Part shown: positions 1-64,000 of the stretch, one piece after another
Layout of the letters: every line of letters begins with the position of its first letter
Numbering within the stretch: the first letter of the stretch is position 1
Source of the DNA: Chitinophagaceae bacterium
GTDB lineage: Bacteria > Bacteroidota > Bacteroidia > Chitinophagales > Chitinophagaceae
DNA: 64,000 nt
Assembly: GCA_947446645.1 (NCBI GenBank)
Contig: CANFHA010000004.1
Location: 62,001 to 126,000 of the forward strand
Reading direction: 5' to 3'
Translations under genes and position numbers: made by a program
Notes under the pieces: generated by a model
What the model saw: the letters and a program-made list of their open reading frames with translations, nothing else
What the model was told of the DNA's origin: nothing
Database searches by the model: none

Positions 1-982
1 TTACTACCTGCGCTACAGCATCTTTACGAAGCTCAACTACAACGCGTGTACCTTCCTTATTCGATTCATTACCTACATGGGTAATGCCTTCTATTATTTT
101 ATTATTTACCAAGTAGCCTATCTTTTCTGCCAGTGCATCGCGGCTTACCTGGTAAGGCACTTCGGTAATGATGATCTGTTCTTTACCACTCTTCATGGTT
201 TCCACAGTCACCCTTCCGCGCAATACTACCCTGCCCCTGCCCGTGTGGAAACCTTGCTTTATACCCTCAATGCCGAATATGATACCGCCCGTAGGAAAAT
301 CAGGTGCCTTCACATACTTCATCAGTTCATCTATAGTGATCTCATTATTGTCAATATAAGCCAGACAACCATCTATCACTTCAGTTAAGTTGTGCGGCAT
401 CATATTGGTTGCCATACCCACAGCTATGCCGGAAGATCCGTTAAGCAGCAGGTTAGGCAGGCGTGTAGGCAATACCGTGGGCTCTTCCAGCGTATCGTCA
501 AAGTTCAGGGAAAAGTCTACTGTTTCCTTTTCAATATCCTCCATCATCGCCTCGCCCAGCTTCAGCATACGCGCTTCCGTATACCTCATCGCCGCCGGGT
601 TATCGCCGTCCTGCGAACCAAAGTTACCCTGTCCATCCACCATCATATAACGCATGCTCCAGGGCTGCGCCATACGTACCATTGCATCATATACCGATAC
701 ATCTCCATGGGGGTGATACTTACCAAGTACTTCACCCACTATACGTGCACATTTCTTATGGGGTTTATTGAACGTATTACCCAGCTCATGCATGGCAAAA
801 AGCACACGACGGTGAACAGGTTTCAATCCGTCACGCACATCAGGTAATGCACGGCCTACTATCACCGACATGGAATAGTCGATATAGGCCGTTTTCATCT
901 GCTCCTCTATGTTTATCTGAATTATTTTATTGGTCTCTTCAGGGTTTTCCTGCGGCAGAAGTTCGTCGTTATTTTGGTCCAT
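1..982 (-). CDS. gyrA: DNA gyrase subunit A, N-terminal 327 residues (cut by window edge)
   Basis: GyrA cuts and rejoins DNA in the A2B2 gyrase that introduces negative supercoils. Translating the minus strand from the ATG at 982 gives an uninterrupted frame to the window edge. The start of the breakage-reunion domain is clear ([20 protein letters not shown] near residues 36-55), and the catalytic tyrosine is Tyr134 in the AAMRYTE motif, next to Arg133. The quinolone-determining segment reads [10 protein letters not shown] (residues 90-99). Aligning Tyr134 with E. coli Tyr122 puts Val95 where E. coli has Ser83, while Asp99 matches Asp87. The rest of the domain and the C-terminal pinwheel lie outside the window. 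Identification is certain. Confidence 0.97.
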
Positions 983-1005
983 AATTCACATTAAAATAAG
1001 TTGTG

Positions 1006-1013
1006 CAAATATA
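1006..1013 (-). promoter_or_regulatory. Probable -7 promoter box of gyrA
   Basis: On the minus strand the sequence reads TATATTTG, an exact match to the Bacteroidota -7 consensus TAnnTTTG, 24 bases ahead of the gyrA start. No clear TTG -33 element lies at the usual distance, so the call rests on the -7 box. Confidence 0.5.
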
Positions 1014-1084
1014 ACGTTTTAGTGCCGCATTTAAGAAGAAAACACCACTATTTAATACGTTAAAATAAAGGGTGTTAATAACCC

Positions 1085-1159
1085 TGTGGACAACTATAAC
1101 AATAGGGAAAAAGGCAAGGATTTCATGAGCATAGACTCAGCCTATTTGCATTATCCACA
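1085..1159. promoter_or_regulatory. Pair of DnaA-box-like 9-mers upstream of gyrA
   Basis: Positions 1151-1159 read TTATCCACA, the perfect consensus DnaA box. Positions 1085-1093 read TGTGGACAA, whose complement TTGTCCACA differs from the consensus at one base. The two are inverted relative to each other, 57 bases apart in AT-rich DNA. They could regulate gyrA through DnaA or be chance matches. Two boxes are too few to call an origin. Confidence 0.35.
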
Positions 1160-1224
1160 TGATATCAAAACAAACAAACGAATAAATATTAAAATGCATA
1201 CGTATGAGGTCGATGTAAAATAAA

Positions 1225-1252
1225 AAGGCACAATACTTTCGCATTGTGCTTT
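1225..1252 (-). terminator. Rho-independent terminator of the 1276-aa secreted protein gene
   Basis: GCACAAT (1228-1234) pairs with ATTGTGC (1243-1249), and three further pairs including one G-T extend the stem to 10 bp around an 8-base loop. Read on the minus strand the hairpin is followed by CCTTTTTATTTTA, a good uridine tract. It lies about 70 bases past the stop at 1320. Confidence 0.75.
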
Positions 1253-1319
1253 ATAAATATGTTTTCCAAAAATGTAAATGTCTAAGCAAAAGGAGAGTAA
1301 AACGTAATGGATTAAGGTT

Positions 1320-4300
1320 CTACCTCACCAGCGTCAGATCTCCCTTCTCCTCTATGGTATTACCACCGCAATCATACTTAATGTAGTAGAAATATACGCC
1401 CAGATCCTGTTGTACACCACCAAAACTGCCGTCCCACGTAGGGTAGCTATTGGCGCTTTCAAATACAGTTTGGCCCCACCTGTTCACGATCCTGAATTCA
1501 TGGAAATTATGATACCCGCTCAGTATCGGCCGGTAAACGTCATTACGGCCATCCCCGTTAGGCGAGAATGCTGTTGGGAAAAGTACAGTGCAGCACGCAT
1601 CCGGGCTTATTTGCTGGCTCGCAGACGCAGTACATCCGAATGGATCAGAAACCGTCAGCGTTATCTCAGTTCTGCCTTTTTCCACCCTGCCCCATATATT
1701 CGCCTTGTTGTAATTATTACAGCAGTGTTCAGGCTCCCACAAATAAGAAAAATTAGCGTCCTGTTGGTGGGCACTGAACAGTATGCTGTCTTCAAGACAA
1801 AGCGCTCCTGTAGACTTCGGCTTCATATCAAAAGTTGCATCCGGCAATCCATGCACATCAAACGTATCACTGATAGGCTTAGATGGGCAATTTCCATTAG
1901 ACAAAGCTATCATTGTCACTATTTTGATACCGGGTGTAGGCCAAACGATAAGGAATGGGCCACCGTGGTTTGACGATGAATTGATCATTTCATAAGACCC
2001 TGCCGGTCCGAAGTTCCAGGTATAATCCGAAACACCAGGGCCAACAGACGTGAGCGCCACGGTAACTGTATCATTAATACAAACATCCGGCTTTATGTAG
2101 AAGGATGCATCGGGCGAGCTTATATAAACGGTCATCGGCACAGAGTCCGTAACGCTGCATCCAGGGTATCCATCACCTACAGTCAGCGATACATAGTTAC
2201 CGGCTACTGTCGTATCAAACGTTACTACCACGCTTGGACCAGTTGCCGATCCGCCGGTGATCGCCGCATTGCCAGGCACTGTCCATTGGAAAAGCGCACC
2301 CGGGAACATAGTACCGTTATAACTGTAACCCAATGGTAAAAACTGGCAGGTAGTAGCATGATCAGGCAAAATGAATGGCCGCGGAACCATAATATGCACG
2401 GTCACAGTAAGTGGTGTACGTGCACTTTCACAGCCTCCTACGTTCTGGCTTACATACCACGTCGTAACACCTGGCGCAGAAGTCGGTGGCACCGGTGGTG
2501 CACCAAGCGCCGTTCCTCCGGTCAATGTATTATACCACTCCAGCCCTGTACCAACAGCGGTCAATGGCGGAGCATAATCATTTTGGCAATAGTTAAGATT
2601 CGCTGTCAACGGCGCAGCAGGCTGAGGCGCCACAGTAATCGTGGTTGTAATGCGGCAGGTTGTTGGCAGTGTGTATGTAATAACACTTGAGCCTGCAGCT
2701 ATTCCAGTCAATACACCTGTGCCAAGACCTATTGTCGCAATGCCGGTGCTACCACTTATCCATGTTCCACCTGCCACCGCGTCAGTAAGCGTCACCGACA
2801 AACCAATACAAACCCCACCAGGTCCCAAAATAGCGGGCGGCAACGGATTCACAACAAATGGTACAGTAATAAAGCAACCAGTAGCCAGCTTATAAGTAAT
2901 AGTTGCTGTTCCGGCCGAAACCGAGTTAACGACACCCGAACCGGAGCCTATAGTAACAACAGCAGTATTGCTGCTGCTCCAGGTCCCTCCGCCGGTCGCA
3001 TCAGACAATGTCGACGACCCGCCGATGCAGACACTGGTAACACCCGATATAGCTGCAGGTAAAGGACTCACCGTTACAATCAAAGTGCTTGTACAGCCCA
3101 GACCAATCGTATAGGTAATTGTCGTAGTACCTACTGACACACCGTTAACCACGCCCGTTCCAGCTCCCACGTTGGCAACAGCAAGATTGCTACTCGACCA
3201 CGTACCTCCGCCAGATGTGCTGCTCAGCGATGTCGTCGCTCCAAGGCAAACAAGTGGATTACCCGAAATAGGAGCTGCGGTCACCACAGATACAGTTGTA
3301 GTAGCAATGCACCCCGTAGGCAACACATAGCTTATCGTACTGGTCCCAACGGCACTACCCGTCACTACCCCTGACGTACTGACAATGGTAGCCACACTGG
3401 TATTTGTGCTGCTCCACGTGCCACCGCCGGTCGCATTGCTAAGTGTCGTAGTTCCACCAAGGCACACAGAAAGCGACCCGGTTATTGGAGGCGCTACATC
3501 CACAGTTAGCACAGCGGTCGATGAGCAAGTACCTACAGTATAGGAGATGGTAGTCGTTCCGGGGGCTACTCCTGTAGCTACTCCAGTAGCAGCAATTGTG
3601 GCGACAGACAAATTAGAGCTGCTCCAGGTCCCTCCCGGTGTTGAGCTCGTAAGCGTAGTTGTGATTCCGGGACACACGATCAGGCTACCCGTAATGGCCG
3701 AGCCACCTACATGAACCTTAATGGTGTCACTGATCACGCTGCACGCATTGGTTACATTCACCCAATACGTTCCCGCAGCAGTAGCTATATGCGTGGCCGC
3801 AGTAGTACCGTCATTCCAGTAATAAGAAGTTCCGGTGGCAGCAGTCAGCGTTATACCGGTAGACGGCAGCACACACACCGTAGTATCATGTACCTGGTAT
3901 GACGTGTCATGAACCACATTCTGCACCACATTAGGCATACCTTCCTGGGCGTAGCTGTAACCAACACCAGACAAGGTGACTACATTGTTTGCGTAGCCGC
4001 ATGCCGCACCTGAAGCATTCGGATTATTTATAACACTTAGATAAGAAGCGGGTACTGAAGTCAGCGATCCAAAATAAATTTTATTGTTTCTTGCCAGCCT
4101 CAGGTCGCCATAATTTTCATAGCCCAGGGCAGCGCCTACTGCGCTCGTCGCTACCAGGTACTTGGTAGATCTGATAGCTGTAGCAGTAGGTCCGGTTATA
4201 TCATATTGGTAAATGTGCGAAACGCTTGCCGCATAATCATCATCGCCGGCATACAACTTGGTATTATCTGACGAAAATTCTGCCCCATATTGTTGATGTG

Positions 4301-5150
4301 TCGAATCAAGAAGTCTGCAGTTGGAAACTATACCGGTGTTGGGGTCGAAGTCATACAATTCTGTACCTATATTGCCTGCCGAAGGGATGCCGGTAATATC
4401 AAACTGATTCCAGTTTTGCGTCACAATACGCAACCTGTTTGGTGAGCTTTTCATTACACCAATGCCGTAGGCAAAACTACCGGTCATATTACCAAGGGTA
4501 GACACTACCGGCACAGGATTGATGCCCGTATTGGTGATGTTGTAAGCATAGAAATTCTTATTGCCACGCCCGTGATTAACGAGCCACAGGTCACAATTGT
4601 TACCTGGAATAACGATCTGTTTTTCCCCTACAGGGCTTGCAAAGAAAGTGCCCAGCGTACCCGGCACCACATTGCCCAGCCCGCCCGCTAGGGTCATGTC
4701 TACAATGCAATAGTACATACGCATTGCACCCGCGTCGCCGGTCAGAAAATCTTCAGCTTCTTCTATTGAGAATACATAATATTGATTCGGATTTGAAAGC
4801 ACAGGAACTATCAGGGTAGCCATCGTAGTACTCCATGTGCTGTACGGAATAAGCCCCGCCGCTGAGCCAGGCATAATATTTCCTGCACTGTTCCATACAC
4901 TGGTGCCATCGGTATAAAATTGTAAAGCTCCCGTTACAGGATTGCTCACAGATGCAGAGCCTTCATATTGATCTATCGGTACAGCCGGCGACGCAATAGA
5001 AGAAGATATATTGACCGGAGAACCAGATGCAAAACTTACACCCGCCCTCGTACCAAAAACCCAGTTATAATTCTGTGGAGTATTATATTGGGCACGGGTG
5101 CTACTTGTAAAAAAGGCAAATAAAATAAATAAAGTAATTAGTCTTTTCAT
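1320..5150 (-). CDS. Secreted Ig-like-repeat protein with type B type IX sorting domain
   Basis: A 1276-aa secreted protein, probably surface-anchored or released through the type IX system. It has a cleavable signal peptide (residues 1-20, ending SSTRA/Q). An N-terminal region to about residue 400 resembles the beta-propeller-like head seen in other gliding-associated Bacteroidota proteins. About five tandem Ig-like (Big-type) repeats of roughly 70 residues follow, each with a GGTWSSSN-like core and a G(V/I)xxGTxTITY end. PKD/Ig-like segments come next. The last ~85 residues are a gliding-motility-associated C-terminal domain (FPTAFSPNGDGRNDVY). Function is likely adhesion or matrix binding (inference). 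It sits alone, with its own terminator downstream. Confidence 0.88.
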   Translation of the reverse strand: MKRLITLFILFAFFTSSTRAQYNTPQNYNWVFGTRAGVSFASGSPVNISSSIASPAVPIDQYEGSASVSNPVTGALQFYTDGTSVWNSAGNIMPGSAAGLIPYSTWSTTMATLIVPVLSNPNQYYVFSIEEAEDFLTGDAGAMRMYYCIVDMTLAGGLGNVVPGTLGTFFASPVGEKQIVIPGNNCDLWLVNHGRGNKNFYAYNITNTGINPVPVVSTLGNMTGSFAYGIGVMKSSPNRLRIVTQNWNQFDITGIPSAGNIGTELYDFDPNTGIVSNCRLLDSTHQQYGAEFSSDNTKLYAGDDDYAASVSHIYQYDITGPTATAIRSTKYLVATSAVGAALGYENYGDLRLARNNKIYFGSLTSVPASYLSVINNPNASGAACGYANNVVTLSGVGYSYAQEGMPNVVQNVVHDTSYQVHDTTVCVLPSTGITLTAATGTSYYWNDGTTAATHIATAAGTYWVNVTNACSVISDTIKVHVGGSAITGSLIVCPGITTTLTSSTPGGTWSSSNLSVATIAATGVATGVAPGTTTISYTVGTCSSTAVLTVDVAPPITGSLSVCLGGTTTLSNATGGGTWSSTNTSVATIVSTSGVVTGSAVGTSTISYVLPTGCIATTTVSVVTAAPISGNPLVCLGATTSLSSTSGGGTWSSSNLAVANVGAGTGVVNGVSVGTTTITYTIGLGCTSTLIVTVSPLPAAISGVTSVCIGGSSTLSDATGGGTWSSSNTAVVTIGSGSGVVNSVSAGTATITYKLATGCFITVPFVVNPLPPAILGPGGVCIGLSVTLTDAVAGGTWISGSTGIATIGLGTGVLTGIAAGSSVITYTLPTTCRITTTITVAPQPAAPLTANLNYCQNDYAPPLTAVGTGLEWYNTLTGGTALGAPPVPPTSAPGVTTWYVSQNVGGCESARTPLTVTVHIMVPRPFILPDHATTCQFLPLGYSYNGTMFPGALFQWTVPGNAAITGGSATGPSVVVTFDTTVAGNYVSLTVGDGYPGCSVTDSVPMTVYISSPDASFYIKPDVCINDTVTVALTSVGPGVSDYTWNFGPAGSYEMINSSSNHGGPFLIVWPTPGIKIVTMIALSNGNCPSKPISDTFDVHGLPDATFDMKPKSTGALCLEDSILFSAHQQDANFSYLWEPEHCCNNYNKANIWGRVEKGRTEITLTVSDPFGCTASASQQISPDACCTVLFPTAFSPNGDGRNDVYRPILSGYHNFHEFRIVNRWGQTVFESANSYPTWDGSFGGVQQDLGVYFYYIKYDCGGNTIEEKGDLTLVR

Positions 5151-5340
5151 GCGCTATGAAAAATTATATCTTTTGTTAATGGCTCGTAATTAAAACTTTA
5201 CAAAATATAACATTGGTGGAACAAACGCAAATTTCCCTCCTGAAATGGGGCAAATAGCCTTTTTTGATGGAGAACCGCTTAAAAATACTAACCAAAAGCA
5301 ATTTTAAGAAGCCAGCCCTCAATACCAAATTTGAAATTCA

Positions 5341-6780
5341 CTACATCATTTCCTTCACGATTCCCCCAAGTTGCTTTAATGCCCGCTCTACTCCCGGGGT
5401 CCACTGCATACCATAGCTCAGGCGCACACAGTTTTGATACCTTTCCTGCAGGGTAAACATTGTTCCCGGCGCTATACTTATTTTATGTTGCATCGCTTCC
5501 TGGTACAAATGATAGCTATCTATCTTCTTGTCCAGTTCCAGCCATAGTATAAAACCACCTTTTGGTGAAGACATTTTTGTTCCCTCCGGAAAATACTCAC
5601 CTATCGCCCTGGTAAACTGCAGGCTGTTCGCATGCAGCGTTTGCCTCAGTTTGCGCAGGTGGTGCTCATATCGCCCCGTTGCCAGGAAGCTTGCTATTGC
5701 CTCCTGTTGCGCAGTAGCGCTGGTAATGCTGTGGTATAGTTTAAGGCGCTTTACCTTATCCATATACTTTCCCGGTGCCACCCACCCTACCCTGTAGCCT
5801 GGCGCCAGCGTCTTCGAGATAGAGCTGCACCATAGCACATTGCCTTCTTCATCAAAGCTTTTGCACGACTTAGGCCTGCTCTTCCCAAAGTATACATCTC
5901 CATACAGATCGTCCTCTATCAGTGGCACTCCGTTCTTAGCCAGTAGTTTCACCATGGCCTCCTTCTGCTCGTCCGGCATGCAATAGCCGGTTGGATTGCT
6001 GAAATTAGTAACAAAGAAACAGGCTTTGATATCGTGTTTCTCCAGGGCTTTCTTTACATCGTCAGGGTCCACACCGGTGTCAGGGTGGGTCGGCAATTCA
6101 AGCACTTTAAGCCCTATGCTCTGTGCAAACCGTAGAGTACCGAAGTATACCGGGCTCTCCACAGCTATAGTATCGCCCGGCTTCGTTATGGCCATCAGGC
6201 AGTAAGAAATCGCATTCATACAGCCCGAAGTAGTAACAAGATCATCTGCCTGCAGGTGTCCCCCCCAGTGCATAGACCAGCGCGCCACCTGCCTGCGCAG
6301 CAGGTCGTTGCCCTGCACCTGCTCGTACGATGCGCCATTGGCCGGCAGATCCCGCAGTGCCTGCATCATGGCTTTATTTAGTTTGGCTAGCGGCAATATC
6401 TCCGGCGCCGGCACACTCAGCGAAAATCGCGTCACTCCTTCCATGGAGAATGTGTCGTACACCTCACCTATTATCGCCTCTACATTCTTCGTTTTTACTA
6501 TTTGCTGCGGATTGCTTTTTTCTATCTTCTGCGGAAACCGCGACGGATTAAAGCGAACATAATACCCCGACTGCGGCCGCGACTCTATAAGCCCCTTTCC
6601 CTCCAGGTGGTAATATGCCTGCAGTATGGTACTTACACTTATCCCATGTTCTTTACTCAGCAGCCGCACCGATGGCAGCTTATCCCCTATTTTCAGCACC
6701 TGGTCCATCACTTGCTGCTCTATGGTCTCTGCCACATGCAGGTACAGGTGGTCACTTTTACCCTTGTTCAGTATTTTCAT
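5341..6780 (-). CDS. MocR/PdxR-type GntR regulator fused to an aminotransferase domain
   Basis: A 479-aa MocR-family transcription factor. Residues ~10-80 form a GntR winged helix-turn-helix (GDKLPSVRLLSKEHGIS, then the wing GLIESRPQSGYYVR). Residues ~100-470 are a class I/II aminotransferase fold with the PLP lysine in SISKTLAPGYRVGW near residue 323 and the NFSNPTGY motif. Such proteins sense PLP or an amino-acid adduct rather than catalyse transamination. It is divergent from an EamA transporter gene 78 bases away, and the gap contains a perfect inverted repeat, so it likely controls that transporter and itself. Family call is firm; the effector is unknown. Confidence 0.92.
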   Translation of the reverse strand: MKILNKGKSDHLYLHVAETIEQQVMDQVLKIGDKLPSVRLLSKEHGISVSTILQAYYHLEGKGLIESRPQSGYYVRFNPSRFPQKIEKSNPQQIVKTKNVEAIIGEVYDTFSMEGVTRFSLSVPAPEILPLAKLNKAMMQALRDLPANGASYEQVQGNDLLRRQVARWSMHWGGHLQADDLVTTSGCMNAISYCLMAITKPGDTIAVESPVYFGTLRFAQSIGLKVLELPTHPDTGVDPDDVKKALEKHDIKACFFVTNFSNPTGYCMPDEQKEAMVKLLAKNGVPLIEDDLYGDVYFGKSRPKSCKSFDEEGNVLWCSSISKTLAPGYRVGWVAPGKYMDKVKRLKLYHSITSATAQQEAIASFLATGRYEHHLRKLRQTLHANSLQFTRAIGEYFPEGTKMSSPKGGFILWLELDKKIDSYHLYQEAMQHKISIAPGTMFTLQERYQNCVRLSYGMQWTPGVERALKQLGGIVKEMM

Positions 6781-6802
6781 AACAAAACTGTTATGGTCAA
6801 AA

Positions 6803-6817
6803 ATACAAAAATTGTAT
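6803..6817. promoter_or_regulatory. Inverted-repeat operator between MocR gene and transporter gene
   Basis: ATACAA-AAA-TTGTAT is a perfect 6-bp inverted repeat with a 3-base spacer, centred in the 78-base divergent gap. It is the obvious candidate site for the adjacent MocR-type regulator, though these regulators often bind direct repeats and no second copy was seen. Confidence 0.45.
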
Positions 6818-6858
6818 CTGTTTTATTTTAAAAAAGTTTTTCACTTTTGTACTGCATT

Positions 6859-7818
6859 ATGAACGCAACTACAAAAGCCTATATCGCACTCATCTTTGTC
6901 TGCATCGTGTGGGGAACCACCTACATGGCTATTTGGGTTGGCGTAGAGCACTATCCTCCTTTCCTGTTTGCAGGTGTCAGGCAGACAGTTGCTGGGTTCA
7001 TTCTTATCACCGCAGCCCTCATGTTCAATAAAAAGAAAGACTTGACCAAGGCCAACATACTTAGGCAGATGCTCATAGGTTTTCTTATGCTCACATTAGG
7101 CAACGGCTGTGTCACCTATGGCGAAAAATATATCCCAAGTGGTATTGCCGCCTTGCTTTGCTCCATGATGCCGTTGTTCGCAGTTATGTTCAATCTGGTC
7201 TTCTCCCGCAAAGATCACTTCAACGCGGCTATCGGCTTCGGACTATTGCTTGGCGTCTGCGGTGTAGGCCTCATCTTCCGGCACAATCTGGCTGATCTCA
7301 CTAAGCCCGCATACGTTGGTGGCATGGTGGCTGTGCTGCTGGCTACATGCTCGTGGGCGCTGGGGAGTATTCTCAACAAAAAGAATGTCGACCCGGTCAA
7401 CCCATTTCTTAATTCCGGCATGCAGCTGTTTTTTGGCGGCTTGTTTATGCTTATGCTTAGCCCGGCAGTCGACAGCTATAAGGATTTTCAACTATGGAAC
7501 ACGCATGGCATCGCAGCATTGGTGTACCTTATAATCTTTGGTTCGGTACTTGCATATGCCGCCTACATGTATGAGTTAAGTGTACTGCCGGTAGGTATAG
7601 CTACAATATATGCCTACATCAATCCGTTGATAGCCGTGATCGTTGGCTACCTTGTGCTCAAGGAGGAAGTGAATATATACACGGGCATGGCTTTTGTTAC
7701 CATCGTCATTAGTGTATATCTGGTGAACAGGGGCTACAGGAAACAGCATAAATTAGATCAGGAAAAAATTTCTAAAATGGCCGGAGCTTTCCCCGAAAGC
7801 CTCCCGGCTGATTCATAA
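6859..7818 (+). CDS. EamA/DMT-family membrane transporter
   Basis: A 319-aa inner-membrane permease of the drug/metabolite transporter superfamily with about ten hydrophobic segments arranged as two EamA repeats. The start motif IVWGTTYMAIWVGVEHYPP is typical, and the second repeat ends with INPLIAVIVGYLVLKEEV. I chose the ATG at 6859; a TTG four codons upstream (6847) is also open but less likely. Members export amino acids or other metabolites. The substrate cannot be read from sequence, but divergence from a MocR regulator and the following ilvE gene suggest an amino acid or a vitamin B6-linked compound (inference). Confidence 0.88.
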   Translation: MNATTKAYIALIFVCIVWGTTYMAIWVGVEHYPPFLFAGVRQTVAGFILITAALMFNKKKDLTKANILRQMLIGFLMLTLGNGCVTYGEKYIPSGIAALLCSMMPLFAVMFNLVFSRKDHFNAAIGFGLLLGVCGVGLIFRHNLADLTKPAYVGGMVAVLLATCSWALGSILNKKNVDPVNPFLNSGMQLFFGGLFMLMLSPAVDSYKDFQLWNTHGIAALVYLIIFGSVLAYAAYMYELSVLPVGIATIYAYINPLIAVIVGYLVLKEEVNIYTGMAFVTIVISVYLVNRGYRKQHKLDQEKISKMAGAFPESLPADS

Positions 7819-7839
7819 ACAATCTAAATATGAAATTGT

Positions 7840-8889
7840 ATGGAACACACCATTTCAATCACGTCGCAGGCTGAAAGAAAAGTAACAGACACTAAGTCCT
7901 TACCATTCGGCAAGATCCCCACCGAGCATATGTTCATTGCCGAATATAAAAACGGACAATGGCAGAATGCGCAGGTTGTTCCTTTTCACGATCTCACCCT
8001 GAGCCCGCTGGCTCTTTGCCTGCATTACGGGCAAACAGTATTTGAGGGCATGAAGGCTTTTGTGATGGAAGATGGCCGCATCAACATTTTCAGGATGGAT
8101 AAGCACTATGACAGGTTTACTAAATCCCTGTTTAGAATGTGCATGCCTGCAGTACCGCAAAAATTGTTCAACGATGCTATACATAAACTGGTAAAGCTTG
8201 ATGCAGATTGGGTACCCAGGGAAGATGATGGATCATTATATATCCGCACGTTTATGATCGCCACTGAAGACAGGATCGGTGTAAAGATTTCAGATGAATA
8301 TTTGTTCATGGTGGTTTGCTCTCCTGCATTCCAGTATTATGCACAACCCCTCAGGGTAAAGATCGAGACCAACTTTGTTCGCGCAGCCGAGGGCGGCACG
8401 GGCACGGCAAAATGTGGCGGCAACTATGGCGGCGCATTCTACCCCACCCAGCTGGCACGCGAAGCGGGTTATGACCAGGTTTTATGGACCGATAGCATAC
8501 ACAATGAATTTATTGAAGAATCCGGTACTATGAATGCCATGTTCTTTATAGACAATACACTCATCACCCCCATGCTTTCCGGCACCATTCTCGATGGAGT
8601 TACCCGTGACTCGCTTTTGGCCATAGCGCGCGAAAAGGGAATGAACGTAGAAGAGCGGCAAATAAGTTACGAAGAGCTCATTCGCGCTTTTGAAGCAGGC
8701 AAACGGGTGGAAGCATTCGGAGCCGGCACTGCTGCAGTGGTGGCCCCTATTGAGGTGATAGCGATTGGCCACAAGGAATACAAATGCTACATAGAGCCCG
8801 ATGCGATGATGTACCAGTTACAAAAAGACCTGCTGAACATCCGTACAGGTTTGGCACCGGACACGCATAAGTGGAATTTTATTATTTAA
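7840..8889 (+). CDS. ilvE: Branched-chain amino acid aminotransferase
   Basis: A 349-aa class IV PLP aminotransferase that interconverts leucine, isoleucine and valine with their 2-oxo acids using glutamate/2-oxoglutarate. The PLP lysine is Lys191 in GTAKCGGNYGG. LHYGQTVFEGMKAF in the N-terminal half and EESGTMNAMFF after the lysine are family hallmarks. Length matches the type II (larger) BCATs. It starts 21 bases after the EamA transporter gene, so the two may be co-transcribed. Confidence 0.93.
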   Translation: MEHTISITSQAERKVTDTKSLPFGKIPTEHMFIAEYKNGQWQNAQVVPFHDLTLSPLALCLHYGQTVFEGMKAFVMEDGRINIFRMDKHYDRFTKSLFRMCMPAVPQKLFNDAIHKLVKLDADWVPREDDGSLYIRTFMIATEDRIGVKISDEYLFMVVCSPAFQYYAQPLRVKIETNFVRAAEGGTGTAKCGGNYGGAFYPTQLAREAGYDQVLWTDSIHNEFIEESGTMNAMFFIDNTLITPMLSGTILDGVTRDSLLAIAREKGMNVEERQISYEELIRAFEAGKRVEAFGAGTAAVVAPIEVIAIGHKEYKCYIEPDAMMYQLQKDLLNIRTGLAPDTHKWNFII

Positions 8890-8906
8890 CGTAAGTAGGG
8901 CTCAGA

Positions 8907-9359
8907 ATGCATCCTGTTACAGTCGACTTTGTGGGCTTCACCATTACCACCGATAAAAGCAGAATGGTAATGGAAGATATTTATGCATGGCTCTCTACCA
9001 AATCTTATTGGTGTGCCGGCATACCATTTGCTACCTTCAAACCCACCTTCGACAATTCATTTTGCATTGGCGCACTTATAGACGGGAAACAGATCGCCTA
9101 TGCAAGACTTGTTACCGACTACGCAACTTTTGGCTACCTGGCAGACGTGTATGTTGCCGAAGAACACCGTGGCAAAGGCATCAGCAAAAAAATGATGGAA
9201 TTGTTATTGGCTTTGGACTGGGTAAAGGGTTTGCGCCGTATAATGCTGGCCACAAGGGATGCACAGGGATTATATAAACAGTTTGAATTTACAGAATGTA
9301 AACATCCCGAGCGTATCATGGAAATAACAAGGCCGGGAATATACCAGACCAATAACTGA
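8907..9359 (+). CDS. GNAT-family N-acetyltransferase
   Basis: A 150-aa Gcn5-related acetyltransferase. The acetyl-CoA pyrophosphate loop is VAEEHRGKGISKKMMELLLA (around residues 89-108), preceded by the strand YARLVTDYATFGYLADVYV and followed by RIMLATRDAQGLYKQFEF, a typical motif B region. It starts 17 bases after ilvE and may be in the same transcript. Substrate unknown. Confidence 0.87.
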   Translation: MHPVTVDFVGFTITTDKSRMVMEDIYAWLSTKSYWCAGIPFATFKPTFDNSFCIGALIDGKQIAYARLVTDYATFGYLADVYVAEEHRGKGISKKMMELLLALDWVKGLRRIMLATRDAQGLYKQFEFTECKHPERIMEITRPGIYQTNN

Positions 9360-9407
9360 ATAACAACCACACCACTTTTGGGTATTGACTTTTAACTTTC
9401 GACTCAT

Positions 9408-9968
9408 ATGCAATACTTAGAAAGCGCGATCCGCCAGTTTATGATGTATAAGCAGCTTGGCGAAAAAGCGATCGCACAGATCGAAGACAAAGAGCTGAAC
9501 TGGCAGGCCAATGACGATAGCAACAGTGTTGCAATGATTGTAAAGCACATGTGGGGTAATATGATGAGCCGCTGGACAGACTTCCTCACCACCGATGGCG
9601 AAAAACCATGGCGTCAGCGCGACGCAGAATTTGAAAGTGAAGGGGTCGACCGCACTGCCATAATGAACAAATGGAACGAAGGCTGGCAATGCCTTTTCAA
9701 CGCGCTGAACAGCATAACGGATGATGACCTGGAGAAAGTCATCTACATCCGCAACGAGGGGCACTCTGTCCTCGAGGCAATAAACAGGCAGATCGCACAC
9801 TATTCATACCATCTCGGGCAGATTGTCTATATCTCGAAATTGCGCAGCACAAAAGAATGGCAAAGCCTGTCCATCCCACGCAACAAGTCAAACGAATACA
9901 ATTCTGAAAAATTCTCCCACGAAAAACAAAAAAAGCATTTCACCGACGACTGGATCGATAAGAAATAA
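9408..9968 (+). CDS. DinB-like DUF1572 family protein
   Basis: A 186-aa soluble helical protein resembling the DUF1572 branch of the DinB/YfiT four-helix superfamily. Characteristic segments are SVAMIVKHMWGNMMSRWTDF, with a histidine in the first metal-site position, and AINRQIAHYSYHLGQIVYI, which supplies a HxxxH pair near residues 129-133. Members bind a divalent metal and some act as thiol-dependent transferases, but function here is unknown. The C-terminus is lysine-rich. Confidence 0.8.
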   Translation: MQYLESAIRQFMMYKQLGEKAIAQIEDKELNWQANDDSNSVAMIVKHMWGNMMSRWTDFLTTDGEKPWRQRDAEFESEGVDRTAIMNKWNEGWQCLFNALNSITDDDLEKVIYIRNEGHSVLEAINRQIAHYSYHLGQIVYISKLRSTKEWQSLSIPRNKSNEYNSEKFSHEKQKKHFTDDWIDKK

Positions 9969-10168
9969 GACCTTATCAGCACGAAATAATGTCTTATCAC
10001 GCATGTGACCTGACAAGCTAAATATGTGAGTACACAACACACTCCCCTCCTTTCTTCAAGGTGAGGATGCAAGAAAACATGGCGAAGCCAGTTTTTCGGC
10101 TGGGGTGGTCCGCTCGCACCTGCCAATATCTATACCCCAAAACAATTATACATTCCAACAAAAAAATA

Positions 10169-10188
10169 GCCACCCGAAATCGGGTGGC
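10169..10188 (-). terminator. Terminator of the DUF6249-like membrane gene
   Basis: GCCACCCGA (10169-10177) and TCGGGTGGC (10180-10188) form a perfect 9-bp GC-rich stem with a tight loop. On the minus strand the stem is followed by TATTTTTTTG, a strong uridine tract, 35 bases past the stop of the gene ending at 10224. Confidence 0.82.
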
Positions 10189-10223
10189 CGCACTGCACAA
10201 AAATAAAAACACTCTTTCGGATA

Positions 10224-10772
10224 TTAAGCATCCATTTTCTTATCCAGCCATTCCTTCTTTTCTATGCGGTAAGAGAAGAATAAACCAAGCCCGCCACCTA
10301 TCGCTATCAGCGCAAAGTAGATTGCCGCGCTTTCATTGTCCACGCCACGGATCTCTGTAATGCTATGCTCGTCAGTATCGTCATCATCTTCAGGCGTATT
10401 ATTGGTTACCGCGCTTTTTACAGCCAACACCGTATCTTTTACGCTATGGCTGGTATCAGTGACCACAACCACATGTTTTTTATTGGGTGAGTGATGACCG
10501 CCTTCTGTTATCGTAGCATTATGAGTAGTGGTATTATTATGCTTTAGTATGGTGTTGTCTATAATGTATGCCAGCAGCAGACCCATACCCGACCCTATCA
10601 ACAAAAGTCCCCACTTCAGATTAATAAATGGCCGCGGCCGTACATCTCTGGTTCTCGGGTTAAGTCCTTTTTCTATCAGGGCCATGTTCTCCCTGCTGCG
10701 GATGTATACAATACCAAATATCATAGCAAACATCCCCGTCATTACTACCATTGGAATTAAATTCTCTAACAT
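10224..10772 (-). CDS. DUF6249-like membrane protein
   Basis: A 182-aa probable inner-membrane protein with three hydrophobic segments: residues ~5-24, ~52-70 and ~150-168. The N-terminal portion, including RSRENMALIEKGLNP, resembles the DUF6249 family common in Bacteroidota. The middle (~75-140) is polar, rich in histidine, threonine and acidic residues (EDDDDTDEHS). It lies divergent from an ECF sigma factor gene. Function unknown. Confidence 0.7.
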   Translation of the reverse strand: MLENLIPMVVMTGMFAMIFGIVYIRSRENMALIEKGLNPRTRDVRPRPFINLKWGLLLIGSGMGLLLAYIIDNTILKHNNTTTHNATITEGGHHSPNKKHVVVVTDTSHSVKDTVLAVKSAVTNNTPEDDDDTDEHSITEIRGVDNESAAIYFALIAIGGGLGLFFSYRIEKKEWLDKKMDA

Positions 10773-10942
10773 AAATCTTATTTTAAAAAGTTACTGAATA
10801 CCGCGTTTAATTGCAATCGCTACAACTAAGACTACATGTTTTCAAAGCAGGTTACAGATTATTTAAAGTATTTTTAAAAGACTTTTGAAAAAAGTAAACA
10901 GTAAGTGTAACCTGCCAATCCATTTCCACGTCTTAATACTAC

Positions 10943-11515
10943 ATGCACGAGCATACGGATGATATTACTGTTATTGAAAAAGTGTTGCTTGGCCAGCAAG
11001 CGGCCTATGCAGTGCTCGTCACCCGGTACCAGCAATACGTATTTACATTGGCTATGCGATATGTCAACGATCGGGAGTTAGCAGAAGAATTGTCGCAGGA
11101 CGTTTTCCTTAAAGCCTACAAATACCTGGCAGACTTCAAAGGAAATTCCAAATTCAGCACTTGGTTATACACTATCGTCAATACCACCTGCCTGTCGCAT
11201 CTCCGCAAGAAAAAAGATGAAACAATATTGCTGGAAGAAGAAAAAATGGTCGCAATATCAGACAGTAACACCACATATAAACCTTTAGATCGCCTTGAGC
11301 AAAAGACTCAAAAGCAATTTATTGACGACGCAATGAAACACCTGCCGGAATCCGAAGCCCAAATACTGACGCTCTTTTATCAATCCGAACAATCTGTAGA
11401 CGAGATAGGTATAATATTGGGCCTTACAACCAGCAACGTAAAAGTCAGGTTGTTTAGGGCCAGGCAAAAGCTGAAAGAGATATTGGAAAATAGGTTTAGT
11501 AGAGAATTAATTTAA
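10943..11515 (+). CDS. ECF-type RNA polymerase sigma factor
   Basis: A 190-aa sigma-70 family protein with region 2 at ~25-90 (RYVNDRELAEELSQDVFLKAY, then FSTWLYTIVNTTCLSHLRKKK) and region 4 at ~125-180 (LPESEAQILTLFYQ and a helix-turn-helix ending SNVKVRLFRARQKL). Sigma-3 is absent, as expected for the ECF group. It is followed 62 bases later by a two-helix membrane protein that is probably its anti-sigma partner. Confidence 0.92.
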   Translation: MHEHTDDITVIEKVLLGQQAAYAVLVTRYQQYVFTLAMRYVNDRELAEELSQDVFLKAYKYLADFKGNSKFSTWLYTIVNTTCLSHLRKKKDETILLEEEKMVAISDSNTTYKPLDRLEQKTQKQFIDDAMKHLPESEAQILTLFYQSEQSVDEIGIILGLTTSNVKVRLFRARQKLKEILENRFSRELI

Positions 11516-11577
11516 AGGCAGACCTGAAAGGAGTCTTCTGGCAGTATAGATTATTAACTAACTTTAATTTCGAAAAG

Positions 11578-12087
11578 ATGGATTATAACGAGGAAATAGA
11601 AATGCAACTGTGGGAATACATCGACGGCACCTGCCCGGTAGCCGACATGCAGCGGATATCCATACTCATAGAGAGAGACGATACCTGGAAGGAAAAATAT
11701 AACGAACTGTCTGTCCTCCACAATAGCCTTGCAAAAAATCTGGAGCTGGAGCACCCTCCATTACGATTCACGCAAAATGTAATGGACGCAGTAGCAAAGG
11801 AACACGTTGCACCTGCCACCAAACAATACATAAACAAAAGTATTATCAGGGGTATAGCAGCTATCTTCTTCTTAATGCTCGCCACCATATTCGGCTACGC
11901 ACTTACAAGCCTCACCGGCCACGTCAGCCCCACCGTGTCAAAATTCAACTTTAACCTTCCCGACGTTAGCAACCTGTTCAGCAACACTATGTTCCATCTG
12001 GTTATGGCAGTTAATGTGGTTATCGGCCTCGTTCTCCTCGATACCATACTTAGGCGAAAAAGAACCCGGCACACTGACGCCATTTAG
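11578..12087 (+). CDS. Probable membrane anti-sigma factor
   Basis: A 169-aa protein placed directly after an ECF sigma gene. Residues 1-95 are charged and probably cytoplasmic, with an opening (EEIEMQLWEYIDGTCPVADM) like Bacteroidota anti-sigma or zinc-finger-like domains but without the HxxxCxxC zinc motif. Two hydrophobic helices follow at ~108-128 and ~152-172, and the tail is basic (RRKRTRHT). The anti-sigma role is inferred from order and topology. Confidence 0.65.
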   Translation: MDYNEEIEMQLWEYIDGTCPVADMQRISILIERDDTWKEKYNELSVLHNSLAKNLELEHPPLRFTQNVMDAVAKEHVAPATKQYINKSIIRGIAAIFFLMLATIFGYALTSLTGHVSPTVSKFNFNLPDVSNLFSNTMFHLVMAVNVVIGLVLLDTILRRKRTRHTDAI

Positions 12088-12112
12088 TATTCGCAGGAAG
12101 TATCAAAAACAT

Positions 12113-12174
12113 TGTTCTAATTTTACAAAAAACAGCCTATGCCCCTTATCACCAAGCGCTAATCTTTGCGCCTT
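12113..12174 (+). repeat. Intergenic direct repeat, copy 1
   Basis: It begins TGTTCTAATTTTAC and runs through CTATGCCCCTTATCACCAA to GCGCCTT. Copy 2 lies 221 bases downstream with a few substitutions and a 2-base length difference. The copies flank a 12-bp inverted repeat. Confidence 0.75.
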
Positions 12175-12237
12175 CGCGCCTATGCGATTAAAAATTCCAA
12201 CACCCCAAATTCGCAACACGACAACCAATCAACCAAA

Positions 12238-12311
12238 ATGTGGATATCTCACCAAAATATATCCCCCGCCCCGTCTGTCTTTCACCAGTTCACAGAAAAA
12301 GATATCCACAT
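12238..12311. repeat. 12-bp perfect inverted repeat with 50-base spacer
   Basis: ATGTGGATATCT at 12238-12249 is exactly complementary to AGATATCCACAT at 12300-12311. Each arm also holds a 9-mer one mismatch from a DnaA box (ATATCCACA on one strand). The spacer contains a C-rich run. Confidence 0.75.
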
Positions 12312-12333
12312 AATTTATGTTTGTCCCTCCCTC

Positions 12334-12397
12334 TGTTCTAATTTTACCAAAAAAACAGTCTATGCCCCTTATCACCAAACGCTAATCTCTGCGTCTT
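12334..12397 (+). repeat. Intergenic direct repeat, copy 2
   Basis: Second copy of the 62-base unit, beginning TGTTCTAATTTTACC and ending GCGTCTT. It shares the CTATGCCCCTTATCACCAA block exactly with copy 1. Confidence 0.75.
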
Positions 12398-12416
12398 AAA
12401 ACCCTAACCTCAAATT

Positions 12417-12446
12417 CCAACCAACAAATAACCAACCAACAAATAA
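12417..12446 (+). repeat. Perfect tandem duplication of a 15-mer
   Basis: CCAACCAACAAATAA occurs twice back to back (12417-12431 and 12432-12446), 22 bases before the ATG of the next gene, in the likely 5' leader. Confidence 0.8.
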
Positions 12447-12468
12447 ACCAATCAACTATTCAACCACT

Positions 12469-13206
12469 ATGAAACTAGATCAGCAACAGCAGGCCCACCG
12501 CCTCTTCTTCCAGACAGACCTCACCAAAACACAGATCGCCGAAACACTCGGTATCAGCCGCAGCTCACTCCATTCCTGGATCAGGGACAACAACTGGGAG
12601 CAGCTCAAAAAGAATGCAGAGGTAATTCCGTCCTTCATTGCCGAAAATTGCTACATGGTGCTCGGCAACCTTACTGGCCACTTGCTCTCTGCAGACCGCC
12701 TCGGCCAGCCGGCCACCATACAGGAGGTTAATGCTATCTACAAACTCACACTTACCATCAACAAGCTGAAGGCAAAAGCAACGCTGAATGAAAGCATGGA
12801 AACTCTGGCCTGGTTTACCGAAAATGTACAAAGCAAAGACCCTGCGCTGGCACAAAAACTGCAACCACATTTGGAAGAGTACATTGCCGCCCGTGCCTCC
12901 AAAGGCACAAACCAATACCGAAAATCCACATTATCCGCCGTAGAAAAGAACACCATCAATAACGAAGCGCAGGAGCGCGAAAATGAGCTGGATATGGAAG
13001 ACCTCAAAGCGTGGGCACAGCCAGCACCCTCATTTGCAGGCGCAACGCCGGTAAAGGAAAACACAGCGAATCGACAAACAGTTCCACCAGTGCAGGTTTA
13101 TGCGGCTTCGCCACGCACCGGCAGCAAATCCATTCGCGACATGCTCCGCGGCACCGCCACTACCGGTCCCGCCAAAACCATGCGCCAGCACCAGGCTGCC
13201 GCCTGA
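12469..13206 (+). CDS. Orphan HTH protein resembling a phage terminase small subunit
   Basis: A 245-aa protein with an N-terminal helix-turn-helix (residues ~14-45: TDLTKTQIAETLGISRSSLHSWI) like the DNA-binding head of phage terminase small subunits and transposase-like HTH proteins. Residues ~50-140 are helical, and residues ~145-245 are low-complexity, rich in Ala, Pro, Thr and Arg. No terminase large subunit, portal or integrase is nearby, so it is either a domesticated phage gene or a Bacteroidota-specific DNA-binding protein. A hairpin follows the stop immediately. Confidence 0.6.
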   Translation: MKLDQQQQAHRLFFQTDLTKTQIAETLGISRSSLHSWIRDNNWEQLKKNAEVIPSFIAENCYMVLGNLTGHLLSADRLGQPATIQEVNAIYKLTLTINKLKAKATLNESMETLAWFTENVQSKDPALAQKLQPHLEEYIAARASKGTNQYRKSTLSAVEKNTINNEAQERENELDMEDLKAWAQPAPSFAGATPVKENTANRQTVPPVQVYAASPRTGSKSIRDMLRGTATTGPAKTMRQHQAAA

Positions 13207-13522
13207 CGAAAATTGTACACCTGTGCAATTTTCAATCATCAACATATTGACTGTCAATAACAAAGTGTGCAGAAATAGAATTTTGACTGCCATGTAAATA
13301 GAAACATTACCTACGCATTTGAATACAAGATGATATAATTAGAAACGCATTTTTTTACGAGGTCAGATTTCACCCTCACAAGTAGCCATTTCACAACACA
13401 ACATTTGAATTTCCCACTTACTTTTCTCATTACGAAAATGTTATCGGTTAACTTCGTCGTTATTTTCAATATGCATATTATGAATTATACAATTGCATAA
13501 GGTTTATTAACAAACGGATACC
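13207..13522. other. Intergenic region before the 1759-aa secreted protein
   Basis: This 316-base gap contains a hairpin next to the upstream stop (13209-13232) and a short palindrome ATTGAC-T-GTCAAT at 13246-13258 that could be a protein-binding site. The rest is AT-rich with no recognisable gene. No exact TAnnTTTG promoter box was seen close to the downstream start. Confidence 0.55.
13209..13232 (+). terminator. Hairpin after the HTH gene, probable terminator
   Basis: AAAATTG (13209-13215) pairs with CAATTTT (13226-13232), and inner pairs ACA/TGT plus a G-T pair lengthen the stem. The uridine run forms the 3' arm itself, so termination strength is uncertain. Confidence 0.5.
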
Positions 13523-16500
13523 ATGAGTAAAAAGTATACTTGGATAGTTGTTATTGCTTTTTGTTGTTTTTCTATTCCTGGCGCGTGGGCGCAAGATGTC
13601 ATTGCCATGCAACGCAAAGGTTCGCCTTTCAATTTGCCTGCCACCCTGCCGATACCAGAATGGGTGGAGCAAGCAGATTGGCAGCATCCTAACCTGCTGA
13701 CAATAGATTCCTTGATAGCAGCATATCAGCAGGAAAGAAAGGAAGAAGGATTGGAAGAGCACCACGAGGGCACCGGAGACGATGAATTCTCAGAAGATCC
13801 GTTTATCACAGCTTACATCCGCTGGCGTAGGCAAATGGCTCCATTTATGCAGCCCAACGGAGCAGTGGTCTATGATGCTACCTATCATAAGCGCCAGCTG
13901 CTTAGATCAATTGAAGATCAGGGAAAACAGGCATCAGGCTATAGTCCCAGGCGTTCTGTACACGGTGCATATGCTCCCACCTCTGTATCAAACTGGACCT
14001 TGCTTGGCCCGGTCCAAACTTACAAACCAGGGTCGGCAGTTTTAAAAAACTGGCAGTCTAATATGTACTGCATTGCCATTGCACCGTCAAATCCCGATGT
14101 TCTTTACGCAGGTAGTGAAACAGGAACACTATATCGTTCAGCCGATAAGGGTCTCCATTGGGTTTCTGTCAGCGATTCATTGTACAGCTGCCAGCCAAGG
14201 TGCATTGCAATTAACCCAACAGATGAGAACACCCTATACACTTACGATGGTGGTTCCGGAGTACTTTTAAAGACAACAACCGGCGGCAGCCACTGGACCG
14301 CGCTTACCAGCTTCACCTATGGCAGTGGCAATGCAGCTATCATTAATCCCGCCACAGGCAGGCTATCCATTGCAGGCAGCACAGGAATATACTATAGCGA
14401 CAATGGTGGCACATCATGGTCACTTGCCACAGGTAGCACTGTAACCGGGTCTATATACGACCTGGTCCAGAATCCTGTCGGCGCAGATACCGTCTTTGCA
14501 GTAGGGTCTACTTCTGCTCACCGCCTGGTATTGCTGCGCTCTACAGATGGTGGCACCAGCTACTCCAGCGTCTCTGGCGCTATAGTTGATACCACTACCT
14601 CAGGCGCGCGCCTGGGTGTCACCATCGCAAATACGAACACCGTTTATTGCGTCAATCTCGGTTACACCACTCCGCCCACAGTTATCAAAAGCGTGGATGG
14701 TGGCACTGGTTTCTCTGTAGTTGTAAGCGCTATTGGTACAGGTCTTATCGGCTCATCTGTATCTGTTGGTCTCGGCATGTCCAACGGACAGGGGTTTTAC
14801 GACCTTGGTATTGTAGTATCGCCGCAAAATGCTGACCAGCTGATAGTAGGTTCTACATCTGCTTTCAAATCTATTGATGGTGGCGTCAATTTCACTCCGC
14901 TTGGTGGCTATCTTGGGCCATTCGCTCTTCACCCAGACGTACAGTGTGCTGTAGCGCTTGGCGGCGATACGTACATTACTACAGACGGCGGAGTTAATTA
15001 CTCAAGCGATTTCTTCACCAACCAGGCTAACTGGTCAGTTCGGGATTATGGCCTTCGCAGTGCTGACTTTTGGGGTATGGGGCAGGGATGGGATGAGGAT
15101 CTTTTAGTAGGTGGCAGGTACCACAATGGTAATGCTGGCCTGCTCGACCTTTATGGATCTGGCAATGCCCTCTCTCTAGGCGGTGGCGAAGATGCCACTG
15201 GCCATGTTTTCCAGGGCCATTCACGCGCCGCTGGCTTCCGCGATATTGGCACACTTATCGTCCCGGCAGCTATGACCGGCAGCGTCCAGAACCCTGATAC
15301 TGAAATACCAAACACCCTTTGGCCTCAGGACGACTACTATGGCACTTTTTCCAGCAAGCTGATGATACACCCATGTTATTCCAATATGTTTTATTTAGGC
15401 AAGGACAGCTTTCTTTATCTCACATCAAACTGCGGAGCATCCTATACGCCACTTCACAACTTCGGTAATAATAATAAGGTCTGGAGGTTCGATATTGCCC
15501 GTAGTAAGCCGTCAGTAATATATCTATGTGCAACTAACGGTCTTTATAAAACTACGGATGCTGGCATTTCATGGTCACAGATAACGTTGCCGGTCAGCTG
15601 GAGTTATTATAATACCGACGTAGTGGTAAACCCACTCAGCGAAAACGAAGTATATGTATGCATGGCCAATGCCGCAGCAGCAAATAAAGTGTTCCGGTCC
15701 CTCAATGGTGGCGCGAGCTGGACAAATATCACCGGCACTGCGTTAAACGGTAAAAAGGTCGCATTCCTGCAGTTTCAGGGTGGCACTAACGGTGGAGTAT
15801 ACGCTATGACCAACCAAAAGCCTTCAAAAGTATTTTACCGGGATGCTTCCATGACGGACTGGGTCAACTACAGTAGTGGACTGCCCGGAATGCTGGAAGC
15901 AGGAGCAGGCGCTATCATCTTCTACAGGGATAGTAAAATTCGCCTCGGCAGCAATAGCAGCATATGGGAGTCACCACTTTATGCAACGGGCGCACCAGTG
16001 GCACAGCCCATGGCAGACCGCAGGTTCCTGAGCTGTTCACGCGACACAGTATTCTTTTTCGATTATTCCATGTACGATTACGCGGGTGCCACGATAAGCT
16101 GGTCCTTCCCGGGAGCTTCATGGGTTAGCAGCACCTCTTCCCGCAAGCCAAAGGTCATGTATCCCGGTCCTGGTGCATACAGCGTATCACTTACTATTAC
16201 GGATGCGCTTTCCCAGTCGCATACCCGCACCATCGACAGCATGATCATTGTTTCAGACAATGTATGCAATGCAGATACCATCGCGGGCAAATGTATTCAG
16301 CTAAACGGAACTAACCAGACAGTCAGTCTCGGAAATGTGAACATAAATAGTAACAACTTCTCTATTTCATGCTGGGTGCAGCCCAAAGGCCTCCAGAGCA
16401 GCTTTTCACAAATAGTCTCGCACGATGAATACCCGGGTTCAGGCGGAAATGGGTTCAGTTTCGGCTATACCTTTAGCGGCTATACACCAAACCTTAAATT

Positions 16501-18802
16501 GTGCTATACCGACAGCTTGGTGTCATATCACAACACCAGCACACTCATATGCGACAGCACTAAGTGGAACTTTGTAGTGCTCACTTACAGCCCTACAGGT
16601 GTCACCATTTACCTGAATGGGATCCCATATGTGCTCAATAGCACCAACCCTATGCCCGTAATAGACCTGTCCCAATCTCCGTTCGTGCTCAACCTGGATA
16701 GCCATAGTGGCCAGGGTTCTAAATTTAATGGGAGGATCGATGAAGTGAAATTTTACAATTACGCACTCAGTCGCAGCGAGGTGCGTGAAAAGATGCATCT
16801 CATTACTGACCCTGCTACAGAAACAGGGCTGCTCAAATATTTTCAGTTCAACCAGTTCGATACAGCCACTGGCACACTTTACGATGTAGTCACAGGGTAC
16901 AACAACACTGTGCCTGCAGTTAACATAGTACCATCTACAGCCCCGGTCTCAACTGGTCGCGTTTTCCGCAATCCTGTCGTCAATGATGCCGGGCTTAGTA
17001 GCTTTCCTGGTGCGGATGTAGACCTGTACCTCCACCCGGGCAGCACCTATCCGAATGGGGAAGTCGTGGCATTTCATCTTTTCAGCAATCCGGATGTTAA
17101 GGCAGATGCCGCTCCTGCTGTAAATGGGTATTACATCATCAATAATTATGGCGCAAATGCTGCATTCACCGTGCCGGACAGCATAGTTCTTGGAGGGCTT
17201 AATATTACTACCCCCACTTATCTGCCATCCGACTTTCGCCTTTTCAAGCGGCCCACAGGCGCATTTGGCAACTCATGGACAGGTCTGGATAGTGCATCCG
17301 TATTTAAGTATGTTTCGATCGGCAGCAGCCTCACCTACCCTTCCGGCAGCAATATCATGGGTTTCAACAGCCAATATATGATCGAAAGGGTTAGCAACGC
17401 AGTTACTACTTCCACACTTACCGGCACTCCCGGTCTTTGTGTAGGCGCTACCACCCCGCTGTCCGATGGCGTGCCCGGTGGCGCGTGGGGCAGCAGCAAT
17501 ATATTCATAGCCAGCGTCAATTCAGTTGGCCTCGTCACAGGGGTAGCCCCGGGCACTGCCACTATATCTCATACCTTATCCGGCGGGGTCATTTCCTCAT
17601 CGGCCGTTGTCACTGTCAATGCTAATCCTTCAGGCATTGGTAGCGCTCCACTTATTTGTGTTGGATCGTCTATTACCGTAAGCGACTTTGTTGCAGGCGG
17701 CGCGTGGACAGGTACCAGCCAGATATCTATCATCGCAACGGGTACAGCTTCTGCTTCAGTTACAGGGATTACACCCGGTAGTTCTGTTATTACCTACACA
17801 CTGCCAAGTGGCTGTTTCCGCACTTTCCCTATTGCAGTCAATATTACACCAGTGGCTATCTCCGGCACCCTTTCCGTATGCAAAGGGTCCGTTACTTATG
17901 TATCTGATGCCACCACTCCTGGCACCTCCTGGACAAGCAGCACGCCCGCAGTTGCCACTATTACTGCATCAGGCGCTGTAACAGGTGTTTCACCCGGCAC
18001 TTCCACCATTAAGTACACTACTTCCGGAGCGTGCACCGTCAACGCTTTGGTCACCGTTAATCCCACACCAGTTGTCACCGCTATAGTCGGCCCGTCTTCT
18101 GTCGCTCGCAGTGGCAGCGGAATCACGCTTACCGATGCTACAGCAGGAGGGCTTTGGAGCAGCAGTAATACAGCCATACTCAATGTGGGCAGTACCACTG
18201 GCAAAGTTACTGCCGTTGTTTCTGCCGGCAGTGCAAATATTAACTATATTATTATCAATTCTTATGGTTGCAAAGGTGCTGCCAGCAAGGTTATCAGCAC
18301 CAGTCCGGCTCCGCCACATTCAAGTGGCACCGCAACTACCTCCGTTGGTGCATCTGTTAGTGTCGCCGACGATATCCGGCTTGGAGATTGGACTAGTAGC
18401 AACACCGGCATAGCCTCCGTAAACGAAAATGGCGTAGTTACAGGTATAAGCCCTGGCCTGGTAAACATCACACATACCACAGTAGATAATACTGGAGATG
18501 CTATTGCAACCATCACCACAGTTGTTGTAAGTTCATCTCCTGCTCAGCTCAGGGTCATTCCTAATCCAAATAACGGTACATTCTTAATAAACGCAGTTTT
18601 GGCCACCGGTACAGATCAGACCGTGATAGTCGAAGTCACCAATTTGATTGGCGAGGTTATTTATCAAAAGTCATTTATGGCTTCAGGCGGTAAAATTCAG
18701 GAAACAGTAGCAATTTCTAATGATGTGCCCAATGGTACATACCTGCTTGTTTTAAAGGGCGCCAATGAAAACATAATGTCACATTTTGTGGTTAACAGGT
18801 AA
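13523..18802 (+). CDS. Very large secreted propeller/LamG/Ig-like protein with type A type IX sorting domain
   Basis: A 1759-aa secreted multidomain protein. A signal peptide spans residues 1-23 (ends PGAWA/Q). Residues ~150-830 form a BNR/sortilin-like beta-propeller with repeated Asp-box motifs (SDNGGTSW, SADKGLHW, TTDAGISW, SLNGGASW). A PKD-like domain (~870-920) and a LamG/concanavalin-like domain (~930-1100; FNGRIDEVKFYNYALS) follow. Four to five Ig-like repeats (~1305-1640; VTGVAPGTATISHTL) resemble those of the secreted protein at 1320-5150. The C-terminus (PNPNNGTFLINAVL to the end) is a type A sorting domain. Likely a surface adhesin or glycan-binding protein; catalytic sialidase residues were not evident. 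Confidence 0.87.
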   Translation: MSKKYTWIVVIAFCCFSIPGAWAQDVIAMQRKGSPFNLPATLPIPEWVEQADWQHPNLLTIDSLIAAYQQERKEEGLEEHHEGTGDDEFSEDPFITAYIRWRRQMAPFMQPNGAVVYDATYHKRQLLRSIEDQGKQASGYSPRRSVHGAYAPTSVSNWTLLGPVQTYKPGSAVLKNWQSNMYCIAIAPSNPDVLYAGSETGTLYRSADKGLHWVSVSDSLYSCQPRCIAINPTDENTLYTYDGGSGVLLKTTTGGSHWTALTSFTYGSGNAAIINPATGRLSIAGSTGIYYSDNGGTSWSLATGSTVTGSIYDLVQNPVGADTVFAVGSTSAHRLVLLRSTDGGTSYSSVSGAIVDTTTSGARLGVTIANTNTVYCVNLGYTTPPTVIKSVDGGTGFSVVVSAIGTGLIGSSVSVGLGMSNGQGFYDLGIVVSPQNADQLIVGSTSAFKSIDGGVNFTPLGGYLGPFALHPDVQCAVALGGDTYITTDGGVNYSSDFFTNQANWSVRDYGLRSADFWGMGQGWDEDLLVGGRYHNGNAGLLDLYGSGNALSLGGGEDATGHVFQGHSRAAGFRDIGTLIVPAAMTGSVQNPDTEIPNTLWPQDDYYGTFSSKLMIHPCYSNMFYLGKDSFLYLTSNCGASYTPLHNFGNNNKVWRFDIARSKPSVIYLCATNGLYKTTDAGISWSQITLPVSWSYYNTDVVVNPLSENEVYVCMANAAAANKVFRSLNGGASWTNITGTALNGKKVAFLQFQGGTNGGVYAMTNQKPSKVFYRDASMTDWVNYSSGLPGMLEAGAGAIIFYRDSKIRLGSNSSIWESPLYATGAPVAQPMADRRFLSCSRDTVFFFDYSMYDYAGATISWSFPGASWVSSTSSRKPKVMYPGPGAYSVSLTITDALSQSHTRTIDSMIIVSDNVCNADTIAGKCIQLNGTNQTVSLGNVNINSNNFSISCWVQPKGLQSSFSQIVSHDEYPGSGGNGFSFGYTFSGYTPNLKLCYTDSLVSYHNTSTLICDSTKWNFVVLTYSPTGVTIYLNGIPYVLNSTNPMPVIDLSQSPFVLNLDSHSGQGSKFNGRIDEVKFYNYALSRSEVREKMHLITDPATETGLLKYFQFNQFDTATGTLYDVVTGYNNTVPAVNIVPSTAPVSTGRVFRNPVVNDAGLSSFPGADVDLYLHPGSTYPNGEVVAFHLFSNPDVKADAAPAVNGYYIINNYGANAAFTVPDSIVLGGLNITTPTYLPSDFRLFKRPTGAFGNSWTGLDSASVFKYVSIGSSLTYPSGSNIMGFNSQYMIERVSNAVTTSTLTGTPGLCVGATTPLSDGVPGGAWGSSNIFIASVNSVGLVTGVAPGTATISHTLSGGVISSSAVVTVNANPSGIGSAPLICVGSSITVSDFVAGGAWTGTSQISIIATGTASASVTGITPGSSVITYTLPSGCFRTFPIAVNITPVAISGTLSVCKGSVTYVSDATTPGTSWTSSTPAVATITASGAVTGVSPGTSTIKYTTSGACTVNALVTVNPTPVVTAIVGPSSVARSGSGITLTDATAGGLWSSSNTAILNVGSTTGKVTAVVSAGSANINYIIINSYGCKGAASKVISTSPAPPHSSGTATTSVGASVSVADDIRLGDWTSSNTGIASVNENGVVTGISPGLVNITHTTVDNTGDAIATITTVVVSSSPAQLRVIPNPNNGTFLINAVLATGTDQTVIVEVTNLIGEVIYQKSFMASGGKIQETVAISNDVPNGTYLLVLKGANENIMSHFVVNR

Positions 18803-18884
18803 AATATAAATGTTTTCAGTCGTTGGATCGTTACCACTGTATTAATGCATTAACTGCTGGTATTCACACAGGGGTATAAGTTTT

Positions 18885-18915
18885 TTGTCTTTTATCCTTT
18901 AGTTCTCTATTTTTG
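18885..18915 (+). promoter_or_regulatory. Promoter of the DUF6580-like gene
   Basis: A TTG at 18885-18887 and TATTTTTG at 18908-18915, separated by 20 bases, match the Bacteroidota -33/-7 pattern. The start codon is 17 bases further on. Confidence 0.6.
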
Positions 18916-18931
18916 TTGCAACAATTAGTAC

Positions 18932-19492
18932 ATGAAACGTAACAACATATCTATTCTACTGGCAATTTTCCTCGTTGTTTTAGCTGCTGCCGCCCGTATT
19001 TTTAACGCTCAGCTCCATGTGGCCAACTTTGTGCCAATAGCTGCTATCGCCCTGTTTAGCGGCGCTGTTATTAACGACCGGCGTGTTCTGGCTTTTCTGA
19101 TCCCGCTTATGGGTCAGTTCCTTGCAGATGTTTATTTCCAGTTATTTACAAATACACCTGGCTTTTACAGCATACCCGGCCAGCTGTTGAACTACGGAGC
19201 TTTGATCGCGGTTACCGGCCTCGGCGTTAGCATGAAACAGCCAAAAGCACTTACTACACTTGCTTATTTGTTTGGTGCTTCTACCCTCTTCTTCCTGGTC
19301 TCTAACTTCGGTTACTTCCTCGAAGGCTGGAATGGCTATAGCTTCGCTGGCCTGGGCAAAACATACCTGGATGGTATTCCATTTTACAAGTACACACTGG
19401 CTGGTGACCTGGTTGGTGGTATCCTGCTCTTTGGTGGTTTCTTCATGGTTCAGAATGAACTGATTAAAAAAGCAGAAAAGGTAAAAGCATAA
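18932..19492 (+). CDS. DUF6580-like membrane protein
   Basis: A 186-aa protein with about five hydrophobic segments. Its sequence, including NFVPIAAIALFSGAVINDR and a C-terminal GDLVGGILLFGGFFMVQN, matches the DUF6580 family, whose members resemble small substrate-binding components of vitamin transporters. A strong bidirectional hairpin follows. Transport role is inferred from topology only. Confidence 0.75.
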   Translation: MKRNNISILLAIFLVVLAAAARIFNAQLHVANFVPIAAIALFSGAVINDRRVLAFLIPLMGQFLADVYFQLFTNTPGFYSIPGQLLNYGALIAVTGLGVSMKQPKALTTLAYLFGASTLFFLVSNFGYFLEGWNGYSFAGLGKTYLDGIPFYKYTLAGDLVGGILLFGGFFMVQNELIKKAEKVKA

Positions 19493-19513
19493 TTTTCAAA
19501 CAACATTTTTAAA

Positions 19514-19557
19514 ATATAACTCAATACCCCTGCAATTGCGGGGGTATTGAGTTATAT
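19514..19557. terminator. Strong rho-independent terminator
   Basis: Arms 19514-19530 and 19541-19557 pair perfectly over 17 bp (core CAATACCCC/GGGGTATTG), with loop bases TGCAATTGCG, 21 bases after the DUF6580-like stop. The flanks are A/T-rich, so it may act in both directions. Confidence 0.8.
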
Positions 19558-19723
19558 ATACTACCTAAGCACCACCTACTTGACCTGTAAATCATATAAT
19601 CGGATAATTCTGACCAAAAATCCATATCCGTGCAACCCTTTTCCTTCACGATGCATTTAAGTACACGTACTAAGGCTTTATCCCGACTAAAAGAGGTTAC
19701 TTTATATAGCGAATAATAAATAC

Positions 19724-20281
19724 TTGAAGGCGAAACAGCAAATTTCAACGGACGAAGCCTCACTGGTAAAGGGTTGTAAAAACAATGACCCTATAGCTCA
19801 GAAAATGCTCTACAACAAATATGTGGAGAGCATGATGATCCTTTGCCTGCGCTACATTGTCAACAAAGAGGAGGCCAAAGAAGTACTAATGGATGGCTTC
19901 CTGGCATTTTATAAGGGCATTGGTACTTTCACCTGGCTGGGCGATGGCAGCGCACGCGCCTGGCTTAAGAAGATAATCGTTAATCAATGTCTCATGCACA
20001 TCAGGAAAAAACAAATGGTGTTTGCAGGTAGCAAGGATATAAATCAATACGAAGACAAAGAAAATAGAGAAAACGTACTGGATGCGCTCACAGCAAAAGA
20101 GATAATGAACATGGTACAGGCCCTTCCCGATGGCTACCGTACCGTTTTTAACCTCTACGTATTCGAGGGGCTCAATCATAGGGAGATAGGCGAATTGCTG
20201 AATATATCCGACAATACGTCCAAATCGCAGTTGCACCGGGCAAGAGCAATATTAAAAGAGAAGATACTACAAACGAGCTAA
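19724..20281 (+). CDS. ECF-type RNA polymerase sigma factor
   Basis: A 185-aa sigma-70 family protein. Region 2 spans ~22-90 (YIVNKEEAKEVLMDGFLAFYKG, then ARAWLKKIIVNQCLMHIRKKQ) and region 4 ~120-180 (LPDGYRTVFNLYVFEGLNHR, then SDNTSKSQLHRARAILK). The frame opens with a TTG at 19724; the next in-frame ATG would remove part of region 2, so the TTG start is preferred. A membrane protein follows 9 bases later, probably its regulator. Confidence 0.9.
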   Translation: MKAKQQISTDEASLVKGCKNNDPIAQKMLYNKYVESMMILCLRYIVNKEEAKEVLMDGFLAFYKGIGTFTWLGDGSARAWLKKIIVNQCLMHIRKKQMVFAGSKDINQYEDKENRENVLDALTAKEIMNMVQALPDGYRTVFNLYVFEGLNHREIGELLNISDNTSKSQLHRARAILKEKILQTS

Positions 20282-20290
20282 ACAACATTT

Positions 20291-21106
20291 ATGATACCTG
20301 ATTTTGAACAGCAGTTGAATGGAAAGATGGAGCAGGCGTCGCTTAACGAGTTGATGCCGGACTTCGATAAAGAACACGAATGGCAGCAGCTCTCAGGAAA
20401 ACTGCATCCATTTAAGACCCGGAAGTTACTCCCGCTCTGGTCTTATGCAGCAGCAGTACTGCTGTTGTTTGTATGCGGCCTTTGGTATCTAAAGACAGGA
20501 TCAGGCACCAATACTTTAAAGCAATCGGCCGGCATTGATAATATCAGCGCCGCTCCGTCACCGGCGGCAAATGAAAATAACCCGATAACAACTATAGACA
20601 CAAACGGCACTCCCGGAATGGTAATCGTCGGCAACATGCCACCTGCAAAGTTTGGCGGAGGAAGATCGCTTAAAAAGGGCTCAGACCATGACTTGGTCAT
20701 CAATTACATGGCAAAGGACTATATCTGCAACAACACCCCCTGCCCACTGCAGATATGCATCAGCCAGGTAGTGCAGTGTCCCAATGTGCAGCCTAAAGAT
20801 GTATCTACATGCAGCACACTTGAGCCCGATCAGTCAGGCCAGTTGCACTACCGCGCTCACGATAGCATAGCAAAGAACTGTTCACTTACGGTAAAAGAAA
20901 TTGAAATTACCAGCATCGCCACCGGCGAAACAATACTACTCAACGAAACCTCATCCCCCTCTACTGCGCAAGATGTATTCAGCTATATAACAGGAAAGAA
21001 GAAAGGAGATGTGCTGGCCGGCATGTTCACCTCCGACTGCAATCACCAAAGAAAGAAGCGCGGCGTGCGCCTAAATAATAAGTACGGCGATCTCGTCATC
21101 CAGTAA
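20291..21106 (+). CDS. Single-pass membrane protein with Cys-rich exported domain, probable anti-sigma partner
   Basis: A 271-aa protein starting 9 bases after an ECF sigma gene. Residues 1-45 are cytoplasmic, one transmembrane helix spans ~48-66, and the remaining ~200 residues should be periplasmic. That part contains seven cysteines (for example CNNTPCPLQIC near 148-158) and ends in a basic segment. Similar two-gene arrangements in Bacteroidota pair a sigma factor with a membrane regulator. I do not recognise the exported domain. The anti-sigma role is inferred from position and topology. Confidence 0.6.
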   Translation: MIPDFEQQLNGKMEQASLNELMPDFDKEHEWQQLSGKLHPFKTRKLLPLWSYAAAVLLLFVCGLWYLKTGSGTNTLKQSAGIDNISAAPSPAANENNPITTIDTNGTPGMVIVGNMPPAKFGGGRSLKKGSDHDLVINYMAKDYICNNTPCPLQICISQVVQCPNVQPKDVSTCSTLEPDQSGQLHYRAHDSIAKNCSLTVKEIEITSIATGETILLNETSSPSTAQDVFSYITGKKKGDVLAGMFTSDCNHQRKKRGVRLNNKYGDLVIQ

Positions 21107-21201
21107 GTATCATAAAAAGATCTAACTCAACAATAAATCCGGCTTTCACATTAATTAACTAATTAACCTTCCAACCATTTAGCCCTTTAACCTTATTCCA
21201 T

Positions 21202-21209
21202 TATATTTG
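21202..21209 (+). promoter_or_regulatory. -7 promoter box of the CDP-sugar cassette
   Basis: TATATTTG matches TAnnTTTG exactly, 50 bases before the rfbF start. No clear TTG -33 was found. Confidence 0.5.
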
Positions 21210-21259
21210 TTCCCATCAAGGGGCCGCTTTAAATTTGGCCTGAAAAGAAAGCTATACAA

Positions 21260-22033
21260 ATGAAAGTAGTCATTTTTGCCGGCGGCAGGGGTACACGTAT
21301 CTCGGAAGAGTCTTCTCTGCGCCCAAAGCCTATGATAGAAATCGGTGGTAAACCTATCCTGTGGCATATTATGAAGATTTATGCTGCCTATGGCCATACA
21401 GAATTTATCATTTGCCTGGGCTATAAGAGTTGGGTAATAAAAGAATATTTCGCCAACTACTTCCTCCACAATGCGGACATAACAGTAGATCTGGCCAACA
21501 ATTCTGTGGAAGTTCATAAGACTTCCGCAGAGCCGTTTAAGATATCGCTCATAGACACTGGTCTGGATACTATGACTGCGGGACGTCTGAAACGTGTGCT
21601 ACCCTATGTAGGGAACGAACCCTTCCTCCTCACCTATGGAGACGGTGTGTGCGATGTAAACCTCGATGAAGTAGTGAAGTTCCACAAAGCCAGCGGTAAG
21701 ATTTGCACAATGACAGCTATACAGGCTACAAGCCGTTTCGGCGTCATCAAAATGGAAGAAAACGGCACAATCGAGAGCTTTGAAGAAAAGCCCGAAGACA
21801 GTGGTACCTGGATCAATGGTGGCTTCTTTGTGGTAGAACCGGAAATTGCTAAATACCTGCATGACGATGCAGATGATATTATGTGGGAGCGCCAGCCTAT
21901 GGACGATCTCGCAAAGGACCGCCAGATAGCCGCATACCGTTACAAAGGCTTTTGGAAATGCATGGATACCCTGCGTGATAAAGAAGAATTAGAACACCTC
22001 TGGCAAACTGACCCTATATGGAAAAAGTGGTAA
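21260..22033 (+). CDS. rfbF: Glucose-1-phosphate cytidylyltransferase
   Basis: A 257-aa nucleotidyltransferase that joins glucose 1-phosphate and CTP to CDP-glucose, the first step to CDP-deoxysugars. The N-terminal loop MKVVIFAGGRGTRISEE followed by RPKPM is the nucleotide-binding signature, and the length equals the usual 257 residues. GDGVCDVN holds the metal-binding aspartate. Its last 16 bases overlap rfbG, which takes its product. Confidence 0.95.
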   Translation: MKVVIFAGGRGTRISEESSLRPKPMIEIGGKPILWHIMKIYAAYGHTEFIICLGYKSWVIKEYFANYFLHNADITVDLANNSVEVHKTSAEPFKISLIDTGLDTMTAGRLKRVLPYVGNEPFLLTYGDGVCDVNLDEVVKFHKASGKICTMTAIQATSRFGVIKMEENGTIESFEEKPEDSGTWINGGFFVVEPEIAKYLHDDADDIMWERQPMDDLAKDRQIAAYRYKGFWKCMDTLRDKEELEHLWQTDPIWKKW

Positions 22034-23103
22034 GCGCAGAATACCTGCGTTCTGTATTTAATGGCAAACGCGTGTTCCTTACCGGGCATACCGGTTTTAA
22101 AGGCGCATGGATGCTGCAGATTCTGCACTCGCTGGGTGCAATTGTAAAAGGCTATTCACTAGCACCTGAAAAGAAAAACGACCTCTATAACCAGGTTGAA
22201 GGCGACAAGCTTTGCTACAGCTCTGTAATTGCCGATGTATGTGACAAGGCGAAGCTGCAAACAGAAATAGTAAGGTTTGAGCCTCATTTCATATTTCACC
22301 TTGCAGCCCAGCCATTAGTGCGCCGCGGCTACGATCTTCCATCATATACTTTTATGGTGAATGCCCAGGGTACGGCTCACGTGCTGGATGCTATGCGTTC
22401 GCTCGTACCCGGCTGCGTTGGAGTAATGATAACTACAGATAAGGTGTACGATAATCCTGAGCGTGGTCTTCCCTTTAATGAAGATGACAAACTAGGTGGT
22501 TATGATCCATATTCAGCAAGTAAGGCAGCAGCGGAAATCGTTATTGATTCATTCCGCAGGTCCTTCTTTAACCCCAAAGATTACCATCTTCACGAAAAAT
22601 CAATAGCATCTGCCCGCGCAGGCAATGTTATAGGTGGCGGCGATTATTCCGATGATCGTATTGTACCTGACATTGTACGGTCTATAGCCTTTGGCGAAAC
22701 CGTGGGTCTGCGCAATCCAAACTCGGTGCGACCCTGGCAGCACGTGTTAGAGCCCGTCGGCGCTTACCTGCTCCTGGCTGCAAAAATGAGTGAAGACCCG
22801 GTACGTTTCAGCACTGCCTATAATTTCGGTCCAAACCCTGAGGATATGCTCACGGTTGAAGACCTGACCAAAACATTTATAGAAAGCTACGGAGCAGGCA
22901 GCCACAGAAGCTTTACTGAAGAAGGAGCGCCGCATGAGGCAAAACTCCTGCTGCTGGATAGCAGCCGTGCCTTGGAGCACCTCGGCTGGAAGTCTCAAAT
23001 GGACGCACGCACTGCCATACAGTGGACAGCAGAATGGTATGCCGACAAGCATCACTCCGCCCATGAAAAGTGTTTACAACAGATAGTGGAATATTTTGGA
23101 TAA
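22018..23103 (+). CDS. rfbG: CDP-glucose 4,6-dehydratase
   Basis: A 361-aa short-chain (extended) dehydratase converting CDP-glucose to CDP-4-keto-6-deoxyglucose. The NAD loop is FLTGHTGFKGAWM, the catalytic pair YxxxK is in YDPYSASKAAAE, and TTDKVY supplies the active-site Thr/Asp region. It overlaps rfbF by 16 bases, consistent with translational coupling. The dehydrase that makes 3,6-dideoxy sugars (E1/E3) is not nearby. Confidence 0.94.
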   Translation: MEKVVSAEYLRSVFNGKRVFLTGHTGFKGAWMLQILHSLGAIVKGYSLAPEKKNDLYNQVEGDKLCYSSVIADVCDKAKLQTEIVRFEPHFIFHLAAQPLVRRGYDLPSYTFMVNAQGTAHVLDAMRSLVPGCVGVMITTDKVYDNPERGLPFNEDDKLGGYDPYSASKAAAEIVIDSFRRSFFNPKDYHLHEKSIASARAGNVIGGGDYSDDRIVPDIVRSIAFGETVGLRNPNSVRPWQHVLEPVGAYLLLAAKMSEDPVRFSTAYNFGPNPEDMLTVEDLTKTFIESYGAGSHRSFTEEGAPHEAKLLLLDSSRALEHLGWKSQMDARTAIQWTAEWYADKHHSAHEKCLQQIVEYFG

Positions 23104-23111
23104 ACCTAAAA

Positions 23112-23651
23112 ATGCCTAAGATCCAAGCAATACCGCTAAGCGGTGCATTTATTATTACGTTGCCCGCATCTCACGATAGCCGTGGCACATTCGTAAAGAC
23201 ATATTCCGAATCGCAGTTCCGCGAAGCCGGCATAGACTTCACACTTCGCGAAAGCTATTTCTCGTTCTCAAAGAAAGACGTGATACGGGGTATGCACTTC
23301 CAGTTACCACCGCACCAGCATAGTAAGATTGTTTTCTGCCCGGTAGGTTCTATAATGGATGTAATCGTAGACCTCAGAAAAGACTCCCCCACCTACCGTC
23401 AGTACTATGCACACGAGCTATCTGCAGAAAACCATAAGGCAGTTTTTATACCCGAAGGATTTGCACATGGCTTTAAATCGCTCACTGACGATTCACTCAC
23501 CTGTTACCTCGTATCATCAGAGTACAACAAAGCCCATGATACCGGCATTAGATATGATACTATAGGATATGAATGGAATGTTAATGAACCAATTTTATCT
23601 GCACGGGACCTGTCATTTGTGACTATGGACGAGTTTGAGAGCCCGTTTTAA
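23112..23651 (+). CDS. dTDP-4-dehydrorhamnose 3,5-epimerase-like sugar epimerase
   Basis: A 179-aa cupin-fold epimerase of the RmlC family starting 8 bases after rfbG. I chose the ATG at 23112 because the upstream alternative at 23070 lies inside rfbG. The catalytic histidine is in IRGMHFQLPP, and PEGFAHGFKSL is the second family motif. Next to rfbFG it probably acts on CDP-4-keto-6-deoxyglucose rather than the dTDP sugar (inference), giving an epimerised CDP-keto-sugar. Confidence 0.87.
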   Translation: MPKIQAIPLSGAFIITLPASHDSRGTFVKTYSESQFREAGIDFTLRESYFSFSKKDVIRGMHFQLPPHQHSKIVFCPVGSIMDVIVDLRKDSPTYRQYYAHELSAENHKAVFIPEGFAHGFKSLTDDSLTCYLVSSEYNKAHDTGIRYDTIGYEWNVNEPILSARDLSFVTMDEFESPF

Positions 23652-23686
23652 GATCGTACGGAAAATCTCATTTAAATAATAACACC

Positions 23687-23694
23687 TAATTTTG
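23687..23694 (+). promoter_or_regulatory. -7 promoter box of the aldehyde dehydrogenase gene
   Basis: TAATTTTG fits TAnnTTTG, 22 bases before the start codon at 23717. No clear -33 TTG. Confidence 0.5.
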
Positions 23695-23716
23695 CACTTC
23701 AAATTTTTCTCGAAAT

Positions 23717-25249
23717 ATGAAAATGGATAAAGTCCTTGACAAACTTGGTATAAAAAAAGTAAATGAAGGCGCTGCTACAGGCACAAAATGGCTGAAGGCT
23801 GGCGGCGATAAAATAGATTCTTTCTCACCGGTAGATGGCAAGAAGATAGCCAGCGTAACTGCGGTGACTCGGGAAAGCTATGACGAAGTAATTGAAAAGG
23901 CACACTCGGCTTTTGCTGAGTGGCGCATGTGGCCGGCACCAAAGCGCGGTGAAATAGTGCGCCAGGTAGGTGAAGCACTGAGGAAATATAAAGAACCGCT
24001 AGGCCAGCTCGTATCTTATGAAATGGGCAAAAGCCTGCAGGAAGGTTATGGCGAAGTGCAGGAGATGATAGACATCTGCGACCTGGCTGTGGGCATGAGC
24101 CGCCAGCTATATGGCCTTACCATGCACAGTGAGCGTCCGCTGCACCGCATGTATGAGCAGTGGCACCCACTGGGTGTAGTAGGCGTTATCAGCGCATTCA
24201 ACTTTCCGGTGGCCGTATGGAGCTGGAACAGCATGATCGCTTTTGTATGCGGTAATACCTGCGTATGGAAACCATCTGAGAAAGCGCCGATCTCTGCAAT
24301 TGCCTGTCAAAATATTATTTCAGAAGTACTTAAGGCTAATAGTGTTCCAGAAGGCGTGTGCGGCCTTGTAGTGGGCAACCGCGATTGTGGCGAGTGGATG
24401 AGCAATGATACGCGTGTACCGCTGGTATCGGCTACGGGTTCTACCCGCATGGGTAAGGCTGTGGCTGCGGCAGTTGCAGGCCGTTTGGGGCGGTCTCTGC
24501 TTGAGCTGGGTGGCAACAATGCCATTATCATATCAGAACATGCCGATCTGCATATTGCACTGGTAGGGTCTGTGTTTGGCGCAGTGGGAACTGCCGGACA
24601 GCGTTGCACCACTACCCGTCGCCTCATCATTCATGAGAGCATATACGATGCATTTAAAAAGAAACTGGTAGCTGCTTACAAGCAACTGGTAATAGGTGAT
24701 CCGCTTAGCGAGAAGTCGCATATGGGACCACTTATAGACCAGGATGCCGTGGCTGCATATACCAATGCCATAAAGGAAGTGAAGAAAGCAGGTGGTAAGG
24801 AAATAGTGGCTGGTGGCGTGCTTAGCGGCGAAGGCTACGAAAGCGGCTGCTATGTAAAACCATGCGTATTTGAAGCAGATAACAGCTGGCCTATAGTACA
24901 GCATGAAACTTTCGCTCCCATACTGTACCTGATGAAATATAGCAAGCTGGAAGATGCCATAGCTATGCAGAATGGCGTGCCACAGGGCCTTTCATCGTCT
25001 ATAATGACGCTGAATATGCGTGAGGCAGAGACCTTCCTGGCACACCTGGGCAGCGACTGCGGCATAGCCAATGTGAACATAGGCACCAGCGGCGCAGAAA
25101 TAGGCGGTGCTTTCGGTGGTGAAAAGGAAACCGGCGGTGGCCGCGAAAGCGGATCAGACAGCTGGAAAGCATATATGCGCCGCCAGACCAACACCATCAA
25201 CTGGAGCGATAAGCTGCCATTGGCACAGGGTATAAAGTTTAAGGTGTAA
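23717..25249 (+). CDS. ALDH7-type aldehyde dehydrogenase (aminoadipate semialdehyde type)
   Basis: A 510-aa NAD(P)-dependent aldehyde dehydrogenase. The catalytic cysteine is Cys297 in GQRCTTTRR and the general-base glutamate is Glu263 in LELGGNNA. WHPLGVVGVISAFNFPVAVW and GSTRMGKAV are typical of the ALDH7/antiquitin branch, which oxidises alpha-aminoadipate semialdehyde in lysine catabolism. Length is as expected. It has its own promoter box and terminator, so it is probably monocistronic. Confidence 0.9.
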   Translation: MKMDKVLDKLGIKKVNEGAATGTKWLKAGGDKIDSFSPVDGKKIASVTAVTRESYDEVIEKAHSAFAEWRMWPAPKRGEIVRQVGEALRKYKEPLGQLVSYEMGKSLQEGYGEVQEMIDICDLAVGMSRQLYGLTMHSERPLHRMYEQWHPLGVVGVISAFNFPVAVWSWNSMIAFVCGNTCVWKPSEKAPISAIACQNIISEVLKANSVPEGVCGLVVGNRDCGEWMSNDTRVPLVSATGSTRMGKAVAAAVAGRLGRSLLELGGNNAIIISEHADLHIALVGSVFGAVGTAGQRCTTTRRLIIHESIYDAFKKKLVAAYKQLVIGDPLSEKSHMGPLIDQDAVAAYTNAIKEVKKAGGKEIVAGGVLSGEGYESGCYVKPCVFEADNSWPIVQHETFAPILYLMKYSKLEDAIAMQNGVPQGLSSSIMTLNMREAETFLAHLGSDCGIANVNIGTSGAEIGGAFGGEKETGGGRESGSDSWKAYMRRQTNTINWSDKLPLAQGIKFKV

Positions 25250-25274
25250 CCCATTAAAGGGCTTCACGGAAGTT

Positions 25275-25322
25275 ACTCACCCCGGTCCTCTCCTCAGAGA
25301 GCGCTGGGGTGAGTCTTTTTAT
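25275..25322 (+). terminator. Terminator of the aldehyde dehydrogenase gene
   Basis: ACTCACCCC (25275-25283) pairs with GGGGTGAGT (25306-25314), with a smaller nested CTCTC/GAGAG stem inside, followed by CTTTTTAT. Confidence 0.8.
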
Positions 25323-25325
25323 GCT

Positions 25326-25333
25326 TAAATTTG
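25326..25333 (+). promoter_or_regulatory. -7 promoter box of uvrC
   Basis: TAAATTTG matches TAnnTTTG exactly, 16 bases before the uvrC ATG and just after the upstream terminator, implying a very short leader. Confidence 0.55.
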
Positions 25334-25349
25334 CCGCAGAGGAGACGAA

Positions 25350-27158
25350 ATGACCAAAGAGGAATTCAGTAAAATAGCCCCGTCTATACCCCACCAGCCG
25401 GGTTGCTACAAGTATTACGACAAGAACAAAGAACTGCTATATGTAGGCAAAGCAAAAGATCTGCGCAAGCGTGTAAGCTCCTACTTCAATAAGAACCTGG
25501 ACAACTTTAAAACGCGTAAACTGGTATCCGTCATTGCTGCACTTGATTTTACCGTTACCGACACCGAGCATGATGCCTTCTTGCTTGAAAATTCGCTGAT
25601 AAAGCATCATCAGCCACGGTTCAACATTACGCTTAAAGATGACAAGTCTTACCCGTTTATCGTAATAAAGAAAGAGAATTTCCCCAGGGTATTTTTCACA
25701 AGGCGGGTCATAAAGGACGGCTCTGAATACCTGGGACCCTTTACCGGGCTCGGCAGGGTGCGCGAACTGCTGGAACTGATAAAACAAAACATACCACTAC
25801 GCACCTGCAACCTGAACCTTACACCATATAACATAAGCAAGGGGAAATTTAAAGTTTGTCTTGAGTACCACCTGGGCAATTGTAAGGGGCCATGCGAGGG
25901 TCTGCAGACTGAAGAAGAGTACAAGCTAAACCTGCAGCAGGTGCGGCATGTGTTGAAGGGGAATATCAACGACGTAATAAAAGATCTGAAAGCGGAAATG
26001 AATGCGCTGGCTGCTGATTTACAGTTTGAAAAAGCTCAGGTGGTAAAGAAAAAGATAGAGTCGCTCCTTACCTACCAAAGCAAATCAACCGTGGTAAACC
26101 CACGAATGGAAAATGTCGACGTAGCTTGTATACTTTCAGACGAAGGGCATTTCTATGTACATTATATGATGGTGAATGATGGTAGTGTGATACACTCCAA
26201 CACCGTACAGATAGAAAAGCAAATAGAGGACGAAGAAGATGCAGATGTGCTGTCTCTGGCGCTTGCTAACCTTATGGAAAAGCACAACAGCCTGGCAAGG
26301 GAAGTAATAGTGCCTTTAGAGGTTGACGTAATGGACCCGCAGATAAAAGTGACTGTGCCAAAGGCTGGCGATAAAAGGCAGTTACTTGATCTGAGCATAA
26401 AGAACGCCCATATATTTATGCAGGACGTGAAGAAGAAAAACACCCTGCTGCTTGGTGAAAAATCCAAAGAACAAAGTATGCAGGTATTGGAGGAACTTCA
26501 GGAGGCCCTGCAACTTTCCGCGCTGCCCACGCATATTGAATGTTTCGATAACTCTAATTTTCAGGGGGCATACCCGGTGGCAGCCATGGTTTGTTTTAAG
26601 AATGGCCTGGCAGCCAATAAGGAATACCGTCATTACCATATAAAGACCGTAGAGGGCATTAACGACTTCGCCTCTATGAGTGAGGTGGTGTACCGCAGGT
26701 ATAAACGCCTGATGGACGAGAAACAGCCACTACCGCAGCTGGTGATAATAGACGGAGGCAAAGGCCAGCTCGGCGCAGCCATGCAAAGTATAGAAAAGCT
26801 AGGGCTCACCGGTCGAATGACGCTGGTGGGCCTTGCAAAACGAGAAGAGTCGCTTTTCTTCCCGGGCGATACAGAGCCCATACAATTATCATTTGACACA
26901 CAGGCGCATCTGCTCATAAGGCGTATAAGGGATGAAGTGCACCGTTTTGGTATCACCTTTCACCGGCAGATACGTAGCAAGGGTACTATAAAGAACGAGT
27001 TGGAGGAAATACCCGGCATTGGCGAAAGCACCGCGACCATGCTGCTTAAAGAATTCCGCTCTGTAAAAAATATTAAAACCCTTACCGAGCGTGAGCTCAC
27101 CAGGGTTATAGGCGCTTCAAAAGCCCACGTCGTTTGGACATATTTTAATCCCTCGTAG
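25350..27158 (+). CDS. uvrC: Excinuclease ABC subunit C
   Basis: A 602-aa nucleotide-excision repair nuclease that makes both incisions around a lesion marked by UvrA/UvrB. The GIY-YIG domain is at residues ~12-90 (GCYKYYDKNKELLYVGKAKD). The UVR motif that contacts UvrB is at ~205-240. The RNase H-like nuclease domain runs through ~375-540 (IECFDNSNFQGAYPVA, then VIIDGGKGQL). The C-terminal helix-hairpin-helix is at ~545-600 (EIPGIGESTATMLL). Full length. Confidence 0.96.
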   Translation: MTKEEFSKIAPSIPHQPGCYKYYDKNKELLYVGKAKDLRKRVSSYFNKNLDNFKTRKLVSVIAALDFTVTDTEHDAFLLENSLIKHHQPRFNITLKDDKSYPFIVIKKENFPRVFFTRRVIKDGSEYLGPFTGLGRVRELLELIKQNIPLRTCNLNLTPYNISKGKFKVCLEYHLGNCKGPCEGLQTEEEYKLNLQQVRHVLKGNINDVIKDLKAEMNALAADLQFEKAQVVKKKIESLLTYQSKSTVVNPRMENVDVACILSDEGHFYVHYMMVNDGSVIHSNTVQIEKQIEDEEDADVLSLALANLMEKHNSLAREVIVPLEVDVMDPQIKVTVPKAGDKRQLLDLSIKNAHIFMQDVKKKNTLLLGEKSKEQSMQVLEELQEALQLSALPTHIECFDNSNFQGAYPVAAMVCFKNGLAANKEYRHYHIKTVEGINDFASMSEVVYRRYKRLMDEKQPLPQLVIIDGGKGQLGAAMQSIEKLGLTGRMTLVGLAKREESLFFPGDTEPIQLSFDTQAHLLIRRIRDEVHRFGITFHRQIRSKGTIKNELEEIPGIGESTATMLLKEFRSVKNIKTLTERELTRVIGASKAHVVWTYFNPS

Positions 27159-27234
27159 CTTGGAGCGCTCTGTTTCACAAAACAACGCTAATTGTAGCTG
27201 CAAATAACCATTAATAAACAAAGAGGCACTATTA

Positions 27235-27263
27235 TTGTATCACCCAAATGGTCATTACATTTG
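27235..27263 (+). promoter_or_regulatory. Promoter of the ABC transporter pair
   Basis: TTG (27235-27237) and TACATTTG (27256-27263) are separated by 18 bases, matching both Bacteroidota promoter elements. The first start codon is 19 bases further on. Confidence 0.68.
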
Positions 27264-27282
27264 AACCACCATTTAGCACGCT

Positions 27283-27927
27283 ATGCATTTATCCTTGCAG
27301 GGAGTAATACCAATACCGTTACGCGAAAAAGTAACCGCTAATAAAAGCGGGATGTGGAATACTACGCTATCACTTACAAAGGGAGAATATGTTTTTGTAC
27401 AGGCTCCTTCCGGCACTGGCAAAACAACCCTTATCCATATTCTTTACGGATTAAGAACAGATTATGAGGGTAACGTAAAGTGGAGTGACTCGGCATTAAA
27501 AGCAACGGGCAAGGAAGAGTTAGCAATGCTGAGAGCAAATAACATCAGTGTCATTTTTCAGGATATGCGTCTGTTTCCCGAATTAACCGCCTGGGAAAAC
27601 ATAGATATAAAGCGGCGCCTGACAAATACGGTGAGTGAGCAGCAGGCGCACGAATGGCTGGAGCGATTAGGTCTTAAAGAAAAAGCGAATTCAATAGGCA
27701 GTACCCTTTCATATGGAGAGCAACAGCGTGTCGCCATAATCCGGGCATTGGTGCAACCGTTCGACTGGCTGCTGATGGATGAGCCTTTTAGCCACCTCGA
27801 TCATGCAAATATTGATAAAGCACGTGCGCTTATTGGCGAAGTCGTACATCTGCATGGTGCAGGTATGTTACTTGCAGATCTCGATAAAAATGACTTTTTC
27901 CCTTACACCAAAACTATATACCTGTGA
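27283..27927 (+). CDS. ABC transporter ATP-binding protein (LolD/FtsE type)
   Basis: A 214-aa ATPase. Walker A is APSGTGKTTL (residues ~45-54), the Q-loop is VIFQDMRLFPE, the signature is LSYGEQQRVAI (~146-156) and Walker B is WLLMDEPFSHLD. Such small ATPases drive LolCDE/MacB or FtsEX-type permeases. It overlaps the permease gene by 4 bases and shares a promoter with it. The exported or moved substrate cannot be deduced. Confidence 0.9.
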   Translation: MHLSLQGVIPIPLREKVTANKSGMWNTTLSLTKGEYVFVQAPSGTGKTTLIHILYGLRTDYEGNVKWSDSALKATGKEELAMLRANNISVIFQDMRLFPELTAWENIDIKRRLTNTVSEQQAHEWLERLGLKEKANSIGSTLSYGEQQRVAIIRALVQPFDWLLMDEPFSHLDHANIDKARALIGEVVHLHGAGMLLADLDKNDFFPYTKTIYL

Positions 27928-29129
27928 GTGATAAGGCAACAAACAGCATGCTCAGGACACTGCTTATGCGCACGCAGCATAGTTCGCGGCTTTGGGTCGC
28001 ATTGGCTGCGCTTTGTGTCGGCACTACCCTGCTGCTGCTAAGCGTTATGATCTGGTGGAACTTCAGCGAATTGCTTTACGGCAAAAATCAGAACGACTCA
28101 CTGGGCAGCACTTTCCTCATCATAGGCAAGAGGGTTACCCAGCAGAACATGGGTACACCTGGTGCTACCGTATTCCTGTTATCGGAAATTGACTCCCTGA
28201 AAAGCGCACCACAAGTGCAGGATGTCGGCATTATTACGTCCAACCACTTCCCGGTCTATGCTATGATGGGCGGACAATTGCAGCTGGCTACCGACCTGCC
28301 ACTGGAAAGCGTACAGGATAAATTCATTGACAAGCTGCCCGATGACTGGAAATGGCAGCCCGGCAGCCGCGACCTCCCTATCATTGTCTCCTCGCTGTTT
28401 CTCAACACCTATAACTATGTATTTGCGCCAAGCCAGGGCTTGCCTCAACTCTCTGAAGCGTCTGTCAAGTCCATAGCGCTTAACCTGAAAGTCGGTGAAG
28501 GTGACAAAGCAGAAATTTTCTCTGCCCATGTAGTTGGCTTCTCTGACCGTATAGGATCAGTATTGGCACCTCAATCCTTTATCGACTACGGCAATAAGGT
28601 TCATGGAAAACCGGGGCAAGCCTCGGCCCCTTCACAGCTGATCTTAAAAGCAAAAGACCCATCTGACATAAAGTTTAGCGACTACCTGCAGCGCCATGAC
28701 TATGAAACCAATACCCAAAACCTGCGCTGGAGCAAAATACGAGCCATTGTAGAGGTGGTGGCAAGCGCTACCGGCGTTCTGGCGCTTTTGCTAATGGGCA
28801 TTAGCACATTGGTATTTATCTTGTTTATTGAGCTCACTATAGCGCGTGCACAGCATTCGCTCACTTTATTACTTCAGTTAGGCTATGGGCCGGGTTATCT
28901 TAGCCGGTATATGATCGGTCGGTTTCTACCTATGGTACTCGGCACGGTAGCTGCCTCTGCAATCATCACTGTAGCCGGACAAGCGATATTATCAATAGCT
29001 GCAAAATCGCAGCATCTGGAACTTCCTTCAATACCTGGTTGGCCTGTATGGGCTGCTTTGTTCGTTAGCACAGCTATCCTTGTTTCGCTTGTTACCAGGT
29101 CCATTAGCAGTGCTATAAAAAAGCATTAG
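27924..29129 (+). CDS. ABC transporter permease (FtsX/LolC-like)
   Basis: A 401-aa permease with one N-terminal transmembrane helix (~22-45), a ~220-residue extracytoplasmic domain and three C-terminal helices (~275-300, ~325-350, ~370-390), the MacB/LolC/FtsX layout. Translation starts at a GTG inside the stop of the ATPase gene. It is longer than typical FtsX and lacks obvious LolC/E motifs. The pair may be mechanotransmitting or lipoprotein-related (inference). Confidence 0.82.
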   Translation: MSDKATNSMLRTLLMRTQHSSRLWVALAALCVGTTLLLLSVMIWWNFSELLYGKNQNDSLGSTFLIIGKRVTQQNMGTPGATVFLLSEIDSLKSAPQVQDVGIITSNHFPVYAMMGGQLQLATDLPLESVQDKFIDKLPDDWKWQPGSRDLPIIVSSLFLNTYNYVFAPSQGLPQLSEASVKSIALNLKVGEGDKAEIFSAHVVGFSDRIGSVLAPQSFIDYGNKVHGKPGQASAPSQLILKAKDPSDIKFSDYLQRHDYETNTQNLRWSKIRAIVEVVASATGVLALLLMGISTLVFILFIELTIARAQHSLTLLLQLGYGPGYLSRYMIGRFLPMVLGTVAASAIITVAGQAILSIAAKSQHLELPSIPGWPVWAALFVSTAILVSLVTRSISSAIKKH

Positions 29130-29141
29130 TAGCAATAGTGA

Positions 29142-29157
29142 GCAGCAGATATGCTGC
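29142..29157. terminator. Hairpin between convergent genes
   Basis: GCAGCA (29142-29147) and TGCTGC (29152-29157) form a 6-bp stem with a GATA loop, followed on the plus strand by AGATTTTA. It lies between the convergent permease and small membrane protein genes. Weak terminator candidate. Confidence 0.4.
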
Positions 29158-29162
29158 AGATT

Positions 29163-29585
29163 TTAGGTAAGATCCATATATGACTTCCTGCCAAACCGGA
29201 GAATATACAGTATGTTAACCAGGAACGACAAAACAATAATGCTCTGCAACACCATAGACAGGTCATAATTCAAAAAGAACCTCTTGATGCATGCAGCAGG
29301 TGCAAGTCCTTCAAAGCCGTTGAAATAATCAGTGTGATTAATAATGAACGTTAGCCCGGCCCAGTAAAACACTACTGTAAAGACCATATTGAAAGCCTGG
29401 AATCTTGTACGGTTATGCTCTCCGGGCCATATAAAATACCTGATAGACAACAACGATATAATAGCTAAAACATAGTTTAGAACCGCCAGTATCTGGCATT
29501 TAAATGTAATTGCAGGATTATTTGCTGCACCAAAACAAAACATTGGAATTTCAACTAGCGACAATACAAGGATAGCCTTCTTCAT
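29163..29585 (-). CDS. Small four-helix membrane protein, function unknown
   Basis: A 140-aa hydrophobic protein with about four membrane segments (residues ~3-20, ~29-50, ~66-84, ~112-132). I do not recognise a family. Codon use looks like its neighbours and the frame is clean. It is convergent with the ABC permease and about 80 bases downstream of the symporter gene on the same strand. Confidence 0.6.
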   Translation of the reverse strand: MKKAILVLSLVEIPMFCFGAANNPAITFKCQILAVLNYVLAIISLLSIRYFIWPGEHNRTRFQAFNMVFTVVFYWAGLTFIINHTDYFNGFEGLAPAACIKRFFLNYDLSMVLQSIIVLSFLVNILYILRFGRKSYMDLT

Positions 29586-29667
29586 ATTTACATTTATTTA
29601 GGTTTATTAAAACTAAAAAAATGAAATTGAAAATTTTACCAAGTCGTTACAAATAACAATTGAATAA

Positions 29668-30918
29668 CTATGATTTTAATGCATTTTCCCATTTACACAC
29701 CACAGCCGTAGCAACGCTGTTGCCTACCACATTCATCGATGCACGACCCATATCCAGCAGCGGGTCTATACCCAGTAGTAATGCTAATCCTGCTTCTGGT
29801 ATTTTAAAAGTCGCCAGCGTACCTGCAATGACCACTAACGATGCTCTTGGCACGCCGGCTATTCCTTTGCTGGTGAGCATTAATACCAGCAACATGCTGA
29901 TCTGTGTGCCGGTATCAAGGTGTATGCCGTAAGACTGCGCTATGAACAACGACGCAAAAGTCATATACATCATTGACCCATCCAGGTTGAAAGAATATCC
30001 GAGTGGTAAAACGAAACTGACCACCTTTTCATCGCAGCCAAAGCGCTGCAGTTCCAGCAGAAGTTTTGGAAATGCGGCCTCGCTGCTCGTTGTAGAGAAG
30101 GCAACCAGGGCAGGTTCTTTAATATGCCTGAGCAAGGCTGGCACTCTGCTCCTTATAAATAGCCATGCAGCAAAAAGCAGTATAGCCAGGAGAATAAACA
30201 GACCTAAATAGAACTCACCGATAAACAATGAATAGGTACGAAGTATGCCCAGCCCTTGTTTTGAAATCACAACGGTCATAGCCCCAAAGACAGCCAATGG
30301 CGCAAAGTTCATTATATAGCCTGTCATCTTCAGGATCACATGGGCAATCGCATCAAAAGCACGAATGACGATATCTCCCTTTTCACCCAGGGATGCCGTT
30401 GCCACGCCGAAGAATATTGAAAATACCAGCACTTGTAATATTTCGTTCTTTGCCATTGCATCAAAGATGCTTGTCGGGAAAATATGTGTGATGAACTCTC
30501 GCAAAGAAAGACCAGACTGAGCAACAGTGCCAGCTGCAGCAGCCGGAAGCGGCAGATGCATACTAGCTCCTGGTTGAAAAAAATTGACAATTATCATGCC
30601 TAGTGAAAGGCTTACTAACGATCCGCATATAAACCACAGCATCGTCTTACCACCTATGCGACCCACGGTCTTCACGCTTCCTTGTTTAGCCACGCCTACC
30701 ACAAGAGTTGTAAATACAAGAGGTGCAACGATCATCTTGATCAATCGCAGGAAGATATCGGCCAGAATCGAAAACGGCTCCAACACCTTGTCCCGGGCTA
30801 TTGATGACCTATCTGCAAAATATTGATTGAGCATAAAGCCCAGGCAAACACCGGCCACCATAGCTATAATAATATACAGCGTTAGCCGGTTGCTTTTATT
30901 AGGTAGAGCTGTTGACAT
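29668..30918 (-). CDS. Dicarboxylate/amino acid:cation symporter (DAACS family)
   Basis: A 416-aa secondary transporter of the GltP/DctA family, importing glutamate, aspartate or C4-dicarboxylates with protons or sodium. The serine-rich hairpin (AFSTTSSEAAFP), the helix-7 motif (SFNLDGSMMYM, equivalent to NMDGT) and the helix-8 region (TSKGIAGVPRAS) are clear. I prefer the ATG at 30918; an in-frame TTG at 30945 would add nine residues. Substrate cannot be fixed from sequence. Confidence 0.9.
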   Translation of the reverse strand: MSTALPNKSNRLTLYIIIAMVAGVCLGFMLNQYFADRSSIARDKVLEPFSILADIFLRLIKMIVAPLVFTTLVVGVAKQGSVKTVGRIGGKTMLWFICGSLVSLSLGMIIVNFFQPGASMHLPLPAAAAGTVAQSGLSLREFITHIFPTSIFDAMAKNEILQVLVFSIFFGVATASLGEKGDIVIRAFDAIAHVILKMTGYIMNFAPLAVFGAMTVVISKQGLGILRTYSLFIGEFYLGLFILLAILLFAAWLFIRSRVPALLRHIKEPALVAFSTTSSEAAFPKLLLELQRFGCDEKVVSFVLPLGYSFNLDGSMMYMTFASLFIAQSYGIHLDTGTQISMLLVLMLTSKGIAGVPRASLVVIAGTLATFKIPEAGLALLLGIDPLLDMGRASMNVVGNSVATAVVCKWENALKS

Positions 30919-31002
30919 TGAAATGCAAAATACTGCTTGTAACAATAATAACAGAATAATGATTTTATAGAATATTCAGTAACTTTAAACAAAGAAGCAA
31001 AA

Positions 31003-31257
31003 ATGCAAACGCTCACCATCACGATCAATAATGATTCGGCAATAAAAACGCTGCATGAACTTGAAAAAAAGCACTTCATCAAAATCGTAAAAAATATTAA
31101 CGAACGTACTCCTGCAATTCCAAGCGGAGCACCTTTAAGTGTGGATGAATTCCAGGAATGGATCCTACAGGCAGAAAAAATGCCTACTGTTAGCCTTGAA
31201 GAAGCAAAATCAATATGGAGCCAAAAAAGGAAATTGCTGGTAAAACATACAAAGTAA
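31003..31257 (+). CDS. Probable antitoxin of a ParE-type pair
   Basis: An 84-aa protein directly ahead of, and overlapping by 43 bases, a RelE/ParE-family toxin gene. The N-terminal strand QTLTITINNDSAIKTLHELE suggests a ribbon-helix-helix or similar dimer, and the C-terminal half (EFQEWILQAEKMPTVSLEEAKSIW) looks like a toxin-wrapping segment. Assignment rests mainly on size, order and overlap. Confidence 0.72.
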   Translation: MQTLTITINNDSAIKTLHELEKKHFIKIVKNINERTPAIPSGAPLSVDEFQEWILQAEKMPTVSLEEAKSIWSQKRKLLVKHTK

Positions 31258-31565
31258 ATTTATCGCATAACGCGCTAGGCAATATCGATGACATAACCAC
31301 ATATATTGCGTTCACTAATCATCAGCCACTTAATGCGATAAAAGTTGTTGACGGTATATTTGAAACCATTGAACGGATTGGAATCCACCCCTTTGCATTT
31401 AGAGAATGTGATGAAATACCAACAAAAAATAAATCTTATCGCCAGGCTGCTTGTCTTTCCTGGCTCGTCGTTTATAGAATTACACTGACTGACATTGTAA
31501 TACTTGGCATTGTAAATGCGGCAATGAAGCCATCAAGGTTAAAAGCACTTAGAAAAATCAGGTAA
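31215..31565 (+). CDS. RelE/ParE-family toxin
   Basis: A 116-aa protein with the RelE/ParE fold pattern: YKVNLSHNALGNIDDITTYI, then IGIHPFAFRECDEIPTKNKSYRQA, then WLVVYRITLTDIVILGIVNA. ParE toxins poison gyrase while RelE toxins cut mRNA; this sequence looks closer to ParE. The large overlap with the upstream gene implies coupled translation. Confidence 0.83.
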   Translation: MEPKKEIAGKTYKVNLSHNALGNIDDITTYIAFTNHQPLNAIKVVDGIFETIERIGIHPFAFRECDEIPTKNKSYRQAACLSWLVVYRITLTDIVILGIVNAAMKPSRLKALRKIR

Positions 31566-31573
31566 ACGGTAGT

Positions 31574-32473
31574 TCAATACAGCAACTTGCCTTGCACTGA
31601 TACGTTTCCTTGCAGCCCACCACTGTGAATACACAGAATACGGGCGTCAGCAGCAAAATACCCGGCCAATACTTGTTGTCTCACGCCGTACATCATTTTA
31701 GCAGTGTATACAATATCCAGAGGTATATTATTGATTTTATAAAACTCATTCATGAAAGTGAGCAACTCCGTATTCCACTTTCCAAACCCGCCAAAGTGCC
31801 ATTCGTCAAACAACTGCCAGCTTTCTTTTTTATCGGTATGCAAATGTGTGAAGATATGCTCCTTTAGATACAGGCCTTGCTTCATTGGCACATACCCGAC
31901 TAATTGCTGACGGACATCTAAGCTATTCCTGAGCCCAATAAGCGTAGTACCCGTGCCAACTGCCACCGCAACAAGGCTGTAGCTGGCATTTACAAACCTG
32001 TCTATCAGCCCGGCACCCCGCCTGCCCCACTCATTTGCTCCGCCTTCCGGAATGATAAACAATTCGTCAAATTGTGAGGCCATTTCCCTTATCCAGTCGG
32101 CGTCTTCCTTGCGGTCATATTCCTCCTTAGTAACGAAAATTAGTTTCATTCCGGCATTCTGGCATTGCATCAGTGTGGGCGTAAGAATATCATACCTCCC
32201 CCTTACTATACCAATTGTCGTTATCCCAAACATCTTACCGGCACATGCTGTTGCTACCAGATGGTTTGAATACCCACCGCCAAACGTAACCAGCGACTTA
32301 AATCCTCTATCAATTGCGTGGCGTATATTCAGTCGTAGCTTAAACCATTTGTTGCCGGATATTACAGGGTGCAGCAGATCCAGGCGAAGCATGTCTATAG
32401 CCGCCACCTTGCTTTGGTACCAATCCGTATCAATTGGCTGAATCACTGCAAGACGTTCGTCAATTGTATCCAT
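31574..32473 (-). CDS. D-cysteine desulfhydrase / ACC deaminase family PLP enzyme
   Basis: A 299-aa fold-type II PLP enzyme. The PLP lysine is in SGNKWFKLRLNI (residues ~40-50), and FGGGYSNHLVATA is the phosphate/substrate loop with the family SNH motif. VAVGTGTTLIGLRN binds the phosphate. It could be a D-cysteine desulfhydrase or a 1-aminocyclopropane-1-carboxylate deaminase; sequence alone does not separate them. It is slightly short (family ~300-340) and overlaps era by 14 bases. Confidence 0.85.
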   Translation of the reverse strand: MDTIDERLAVIQPIDTDWYQSKVAAIDMLRLDLLHPVISGNKWFKLRLNIRHAIDRGFKSLVTFGGGYSNHLVATACAGKMFGITTIGIVRGRYDILTPTLMQCQNAGMKLIFVTKEEYDRKEDADWIREMASQFDELFIIPEGGANEWGRRGAGLIDRFVNASYSLVAVAVGTGTTLIGLRNSLDVRQQLVGYVPMKQGLYLKEHIFTHLHTDKKESWQLFDEWHFGGFGKWNTELLTFMNEFYKINNIPLDIVYTAKMMYGVRQQVLAGYFAADARILCIHSGGLQGNVSVQGKLLY

Positions 32474-33344
32474 ACTCCTTCAGGTAGTTGTCATTGTCGC
32501 GCCACTTTGGGCGCACCTTCACAAATAGTTCCAGGTGCACCTTTCGCTCCAGGAATTCTTCAATTACCTTTCGGGAGTTAATACCAAGTTGCTTTATCAT
32601 ACTGCCGCCCTTACCCAGCAATATCATCTTCTGGGTTTCGCGGCTTACAATAATGTCTGCTTTTATCACCGTCAGCGTAGACTTTTCTTCAAAAGCCTGT
32701 ATAAGCACAGCCGAATGATATGGTATCTCCTCCTCGTATAGAGTATAAATTTGCTCTCTTATCATTTCGCTCACAAAAAAACGCTCTGAGCGATCAGATA
32801 TGCTATCATCAGGATAAAATGCAAAACCTTCAGGTAGTGATTTTAGAATAAGAGGCAGTATTTTATCAGTATTTATCTTCTTTTGGGCCGATACGGCTAG
32901 TACCTGCCACCCTTTATAGTGCTCCCTGTATTTATTTATGATGCCTTCTATGGTGCTTTTATCTTTTACCATATCCACCTTATTAAGCAGTAATATAACA
33001 GGTACTTTTAACTTCAGCGAGTTGCTGATTGTCTCAAAATCTTCTATAGGCTGGGTAATATCGTGCATCAGTATCGCTACATCTGCATCTTCCAGCGCGC
33101 TCTTCACCTGCAGCATCATTTTTTGATGCAGTTTGTATTTCGGCTCTATGATGCCAGGAGTATCTGAAAAAACTATTTGGTACTCCGGCTCCGAGAGGAT
33201 ACCCAGAATACGGTGCCGGGTGGTCTGCACCTTAGGGGAAATAATAACAAGACGCTCGCCCAGCAGCAGATTCAGTAGCGTAGACTTACCAGCGTTCGGT
33301 GCACCAAAAATATTTACAAAACCAGCTTTAAATGTTGCAGACAT
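32460..33344 (-). CDS. era: GTPase Era
   Basis: A 294-aa GTPase that binds the 3' end of 16S rRNA during 30S maturation. G1 is GAPNAGKSTLLN, G3 is DTPGI and G4 is NKVD. The C-terminal KH domain runs from ~205 (KADIIVSRETQKMILLGKGG) with the family ending VRPKWRDND. Full length. Confidence 0.96.
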   Translation of the reverse strand: MSATFKAGFVNIFGAPNAGKSTLLNLLLGERLVIISPKVQTTRHRILGILSEPEYQIVFSDTPGIIEPKYKLHQKMMLQVKSALEDADVAILMHDITQPIEDFETISNSLKLKVPVILLLNKVDMVKDKSTIEGIINKYREHYKGWQVLAVSAQKKINTDKILPLILKSLPEGFAFYPDDSISDRSERFFVSEMIREQIYTLYEEEIPYHSAVLIQAFEEKSTLTVIKADIIVSRETQKMILLGKGGSMIKQLGINSRKVIEEFLERKVHLELFVKVRPKWRDNDNYLKEYGYN

Positions 33345-33624
33345 GAGTGTGTAAAAATAGGTGGAATGATCGAAATGAGCGAGGCGAATTTGTTTATTGC
33401 CAGCGCGACTAAATCTCCTATTGGAACGATAGTATTACTGTGTACGAACATTTCAAATGTTTATACACCAATAGTCCTGGATACTATCGGAGGTGTATTA
33501 ATGCAATGGATACGCTAAAAAATATGCTAATGCCGAAGATTAATTCAGGAAATACTTTTACATTTAGCCTGATAAAAATTGATTCTTAAAAGCACCTGTG
33601 CCCGAGTCAAAAAAATGAAAATAA
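33345..33624. other. Intergenic region with interleaved inverted repeats
   Basis: This 280-base divergent gap contains CTATTGG (33418-33424) complementary to CCAATAG (33468-33474), and CGATAGTAT (33427-33435) complementary to ATACTATCG (33481-33489). The pairs interleave, so an RNA could form a pseudoknot. No gene or promoter box was recognised. Confidence 0.5.
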
Positions 33625-34851
33625 ATGAGCCAAATCAACCGAAACCGCAATTGCCCTGTCTGTATTTCAGCGTCAACAGATAAAATAATTACTGTAGATT
33701 TCGAATTATTTGATGGCCACCCCATGAATGGCGGCTATGATGTGGTGCAGTGCACAACTTGCGGCTTTGTCTATGCCAACACACCCGTTACTCAAAATGA
33801 GCTTGACCATTATTATACAGAACTTTCAAAATACGAAGACAAAACGTTGTCAACCGGCGGCGGATTTACTGAAAACGATAAAAAAAGGCTTGCAGACACC
33901 GCGAAATTTATCAGTCAGTACATTACCGATAAAAGTTCTCGGATCGTTGACCTGGGGTGTTCCAACGGCGGATTACTGAAGGAATTGATAAACCTTGGCT
34001 ACAACAATGTTGTAGGAATTGACCCTTCGTCAGCTTGTGTTACTATTACCCGGCAGGAAGTTGGCTGTGAATGCCACCAATATTCGCTGTACGATATACC
34101 GAATAGTATAGGGAAGTTTGATGTTATCCTTTCAACACATGTACTGGAGCACTTACTTGATGTGAGGAGCGCAATAGAAATATTTGACAATTTGCTAAAC
34201 CCGGACGGTTATGTATATATAGAATGTCCAAATGCTGCATGCTATAAAGAGGTGATACATGCACCACTGCAGGAGTTTAACGCAGAGCATATCAATCATT
34301 TTACTGAAACTGCATTCCAGAATTTAATGGGAGCATTTCAATTCGGAAAGATAACTACGGGCGATAAGATATTTAAGATCGCGTCTGACCAGGATTATCA
34401 TGCCGTCTATGGCATCTTTAAGAAAGATAACACCAACACATACATTCAGCAATATGATGGTACTATCCGAGCAGATATACAGGAGTACATTGATAAATCT
34501 AATATTATCCTTGACGAGATTAAACGCGATATAGCAGGCCTTCCGGAAAATCTGCCTGCTGCCTTGTATGGCATAGGCCAGTTTTCCTTTAAGCTCCTGA
34601 AAACTGACGTTTTTCAACACGGGCGAAAATTCAAATTGTTTGATAACAACAATATGAACGTGGGTAAAAAAATAAATGGCACCACGATATTAGCCGGAAA
34701 GGAACTGCTGGCGGAATATAAAAGGGAGAAGTTTTCTATAGTGATATCGTCCCTGATCCATGAAGCCGCCATCAGAAAAAACATAGAACTGCTCTTTAGG
34801 GAAAATGGTGAAGTACCGCCTGTAATTTTAGGTTTCTCTAGGCTATTATAG
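33625..34851 (+). CDS. Sugar C-methyltransferase-like SAM methyltransferase
   Basis: A 408-aa three-part protein. Residues ~8-55 hold a zinc-type cysteine cluster (CPVC and CTTCGFVYANTP). Residues ~90-200 are a class I SAM-binding domain (RIVDLGCSNGGLLKEL). Residues ~300-400 resemble the C-terminal domain of C-methyltransferases (ALYGIGQFSFKLL, then KLFDNNNMNVGKK). This domain order is that of deoxysugar C-methyltransferases such as TylC3 and NovU. It converges on the minus-strand glycan operon, so it may methylate a keto-sugar made there (inference). Confidence 0.78.
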   Translation: MSQINRNRNCPVCISASTDKIITVDFELFDGHPMNGGYDVVQCTTCGFVYANTPVTQNELDHYYTELSKYEDKTLSTGGGFTENDKKRLADTAKFISQYITDKSSRIVDLGCSNGGLLKELINLGYNNVVGIDPSSACVTITRQEVGCECHQYSLYDIPNSIGKFDVILSTHVLEHLLDVRSAIEIFDNLLNPDGYVYIECPNAACYKEVIHAPLQEFNAEHINHFTETAFQNLMGAFQFGKITTGDKIFKIASDQDYHAVYGIFKKDNTNTYIQQYDGTIRADIQEYIDKSNIILDEIKRDIAGLPENLPAALYGIGQFSFKLLKTDVFQHGRKFKLFDNNNMNVGKKINGTTILAGKELLAEYKREKFSIVISSLIHEAAIRKNIELLFRENGEVPPVILGFSRLL

Positions 34852-34864
34852 GCCGGAAAAAGAA

Positions 34865-35818
34865 TTACTTATTGAAATTCACCCTTTCTTTTTCAATGAC
34901 CAGGGGCCGTTTCCTTACTTGGGTATGTATGGCGCCAATGTACTCACCTATGATACCGATAAAGAATAGCTGAACCGACGAGAAAAAGAATACACCAATT
35001 ACCAGTGGCGCCAGGCCAACTTCAAACCTGTTCCAGAAAAGCAATTTATAGATCAAATATACTACGGCCACTAATAAGCTGACCATAGCCGAAAAGAAAC
35101 CAATAAAAGCTGAAAGTCTTAGCGGGAGCTTTGAATGATTGGTGAACCCCAGCATGGCTATGTCATATAGCGTGAAAAAATTATTCTTGGTCTTTCCCGC
35201 TGCCCGCTCTGGCTGTGTGTATATTATTTCAAATCGATCGAAACCCAATTCTGTGATAAGCCCCCTGAAATATGGGTATGGGTCGTCCAGTTCCCTGATT
35301 ATAGAAATAAATTGCTGATCATACAACCCGAAACCAGTGAAGTTTTTTACCGGCTGTTCGCCACTATCAGACATCTTATTCAGCAGATTGTAAAATGCGC
35401 CGCGGATGGCAAACATGATCGGGTTCTCCTTACTTTTCTTCTTTATTCCAATTACTATCTTAAAACCCTCTTCCCACTTTGCCAGGAAGGTTTCAACCAT
35501 TTCTGGCGGGTCCTGAAAATCAGCTACAAGCGTTATAACCGCATCCCCCTTGCACTGTACTATACCATAAAATGAAGACCGGATATGACCAAAATTTCTG
35601 GCATTTACAATGACCTTTACATTCTTGTTTGTCTCCGCAATATTTTTCAGCAGCGCCACCGTTTTATCAGTAGAACCGTTGTCAATAAAAACATGCTCAT
35701 AAGTATACTGAGGCAATTTCAAAAAAACATTTCCAACCGCTTTTATCAGCGGCTCTACATTATCTTCCTCATTGTAGCATGGAGTGATAATCGATATGTG
35801 CTTCTTTGTCCCGTCCAT
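34865..35818 (-). CDS. GT2 glycosyltransferase, polyprenyl-phosphate type
   Basis: A 317-aa family 2 transferase with the DPM1/GtrB layout: catalytic domain first (ITPCYNEEDNVEPL, DNGSTDKT, VADFQDPPE with the metal DxD-like site), then two transmembrane helices at ~235-258 and ~275-300. Such enzymes charge undecaprenyl phosphate with a sugar for use outside the membrane. The ATG at 35818 is 2 bases after the upstream stop; a TTG at 35827 is less likely. Last gene of the eight-gene operon. Confidence 0.88.
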   Translation of the reverse strand: MDGTKKHISIITPCYNEEDNVEPLIKAVGNVFLKLPQYTYEHVFIDNGSTDKTVALLKNIAETNKNVKVIVNARNFGHIRSSFYGIVQCKGDAVITLVADFQDPPEMVETFLAKWEEGFKIVIGIKKKSKENPIMFAIRGAFYNLLNKMSDSGEQPVKNFTGFGLYDQQFISIIRELDDPYPYFRGLITELGFDRFEIIYTQPERAAGKTKNNFFTLYDIAMLGFTNHSKLPLRLSAFIGFFSAMVSLLVAVVYLIYKLLFWNRFEVGLAPLVIGVFFFSSVQLFFIGIIGEYIGAIHTQVRKRPLVIEKERVNFNK

Positions 35819-35820
35819 GA

Positions 35821-36894
35821 TCAGCAATAAACTCTTTTGAAATTGTCGAGGGCATCAGCAGCCTCCTGCAATGTAAAATCGGTGATTTTAAAAAAATCAA
35901 ATTGTTCGTTCATCATAATAAGCGGCAAAGCATTACCAATGCGTTTCTTATCCTGTTTCATTGCGTCAATAACGAGACTATTGTCTATTTGTGCCAACTG
36001 TTTATAGTCTACCTTCAGCAGATCAAACAATACGGAATTTATCTTCTCGTATAGCGAAACAGATAAATGCCTCTTGGTTACCGCCACATTGTTGGCAAGT
36101 ATCATGCCTACAATGATGGCCTGTCCGTGGGGTATTTTATAGTGAGTAGCCGTTTCTAATGCATGGCCATATTCATGACCATAATTAAGCAGATTCCGCT
36201 TCCCCTGATCAAATTCATCTCCATCCATATACGTCCACTTGATATCAAGAGACTGCTGGGTTGCAGACAATATAGTAGCCACATCACGTCCATGAATAGC
36301 GGATAGCTGAGAAGAAAGCAAATCGAGCTGCTCCATTCCGCCCATAATATGCAGCTTCACCACTTCGCCCATTCCGCTGTAAAAATCCTCTTCTTTAAGC
36401 GTATTGGTAAATTCGGTACTAACAAATATATCGTGGGGAGGATAAAATGTGCCTAATATGTTTTTATATGACTTATAATTGAGCGAAGTCTTACTCCCCA
36501 TACAACTATCCGCTTGCGCCAACAGCGTAGTAGGAACATAGATCCAGTGCAGGCCCCGATAAAAGGTGCTAGCTACAAATCCGCTCACATCCTGCGTTAT
36601 ACCACCACCAATGGAAATGATCTTGGTCTTTTTTGTAGGTTTCAGCGCAATGATCTTATCATAAACCTGCTCAGCACCTGCAAGTGTTTTATTTTCTTCA
36701 GTTGCATCAAGTAACACAAGGCTCCCGCTGTTTTTGATCAGCGAAAACTGTGTCAGGTATAGCTCAAAAACGTGTTTATCAACAATGAAAACCGCTTCCG
36801 GGGTTTGCAATAAAAGAGCAAGGAAAGACAGATCCGGTTCAAAATGAAGGGAGTAATCATGAATGCTCGACTTTATGTTCTTGATCTGGCTCAT
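35821..36894 (-). CDS. Dehydroquinate-synthase-like sugar-phosphate cyclase
   Basis: A 357-aa member of the sugar-phosphate cyclase superfamily, whose members close phosphorylated keto-sugars to carbocycles (dehydroquinate, 2-deoxy-scyllo-inosose, valiolones). The NAD loop is SIGGGITQDVSGF, the central motif VPTTLLAQADSCMGSKTSLN, and the zinc ligands are Glu in GEVVKLH and His in NYGHEYGHALE and IPHGQAI. The TQD and GSKTSLN variants differ from usual AroB (GD, GGKTAVN), and the gene sits in a glycan operon, overlapping an SDR gene by 4 bases. I infer a dedicated, not shikimate, role; its product is unknown. Confidence 0.82.
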   Translation of the reverse strand: MSQIKNIKSSIHDYSLHFEPDLSFLALLLQTPEAVFIVDKHVFELYLTQFSLIKNSGSLVLLDATEENKTLAGAEQVYDKIIALKPTKKTKIISIGGGITQDVSGFVASTFYRGLHWIYVPTTLLAQADSCMGSKTSLNYKSYKNILGTFYPPHDIFVSTEFTNTLKEEDFYSGMGEVVKLHIMGGMEQLDLLSSQLSAIHGRDVATILSATQQSLDIKWTYMDGDEFDQGKRNLLNYGHEYGHALETATHYKIPHGQAIIVGMILANNVAVTKRHLSVSLYEKINSVLFDLLKVDYKQLAQIDNSLVIDAMKQDKKRIGNALPLIMMNEQFDFFKITDFTLQEAADALDNFKRVYC

Positions 36895-37556
36895 AAGATC
36901 GTAAATCCACCGTCAGCAAAAATGGTTTGCCCGGTGATAAAAGTATTTTTTTCAGAAGCAAGAAAGAATATGATCTCTGCTATTTCCATCGGTTCTGCCA
37001 GGCGGTTCAACGGCAAATTAGCTTTTATTGCTTCGATCTGTTCTGCAGTATTATTGATCTTTGTAAGCTCCGTATTTACAAATCCCGGAGCCACTGCATT
37101 TACCAGAACATTATTTTCCCCGTACTCAATGGCTGCAGTCCTGGTAAAAGCATTTATAGCGGCCTTTGACGACGCGTAAATAGCCCTTCCTTTTTTTGAT
37201 ACACTACTCCATATAGAGCTGATATTAACAATCCGGCCATAGCCAGCAGATTTCATACCGGGAGCCAGTAGATCAGTTAAGAGTACTGGCGCCCAGAAAT
37301 TTGTATCGACAAGCTTGCGGGCATCGCTAAAATTGATGTCGCCGATATTTGCAAGAGGATTGATACCCCCATTATTGATCAGAACATGCACAGGTTCTTG
37401 TAAGGCTGATACATAATGGCGTATACTCTCTTCCGAACTAAGGTCCATTTCACTCCGAGACGGAGCCAAAACCCGGTAGCCCATATCGTTGAATTTCTGG
37501 GCACAAGCCTTACCTATCCCCTTACTGGAACCTGTAATTAGCGCAGTTTTACTCAT
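36891..37556 (-). CDS. Short-chain dehydrogenase/reductase
   Basis: A 221-aa classical SDR with the NADP loop ITGSSKGIGKACA, NNGG structural motif, catalytic serine in VNISSIWSS and the YASSK active-site pair. It likely reduces a keto group or oxidises a hydroxyl in the operon's pathway. Start at the ATG 37556; a GTG at 37565 is also in frame. Its start region overlaps the aldolase gene and its stop overlaps the cyclase start (ATGA), indicating translational coupling. Confidence 0.88.
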   Translation of the reverse strand: MSKTALITGSSKGIGKACAQKFNDMGYRVLAPSRSEMDLSSEESIRHYVSALQEPVHVLINNGGINPLANIGDINFSDARKLVDTNFWAPVLLTDLLAPGMKSAGYGRIVNISSIWSSVSKKGRAIYASSKAAINAFTRTAAIEYGENNVLVNAVAPGFVNTELTKINNTAEQIEAIKANLPLNRLAEPMEIAEIIFFLASEKNTFITGQTIFADGGFTIL

Positions 37557-38373
37557 ATTTTCCACCCGCCTGTGATATTAGCTTATCGTAGCGCTGCTGC
37601 AGCATATCAATACGGTTTTCATCTTCCTTGTATATCATGCCATAAAAGTCGCGTTTGTTCTTAAGCCACATAAGCTCAAAACCTACTGCCTTCAGAATGC
37701 CTTTATCTCCACCGTTCCTCAGCGTAGCGTTCTTCGCGTCAAACAATACTTTCCTGGTCTCAAACTTATCCAGGTTACCCTGAGTCAGGTTATCAAAGAA
37801 AGGTAACGACTCAGAGGAAACGCCCCCGCCAATAACGCACTCCATGTCCTTATTGAATTTCTTTGCCTTTACAAGCACTTCTTCACATATGTTACGGATA
37901 GCTTCAGAATTAATGTCACTGCGCGTAAGACCCATAGAGCCGGTCATATCTACCCTGCCTACTACCACACCTTTTAGCTCTGCAATATTGGGCAGCGCCA
38001 GCATGTCATCGAAGTTCTTTACGGTAGAGATCGTTTCCACATTGATCAGGAAATCTACTTCCTTCCTTTCTTCCTGCGGAAATGCAAGATTCGCACAGGC
38101 AAGGAATTTCTTCAACGCATAAGGCGTTTCTATCATCGGTCCTACTATCCGGGTAACACCGATAGACCGGGAATCATACATGTCTTTCAGGGCTTCACAG
38201 CCGCCAATTTTTATAGTGAGGTCAAGTCCGGCCTTTGTGATAACTTCTTTAAGGCGAAGTGCCTCTTCCAAACGAGTACCTTCCGCTTCAAATTCAGCTT
38301 TTATGCCAATTGCGAAGTGATTCTCCTTCAGATCCTTCAACTGGTCGACCATTTTTCTTTCTAATAAATTCAC
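37549..38373 (-). CDS. HpcH/HpaI-type aldolase
   Basis: A 274-aa TIM-barrel protein of the HpcH/HpaI aldolase/citrate lyase superfamily. Visible elements are IGIKAEFEAEGTRLEEA at the start, KIGGCEALKDM, a metal-site glutamate in IGVTRIVGPMIETPYAL and the strand VVVGRVDMTGSMGL. Relatives join or split pyruvate-derived enolates and aldehydes; some lack the usual arginine, so the reaction here is not fixed. A GTG start (38373) gives the full N-terminus; an ATG lies at 38352. Confidence 0.78.
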   Translation of the reverse strand: MNLLERKMVDQLKDLKENHFAIGIKAEFEAEGTRLEEALRLKEVITKAGLDLTIKIGGCEALKDMYDSRSIGVTRIVGPMIETPYALKKFLACANLAFPQEERKEVDFLINVETISTVKNFDDMLALPNIAELKGVVVGRVDMTGSMGLTRSDINSEAIRNICEEVLVKAKKFNKDMECVIGGGVSSESLPFFDNLTQGNLDKFETRKVLFDAKNATLRNGGDKGILKAVGFELMWLKNKRDFYGMIYKEDENRIDMLQQRYDKLISQAGGKYE

Positions 38374-38419
38374 TGCCTGGTAGTTTTAAGTGTTATCGAA
38401 AATGCTAAAATAATATAAA

Positions 38420-40219
38420 TCAGCCATTATACTCCTTAATAAATAAATTAGTCCTGAATTCCTCTCTGTCCATAAAAGGTGCGAGATCTTCAAGCGGCGC
38501 AGATATCATACGACCATCTTCAAGCCTCTTAGAAGATACTTTCGGTAAAAATTTATAATCTTCCGTTAGCATCACTTCACAGATCACCGGCCCGTCGGTT
38601 GCAAGAAATTCCTCGATTTCCCTTTTGAGGTCATCCTGTGAAGTTATCCTGCAAGTAGAAAATCCATATGCCTGGCCTAGCTTAATAATATCCGGAAAAC
38701 TAACACCTGAATTTGGGTCTGACCCAACACGGTGGCCTCCGAAGAATCCATCCTGCGTCTGTTTTATAGAAATATAACCGTTATTATTAAGATAAATAAT
38801 TTTTATGGGCATGTTATGATGTATCACCGTCTGCAGCTCCTGTATATTCATTTGTATGCTGCCATCCCCTGCTATACAAACAACATCTTTCATATTATTT
38901 GCAACACAGGCACCAATAGAAGCAGGCAGATCAAAGCCCATAGAGGCGCAACCACTGTTCCAGAACATACGGATCCTGTTTTTTACGGGCATCGCCTGCC
39001 ATGGCGCCACACAAGCGGTACCATCTCCAGTTACACATACAGTCCCGTCTTTCATGCATTGACCAAGCACCTCCATAAATACGTATGGATGCACGCCCTT
39101 ATCCAGTGCATAATACTCAGGCAACACCGTAGGATATTTCTGTTTTCTGACCTTGTTCCATTCTAGCCAATCGGCATGAAGATGGGCTGCAGAGTTCCCT
39201 AAACTGTCGCTCAGCAAGCGAATAAAATCTACAGCATCTGCACAAACAGGAAGGTCGGGCCTTACTGTAGGTTTCAGTAGCTCAGCCTCGTCTATATCAA
39301 CGATAACTTTATAAGCTTCCCTGGCAAAAAACTCCCAGTTGTAACTTACCTGCCTTATGTTATTGCGGGTGCCTATCGTTATAAGCAGATCTGCATTCTG
39401 CACACAGAAATTACCTGCCCTGTTGCCGAGCGTGCCGAAACGGCCTATATAGTTGTTGTTATCCTCCCCTATCACATCCATCCCGTTGAATGTTGTTACA
39501 ACTGGAATGTTACAGGCACCTAACAACGACTCAAATTCCGCTATGGCACCGGAAATGCGAATACCGTGCCCGGCGAGTATCACCGGTCGCTGAGCTTGTC
39601 TTATTTTCTCAGCTACGCTATCAACTTTTATTTTTAATTCATCGTTTGTTTGAACATTCGGAATATCGAAGCCCTTGAGCTGGCCCTCGTCAACAAGTGC
39701 ACCTTGAATATTCATAGGCACGTCAAGCCAAACCGGCCCCTTGCGGCCTGTTGTTGCCAGCCATATTGCTTTTTCCAGGTAGTACCGTATGTCATTGGCA
39801 TCCGTGATCATGTGCGCAAACTTGGTAATCGGCGACACCACAGCAACAATATCCACCTCCTGATCGCCTAACTGACGCAAACCTTTCACTTCAGGGCAAG
39901 CATGAATTGTTGTCTCAAATTTCACTTGCCCGGAGAGATATAGCACCGGTACTGAATCCGTCCACTGCCCAAGCACACCGTTCAGCGCATTCAGTCCGCC
40001 AGGGCCTGTAGTCACGTTCACTACCGCAAGCCTGTTGGCTGTTCTCGCATAACCTTCTGCGGCAATAGCGGAAGCTTGTTCATGGTGATTGTTAATATAA
40101 ATGAGGTCCCTGCCCAACGAATCGTTGAGATGCATAGCCCCTCCGCCAGTAACCATGAACACATGCTCTACGCCGTATTCTTTTAGTTTTTTCGAGATGT
40201 AATCTGTTACTTTTATCAT
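38420..40219 (-). CDS. Thiamine-diphosphate enzyme (acetolactate synthase-like)
   Basis: A 599-aa ThDP enzyme with the three-domain acetolactate synthase fold. The catalytic glutamate is in NHHEQASAIAAEGYAR near residue 48, and the Mg-ThDP motif GDGSIQMN...YLNNNGY is around 455-485. No small regulatory subunit gene or ilvC/ilvD is nearby, so amino-acid synthesis is unlikely. In sugar pathways such enzymes add a two-carbon acetyl unit from pyruvate (YerE-type) or decarboxylate a keto acid. Start at ATG 40219; an in-frame GTG lies 9 bases upstream. Fourth gene of the operon. Confidence 0.85.
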   Translation of the reverse strand: MIKVTDYISKKLKEYGVEHVFMVTGGGAMHLNDSLGRDLIYINNHHEQASAIAAEGYARTANRLAVVNVTTGPGGLNALNGVLGQWTDSVPVLYLSGQVKFETTIHACPEVKGLRQLGDQEVDIVAVVSPITKFAHMITDANDIRYYLEKAIWLATTGRKGPVWLDVPMNIQGALVDEGQLKGFDIPNVQTNDELKIKVDSVAEKIRQAQRPVILAGHGIRISGAIAEFESLLGACNIPVVTTFNGMDVIGEDNNNYIGRFGTLGNRAGNFCVQNADLLITIGTRNNIRQVSYNWEFFAREAYKVIVDIDEAELLKPTVRPDLPVCADAVDFIRLLSDSLGNSAAHLHADWLEWNKVRKQKYPTVLPEYYALDKGVHPYVFMEVLGQCMKDGTVCVTGDGTACVAPWQAMPVKNRIRMFWNSGCASMGFDLPASIGACVANNMKDVVCIAGDGSIQMNIQELQTVIHHNMPIKIIYLNNNGYISIKQTQDGFFGGHRVGSDPNSGVSFPDIIKLGQAYGFSTCRITSQDDLKREIEEFLATDGPVICEVMLTEDYKFLPKVSSKRLEDGRMISAPLEDLAPFMDREEFRTNLFIKEYNG

Positions 40220-40251
40220 TAACGACACAAAAATAGTCCTTTATTTGTTTA

Positions 40252-40890
40252 CTAATTTCCGGTTACCAAAGTAGCTAAATTATCAAACCGGTCGATCATG
40301 TAATGAGGTTTTTTTGTGGCAAGCAAATTTTCACTTTCGTAGCCATATTTAACAGCAACAGTTATAAGATTCTCATCGTGCCCTGCCTGTATATCATTCA
40401 CTGTGTCCCCTACCATATATCCCTCAGAAAACCCACCCATTCTCTTCAGTTCTGCTACCATATCACGTTTGGTCAAAGCGACCCCAGGGGTCATTTCAAA
40501 ACCGATAACATGCAAAAAGAAATGCCGGATTTTTTTTGCTTCGAGTATCCGTATAGTTGGTGCGTATCTTTTATTAGTAGCAATATATAATGAATGCCCT
40601 TGCTTATGTAATGTATTTATGGTTTCATATACTCCATCATACAAGCTCGTTTCTTTATAATCAGAACTATCATAGATAGACATAAACATTTTCTTTGCGA
40701 GCACAATGCGCTCGCGATCTTCCCCATAAACAGTGGATAAAAGGTCGTTAATATTCATCCCATAGTTCAAATCTTCAATAGCCGGATTTTTTCCTGGAGA
40801 AATGCTTTTAAAAACACTTTTATAGGTCTGGAATATCTCGTTTTTAGAATCAATAAGTGTTCCGTCAAGATCAAAGATAATATGTGACAT
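40252..40890 (-). CDS. HAD-family phosphatase
   Basis: A 212-aa HAD hydrolase of the phosphoglycolate phosphatase type. The nucleophile is in FDLDGTLIDSKNE (residues 7-19), motif II threonine in YIATNKRYAP, and motif III/IV in YMVGDTVNDIQAGHD. It is a good candidate to remove a phosphate from an intermediate in this operon. It starts 10 bases after the epimerase gene. Confidence 0.87.
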   Translation of the reverse strand: MSHIIFDLDGTLIDSKNEIFQTYKSVFKSISPGKNPAIEDLNYGMNINDLLSTVYGEDRERIVLAKKMFMSIYDSSDYKETSLYDGVYETINTLHKQGHSLYIATNKRYAPTIRILEAKKIRHFFLHVIGFEMTPGVALTKRDMVAELKRMGGFSEGYMVGDTVNDIQAGHDENLITVAVKYGYESENLLATKKPHYMIDRFDNLATLVTGN

Positions 40891-40900
40891 TTGCAGGGTG

Positions 40901-41785
40901 TTATTTGTCAGTCAGTAGAAGGTTTTTGTCCAGCCGATTAATATTCAATAAATACCACGTATATAGTTTCTCTATAGCAGCTGCAATAGGCGTAAAGCGT
41001 AAGGATTTAATTGTAGAATGCAACAACGTATTATCACCACTGTATTCTGCGGCTAAACCATCTTCCTTTACCTCTATAGAAATTGGTTTACCTGACACGC
41101 TTTTAACAATATTAGCAAGGTCCAGTAACTCGATAGAGTTGTCCGGGGTAATATTAAACGATCGGTCAGCCGGACTGTTTTCAATAAAATGTTCCAATAT
41201 CGGCATCAGATCATCTACGTATAAGTAGTCAAACTTCCGGTTTTGCCGCAAGGTTATGGGCAGATCAAAAATGGCTTTACAAATGGCGTTAGAAATGAAG
41301 CGGATCGCATAGTCCTCATACTTACCAAAAATTCCGAATATCCTGAAATCATATACACCTTCCTGGGAAGGTAGATACTTTCCGAAAATGTATTTATTAT
41401 ACCCATGCTCATCCGCAGGAATAAATGTACCGAAGTAAGATTCCTTCATTTTGGGCTGGTAATGGCGCATATCATAAATGGCACCGCTGCCCATATTTAA
41501 AAATTTCTCCCACCGGTCATTATACTTCAGGAGATTAAAAATCATACGGGAGTTGGTAAGCAGCAGGCTTGCCGTATCCGCGGCATTTCTATGCCCGGGT
41601 TTCGCAGCGGAATGTATGATTACATCAAATGACTGCTTACTAAAGTAGTTGCTCACACTGGTATCGTCACTGCAATCCAGTTCTGTACGCGGTGGCACAT
41701 GTAACTCGTACAGGTCAGTTAAATATGATTCGGCAATATTTTTACCAAGGAAACCGGTACCACCCGTCACAAGAATTTTCTTCAT
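40901..41785 (-). CDS. NAD-dependent sugar epimerase/dehydratase
   Basis: A 294-aa extended SDR (NAD loop VTGGTGFLGKN, active-site YNKYIFGK). KFDYLYVDDLMPILEHFI is the typical C-terminal substrate region. Nucleotide sugar epimerases, reductases and synthases share this fold, so the exact activity is open. It follows the membrane protein gene by 1 base. Confidence 0.85.
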   Translation of the reverse strand: MKKILVTGGTGFLGKNIAESYLTDLYELHVPPRTELDCSDDTSVSNYFSKQSFDVIIHSAAKPGHRNAADTASLLLTNSRMIFNLLKYNDRWEKFLNMGSGAIYDMRHYQPKMKESYFGTFIPADEHGYNKYIFGKYLPSQEGVYDFRIFGIFGKYEDYAIRFISNAICKAIFDLPITLRQNRKFDYLYVDDLMPILEHFIENSPADRSFNITPDNSIELLDLANIVKSVSGKPISIEVKEDGLAAEYSGDNTLLHSTIKSLRFTPIAAAIEKLYTWYLLNINRLDKNLLLTDK

Positions 41786-41786
41786 G

Positions 41787-44504
41787 TTATTTACTTATAG
41801 ATTGCCTTATTGATTCCCATGTACTTGCTATTTGTCCTTTGTCCGTAGCTTTATTGGTAATAGACACTTCCGCAATCGGACCTATATAGTAACGCATAAA
41901 CCCTAAATTACCTGTAAACAGCTTTTCCGGTGAGTTCTTAAACGGTTTGGGCAGCGGGAATGTACTTGCTAGCGCACCGTTTACATAAACCTCCATGCGG
42001 TCGGGGTATACATTCATCACACAGTAACTCCAGTCATCACCCGCTATAGCAGCACCGGTTCCTTTTCCGTTTATTCCGAAAAAGTAGTTAGGTGAATTAA
42101 TAATATTCGCAATAATAAAACCGCTCGAATCATTCATATTCCCTACCAGGGTAGCATACTGGTATATTTGCCGTTGCGGTTTAAACAACACCTCAACCGA
42201 AAATTCAGAAGCCAAATTCACCCCATTCATACCTGCGCCGTCATTTATCCTGGCATTAATACCCGCCGTGTCGGCCGTATATTTTTTATATATAACTTGT
42301 CCTGCACGATCAAAAAAAGCTTGCGTTGGCAATTTGTCCTTTCTTTTCACGAGCAATGCCATCGTCTTATTAGTGTCCTTCACCTGGTAAGTAGCCGCTA
42401 CTGCAGCAAACGGGCGATTCAGGAAATAATAGTTGCAAAAAGCAGGCTCTATAAAAATATTAAAAGACGAATCACTTATTTCTTTTGTCAGCCGGTCAAG
42501 ATCTGAATTCAGGAACATATCCCCTAGCCCGGGATTAAAAGCCGCCTTCCTGGTATTTCCGTCGAAGTATAAGCATTGATACTGGCGCGCGGTAAACACC
42601 AATATCTTTTCCCGGTCTTTTGAGTTTTTCTTCAAAAACTCGCTATTGCTTTCTATCCTTATCTGCTCCTCCTGTTGTTTAGCTTTGTCGTCGTCCTGGT
42701 TCACTAGTTCGCTTATCCTGTCCGTTCCTGCCACAACAGAGAAAAACGAGAAGGAAATAACAAACAGAAAAGCAACAAAGAACGCGTTTAGCGCCAGGTC
42801 CTTTTTCACTTTGATCACGCTCCACAATTGATCGCCCAAAATGGTAAGCAACATCAGGGTCATACCCGAGCTCTGTGCCAGCTGCCAGTTGTGACTACGT
42901 CCCTGGAAATAGGTGAAAAAACCAACACTGAGCGCTGAAAGTAAAAACACCATAGAAGCTTTGGGGTTAATATCCTTTTTATACCACTTACTTATAGAAT
43001 ATGTCATACCAAGCACAATAACTAATGCTACGATATTCCACGGATGAACCAGCGACATGGGAAGCAGGTTAGCGCCTAGCTTACCAAAAACGGTGATTGT
43101 AGAGAAAAGAGATGACAGGTCGGGAGATGAGCCATAAGCTACCGCAATTATCAGCTTATATGCATAAAAAGCAACGAATAGCATGCCTATACCAGCGAGC
43201 CAGTGTATGGCAATTTTCTTTACCGCTATTTTACCATCAGTGGTGTAAAAATCAGTAAAAGTATTAACCGCCAGCCAGCAGAGATAACTGATTATTCCGA
43301 TCTCAGGATTCCAAAGAACAAAAAACGCCTGCAAAACTGTTGTAAACCAGTAAATAATCTGCGAGCGCTTATTGAAATACACAGTGGCCAAAAAAATAAG
43401 AGTGCTTGGGATAATATAGCGGACAGGATAAAAGGCAAAATTGCAATCGAAATTCTGCCCGAACTTAAAATTGAGAAAAGGAAAAAAGATTACAGATAAA
43501 ACACCTAAAAAAAGAATAATATTATTATCCACGAACTTCCGGAGCACATAGAAATTGCCAATAAAAGACAGTCCCAGCAATATGCTCATTATCAACGTGA
43601 ACTTCAAAACACTTAGCCCGATGACACTGAATATAACATTTAGAAAATGAGGATATAGGCCGTATGTGCTAGAAAAATTATTTACAAGCATTGGCAGGCC
43701 AGAGTACACCTGGGTCATGGAGTAGTAAACTGCATTAAAATTGTATTTCGTCTCAAAAGCATACGGAAAATAAAATACACTCATTCCTACTGCGGCAATC
43801 ACCACTGCCCCGAAAACACCGTATCCTACTAACGAAGATGATATTTTGAATGTCTTATTGCCCTCCCAGTTATATTTCTTAACACCCAAAAAGAATAAAG
43901 CGCCTAGCGCCGGCACCAAAATGAACGTATAGAGTAGCAGATATTTGCCAATGAAAAAACCATCAAAGTAAAAGTCGAAGTTTGTTTTCCCCACAAAGTC
44001 CCTGCTGTTTTGCGGTATCTCGCCACCGTCTTTTACAAACGGATTCTGGGCCGTAAAATCAAACCAGATCATACCCATCAATATCACCACTGGGATCAGG
44101 GAAATAACGGTAGCGGTAGGTTTTTTTGCAAGATCCTTTATAAATGCCAGCTTTGAAAAAACACTATAAAAACCCAAAAGTCCCAAGGTAATGACCACAA
44201 CACCCACCCTGAACAACATGGCCTCCATCGGTTCTGGTCGTGCTGCTTCAGGTTCTATCAATAATCTTTTAGCCTCGGCTAGCGCAGCACTTGTGTCCGG
44301 GTGGTACACCTTTTGAATCACAAAAGCTATTACCCAATAAACAAATAAAGAGCAGCAGATCGAAAATACCCAGCGCAGTAGCTCCTCTCTTAATAAGAAA
44401 TCCCTTTCATCAGCAACCTGGGTTTTAGCGCCAGGGCTAACGTTCTCAGAAACAGGTAAAATATTATTAGGTACAGGTTTTTTCTTGTTTTTTCCCGAAC
44501 TCAT
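41787..44504 (-). CDS. Polytopic membrane protein with C-terminal LamG-like domain
   Basis: A 905-aa protein, first gene of the eight-gene operon. Residues ~1-45 are cytoplasmic and lysine/proline-rich. About a dozen hydrophobic helices follow (~50 to ~620) in a layout like a GT-C glycosyltransferase or flippase-like protein, with no motif I can assign. Residues ~740-900 look like a concanavalin-fold (LamG-like) domain, with FSVEVLFKPQRQIYQYATLV, MEVYVNGALAST and GNLGFMRYYIGPIAEVSI. The lectin-like module would face the periplasm. Possibly a glycan transferase with a built-in binding domain (inference). Confidence 0.65.
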   Translation of the reverse strand: MSSGKNKKKPVPNNILPVSENVSPGAKTQVADERDFLLREELLRWVFSICCSLFVYWVIAFVIQKVYHPDTSAALAEAKRLLIEPEAARPEPMEAMLFRVGVVVITLGLLGFYSVFSKLAFIKDLAKKPTATVISLIPVVILMGMIWFDFTAQNPFVKDGGEIPQNSRDFVGKTNFDFYFDGFFIGKYLLLYTFILVPALGALFFLGVKKYNWEGNKTFKISSSLVGYGVFGAVVIAAVGMSVFYFPYAFETKYNFNAVYYSMTQVYSGLPMLVNNFSSTYGLYPHFLNVIFSVIGLSVLKFTLIMSILLGLSFIGNFYVLRKFVDNNIILFLGVLSVIFFPFLNFKFGQNFDCNFAFYPVRYIIPSTLIFLATVYFNKRSQIIYWFTTVLQAFFVLWNPEIGIISYLCWLAVNTFTDFYTTDGKIAVKKIAIHWLAGIGMLFVAFYAYKLIIAVAYGSSPDLSSLFSTITVFGKLGANLLPMSLVHPWNIVALVIVLGMTYSISKWYKKDINPKASMVFLLSALSVGFFTYFQGRSHNWQLAQSSGMTLMLLTILGDQLWSVIKVKKDLALNAFFVAFLFVISFSFFSVVAGTDRISELVNQDDDKAKQQEEQIRIESNSEFLKKNSKDREKILVFTARQYQCLYFDGNTRKAAFNPGLGDMFLNSDLDRLTKEISDSSFNIFIEPAFCNYYFLNRPFAAVAATYQVKDTNKTMALLVKRKDKLPTQAFFDRAGQVIYKKYTADTAGINARINDGAGMNGVNLASEFSVEVLFKPQRQIYQYATLVGNMNDSSGFIIANIINSPNYFFGINGKGTGAAIAGDDWSYCVMNVYPDRMEVYVNGALASTFPLPKPFKNSPEKLFTGNLGFMRYYIGPIAEVSITNKATDKGQIASTWESIRQSISK

Positions 44505-44675
44505 GTGTGTGATTATTAAAAAAATCCAAGATAGCCTTTTTGTTTAAAACTAGCAATTTCAGTAGTCTGGCAGGGCCTCGGATAAAAACAGATAGTTAAC
44601 CAACACACGGTGTCTGTCATTGAATAAAAATGTTACTTTTACGGCCTGCATTTCAATTAATTAATTGCCATAAAA

Positions 44676-45686
44676 ATGATAAGAATAGCTATTATTGGCT
44701 ACGGTTACTGGGGTCCAAACCTGGTTAGAAACTTCTACAACACACCTAATTGCTCTGTAGATCTCGTCGTTGACTCACGCCAGGATAGGCTGGACCTGGT
44801 TCGCAAAAACTTTCCGGCAACAAGGGTAAGCACCAATATTGACGATGCGCTTAAAAGCACAGATATTGACGCTGTAGTTATTGCTACCCCTACTGCATCG
44901 CATTACGGTCTTGCAAAAACTGCTTTGGAAAACGGTAAACATGTGCTCGTGGAAAAGCCCATGGCAAAGAGCGTTAGCGAAGCCGAGGATATGATTGAGA
45001 CTGCCGAAAAAGCAGGTAAGCTGCTCATGGTCGACCACACATTCCTTTACACCGGTTCTGTAAAGAAAATGAAGCAACTGATCGACAGCGGAGACGTTGG
45101 CGACATTACCTATTTTGACTCAACCAGGATTAATCTCGGCCTGTTTCAGCCCGATATCAATGTGCTTTGGGATCTTGCACCGCATGATATATCCATTTTA
45201 TTTCACCTGATACATTCGCGCCCCGTAAGCGTAAGTGCCACCGGCATATCTCATACGCCCAATGGCCTGGAAAACGTGGCATACCTGACCGTTAATTACG
45301 ACTCGTCACATATCGCTCACTTTTCATGCTCCTGGTCTTCCCCGGTTAAGATCAGGAAAATACTCATAGGCGGCACGAAAAAAATGATCATGTTCGATGA
45401 CGTAGAGCCATCTGAAAAAGTAAAAGTCTACGATACCGGCTACAGTGTAAAAGACGATGAGGATAAGCGTAAGCTGCTTGTAGATTACCGTGTAGGTGAT
45501 ATTTATATTCCAAAACTGGATCAGAAGGAAGCACTGAGTGGAATGGCTGCCGACTTCATTAATTCTATAATATCAGGCGGCACCCCGGTTTCCAACAACC
45601 GTATAGGGCTTGAAGTAGTAAAAGTGCTCGAAGCTGCCCAAGAATCCATAAGCAGCAAAGGAAAAGAAGTAATGATTAAATATTAA
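44676..45686 (+). CDS. Gfo/Idh/MocA-family sugar oxidoreductase
   Basis: A 336-aa NAD(P)-dependent oxidoreductase with Rossmann loop IAIIGYGYWGPNLVRN, family motif VEKPMA and catalytic-region WDLAPHDISILFHL. With the next two genes it forms an oxidoreductase/acetyltransferase/aminotransferase triad like WbpB/WbpD/WbpE, in which this enzyme would oxidise C3 of a UDP-GlcNAc-derived uronic acid. The assignment of sugar and position is inference; WbpA-type UDP-GlcNAc dehydrogenase is not in the window. Confidence 0.85.
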   Translation: MIRIAIIGYGYWGPNLVRNFYNTPNCSVDLVVDSRQDRLDLVRKNFPATRVSTNIDDALKSTDIDAVVIATPTASHYGLAKTALENGKHVLVEKPMAKSVSEAEDMIETAEKAGKLLMVDHTFLYTGSVKKMKQLIDSGDVGDITYFDSTRINLGLFQPDINVLWDLAPHDISILFHLIHSRPVSVSATGISHTPNGLENVAYLTVNYDSSHIAHFSCSWSSPVKIRKILIGGTKKMIMFDDVEPSEKVKVYDTGYSVKDDEDKRKLLVDYRVGDIYIPKLDQKEALSGMAADFINSIISGGTPVSNNRIGLEVVKVLEAAQESISSKGKEVMIKY

Positions 45687-45694
45687 TATCTCGC

Positions 45695-46189
45695 ATGGAA
45701 GTACTTACTCTAAATACTGAAAAGAAATCGCTCAACAATGTCAAGGTCGGTGAAAACGTACGCATTTTCGACTTTGTAAATGCATACCATTGCTCTATTG
45801 ATGATAATAGCAAAGTTGGAGCTTTTGTCGAAATACAAAAAGGGGCTACGATCGGTAAAAACTGTAAAATATCCAGCCACACGTTTATTTGTGAGGGTGT
45901 GCATATAGAAGACAATGTATTTATTGGCCATAACGTAACGTTTATCAACGACCGTTTCCCGCGCGCCACTAACCCCGATGGCAGCGTGCAGACCGATGCA
46001 GATTGGAAACTGGAAGAAACATTCATTAAAAAAAATGCTTCAATCGGCTCATCTGTTACCATTCTTTGTGGTATTATTGTAGGCGAAGGAGCGATAGTAG
46101 GTGCGGGCTCAGTAGTTACAAAAAACGTAGCCCCGAATACAATCGTAGCTGGCAATCCGGCTAAATTGATCAAAAAAATTCAACCCTGA
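45695..46189 (+). CDS. Left-handed beta-helix sugar N-acetyltransferase (WlbB/WbpD type)
   Basis: A 164-aa hexapeptide-repeat acyltransferase forming a trimeric left-handed beta-helix. Repeats such as SKVGAFVEIQKGATIGKNCK and IEDNVFIGHNVTFINDRFPR are present; GHNVTFxNDxxPRA is typical of 3-amino-sugar N-acetyltransferases (WlbB, FdtC, QdtC). It sits 8 bases after the oxidoreductase and 8 before the aminotransferase, so it most likely acetylates the 3-amino group the latter creates. Confidence 0.87.
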   Translation: MEVLTLNTEKKSLNNVKVGENVRIFDFVNAYHCSIDDNSKVGAFVEIQKGATIGKNCKISSHTFICEGVHIEDNVFIGHNVTFINDRFPRATNPDGSVQTDADWKLEETFIKKNASIGSSVTILCGIIVGEGAIVGAGSVVTKNVAPNTIVAGNPAKLIKKIQP

Positions 46190-46197
46190 TTATTCGT

Positions 46198-47298
46198 ATG
46201 TCCAAGATACCATGCCTTGACCTGAAAAGGCAGCACGATAACCTTAAGAGCGAACTGTTTGGCGCTTTTGAAAAAGTATATGAGAAGACTGCATTTTCCG
46301 GGGGCCCATTCGTAGAGCAATTTGAGAATGAATTTGCTGCTTTCTGCGGTACGAAACATGCCATAGGTGTAAACAATGGCACATCTGCATTGCATCTGGC
46401 AATGTTGGCATTGGGTATCGGCCCTGGCGACGAAGTGATCATCCCCGCCAATACATTTATTGCCACTGCCTGGGGAGTATCGCATGCAGGTGCCACCCCC
46501 GTTTTTGTTGACTGTACGCCTGATACCTGGCAAATTGATACGTCTAAGATTGAGGCTAAGATAACAGATAAGACAAAAGCCATAATTGGTGTACATCTTT
46601 ACGGACAGCCATGTGATGTTGGCGCTCTCATGGACCTGGCAGGCAAGCATGATCTGTTCTTTGTAGAAGATGCGGCACAGGCACAGGGAGCCACTTACAA
46701 AGGCACAAATATTGGAGGCTTTGGAGAAATGGCTTGCTTTAGTTTCTATCCCGGAAAGAATCTCGGTGCCTGTGGCGAAGCAGGGGGTATTACTACCAAC
46801 ACTGAAAAATATAGTACACATCTAAAGAGTCTTCGCAATCACGGATCTGTAACAAGATATTACCACGACGAAATTGGATACAATATGCGTATGGGTGGCC
46901 TTGAAGGAGCGTCACTCAGCGTAAAACTGAAATACCTCGCTGGTTGGAACAACAGGCGTCGCGACATCGCGAAAAGGTACCAGGATGAAATAAAGTGTTC
47001 TAAAATTACCATGCAGGCGCAGCCGGAGTGGGCAAGCAGTATTTACCATTTATTCGTGGTTACCTGCAATGAGAAAGACCAGTTTGTAAAATACCTCGAG
47101 CAGCATGATATTAGCCCGGCATTTCACTACCCGGTTCCTTGTCATTTACAAAAAGCATACGCACATTTAGGATATAAAGAAGGTGACTTCCCAAATTCAG
47201 AATATCTTGCTAAGCACTGTATATCATTACCTATGTTTGCTGAGCTCACAGATGACGAAGTAACCAGGGTAATTGAAGTGATCAACGCTTACAAATAA
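46198..47298 (+). CDS. DegT/DnrJ/EryC1/StrS-family sugar aminotransferase
   Basis: A 366-aa PLP aminotransferase acting on nucleotide keto-sugars. The PLP lysine is in FSFYPGKNLGACGEAG (near residue 187), with the family motifs GVNNGTSALHLAM, VIIPANTFIAT and HLYGQPCDV. Glutamate normally donates the amino group. In the triad it should add an amine at C3 (inference from WbpE/WlbC). Confidence 0.92.
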   Translation: MSKIPCLDLKRQHDNLKSELFGAFEKVYEKTAFSGGPFVEQFENEFAAFCGTKHAIGVNNGTSALHLAMLALGIGPGDEVIIPANTFIATAWGVSHAGATPVFVDCTPDTWQIDTSKIEAKITDKTKAIIGVHLYGQPCDVGALMDLAGKHDLFFVEDAAQAQGATYKGTNIGGFGEMACFSFYPGKNLGACGEAGGITTNTEKYSTHLKSLRNHGSVTRYYHDEIGYNMRMGGLEGASLSVKLKYLAGWNNRRRDIAKRYQDEIKCSKITMQAQPEWASSIYHLFVVTCNEKDQFVKYLEQHDISPAFHYPVPCHLQKAYAHLGYKEGDFPNSEYLAKHCISLPMFAELTDDEVTRVIEVINAYK

Positions 47299-47306
47299 AA
47301 TAGCGC

Positions 47307-48014
47307 ATGCAAACATGGTCGGTAGGTGTACTATGCTACAATGAAGCTGAAACTTTGGCAAAAGTTGTAGAAGATCTACGCGACGTATTAATGCAACTGA
47401 CGAATACATTTGAGATCCTTGTCGTTGACGATTGCAGTACCGATGGTTCGCGTGAAATAGCATCTGGTCTCCCTGCTAGGTTTCCGGAGGTAAGAACAAT
47501 TCTACACGAAGTTAATAGAGGTATTGGCGGTGGGTTACTATCTATATATACAGGGGCAAAGTACGAGAACGTTGCTATGATTCCAGCCGACGGACAGTTC
47601 GACACTAAGGAATATCTTCCGTTTAAAGACATTCCGGCTGACTCATTTATCTCATTTTACCGCAAAGAAAATACCTCCTACAGCCTTTTCCGCAATGTGC
47701 TTTCCCTGTTCAACAAAAAGCTGAACAAGGTTTTCATTGGCATTACGCTGAAAGATGTAAACTGGACCAAAGTTTATAAAAAGAAGGATCTGGACCAGTT
47801 GGATCTGCAGTTGACTAGCTCACTTGTAGAAAGCGAGATATGTGCAAAACTTTTGTTCCTTGGTAAGAAAGTCAATGAAGTTCAGTCAAAATACCTTCCA
47901 CGTACTTACGGACAGAGCAAGGGTGCTTCTGCAGCCATTGTTAAAAAAGCCCTTAAGGATACCTGGGCGCTTATCTCAATAATGGCTAAATTCAAAAAGA
48001 ACCGGAGATCATAA
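47307..48014 (+). CDS. GT2 glycosyltransferase
   Basis: A 235-aa family 2 transferase with the GT-A start VLCYNEAETLAKVVEDL, nucleotide site VVDDCSTDGS and MIPADGQFDTKEY. No C-terminal membrane anchor, so it is probably cytosolic or peripheral. It follows the aminotransferase by 8 bases and may attach the modified sugar. Confidence 0.87.
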   Translation: MQTWSVGVLCYNEAETLAKVVEDLRDVLMQLTNTFEILVVDDCSTDGSREIASGLPARFPEVRTILHEVNRGIGGGLLSIYTGAKYENVAMIPADGQFDTKEYLPFKDIPADSFISFYRKENTSYSLFRNVLSLFNKKLNKVFIGITLKDVNWTKVYKKKDLDQLDLQLTSSLVESEICAKLLFLGKKVNEVQSKYLPRTYGQSKGASAAIVKKALKDTWALISIMAKFKKNRRS

Positions 48015-48017
48015 CCA

Positions 48018-49304
48018 CTATTCTATCGTTACCAGTTTTGTCAATTTGCTATGGCTGGTAAAAGCAGTAATTAAATATATCCCCAGAGGAATATGACTAT
48101 CTAAGCCAATATCTGCTATCGAATTCGTCTGCAAAGTTATGGTCTTAACCACTTTTCCATCCATACCGGTAACTACTACACATGCGGCTTCTCTTTCGCC
48201 GCTCTGTACATTTACCGAAAATGCGCCATTATTGGGATTTGGGAACGCCACAATGCCAATCTCCGCTCCAGATAAAAAAGGTTCAGAAGTTGTGTTGTTC
48301 TTATCACGTCGTGATGTCACCTTCCGTATGCGGGAATTGCCCCAGTCAGCAACAACGTAATTACCATCTTTGTCAAATGCCACGCCATTTGGCTCCCATA
48401 TCTGGCCATCAACTGCTATACCACCATCACCTCCGTATCCATTTACGCCATTGCCAGCCTTTAATGAAACGATCCCGGTAGTATCGATCATGCGTATACA
48501 CCCGTTACCATTATCGCTAACATACAAGTCTCCATATTTATCAAAAGTAAGTCTGAATGGTAAATTGAAATTAGCTGCGATTGCCGGGCCTCCATCACCG
48601 GCGTAGCTACCGACATACGCACCTGGCGAATTACTGGTTGGGCCAGTGCCGGCAATTGTTGATATTTTTCCAGTCAGGTCTACTTTACGAATTCGGTTGT
48701 TTGACCCGTCGCAGATGTAAATATTTCCCCAACGGTCGGCAACAGCATGTGATGGCCAGCTCAATTGGGCATCGGTTGCCATAGCGCCATCACCAGAAAA
48801 ACCGACGGAGCCATTACCGGCGATAACGGTAACCGTACCAGATGGGTCTACCTTTTTTACCAGGTTATGGTATGAATCTGCCACAAGTAGGTTACCAGTG
48901 AATGTATCAACCGAAACCCCATAGGGGTTAGACATTCCGGAAGCTGCAATTGTCATTGTCCCGGATGCATCTATCTTCTTTATCATCCCATCAGCGTCCG
49001 CGATGTAAAGGTTTCCTGCATTGTCGAGTGCTATAGAATTGGGACTACCTACCGAAGTAGTAACGGTCGAAATAATGCCCGCTGTATCAATTTTACGGAT
49101 CCTTGCATTCGGCCTGTCTGGGAAAAAAACGTTACCGGCCGCATCAATCTTAACGTCGTGGGGCCCAAAGCCGGCAGCTGTCGCTGGGCCACCGTCTCCG
49201 CCGTAAACAGGTGACCCGTGTCCAGCGATCGTGTTAATAATCTGGCCTTTTGAGCAAAGACTTGATACTGCAAATATTGAAAAGAAGATAAATGGCTTAA
49301 GCAT
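48018..49304 (-). CDS. Secreted NHL-repeat protein with type A type IX sorting domain
   Basis: A 428-aa secreted protein. It has a signal peptide at residues 1-20 (ends SLCSKG/Q). Six or so NHL repeats follow (for example NVFFPDRPNARIRKIDTAG and NIYICDGSNNRIRKVDLTG), interleaved with GDGGPA/GDGA linkers. They should form a beta-propeller. The C-terminal ~75 residues (FPNPNNGAFSVNV onward) are a type A sorting domain. It lies amid glycan genes but is transcribed on the opposite strand to its left neighbour; its target is unknown. Confidence 0.88.
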   Translation of the reverse strand: MLKPFIFFSIFAVSSLCSKGQIINTIAGHGSPVYGGDGGPATAAGFGPHDVKIDAAGNVFFPDRPNARIRKIDTAGIISTVTTSVGSPNSIALDNAGNLYIADADGMIKKIDASGTMTIAASGMSNPYGVSVDTFTGNLLVADSYHNLVKKVDPSGTVTVIAGNGSVGFSGDGAMATDAQLSWPSHAVADRWGNIYICDGSNNRIRKVDLTGKISTIAGTGPTSNSPGAYVGSYAGDGGPAIAANFNLPFRLTFDKYGDLYVSDNGNGCIRMIDTTGIVSLKAGNGVNGYGGDGGIAVDGQIWEPNGVAFDKDGNYVVADWGNSRIRKVTSRRDKNNTTSEPFLSGAEIGIVAFPNPNNGAFSVNVQSGEREAACVVVTGMDGKVVKTITLQTNSIADIGLDSHIPLGIYLITAFTSHSKLTKLVTIE

Positions 49305-49372
49305 AAACTAGGTTTAGAGGTGAATTAGAGATAACTGCTGTTAATAGATAGACGTATTAAATGTTAAAAATG

Positions 49373-51868
49373 TTAGTCTTGCGGACATATTTTTTTTCTA
49401 TTCATACCAATTAATACTATCAATACATAGATAATACAGCCAGCGATCACCATAAACAAAGCAGCGCCCAGGTATCGTTGGTGATAGCTCATGAGTATTT
49501 CATTATGCCCTTTCTTCAGCATTATACCGGTCATCCCGCCAAAAAGCTTGATCGTAGAAGCCTGCTCTCCATTTACCTTTAGGCTCCAACCACCATCTAC
49601 AGGCAATGACAAATACATCATCTTGTCAGTGGCCAGCTCAATAGTTCCGGATATTTCCCGCTCATCAAACTTATTAACCCTGAGAGAATCTTTACTCAAT
49701 TCATCAATGCGTTGCTTATAAATGTCTATCGAAAAACCTCCCGGCGCAATAGTGTCTGCTAACTGAAATGGTGGTAATCCGTTCACTTTATTTACATCCT
49801 TTTCGTTTACCACACAGGTGGATAGACTAACGAAGTCCTTCTGGGTATTCGACAATGCACTGAATGACTTCTCTGTCATGTATTTACTATATGTATAACC
49901 AATCGGCAACATTAGCTTATTGCGAAATAGCGTTATATTACCAAATGTACCTAACGTATCACAGATGGAATACCATAAAGGGTTAATATTACCCCTTGCC
50001 AGTACATACTTTACCCGGTTCTCCGATTCCATTATTGGGCGGGTATTTAGCCCATTTGCCCACCTGGTTGTCAACTCATTTGAAAGATCAACTACACCAA
50101 ACAAGCCAAGGTAATTGATGTAATTGCCTTGGTTAAACGAGTTATAAGAGCTGGTGCCGTGATAGCCTTGCACCATACCATCATTGAGCGAGCCATGCAT
50201 GGCAGGCGATGACCAGTAATTCTTGTCTACACGATAAAACGAGTTGGAATGATCATTAGCCTTTATGTAGTTTAAGGCTTCTACCGAGTAATCATTATAT
50301 CCCACTTTCTGAGTTAATTCAGCCGCCGTCACTGCATCCCGCTCATTTGCCGAAATATTCGAAAAATAAAGTAGTTCACAGCAAACTACGGCAAGGAAAA
50401 TGTACTTCAGGTATACCGGGCTATTTTGTCTACCCATCATACAAAGTAACCCACCGTACAGAAGCAGCAGCATACAAACAAACGTAAGTATCGAAGTGCT
50501 GACAATTGACCTGTCAGGAAAGAATGGATAATTGAGTAGAATAAACAGAACCACTACACTTACAATAAGGGTAATAAGATTGATCTTCCTTTGCCTTACA
50601 ATCTGATCCAACGCCAGCATCGCGAAGAACATAAACATCAACGCAACAAGGAAAGAATAAGCCCTATAATAATCACCCGTAAATAGCCAGAATGCATAAC
50701 GGAAATAAGGAAAAATGATTGGCAATAGCCAGATAGACGCGAATACAACAAAAGCAACTCTAACATTTTTTTGCAGCGTGGGAAATACCTGCGGCATCAA
50801 CAGCAGGCAAGGAATGCCGCAATAAAACATCGGCGCCTCAAGTAAATTCTGCACACCCTTAAAGTCATTACCACTGCCAAGAATGTCGCTGGAAAAGAAT
50901 CGCATCACACTGGTACCTAGATTCATATTATCTGCAACACTGAACATTGGGGTGGATGACAATATATGCGCATAAGAACTGCTTCCGCTGCCACGGGGGC
51001 TTTCCATTATTATCAAGATATTCTCTATAAGAAAAGGTGCGCTTAGTAGCAGTCCTAGCGCTCCAAAGCCAATCATTTGCAGAAAAACACCGCCTATACC
51101 TTTTATATCCGCCCGCTCCGTCTGTATACATCTGAGCACTGCATACAAGGCAAGGAATAAACCGTAAATGTATAAATTGACCGGGGTAGAAATAGCAATA
51201 ACAAAAATGGCAATAGGGAATAAGAGCCAGTTCTTTTTCGTAAACATTTGCTCAAATGCAAGCAGCAACAGCGCGGTGCTAAACGCCTCATAAGAGAAAA
51301 AATTCCACGCACCACCCACTATCATAAATCCGCAAAAAGAGAATAACAGGCTACCCGTAATAGAAGTAAAATTGGACAACTTAAGTGTTCGCAAATAGAA
51401 AAAGAAAGTAACACCTCCCAGAATGATCTTAAATACTTCCTTATATATCATCCCCGTCATGATGTGGTCCTTTCCGGATAAGAAAAGGAAAATATCAAAA
51501 GGGTCACGGAACAGGAGCGCAAAAATATTCTGCCCTATACCCCAGTCATATGACCAGGTGGGAAAATGCCCTTTAGATAGCTGATCAGCTGTATAGTACC
51601 GGTAAGGATAAAGCCCATTCAGCGTATCACTGCCGATATCCTTGAACATATAGACCTTGTCGAAAAGCAGATAATCCTTAAAAACAATAAAAGCAATAAC
51701 CAAAATAAGTCCAAGAGATACCAACCACGCCTTGCTTCCAAGGTTTTCGAAGAAGTCTACCAATTGAGTATTGTTTATCGATGCACTTGACGTAGTCGCC
51801 TGTGCTACAGGCGCTTTTTCCTTTTGTGTACTATCTGCAACAGCCGGTTTGTTCTGCTTTTTTGCCAT
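49373..51868 (-). CDS. YfhO-family membrane protein
   Basis: An 831-aa polytopic protein of the YfhO family, GT-C-like membrane proteins that in Firmicutes take part in glycosylation of cell-wall polymers. There is a cytoplasmic Lys/Ala-rich start, a first transmembrane helix at ~53-70, about twelve more to ~510, an extracytoplasmic region (including GYHGTSSYNSFNQGNYINYL) and a final helix at ~800-820. The end of the exported region (DGGWSLKVNGEQAS) is typical of the family. A role in transferring sugars to a surface glycan is likely but unproven. Confidence 0.85.
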   Translation of the reverse strand: MAKKQNKPAVADSTQKEKAPVAQATTSSASINNTQLVDFFENLGSKAWLVSLGLILVIAFIVFKDYLLFDKVYMFKDIGSDTLNGLYPYRYYTADQLSKGHFPTWSYDWGIGQNIFALLFRDPFDIFLFLSGKDHIMTGMIYKEVFKIILGGVTFFFYLRTLKLSNFTSITGSLLFSFCGFMIVGGAWNFFSYEAFSTALLLLAFEQMFTKKNWLLFPIAIFVIAISTPVNLYIYGLFLALYAVLRCIQTERADIKGIGGVFLQMIGFGALGLLLSAPFLIENILIIMESPRGSGSSSYAHILSSTPMFSVADNMNLGTSVMRFFSSDILGSGNDFKGVQNLLEAPMFYCGIPCLLLMPQVFPTLQKNVRVAFVVFASIWLLPIIFPYFRYAFWLFTGDYYRAYSFLVALMFMFFAMLALDQIVRQRKINLITLIVSVVVLFILLNYPFFPDRSIVSTSILTFVCMLLLLYGGLLCMMGRQNSPVYLKYIFLAVVCCELLYFSNISANERDAVTAAELTQKVGYNDYSVEALNYIKANDHSNSFYRVDKNYWSSPAMHGSLNDGMVQGYHGTSSYNSFNQGNYINYLGLFGVVDLSNELTTRWANGLNTRPIMESENRVKYVLARGNINPLWYSICDTLGTFGNITLFRNKLMLPIGYTYSKYMTEKSFSALSNTQKDFVSLSTCVVNEKDVNKVNGLPPFQLADTIAPGGFSIDIYKQRIDELSKDSLRVNKFDEREISGTIELATDKMMYLSLPVDGGWSLKVNGEQASTIKLFGGMTGIMLKKGHNEILMSYHQRYLGAALFMVIAGCIIYVLIVLIGMNRKKICPQD

Positions 51869-51994
51869 GACACAAAGTAAATATCATTTTTCGAAAGCGC
51901 AAGGGATAAAATGGCTTTCACCCACCGTTTGAAACTGGAAACTCCATCCTTATTATTTCCTCCTTTGCCCTCCCCCATTCCTCATTTTATTTTC

Positions 51995-52002
51995 TACCTT
52001 TG
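51995..52002 (+). promoter_or_regulatory. -7 promoter box of the WbqC operon
   Basis: TACCTTTG matches TAnnTTTG exactly, 39 bases before the WbqC start. The leader is C-rich. Confidence 0.55.
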
Positions 52003-52041
52003 CCCCTCCCGTAACCCACTATCGCCAACTCAACAAAATAC

Positions 52042-52734
52042 ATGAAGAAAGTCGCAATACTACAGTCGAATTATATACCGTGGAAAGGATATTTTGATAT
52101 GATCGCCCTGGTGGATGAGTTCATCCTGTATGACGATATGCAGTATACCCGCCGCGACTGGCGCAACCGTAACAAAATTAAAACTCCAAACGGCCTGTCT
52201 TGGCTCACGGTGCCTGTAGAGGTTAAAGGCAAGTACTTCCAGAAGATAAACGAAACCATAATATCAGAACCTAAGTGGGCTAAAGATCACTGGGCTACCA
52301 TAAAACAGTTTCATAGCAAGGCAAAGTTCTTTAAGGATTATAAGGACGTATTTGAGAATTACTACCTGAATAACAACGAGCAACTGCTGAGCCTGGTAAA
52401 CTATGAGCTTATAAAGATAATAAACGATATACTGGGCATAAAGACGAAAATATCATGGTCAAGCGACTATACGCTGGCGGATGGGCAAACCGAGCGATTG
52501 CTTGATCTTGTGCAGCAGGCAGGTGGTAAGGAGTACATTTCCGGCCCTGCAGCTAAAGACTATATCGTGGACAGTCTTTTCGAAGATGCAGGTGTGAAGC
52601 TCACCTGGATGGACTATTCTGGCTATCCCGAATACACCCAACTCTACCCTCCGTTTGAGCACGGAGTTACAATTCTTGATCTTATTTTTAACGAAGGCCC
52701 CGATGCCGCAAACTTCATGAAATACGTAAAATGA
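52042..52734 (+). CDS. WbqC-like family protein
   Basis: A 230-aa protein of the WbqC-like family (PF08889), found in polysaccharide clusters across bacteria. The family opening AILQSNYIPWKGYFDMI and the motif DDMQYTRRDWRNRNKIK are present. No biochemical role is established; in O-antigen clusters it is suspected to modify sugars. It overlaps the following methyltransferase gene by 4 bases. Confidence 0.9.
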   Translation: MKKVAILQSNYIPWKGYFDMIALVDEFILYDDMQYTRRDWRNRNKIKTPNGLSWLTVPVEVKGKYFQKINETIISEPKWAKDHWATIKQFHSKAKFFKDYKDVFENYYLNNNEQLLSLVNYELIKIINDILGIKTKISWSSDYTLADGQTERLLDLVQQAGGKEYISGPAAKDYIVDSLFEDAGVKLTWMDYSGYPEYTQLYPPFEHGVTILDLIFNEGPDAANFMKYVK

Positions 52735-53357
52735 CAAATAAGATACTTGACGATGTAAATAATTATTACACCGATAAAATAAAAGAGCACGGCGTCACTC
52801 CCCGTGGTGTTGACTGGAATTCTACCGAGTCTCAGGAACTGCGGTTCTCTCAGTTATCAAAGGTTTTTGAAGCATCACCTGAAAACATTTCTATCCTCGA
52901 TTACGGTTCAGGTTATGGAGCCTATTATGCATATCTACAAAAAACAGGCAGGCCTTTCCACTACACGGGTTTCGACATTTCGCAGGAAATGGTGAACCAG
53001 GGTATAGCACATAATGGCACAGCAGATAACTTAAGCTGGTGTACAAAAATTACTGAAGATCAGCAATTTGACTACACTATTGCAAGTGGCATATTTAATG
53101 TGCGCCTGCAGCACGATGATGAAGAGTGGAAGAAATATATTGAGGATGTTATCCTAAATATGAACAAGATTAGTCGCAAAGGTTTTTCGTTCAACATGCT
53201 TACCTCGTATTCTGATAAAGAATACATGAGAGACTATTTGTACTATGCTAACCCCGGTGCTATTTTTGATTTCTGTAAAACCAACTGCTCTAAGTATGTA
53301 GCTGCTTTACATGATTATCCGCTTTACGAATTCACCATACTAGTTAAAAAACTATAA
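52731..53357 (+). CDS. Class I SAM-dependent methyltransferase
   Basis: A 208-aa methyltransferase with SAM-binding motif I at ~60-75 (SILDYGSGYGAYYAYL) and motif II YTGFDISQEMV. It starts in the ATGA overlap with wbqC-like. Likely substrate is a sugar or glycan of this cluster; unproven. Confidence 0.85.
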   Translation: MTNKILDDVNNYYTDKIKEHGVTPRGVDWNSTESQELRFSQLSKVFEASPENISILDYGSGYGAYYAYLQKTGRPFHYTGFDISQEMVNQGIAHNGTADNLSWCTKITEDQQFDYTIASGIFNVRLQHDDEEWKKYIEDVILNMNKISRKGFSFNMLTSYSDKEYMRDYLYYANPGAIFDFCKTNCSKYVAALHDYPLYEFTILVKKL

Positions 53358-53365
53358 TTTATTCA

Positions 53366-54316
53366 TTGGATCAGCAAGCCTCAAACCAGCCACTTTTTAG
53401 TATCGTTAGCCCGGTATACCGGGCTGAAAATATTTTGGATGAACTGGTAAAACAGCTCACCGAGGTAGGCGACAAGCTGACTGATAATTACGAGATAATA
53501 CTGGTAGAAGATCACAGCCCCGACAAGTCATGGGCAAAGATGATGGAGCTCGGCCGCAAGTACCCTAAGGTAAAAGGCATAAAGCTTAGCCGCAACTTTG
53601 GCCAGCACAATGCTATTGCTGCAGGCCTCTACCACGCCAGCGGTGAGTACGTCATTGTTATGGATTGCGACCTGCAGGACAACCCCATCTACATACCACA
53701 ACTGATCGAAAAAGCGAGGGAAGGATTCGATGTAGTGTACACAGTGAAGAAGGAGCGCAAGCATAATTTCTTCAAAGATTTTACCGGTGCCGTCTTCCAC
53801 CGCCTGTTCAACTATCTTACCGGAAACGACTTGGTAAGAACCGATGGGAAAATTGGTGCGTATAGCCTTATATCACAAAAAGTAGTAGCTGCCTATCGCA
53901 ACCTGCACGACGAATATCGCCCATACCTGGTTATGCTCAACATTCTGGGTTTTGAACATACATTCCTGAACATAGAGCACAGCACAAGGCATTCGGGCAA
54001 GTCATCCTACAACCTTCGCAGGCTTGTGAACCACGCAATAAATGGCATTATTTCACAAACTGACAGACTATTGAAGTTATCTGTTTACATGGGTGCTTTC
54101 TACACTTTCGCCAGTTTCATTTACGGTATTTGGGTGCTGTACAAGCAGTTTACTGTTGGGCTGCAATCAGGCTGGCCAAGTCTTGTACTGCTCATCACCT
54201 TCAGCACAGGCATCATCCTGCTCTTCCTCGGCATCATAGGTTTGTACATCAGCCGCATTTTCACGCAGGTAAAGAACAGACCCCTGTTCATTGTAGACAA
54301 GACCATAAATTTCTAA
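53366..54316 (+). CDS. GT2 glycosyltransferase with C-terminal membrane anchor
   Basis: A 316-aa GT2 enzyme of the polyprenyl-phosphate glycosyltransferase type: FSIVSPVYRAENILDEL, VEDHSPDKSW and MDCDLQDNP (metal site), then two transmembrane helices at ~230-255 and ~268-290. Start is a TTG at 53366; no upstream ATG is available before the previous stop, and the GT-A fold begins only ~12 residues in, so this start is reasonable. Fits charging a lipid carrier with a sugar. Confidence 0.87.
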   Translation: MDQQASNQPLFSIVSPVYRAENILDELVKQLTEVGDKLTDNYEIILVEDHSPDKSWAKMMELGRKYPKVKGIKLSRNFGQHNAIAAGLYHASGEYVIVMDCDLQDNPIYIPQLIEKAREGFDVVYTVKKERKHNFFKDFTGAVFHRLFNYLTGNDLVRTDGKIGAYSLISQKVVAAYRNLHDEYRPYLVMLNILGFEHTFLNIEHSTRHSGKSSYNLRRLVNHAINGIISQTDRLLKLSVYMGAFYTFASFIYGIWVLYKQFTVGLQSGWPSLVLLITFSTGIILLFLGIIGLYISRIFTQVKNRPLFIVDKTINF

Positions 54317-54320
54317 GTCC

Positions 54321-54947
54321 ATGGTATCAAAAAAGGATACACTACTTGAAAAGAATGAACCGCTTACAAATGAAGACAAAGCGCTGTTCAAATACTTTGG
54401 AGTAAATGCAAAGATCCGCCCCCCATTCCGCATACTCAACCCTGAGCGCATGTACATTGGGGACAATGTGAGCATACGCGAAGAAGCCTACATGCACTGC
54501 TACCAGGATCTCAGCGGAAACTATAAATTCATAGAGGAACAATACAAGAAGGACTTCAACATAGAAGACTATTATTACGACTCCGAACTGATCATTAACA
54601 ATGAAGTGATGATAGGCCGTAATTTATTCATCTCCTGCACTAAGCAAATAACCATAGAGAACAACGTTACTATTTCAGAGCGCATATTCATTGGCGACAA
54701 CAATCATTCGTTCAACCATAAGTATGTACCTATAATGCAGCAGCCTAATAAAAAAGGCAATCCTATATACATAGGCCAGGGAAGCTGGATAGCAGCTGGT
54801 GCAGTAATCACCCATGGCACTAAGCTTGGGCGCAACACAGTAGTCGGCGCCAACAGCGTCGTTCAGGGCGAATTCCCCGATTATGCAGTCATCGGGGATG
54901 AAAAAGCTAAGCTGTTGTTTATAATGGATAAAGAGAAAAGACCTTAA
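54321..54947 (+). CDS. Hexapeptide-repeat sugar acyltransferase
   Basis: A 208-aa left-handed beta-helix acyltransferase (WbbJ/maltose O-acetyltransferase type). Hexapeptide strands occur around MYIGDNVSIREEAYMH and VTISERIFIGDNNHSFNH, the latter supplying a candidate catalytic histidine. It starts 4 bases after the GT2 gene and likely O- or N-acetylates a glycan of the cluster. Confidence 0.87.
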   Translation: MVSKKDTLLEKNEPLTNEDKALFKYFGVNAKIRPPFRILNPERMYIGDNVSIREEAYMHCYQDLSGNYKFIEEQYKKDFNIEDYYYDSELIINNEVMIGRNLFISCTKQITIENNVTISERIFIGDNNHSFNHKYVPIMQQPNKKGNPIYIGQGSWIAAGAVITHGTKLGRNTVVGANSVVQGEFPDYAVIGDEKAKLLFIMDKEKRP

Positions 54948-54977
54948 TTAGCAATTAGTTCATGCTGTTTTATATGC

Positions 54978-57620
54978 CTACTCGGCTACAGGCCCGTCCA
55001 CATAGTACATCTTCATCCTGCCCTTCCCCTTGGCATGTATTTCCCCTCGGTAGGTACAATTAAAACTATCCTTCACTAACTGGTAGGTGGTATGAGAGAT
55101 ATTGATCTTTCCTGATTCACTGCTTTGTTCCATACGCGCTGCAGTATTCACTGCATCACCATATATGTCGTACGCAAACTTCCGGATCCCTACTATCCCG
55201 GCTACCACACTGCCGCTATGCACTCCTATACGTATATCAAAAGTCTTTTCCGCATGGCTCACCAGCCGTTTCTGCATAAAAGCATTTATCTCGCGGGCAG
55301 CCATTATTATGTTCTCAGCATGTTTAGGATCCGCAAGAGGCAGCCCCGATACCGCCAGGTAAGCGTCACCTATCGTCTTTATCTTTTCAATATTGTATTG
55401 GTCTACGATCTCATCAAATTTCGTGAAGCAGGTATGTAATTCGTCAATCAGTTCCTGTGGGCTCATTCGCTCACCTGCGCTCGTAAAGTTCACAAAATCA
55501 GTAAACAGTATTGTTACATTATCGTACTGCCGAGCAGTAGTAGTGCCCTTTATTTTTAATTCATCAGCCACATCGTCTGGCAGTATGTTAGCCAGCAGGT
55601 CGTCCGATTTTTTCCTTTCATGTTCAGACTTACGGCGTTCTTTCAGTATAAAAATGAGTTCCGCAGCACGTTTCTCCTTTTCGTTATTTTGAAAAATAAG
55701 CTCCTCATTAGCCACAAGCAGCTCAGATGCTCGCTTTTCTTTCTCTTCATTCTGAAAGGCAAGTTCGGTGTTGGCTATGGCCAGTTCTTGTGCTCTTTTT
55801 TCCTTTTCCCTGTTCTGGAAAGCCAGTTCCACATTGGCGATTACCAATTCGAAGGCTCGTTTCTCCCTTTCGTCATTCTGAAAGATGAGTTCCTCATTCG
55901 CCACAAGCAGTTCAGATGCTCGCTTTTCTTTCTCGTCGTTCTGAAATGCAAGTTCCGTGTTTGCTATGGCTAGTTCCTGGGCTCGCTTTTCCTTTTCTCT
56001 GTTTTGGAAAGCCAGTTCCAGGTTGGCCACTACCAGTTCGTAGGCTCGTTTCTCCTTCTCTTTGTTCTGAAAAACAAGTTCCTCATTAGCCACCAATAGT
56101 TCAGATGCGCGCTTCTCTTTTTCTTCATTCTGAAAAGCGAGCTCATTGTTCGCTATCGCAAGTTCAGATGCACGCTTTTCCTTTTCCTCATTCTGGAAAG
56201 CCAGTTCCACATTAGCTATATCCAGCTCAGATGCACGCTTTTCCTTTTCATTATTCTGAAATACCAGTTCGTCATTGGCAATGATAAGTTCAGACGCCCG
56301 CTTCTCCTTTTCTTTGTTTTGAAATACCAGTTCTTTATTCGCAACAATCAGTTCAGACGCCCGCTTTTCTTTTTCACCATTCTGAAAGACCAATTCGTTA
56401 TTCGCAATATTGAGCTCTGAAGCCCTCTTTTCCTTTTCCTCATTCTGAAACGCAAGCTCAGCATTTGCTACTGCAAGTTCCGAAGCCCGCTTTTCTTTCT
56501 CCTCAATCTGAAAGGCAAGTTCCAGGTTAGCTACGGCTAGCTCAGATGCCCGCTTCTCCTTTTCGTCATTCTGAAATGCCAGCTCCACATTGGCAACAAC
56601 CAGTTCCGACGCGCGCTTTTCCTTTTCATCATTTTGAAATACCAGTTCCTTATTGGCTATAACCAACGTATTTTCCATCTCCTTCCTGTGAGCCTCTTTT
56701 TCAAATACATCCAGGGCAAAAGAAATATCATCAGCAGCCTCTACCAGCAGTGCTATTTCCTGCGACTGAAACAACTTTTTCTCAGAAGACACTATGTTCC
56801 AGGTGGCAACAATAATACCCGAGCGCTTTACAGGCAACACCATACACGAGCGCCAGCCACCGGCAGCAGCCTGCGATCTCCAGTAGGCGGGTATCGGGTC
56901 GCACTCCATGTCATGGCATAGGTAGTAGCTACCGGCTTTCAATACCTGCGCAGTCTGTCCGTTATTTTCATAATTGATATTCGAAAAAAACTCCACATCA
57001 CCGTCTGATAGTCCTGAAGCCGCTTCGAGCTTCATCCGGTTTCCAGACTCAAAAGTACTTATCCATGCCGCTGTAAATTTCCCGAAGCCGGTTGCAATTC
57101 GGCACGCTTCCTTAAAAACAGTCTGCAGATCTTTGGAATGGACAATGGTTTGATTTATTTCACTCAGAAACTCATAAAGTTCCTTGGCATGCACTAGTTC
57201 GGCAGCTCGTTTTTCTTTTTCCTGATTTTGAAATATGAGTTCTTCATTGGCTATTGCCAGCTCAGACGAGCGCTTCTCTTTTTCGTTATTCTGAAAAATA
57301 AGTTCCTTATTAGCAATGCTGAGCTCTGAAGCACGCTTCTTTTTCTCCTTTTTTTGAAAAGCAAGCTCTACATTAGCTATTACTAGTTCAGAAGCTCGCT
57401 TCTTTTTCTCCTTGTCCTGAAAATCAAGCTCCTTATTAGCTATCGCCAGTTCCGAAGCTCGTTTTTCCTTTTCTTCATTCTGGTACTCCAGCTCAGCATT
57501 GGCAAATGCAAGTTCTGATGCACGTTGCTCTTTCTCCTTGTTGTGAAAAATGATTTCATTATTCGCTATCAGTAGTTCAGATGCGATCCGGCCATTTTCC
57601 TTTTTCTTATCATTTTCCAT
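54978..57620 (-). CDS. Adenylate cyclase with extensive 21-residue coiled-coil repeats and a GAF domain
   Basis: An 880-aa soluble class III cyclase. Residues ~11-136 hold six 21-residue repeats (consensus RASELxIANxELxFQNxEKEK). Residues ~145-310 are a GAF domain (LQTVFKEACRIATGFGKF onward). Residues ~317-650 hold sixteen more repeats. Residues ~690-880 are the cyclase, with metal aspartates Asp708 (LFTDFVNFTS) and Asp752 (KIKTIGDAYLA), ATP-selecting Lys and Asp818 (YDIYGDAVN), and transition-state Asn825/Arg829, so it should be active on ATP. No membrane segment. The array is expected to be a long parallel coiled coil linking sensor to dimeric catalyst. It converges on the acyltransferase gene. 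Confidence 0.9.
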   Translation of the reverse strand: MENDKKKENGRIASELLIANNEIIFHNKEKEQRASELAFANAELEYQNEEKEKRASELAIANKELDFQDKEKKKRASELVIANVELAFQKKEKKKRASELSIANKELIFQNNEKEKRSSELAIANEELIFQNQEKEKRAAELVHAKELYEFLSEINQTIVHSKDLQTVFKEACRIATGFGKFTAAWISTFESGNRMKLEAASGLSDGDVEFFSNINYENNGQTAQVLKAGSYYLCHDMECDPIPAYWRSQAAAGGWRSCMVLPVKRSGIIVATWNIVSSEKKLFQSQEIALLVEAADDISFALDVFEKEAHRKEMENTLVIANKELVFQNDEKEKRASELVVANVELAFQNDEKEKRASELAVANLELAFQIEEKEKRASELAVANAELAFQNEEKEKRASELNIANNELVFQNGEKEKRASELIVANKELVFQNKEKEKRASELIIANDELVFQNNEKEKRASELDIANVELAFQNEEKEKRASELAIANNELAFQNEEKEKRASELLVANEELVFQNKEKEKRAYELVVANLELAFQNREKEKRAQELAIANTELAFQNDEKEKRASELLVANEELIFQNDEREKRAFELVIANVELAFQNREKEKRAQELAIANTELAFQNEEKEKRASELLVANEELIFQNNEKEKRAAELIFILKERRKSEHERKKSDDLLANILPDDVADELKIKGTTTARQYDNVTILFTDFVNFTSAGERMSPQELIDELHTCFTKFDEIVDQYNIEKIKTIGDAYLAVSGLPLADPKHAENIIMAAREINAFMQKRLVSHAEKTFDIRIGVHSGSVVAGIVGIRKFAYDIYGDAVNTAARMEQSSESGKINISHTTYQLVKDSFNCTYRGEIHAKGKGRMKMYYVDGPVAE
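55671..56672 (-). repeat. Sixteen-unit 63-bp repeat array in the cyclase gene
   Basis: Sixteen tandem 63-base units (21 residues, three heptads each) with consensus RASELxIANxELxFQNxEKEK. Units 10-12 and 13-15, with unit 16 as a partial third copy (55671-56111), form a 189-base higher-order repeat, signalled by shared LLVANEEL, QNREKEKRAQEL and AIANTELAFQN variants. Confidence 0.9.
57213..57590 (-). repeat. Six-unit 63-bp repeat array at the start of the cyclase gene
   Basis: Six tandem units of the same 21-residue type, more divergent (for example HNKEKEQ, QKKEKKK) than the second array, placed before the GAF domain. Predicted coiled coil. Confidence 0.85.
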
Positions 57621-57625
57621 TAACT

Positions 57626-57649
57626 CTTCTTCTTCTTCTTCTTCTTCTT
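57626..57649 (-). repeat. GAA trinucleotide tract just before the cyclase start
   Basis: Eight CTT units on the plus strand, read as an AAG/GAA tract on the minus strand, ending 6 bases before the ATG at 57620. It lies where a ribosome would bind and is purine-rich. An in-frame TGA lies just upstream of it, so if not translated it is leader. Confidence 0.85.
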
Positions 57650-57942
57650 TTCAGCGAAAACACAGACCAATATACCTTCCTGGTATGAAGAAGCTTTCCA
57701 CGGAGGCTATCACGCACCCGTTTATACACAAGTACCCCTGATTTTCTACTGTAAGCTACCGAATATTTATCAATAAAACTATTTAATGTATGAAAATATT
57801 AGTTCCAACCACAAAAGCAAATCTCATCTAAAAACATTGCAGTGCTAATCTTAAAAAAACAACTTGCCAATTCGCTAAACGCCAATAATGCAGGATATTG
57901 CATTTATCCACGATCCGCCATAGGGATAAGCCAAAAAGTTAG

Positions 57943-57950
57943 TATTTTTG
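57943..57950 (+). promoter_or_regulatory. -7 promoter box of the ACP cassette
   Basis: TATTTTTG matches TAnnTTTG, 26 bases before the ACP start at 57977. No -33 TTG was seen. Confidence 0.55.
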
Positions 57951-57976
57951 CGCACGGAAAAATAACGGTAAAATAA

Positions 57977-58201
57977 ATGGAACAGATAGACGAAGTAATG
58001 GCCCAGGTGTTTAATATCAAAACCTCTGAGCTGAATGATGACATAAATATGGATAATGTAGCCTATTGGGATTCACTGCGCAATATGGAATTAATTGCCG
58101 CGCTTGAAAGTAAGTTCAATTTTGAACTGTCTTTCGAAGAGATCACCGAAATGATTACGGTAGGCAAGGTTAGAGAAATAGTAGGTAAAAAGATAAACTG
58201 A
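57977..58201 (+). CDS. Acyl carrier protein
   Basis: A 74-aa four-helix carrier protein. The phosphopantetheine attachment serine is Ser33 in YWDSLRNMEL, matching the DSL motif of carrier proteins. Placed with a stand-alone adenylation protein it is probably a dedicated carrier, like DltC or the discrete carriers of secondary pathways, not the fatty-acid AcpP. It starts the five-gene run to 62078; the next gene starts 1 base after its stop. Confidence 0.9.
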   Translation: MEQIDEVMAQVFNIKTSELNDDINMDNVAYWDSLRNMELIAALESKFNFELSFEEITEMITVGKVREIVGKKIN

Positions 58202-58202
58202 T

Positions 58203-58946
58203 ATGAACATCAATAACACGGTCGCGCTTATCACTGGTGCCGGCAAAGGACTTGGCAGAAGCATCGTTGAAACTTTGCTTGATAAAGGCGCTACTGTTGT
58301 TGCGGTTGATTATGACGAATCTGCTCTGAAAGAAATTACGGCCCATGAAAAATTAACAGTCATCGCCGCAGATCTCTTGAAAGAAGAGTTTTTTGCAGAG
58401 ACATTACCCGGCCTGTTCAAACAATTCAAATTCAATGTATTGGTTAACAATGCAGGCATTCTGCATAACAAACCCTTGGTGAGCTTCGGTAAAACCGGCT
58501 TTTCTAAGATTAGCAATGATGAGTGGGACCTGGTGCTGAATATAAATCTGAAAGTTCCTGTAATGCTAGCCCGTGAGGTAGTTGAGAATATGATCAAGAC
58601 CCGCTCTAAGGGTGTGATAATAAATATTTCTTCCATATCAGCTCAGGGCAATATCGGCCAGAGTGCCTATTCTGCTTCAAAGGCTGGCATCGAATCCTTC
58701 ACGAAGGTGATAGCTAAGGAACTCGGTGCCTGGGGTATTAGGGCTGCGTGCCTGGCTCCTGGCTATATGAACACGCCATCTACACATACGGTGATGAACG
58801 AGGAGACCCTCAACAACATCGTAAAAAGTGTACCTTTACGTAGGCTGGGCAAGACCGATGAAGTGGCCAATGGAATTTGCTTTATCATTGAGAATGATTT
58901 CTTTAATGGTAAAGTATTATCAATAGACGGTGGCCTTACTATTTAA
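58203..58946 (+). CDS. SDR-family ketoreductase (FabG-like)
   Basis: A 247-aa classical SDR with NADP loop ALITGAGKGLGRSIVE, NNAG motif (VNNAGILHN), catalytic serine in INISSISAQ and YSASK. Similar to FabG ketoreductases; it could reduce a 3-keto group on an acyl-ACP, or act on a sugar. Immediately after the ACP gene. Confidence 0.9.
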   Translation: MNINNTVALITGAGKGLGRSIVETLLDKGATVVAVDYDESALKEITAHEKLTVIAADLLKEEFFAETLPGLFKQFKFNVLVNNAGILHNKPLVSFGKTGFSKISNDEWDLVLNINLKVPVMLAREVVENMIKTRSKGVIINISSISAQGNIGQSAYSASKAGIESFTKVIAKELGAWGIRAACLAPGYMNTPSTHTVMNEETLNNIVKSVPLRRLGKTDEVANGICFIIENDFFNGKVLSIDGGLTI

Positions 58947-58961
58947 TCTACTTTACTATTT

Positions 58962-60503
58962 ATGCAGAGCTATATTCATAACCTGGGTGCACTATTCCAG
59001 TCTGTTGTCAGTAAGTATGGTGAGAAAACAGCAATTAAATTCCCGGATGGCAGCCGACTGACATTTAACGAATTAGATAGCTTATCTGATATTTTAGCCA
59101 GCAAGATCAGTGCCACAGGACTCAGTCATTATGATGTATGTGCAATTGCAGGTGTTAAAAAGCCGCTTACTTATGTATCCATGATCGCCTGCCTCAAGTT
59201 AGGCATCACCTACTCTTACTTCGACCCGGAAAGCCCGCTTGAACGACTCCATAAGATATTCGCACAGTGCGCGCCCGGATTAGTTGTCGGATATTTCGAC
59301 GAAGTTGACGCTGACCTTAGTAGCACAGACTATCCTACCCTCGATCTTAATGCAGTAGATACAACATTTTTTGAGCCAATCGCTTTTGATATCACATCAG
59401 TAGAGGGCAATACCCCTTCTTATATCATGTTTACATCCGGCTCCACTGGTTTTCCAAAGGGCGCGGTAATGACGCATAGTAATGTCATCAACTTTATAAG
59501 TTGGGCCAAGGACACCTACAATATAACGGATAACGATGTTCATACAAACGTAAACCCGCTGTACTTCGATAACTCAGTTTTCGATCTGTACGCTTCTCTT
59601 TTCAACGGTGCCACCTTGGTTCCAATAACAAAAAAAGAAGCTATTCATCCGGGTACCCTGTTGAATATATTGGAACAGCAACAATGTACCACATGGTTCT
59701 CTGTTCCCTCCATGCTCATTTACCTGCAAACCTCTAAAGCGATCATCCCGGAAAGATGGAGATTTGTGAAAAAGATCATCTTTGGCGGTGAAGGATATCC
59801 AAAAGCTAAGTTAGTTAACCTCTATAATAAGCTGAAACACAACACAAACGTCTACAACGTTTATGGCCCCACTGAGTGCACCTGTATTTGTTCTAGTTAC
59901 ACCGTCAGTGATATCGATTTCATTGATCTGAACGGATTTTTACCCTTGGGCAAGATCGCTCCAAACTTCTCTCATGTCATCGTTGATGAGGAAGGAAAAG
60001 CAACAAACGACAAAGGCGATCTGTTGCTGGGCGGACCAAATGTTGGCCTTGGATATTTCAATGACCCGGTCAGAACCACTGAACGATTTATACAGAATCC
60101 ATTACACAAAAAGTACACGGATATTTTTTACCGCACAGGCGATTTAGTCACTTACAATAGCGAAGATGACAAGATATACATACACGGCCGCACCGATCAC
60201 CAGGTAAAACACATGGGTTACCGTATTGAGCTGGAAGAAATAGAAAACGCTATTTGCCAGTTGGAATATATTAATGAGGCCGCAGCGTTCGTAATTGGTG
60301 ATAGCAACAACAATAAGATACTTGCGGTATATGAATGTGCAGAAGAATTGGACCCGGCGTTTCTGAACGCTGAATTAATGAAGCACTTGCCGTCCTACAT
60401 GATTCCTTCAGACGTAATAAAGGTAGATAGGATACCAAAGAACGCCAATGGAAAAACAGACAGGCCCACACTAAGTAAAATGTACCAGGAATGGCGAAAA
60501 TAA
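58962..60503 (+). CDS. Stand-alone AMP-forming adenylation protein (DltA-like)
   Basis: A 513-aa acyl/aminoacyl adenylating enzyme that loads a carboxylic acid as thioester onto a carrier. Core motifs: A3 at ~145-165 (MFTSGSTGFPKGAVMTHSN), A4 region FDNSVFDLY, A5 YNVYGPTECTC, A7 FYRTGDLV, and the A10 lysine in NANGKTDRP. The FDxSVxD segment matches the part of DltA and amino-acid adenylation domains whose Asp contacts the substrate amine, so an amino acid substrate is plausible; a hydroxy acid is not excluded. Overlaps the next gene by 13 bases. Confidence 0.87.
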   Translation: MQSYIHNLGALFQSVVSKYGEKTAIKFPDGSRLTFNELDSLSDILASKISATGLSHYDVCAIAGVKKPLTYVSMIACLKLGITYSYFDPESPLERLHKIFAQCAPGLVVGYFDEVDADLSSTDYPTLDLNAVDTTFFEPIAFDITSVEGNTPSYIMFTSGSTGFPKGAVMTHSNVINFISWAKDTYNITDNDVHTNVNPLYFDNSVFDLYASLFNGATLVPITKKEAIHPGTLLNILEQQQCTTWFSVPSMLIYLQTSKAIIPERWRFVKKIIFGGEGYPKAKLVNLYNKLKHNTNVYNVYGPTECTCICSSYTVSDIDFIDLNGFLPLGKIAPNFSHVIVDEEGKATNDKGDLLLGGPNVGLGYFNDPVRTTERFIQNPLHKKYTDIFYRTGDLVTYNSEDDKIYIHGRTDHQVKHMGYRIELEEIENAICQLEYINEAAAFVIGDSNNNKILAVYECAEELDPAFLNAELMKHLPSYMIPSDVIKVDRIPKNANGKTDRPTLSKMYQEWRK

Positions 60504-61165
60504 TAATTTTTGGAACCGGTAAAGGTGCGGTGATCGCCACCAAATATTTCCGGCACGATACTAACCACGAGATTGTTGCGTACACTACGCACAAGGCTTT
60601 TGTAACTACTGATACATTCAATGACTTGCCCGTTATTGCATTTGAAGACATAAATGACAAATATCCACCGGCGGAATACCAGCTGTTTGCGCCCATGGGC
60701 TATGACGAGATGAACAAATTCAGGGAGCGCATTTTCAACGAAGGCAAAAGCAAAGGCTACACATTCGCTACTTATGTTCATTCCAGCGTTAAAACGATTG
60801 AACCATTAAATATAGGCGAGAACTGCTTTATTCTTGAAAATCAGAGTATTAACCTCGCAGTTAAAATTGGCAACAACGTTACGCTTTGGTCAGCTAACCA
60901 GATCGGTGACCGCAGTGTCATAGAAGACCATGTGTGGATTTCGTCACATGTATGCATATCAGGTGATGTACATATAAAGCGATATTCGGTACTCGCGGTA
61001 AACTGTACTATTTCCAATAATGTGGTTGTGGAGGAAGAGAATTTTATAGGAGCAGCAGCGCTTATTACTAAGAGCACCCAGCCAAAGGAAGTGTACGTTG
61101 TATCTCCTACAGTTAAAGCCCCGTTCGCAAGCGATCGTTTCATTAAAATGATAAGAAGAGTATAA
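60491..61165 (+). CDS. NeuD/PglD-type sugar acyltransferase
   Basis: A 224-aa two-part enzyme: an N-terminal Rossmann-like domain (IIIFGTGKGAVIATKYF) and a C-terminal left-handed beta-helix (ILENQSINLAVKIGNNVTLW, then SHVCISGDVHI). PglD and related enzymes acylate nucleotide amino-sugars. Here it may use the ACP-bound group as donor (inference) because it is translationally coupled to the adenylation gene. The tail is basic. Confidence 0.85.
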   Translation: MAKIIIFGTGKGAVIATKYFRHDTNHEIVAYTTHKAFVTTDTFNDLPVIAFEDINDKYPPAEYQLFAPMGYDEMNKFRERIFNEGKSKGYTFATYVHSSVKTIEPLNIGENCFILENQSINLAVKIGNNVTLWSANQIGDRSVIEDHVWISSHVCISGDVHIKRYSVLAVNCTISNNVVVEEENFIGAAALITKSTQPKEVYVVSPTVKAPFASDRFIKMIRRV

Positions 61166-61166
61166 T

Positions 61167-62078
61167 ATGAAGTGGGAAAAACTCGGTTTGATTTTTGCAC
61201 CCGATCGTTCTCTGCCCTGGCAACAAAGCCATGTGCAGAACCCACTGCCAATTGCTCTTTCTGAACACATATTCCGCGTATTCTTCGCATCAAGGGACGG
61301 TGGCAATACTTCCCGCACTGGCTATTTCGATCTGGACATGCGCGAACCATTTGCTAAAAAGAACTATTGCAAAGAGCCTATTCTTGACCATGGTGACCTC
61401 GGGGCTTTCGACGACTGCGGAGCTATGGCCCACTCTATTATTCCAATGAATGGCGAGTATGTTATGTACTATACAGGCTGGAGTAAAGCCGTAGCTACTC
61501 CCTTTACATTCTTTATCGGCGCAGCCAGGGCAGGGTCATTAGACGGTCCCTATGAGCGCGTCTCCAAAGCCCCAATACTAGGCCGCAATTTCTTCGACCC
61601 TTTTCTTACTGCAGCGCCATACGTGGTTAAGGTAGGTAACTACTACCTCATGTACTATGTCACCTGCATAAAGTGGGAGAAAGACACAGAAGGCAATTTG
61701 AAACACTATTATACCATCACCTCAGCCACCTCTGCAGATGGTTTTAACTGGTCGCCAAACCCGCGCATACTTGTACCGCTCGAAGATGATGAATATGCTA
61801 TTGCCCGCCCGGTATTGTTTTTCGACAATGGCCGCTATGAGCTCTGGTTTTCGTTCCGTGGTGCAAAAACCAATACCTATACATTAGGTTTGGCGGTTTC
61901 CACAGACCTGGTAACCTGGAAAAGAGAAAAAGTCGACATCGAATTTTCAAAAGAAGGCTGGGACAGCGAAATGATTTGCTATGCTCATCCATTCTACTAC
62001 CAGGGCGAAAAGTACATTGTCTACAATGGCAATTCTTATGGCGCCACTGGCACCGGTATTGCGAAATTGGTATCTTAA
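61167..62078 (+). CDS. GH43/32-like five-bladed propeller protein
   Basis: A 303-aa protein with five-bladed beta-propeller motifs seen in GH43/GH32-type enzymes (FFASRDGGNTSRTGYFDLD, YVMYYTGWSKA, YYLMYYVTCIKW, YELWFSFRGA). Proteins like this are frequent in O-antigen and capsule loci without proven activity, and no signal peptide is present, so it should be cytosolic and may act on nucleotide or lipid-linked sugars. It starts 1 base after the acyltransferase. Confidence 0.72.
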   Translation: MKWEKLGLIFAPDRSLPWQQSHVQNPLPIALSEHIFRVFFASRDGGNTSRTGYFDLDMREPFAKKNYCKEPILDHGDLGAFDDCGAMAHSIIPMNGEYVMYYTGWSKAVATPFTFFIGAARAGSLDGPYERVSKAPILGRNFFDPFLTAAPYVVKVGNYYLMYYVTCIKWEKDTEGNLKHYYTITSATSADGFNWSPNPRILVPLEDDEYAIARPVLFFDNGRYELWFSFRGAKTNTYTLGLAVSTDLVTWKREKVDIEFSKEGWDSEMICYAHPFYYQGEKYIVYNGNSYGATGTGIAKLVS

Positions 62079-62137
62079 GCTTCAGAAAATCATTGCAGAC
62101 TCCGATATATCGGCCGCTGCACAAAAACATATCTTGA

Positions 62138-63445
62138 ATGAAATTGAAAGCCGGGGCATTTCAGCTTACTGAAAAATATCTTTCATATGCTACCGGTATA
62201 TTCATAGTGTTGGTGATACTATTAAGGTATTTTCATTTCCCTATCACCAGTCCCGGAGGCGGAGATGAACCTTTTTACACTCAGGAGGCAGATTATCTTG
62301 CCAGGTACGGCTTTTACAAAGCGCTGTCTCAGGGCACTTCGTTCACGTACACTTTGCTTATTTTTTCGCTTGCCAAGTTATTTTCAATCAGCTTTCTGGC
62401 ATCCGGCCGTATTCTGTCGGTAATATTTTTCATGGGCGGCTGCCGTTTACTCTACCTCTTTGTAGGTGCCTTTACCAATGTTGACAATACCGTAAAATAT
62501 CTCGCAGTTATTTTTTACACCACCATGTCATCCAGCTGGCTATGGCGTTGCCTGCCCGATAGTACCTGTACTTTTTTTATCCTGGCCGCATTACACCTTG
62601 TTTTCAGCAGCAAAAACTACCTGCGTCTTATCAGTGCAGCATTTCTTCTTTTTCTCGCATTTAGCACCAAGCCTGTAGCCATGTTTGTACTTCCAGGCCT
62701 TTTCACCTACCTGCTCTTCCGCGGACTGAACAAAGCTACCTGGCTAAAAAACACCAAACAGCTTATCATATTTACATCAGTTTTTATCATCTGCTTTGTT
62801 TCTTACCACCTGCCTGGCTACAACACCTATCACCGGCTTATGTTTGAAGACAAGGGGCACACCTACAACGGCGAAACAAGAATAGAAAGCGCAACCAGCT
62901 GGACTGAACTAAATAATTATTTCCTCCTCTACAAAGACGTTTATAACAAGCAGAACAAATGGGCTGTCTCATTTGCAGAAGTAATAGAATTTAAAAGGCA
63001 GCACCCCGATGTTGTATTGCAGCTTGGTTACACTCAGTTCATAACTAAGCACCCTATTGTTTATCTAAAGAGTACCGCAGAAAAGTTTTTCTATTACCTG
63101 CCCTATCACATCCAGGGTGGGCTCTTTTTTGCCAAGTGGACTACAATCAACAAATGGGTAAAGAATCAAACGATTATCTACATCATTACGCTCGCGCTTA
63201 TCGCGGCTATTACTGTCTATTACAGGAAGTTCATAAAGGAAAATGCTTTACTTTTCCTCATACCGTTTCTATATTTTTCCGCACTTTCCTTTTACTGCAT
63301 TTCCCAGCTTGAGGATAACTGGTGTTTTTTCTGCCTGCCTTTCCTGGCACTGCCGGTATTAAAGTTCCTAAACAAGTACTTAAATACTTCTATATTAGTG
63401 TTACTCCAGTTCTTGTATACGGTCATACTCATTAAAAACGGCTAA
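62138..63445 (+). CDS. GT-C/PMT-like membrane glycosyltransferase
   Basis: A 435-aa polytopic protein with about ten transmembrane helices. The first exported loop reads PGGGDEPFYTQEADYL, where GT-C enzymes carry a catalytic acidic residue. It resembles the dolichyl-phosphate-mannose protein mannosyltransferase (GT39) family, which takes sugars from polyprenyl-phosphate carriers. The two DPM1-like transferases in this window would supply such donors. Acceptor unknown. Confidence 0.75.
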   Translation: MKLKAGAFQLTEKYLSYATGIFIVLVILLRYFHFPITSPGGGDEPFYTQEADYLARYGFYKALSQGTSFTYTLLIFSLAKLFSISFLASGRILSVIFFMGGCRLLYLFVGAFTNVDNTVKYLAVIFYTTMSSSWLWRCLPDSTCTFFILAALHLVFSSKNYLRLISAAFLLFLAFSTKPVAMFVLPGLFTYLLFRGLNKATWLKNTKQLIIFTSVFIICFVSYHLPGYNTYHRLMFEDKGHTYNGETRIESATSWTELNNYFLLYKDVYNKQNKWAVSFAEVIEFKRQHPDVVLQLGYTQFITKHPIVYLKSTAEKFFYYLPYHIQGGLFFAKWTTINKWVKNQTIIYIITLALIAAITVYYRKFIKENALLFLIPFLYFSALSFYCISQLEDNWCFFCLPFLALPVLKFLNKYLNTSILVLLQFLYTVILIKNG

Positions 63446-63457
63446 AAATGAGATACA

Positions 63458-64000
63458 TCACTTCTTATGAGCATGCCAAATCAATTCCTCTAGTTTACTT
63501 CTGGTTGGAATAATGCTAGCTCTATACGAACTCATCGGCCCCCATTCAGCTCGCTTGTCTTTTCTGTTCTCGGCCACTACGCTCCACAATATTCTCTTAT
63601 CCTTGCTTACTATATGAACTTTACTATAGGTCCCGCACATAGAGATGAAAAAAGAGGAATCAGGCAAAATCATAACATTTCCTCCTCTTCTGAATGAGGG
63701 TACTTTTTCAGGTGAATTGGGATCGGATTCAATAATACATGTATAGTCCCATACTTTTTCGGGAGCTATATTTTTCGCATTAGGGGGTGCCAGCACAACC
63801 ACATGCGGTATTCCACCAAGGGTACAGGATTTATTATTATAGAGGCACAAATACCCTTCTTGCGTCACCTTACAGCTGTGTTGACCGCAAAACAACTCAT
63901 TCGTCGCCACTTTATCTTTGATTCCTCCCTGGCCTCCTGAGTAAACGCTGCTTACAGTTCCTTCCGGATATTGTACCTTCAAAACACTATTTTCCATCCG
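63458..64000 (-). CDS. Arylsulfotransferase-like protein, C-terminal part (cut by window edge)
   Basis: The last ~180 residues of a protein whose start lies beyond the right edge; the ATG at 63995-63997 is probably internal. NELFCGQHSCKV and YLCLYNNKSC, followed by VWDYTC and NVMILPDSSFFIS, resemble the propeller end of arylsulfotransferase/ASST-like proteins, where GQH holds a catalytic-site histidine. Convergent with the GT-C gene. Family call is tentative. Confidence 0.55.
   Translation of the reverse strand, partial: RMENSVLKVQYPEGTVSSVYSGGQGGIKDKVATNELFCGQHSCKVTQEGYLCLYNNKSCTLGGIPHVVVLAPPNAKNIAPEKVWDYTCIIESDPNSPEKVPSFRRGGNVMILPDSSFFISMCGTYSKVHIVSKDKRILWSVVAENRKDKRAEWGPMSSYRASIIPTRSKLEELIWHAHKK

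Follow-up and report, generated by a model that had tools for sequence, protein, structure and literature searches.

The eight-gene cluster

The window, the whole 64,000-nucleotide stretch of DNA that was analysed, contains a predicted operon of eight minus-strand genes, a methyltransferase gene flanking it and three further plus-strand genes at lower coordinates.

21260..22033, plus strand: RfbF, glucose-1-phosphate cytidylyltransferase; TIGR02623, 367.3 bits (cut-off 300.25)
22018..23103, plus strand: RfbG, CDP-glucose 4,6-dehydratase; TIGR02622, 417.2 bits (cut-off 278.45)
23070..23651, plus strand: RmlC-like 3,5-epimerase, overlapping RfbG; TIGR01221, 147.6 bits (cut-off 155.75)
33625..34851, plus strand: MT, SAM methyltransferase flanking the cluster; PF13489
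34865..35827, minus strand: GT2, membrane-anchored family 2 glycosyltransferase of the undecaprenyl-phosphate-sugar type (PgfS/ArnC-like); PF00535
35821..36894, minus strand: CYC, TIGR04425-type sugar phosphate cyclase, dehydroquinate-synthase fold; DHQ_synthase and DHQS_C
36891..37565, minus strand: SDR, short-chain dehydrogenase, the constant partner of CYC; PF13561
37549..38373, minus strand: ALD, divergent HpcH/HpaI-type aldolase that keeps the metal ligands E113 and D142
38420..40228, minus strand: THDP, YerE/JanthE-like ThDP carboligase with three Pfam domains
40252..40890, minus strand: HAD1, HAD phosphatase (PGP-like), optional; PF13419 (HAD_2)
40901..41785, minus strand: EPI, extended SDR (NAD-dependent epimerase/reductase); PF01370
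41787..44504, minus strand: MEM, large membrane protein with a C-terminal LamG-like domain; PF13385 (Laminin_G_3) at residues 763-893

An earlier note on this DNA had described eight co-oriented minus-strand genes spaced by 46 bases or less, and the open reading frames agree with it. The gaps from GT2 to MEM are -7, -4, -17, 46, 23, 10 and 1 bases, and three junctions overlap. Pfam matches were obtained for all of the families that it had named in the eight genes.

Related loci

The cluster was compared with related loci that carry the aldolase, 46 with the window counted in, using detection thresholds that we set ad hoc. The loci are mostly metagenome-assembled, their phylum names are taken from record titles, and sampling is even only within the order and phylum (Bacteroidota) of the window. 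Contig ends cut off L011, L012 and L021, and the sequence to the two sides of the L026 aldolase is only 3.4 and 4.1 kb long.

Of the 46 loci, 45 encode a ThDP enzyme no more than 3.4 kb from the aldolase; L039, one of these, shows a fragment only. The exception is L021, whose contig stops 202 bases beyond the aldolase. SDR accompanies CYC in all 22 cyclase loci; in L019, the pair is located 7 kb from the aldolase. These associations exceed what chance would give for the gene set.

The remaining genes are more variable in their distribution. EPI is present in 38 of 46 loci and has no fixed role in the scheme proposed below. Twenty-one loci have a GT2 no further than 10 kb from the aldolase. The scores of the window's GT2 to PgfS (181.9 bits) and to the ArnC-like PRK10714 (119.7 bits) are both far under the cut-offs. 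MT relatives occur in or beside four loci, L004, L006, L065 and L068, with 67%, 55%, 40% and 31% identity, respectively. MEM is 25% identical to a protein of L004 over 94% of the length. In an alignment of membrane proteins, identities to MEM are 13-27%, and those to the proteins preceding EPI in other loci 13-14%. A proposed kinship of MEM to these pre-EPI proteins was dropped, because MEM had itself served as the seed of the profile behind it. MEM is possibly the enzyme that uses the lipid-linked sugar.

The aldolase

Structural matches at 10-15% identity indicate that ALD has the fold of HpcH/HpaI class II pyruvate aldolases, with pyruvate kinases nearly as good as HpaI-type enzymes among these matches. 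The PF03328 (HpcH/HpaI) score of 29.0 bits is barely above the cut-off of 25. In hhalign, E113 and D142 fall on the Glu and Asp of two HpaI-like proteins. HpaI has a catalytic His and a pyruvate-binding Arg. By eye, Lys55 and Phe28 of ALD seem to occupy the places of these two residues; the hhalign alignment spans only residues 29-176 and is loose in its first part. On this reading of the sequences the HpaI Arg and His seem to be missing from ALD, and its donor could therefore differ. Apart from its low identity to the HpaI/HpcH class II aldolases and SbnG, ALD has motifs of its own, KxEFExEGTR and IKIGGCEALKDM.

The ThDP enzyme and its probable acceptor

THDP matches PDB 8rph with 378.8 bits over residues 5-590, compared to 258.0 bits for acetolactate synthase II. 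This structure is JanthE, a YerE-like enzyme (PMC12188165). By sequence score, THDP is closer to YerE-like JanthE than to acetolactate synthase. YerE couples an alpha-keto acid with CDP-3,6-dideoxy-4-keto-glucose, and hydroxylated 2-oxo acids, 4-hydroxy-2-oxobutanoate for example, are the preferred donors of ErwE and likewise of MMAR_2332 (PMC12247030, section 2.1). Donors of this type are the kind of product that a pyruvate aldolase makes. By analogy, ErwE and MMAR_2332 are a precedent for a ThDP enzyme working with a long keto acid (PMC12247030).

RfbF and RfbG in the window, together with an RfbH-like protein encoded elsewhere in the genome, point to a CDP-4-keto-(3,6-di)deoxyhexose as the most likely acceptor. 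The RfbH-like gene is on the same contig outside the window, and its score is below the cut-off. All 11 genomes of the window's order that have an RfbH-like match that strong, the window's included, also have RfbG (Fisher p 1.2e-8). A DegT gene at 46198 was rejected as RfbH because it retains the PLP lysine (SFYPGK), which makes the RfbH-like gene elsewhere on the contig the better candidate.

Other loci contain similar genes. At a distance of up to 10 kb from the aldolase, 26 of the 46 loci encode RfbG and 24 encode RfbF, and RfbH with the His signature is found in 23 loci (not 25, as the DegT proteins of the window and L034 were excluded from the detection count). Among 16 genomes with a locus that lacks RfbG, 13 encode one over the cut-off elsewhere; the frequency in the window's order is 76 of 376. 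RfbH or an RfbH-like protein was matched in 13 of the 16, in 5 of them over the cut-off, compared to 23 of the 376. RmlC-like genes are also found within 10 kb of the aldolase in L026, L031 and L034.

The cyclase

CYC scores 397.5 bits against TIGR04425 (cut-off 400) and 253.6 bits against the aroB model TIGR01357 (cut-off 305). Nine relatives score 370-414 bits against TIGR04425, three of them above 400, and 247-265 bits against aroB. TIGR04425 is the NCBI group 'AroB-related putative sugar phosphate phospholyase', which is uncharacterised. A second gene on contig C13 of the same genome scores 329.3 bits against aroB. With CYC below the aroB cut-off and a separate AroB in the genome, a housekeeping AroB function, which would have spoken against the earlier note's reading, was rejected. 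On sequence grounds CYC best fits the TIGR04425 group, distinct from AroB.

CYC belongs to the AroB and sugar phosphate cyclase superfamily, with the same fold family and catalytic residues. It keeps the dehydroquinate-synthase-fold positions D102, D129, K135, N145, E177, K180, K219, R233, N237, H240, H244, H256 and K316/K317, which we take to be catalytic and metal or NAD residues. It departs from AroB by a Gln in its GGG motif, by the Ser-Cys of DSCxGxKTS and by an Asp that replaces Glu four positions ahead of the conserved Arg. The motifs GGGITQD and GSKTSLN reported previously are both found in the sequence. They had been said to differ from the usual AroB forms. All 26 of the 26 TIGR04425-type rows compared share the Gln of the GGG motif, where the genome's own AroB has Thr.

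Exchange of SDR-CYC with phosphatases

SDR and CYC are found in 22 loci and a phosphatase of the HAD2A or HADBT type in 10, and no locus has both (one-sided p 4.8e-4, with relatedness ignored). HAD2A comprises seven proteins, four of which were scanned with Pfam. HADBT (L004, L007 and L036) is weakly assigned, on the strength of DFDG, T, K and DD motifs; the one member scanned has no Pfam match at 0.001 and 22 bits to an NCBIfam HAD model. When the three HADBT loci are left out, the overlap is 0 of 7 (p 0.006). HADs of any type occur in 2 of 22 cyclase loci and in 14 of the 24 remaining loci. Seven loci that are intact beside the aldolase, L013, L026, L028, L029, L030, L032 and L037, have neither module. 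L076 has ThDP enzyme, SDR and CYC, and its genome is absent from the set of ALD carriers at E 1e-40; in this locus, a gene considered as another aldolase replacing ALD turned out to encode an FkbM methyltransferase.

A tree of ALD and the ThDP enzyme was built with 41 rows; it omits L021, L025 and L039, whose ThDP sequence is too short, and the unlabelled L011 and L012. The cyclase label requires 12 changes on it, and starred branches carry at least six of these. The modules differ between the sister rows L006/L007 (support 91), L066/L068 (93) and L016/L022 (100), where L016 has HAD1. L008 and L036, flanked on either side by common gene families, differ in the module. Independent supported tree pairs provide a weak test; the median p is 0.25 with HAD2A/HADBT counted and 0.06 with HADs of every type. 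SDR and CYC are an exchangeable module, not part of the core, and the modules were swapped repeatedly on the tree. A swap of SDR-CYC for a phosphatase makes sense because both, by family, act on phosphorylated substrates.

HAD1 of the window is a third HAD type. Eight of the 46 loci have it within 10 kb of the aldolase; two of these, the window and L033, also have SDR and CYC, and exclusion calculated with HAD1 only is not significant (p 0.15). Its presence beside CYC would be expected if this were a plain branched-sugar locus, in which HAD1 and EPI finish an open branch and SDR-CYC is a non-functional remnant. L004, the tree row of highest identity to the window (85%), likewise has two HAD types and no CYC. 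However, the catalytic positions of CYC and both reading frames are intact, the two genes overlap, and L003, the nearest row by path, keeps SDR-CYC. We regard a remnant as very unlikely.

Proposed pathway

The evidence for a cluster that makes an activated branched deoxy sugar, apparently for the bacterial surface, with the branch closed to a carbocycle, is about evenly balanced between acceptance and doubt. We infer each reaction of the following scheme from the observed gene content, homology, neighbourhood and module exchange. RfbF, RfbG and the RfbH-like enzyme would produce CDP-4-keto-3,6-dideoxyglucose, or the 6-deoxy form. ALD would join pyruvate and a phosphorylated aldehyde to a phosphorylated 2-keto-3-deoxy acid, which should be seven-carbon and DAHP-like if CYC is to close a six-membered ring. 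THDP would decarboxylate this acid and couple the remainder to C4 of the CDP-sugar in the fashion of YerE/ErwE. CYC would then oxidise the branch, expel phosphate and catalyse aldol closure onto the branch ketone, giving a quinic-acid-like ring with the sugar in the position of the carboxylate. SDR would reduce the ring ketone, and GT2 would transfer the sugar to undecaprenyl phosphate. In sister loci, a HAD phosphatase in place of the cyclase and SDR steps would leave an open polyhydroxy branch. Several observations described above count against the scheme: HAD1 beside SDR-CYC in the window and L033, the weak test on tree pairs, the seven loci with neither module, the 7 kb distance in L019, the ALD-less set of L076, the HpaI Arg and His that ALD seems to lack, and the absence of a fixed role for EPI.

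Two features of the cyclases bear on this order of steps. K219 and R233 of CYC correspond to the AroB Lys and Arg that bind the carboxylate of DAHP. This pair is invariant among the ThDP-context cyclases (22 distinct rows), and its retention in CYC fits a substrate still bearing a carboxylate, which counts against the scheme above. Furthermore, TIGR04425 cyclases occur in 11 genomes of the phylum, and four of their loci (L073, L074, L075 and L077) have no ThDP enzyme or ALD nearby, two of these carrying an HpaI/GarL-like aldolase. Both observations are consistent with CYC acting before or apart from the ThDP step. In that case CYC and SDR would convert the DAHP-like acid made by ALD to a carbocyclic acid resembling quinate, and the ThDP enzyme would use pyruvate to put an acetyl branch on the CDP-sugar in a separate reaction, as in yersiniose. 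We consider this unlikely. A quinate-like acid is not an alpha-keto acid, which leaves no reason for ALD and THDP to stay paired across the loci. Exchange of SDR-CYC for a HAD would alter the whole product class, and no acyl-activating gene common to the loci was seen on a non-systematic reading of the gene lists.

A sister group of TIGR04425 cyclases adjoins GmhA-like isomerases in 4 of 4 loci (91-106 bits, cut-off 209). By extension, CYC could use a ketose 7-phosphate such as sedoheptulose 7-phosphate, similar to EEVS/EVS, to form a cyclitol that the other genes decorate or link. But these cyclases form a clade of their own (100/100) in which position 180 is His, in place of the Lys found in the 22 ThDP-context cyclases and in the genome's AroB, and no GmhA-like isomerase is found among the ten window proteins scanned with Pfam. 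This route appears improbable.

Closure of a ThDP-added branch, our preferred reading, retains parts of the pathway suggested earlier. The proposal still includes chain extension by an aldolase and a unit that is branched or carbocyclic, and its GT2 is of the undecaprenyl-phosphate type, to which the PgfS/ArnC-like scores point. The earlier note missed the acceptor indicated by RfbF and RfbG, and the cyclase and SDR that it included in the set are not core, as their exchange across loci indicates.

A broader claim is plausible but held with less assurance. Across several phyla, a widespread and so far undescribed modular pathway may exist in which an AroB-like cyclase closes a nucleotide-sugar side chain. 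The predicted C12 product would have C4 of a 3,6-dideoxyhexose bonded through carbon to a quinic-acid-like cyclohexane, and exchange between SDR-CYC and a phosphatase would switch between ring and open branch.

Comparison with known systems

The best reading of the gene content is a variant of YerE-type branched-sugar synthesis with its own aldolase and end module. The YerE-type pathways for yersiniose, erwiniose and caryophyllose likewise combine CDP-4-keto-deoxy sugar genes with a YerE-like ThDP enzyme, and those for erwiniose and caryophyllose presumably also use a donor longer than pyruvate, as proposed here (PMC12247030, section 2.1). What sets the cluster apart is an HpcH/HpaI-type aldolase that is dedicated and conserved, together with an end module exchanged between SDR plus cyclase and a phosphatase. 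The word 'cyclase' is absent from that review of branched sugars (PMC12247030).

EboD of the Ebo operon is, in the accessible part of PMC5133447, likewise an AroB-like cyclase with an unknown product, in a conserved operon with a phosphate hydrolase. Its partners differ: a UbiA-type prenyltransferase and a xylose-isomerase-like TIM barrel are named in that part, and no ThDP enzyme, aldolase or CDP-sugar genes. The earlier note knew of no characterised pathway with this exact set. None was found in the open-access literature searched, which does not establish absence from print.

Sugars with a carbon ring offer a likeness by product description, not by cluster sequences. Bradyrhizose is a C10 sugar, compared to the C12 product predicted here. 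Caryose, compared in the same way, is a nonose, and both are bacterial monosaccharides with a carbon ring according to the accessible part of PMC9671505.

If the proposed pathway is correct, it would provide a genetic route to carbocycle-bearing bacterial sugars. It would also widen the range of sugar phosphate cyclases from free sugar phosphates to a nucleotide-sugar side chain, and give an origin for the hydroxylated keto acids preferred by long-branch YerE-like enzymes. The carboligases and aldolases of such loci would form a set for tertiary alcohol synthesis. Ring or open branch would become predictable from gene content in dozens of mostly uncultured lineages.

Organization and distribution of the gene cluster

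All eight minus-strand genes are at the positions given in the earlier note, and Pfam assigned each of the names it had proposed. Spacing is as tight as claimed (46 bases or less): from GT2 to MEM the intergenic gaps are -7, -4, -17, 46, 23, 10 and 1 bases. The aldolase ALD is barely above its Pfam family cut-off (29.0 versus 25 bits). GT2 is similar to PgfS and ArnC, so the sugar is likely linked to a lipid. The G+C content is 0.40-0.44 in the second half of the window (32001-64000) and 0.44-0.48 in the first; the lower value could be the mark of an acquired region. A large membrane protein encoded at 49373-51868 scores 1171 bits against a profile that includes the membrane proteins preceding EPI at loci L004, L006, L007, L009 and L013 of other genomes.

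An aldolase scan of genome contigs gave 37 loci, with titles of Bacteroidetes, Spirochaetes, Elusimicrobia, Margulisiibacteriota, Saganbacteria, Brocadiia, CSSED10-310, Vampirovibrionales and Gastranaerophilales, plus one Nitrospira-titled contig. Eight more were added by searching the phylum and the order to which the window belongs. The aldolase is rare and patchy there, since it is found in 8 of 395 phylum genomes (E 1e-40), seven of them in a single other family, and in 2 of 396 order genomes (E 1e-60). In 45 of the 46 loci, window included, a ThDP enzyme is located no more than 3.4 kb from the aldolase; at the remaining one the contig stops 202 bases past the aldolase. EPI (38 loci), SDR (23), the cyclase (22) and GT2 (21) are found within 10 kb. 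At the otherwise typical locus L026, a 465-residue ORF (4194-5591) unlike any gene of the set lies between aldolase and ThDP enzyme.

The cyclase and its other contexts

Judged by profile scores, CYC is not AroB. It scores 253.6 bits with aroB (cut-off 305) and 397.5 bits with TIGR04425 (cut-off 400), the NCBI group 'AroB-related putative sugar phosphate phospholyase'. A second DHQ-synthase gene, on another contig of the genome, scores 329.3 bits with aroB, so that CYC is not the sole housekeeping aroB, the case raised against the proposal in the earlier note. Nine relatives score like CYC, three of them above 400. CYC retains the fold's catalytic positions, and Gln101, Ser130-Cys131, Gly176 and Asp229 are features of the group.

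Of the 395 phylum genomes, 11 encode a TIGR04425 cyclase. Four of these have SDR-CYC with a GmhA-like isomerase and neither ThDP enzyme nor ALD in the fetched neighbourhood; position 180 of their cyclases is His instead of Lys.

Cyclase loci with a GmhA-like isomerase (L073 was scanned more fully than the others)
L073, 9467-16799: SDR-CYC, GmhA-like isomerase, Gfo/Idh oxidoreductase, 2-hydroxyacid dehydrogenase, KdsB/PseF-like cytidylyltransferase
L074, 9404-14556: SDR-CYC, GmhA-like isomerase, HpaI/GarL-like aldolase
L075, 9471-13222: SDR-CYC, GmhA-like isomerase, RfbF- and RfbG-like genes
L077, 2851-10565: SDR-CYC, GmhA-like isomerase, HpaI/GarL-like aldolase

Locus L076 (702-10562) contains RfbF-RfbG-RfbH, an EPI-like gene, a ThDP enzyme, an FkbM methyltransferase and SDR+CYC. 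Its genome is absent from the phylum genomes with the aldolase at E 1e-40, and the shikimate pathway may be the source of its keto acid.

SDR+CYC and HAD2A/HADBT phosphatases replace each other

SDR+CYC is present in 22 loci. In 21 of them CYC starts no more than 0.7 kb from the aldolase, and in L019 the distance is 6.9 kb. The phosphatases HAD2A or HADBT lie within 24 bases of the aldolase in 10 loci. The two sets do not overlap (one-sided Fisher p 4.8e-4); HADBT assignment is motif-based, and leaving it out gives 0/7 overlap (p 0.006). HAD domains are clear in all four HAD2A proteins scanned. HAD1, the type present in the window, occurs with the cyclase in two loci, with another HAD in two and alone in four, and taken singly is not excluded from cyclase loci (p 0.15). 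Any HAD is found in 2 of 22 cyclase loci versus 14 of 24 others (p 4.9e-4). Neither module is present in seven loci whose contig does not end next to the aldolase.

A quick tree of ALD and ThDP enzyme has 43 rows, of which 41 are labelled. The cyclase label needs a minimum of 12 changes on it, no fewer than six of them on starred branches. By itself it does not cluster (94/500 shuffles as low); a three-way label of cyclase, HAD2A/HADBT or other does (0/200). Among independent supported pairs, any HAD opposes the cyclase in a mean of 4.7 of 6 (median p 0.06), and HAD2A/HADBT in 3.2 of 6 (median p 0.25, so few pairs scarcely allowing a lower value). Sister rows with unlike modules are L066/L068 (support 93), L006/L007 (91) and L016/L022 (100). 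L008 and L036 have gene families in common on both flanks and differ in the module.

The ThDP enzyme and its substrates

Hydroxylated 2-oxo acids are products of pyruvate aldolases. By sequence, THDP is YerE-like: among solved structures 8rph is its best match by a wide margin (378.8 bits, residues 5-590), ahead of an acetolactate synthase (258 bits). Passages of PMC12188165 identify 8rph as JanthE. A review of such enzymes (PMC12247030) describes CDP-3,6-dideoxy-4-keto-glucose as the sugar to which YerE attaches activated acetaldehyde derived from pyruvate. It gives hydroxylated 2-oxo acids, 4-hydroxy-2-oxobutanoate among them, as the preferred substrates of ErwE, and a similar preference for MMAR_2332. 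The correspondence of this preference with aldolase chemistry suggests a reason for an aldolase beside THDP, which may be the supply of such acids to the ThDP enzyme.

Genes for a CDP-sugar acceptor are frequent. RfbG and RfbF lie within 10 kb of the aldolase in 26 and 24 of the 46 loci, and RfbH with His replacing the PLP lysine is found in 23. For the 20 loci without nearby RfbG, 16 genomes were searched whole, the window being additional and L016, L064 and L065 left out. Thirteen of the 16 have RfbG above cut-off elsewhere, and 13 have an RfbH match (five above cut-off, eight at 295-302 bits). The RfbG background is 76 of 376 genomes (p 6e-7), a comparison of 16 genomes spanning several phyla with a single order, that of the window. 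The window itself contains two such genes.

21260-22033: RfbF
22018-23103: RfbG

The window also encodes an RmlC-like epimerase whose gene overlaps RfbG; the sugar may therefore be epimerized or retain the 3-hydroxyl group. No RfbH above the cut-off (423) is found in the window's genome. An RfbH-like protein with His for Lys scores 296.7 bits (G000:C4:202909-204096, also L071:6904-8157); its gene is on the window's contig, outside the window, and does not adjoin RfbF/RfbG. Matches of about this strength (~297 bits) occur in 11 order genomes, the window's included, and RfbH above cut-off in 12; all 11 and all 12 also have RfbG (lists compared by eye; His checked in the window's genome only). 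By association only, we take this protein as the working 3-dehydrase. In the RfbH at L018:4535-7291, on a Saganbacteria-titled contig, SFYPPHHM with the active-site His is followed at once by a long insertion that ends in HN before TMGEGG; it resembles an intein, here within a CDP-4-dehydro-6-deoxyglucose 3-dehydrase.

A proposed pathway

Our best explanation, to which we give an even chance, is that ALD makes a keto acid, THDP joins it to C4 of the CDP-sugar and CYC closes the branch to a ring. A phosphatase and a DHQS-type cyclase each remove phosphate from their substrate. The simplest common intermediate would be the ThDP product, a CDP-sugar with a keto branch at C4 ending in phosphate. 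DHQS closes a six-membered ring from the seven-carbon acid DAHP. A six-membered ring here would need a six-carbon branch and thus, we infer, a seven-carbon keto acid like DAHP, which would make tetrose 4-phosphate the aldolase partner. The product would be a quinic-acid-like ring that carries the sugar where quinic acid has its carboxylate; the ring ketone would be reduced by SDR.

Several points speak against this scheme. CYC retains the Lys and Arg that hold the substrate carboxylate in AroB, whereas the coupled branch would have no carboxylate. The GmhA-associated cyclases occur apart from ThDP enzyme and ALD in the fetched neighbourhoods, and L076 combines ThDP enzyme and SDR+CYC in a genome outside the aldolase carriers at E 1e-40. 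EPI has no fixed place in the scheme, and HAD1 of the window is not accounted for.

The earlier note knew of no characterised pathway with this set, and none combining a YerE-like enzyme, an aldolase and a cyclase was found in the open-access literature searched. The Krug 2024 survey, which lies outside that search and covers >200 YerE-like clusters as cited in a passage of PMC12247030, may list some of these loci. We file the gene cluster as a variant of YerE-type branched-sugar synthesis.
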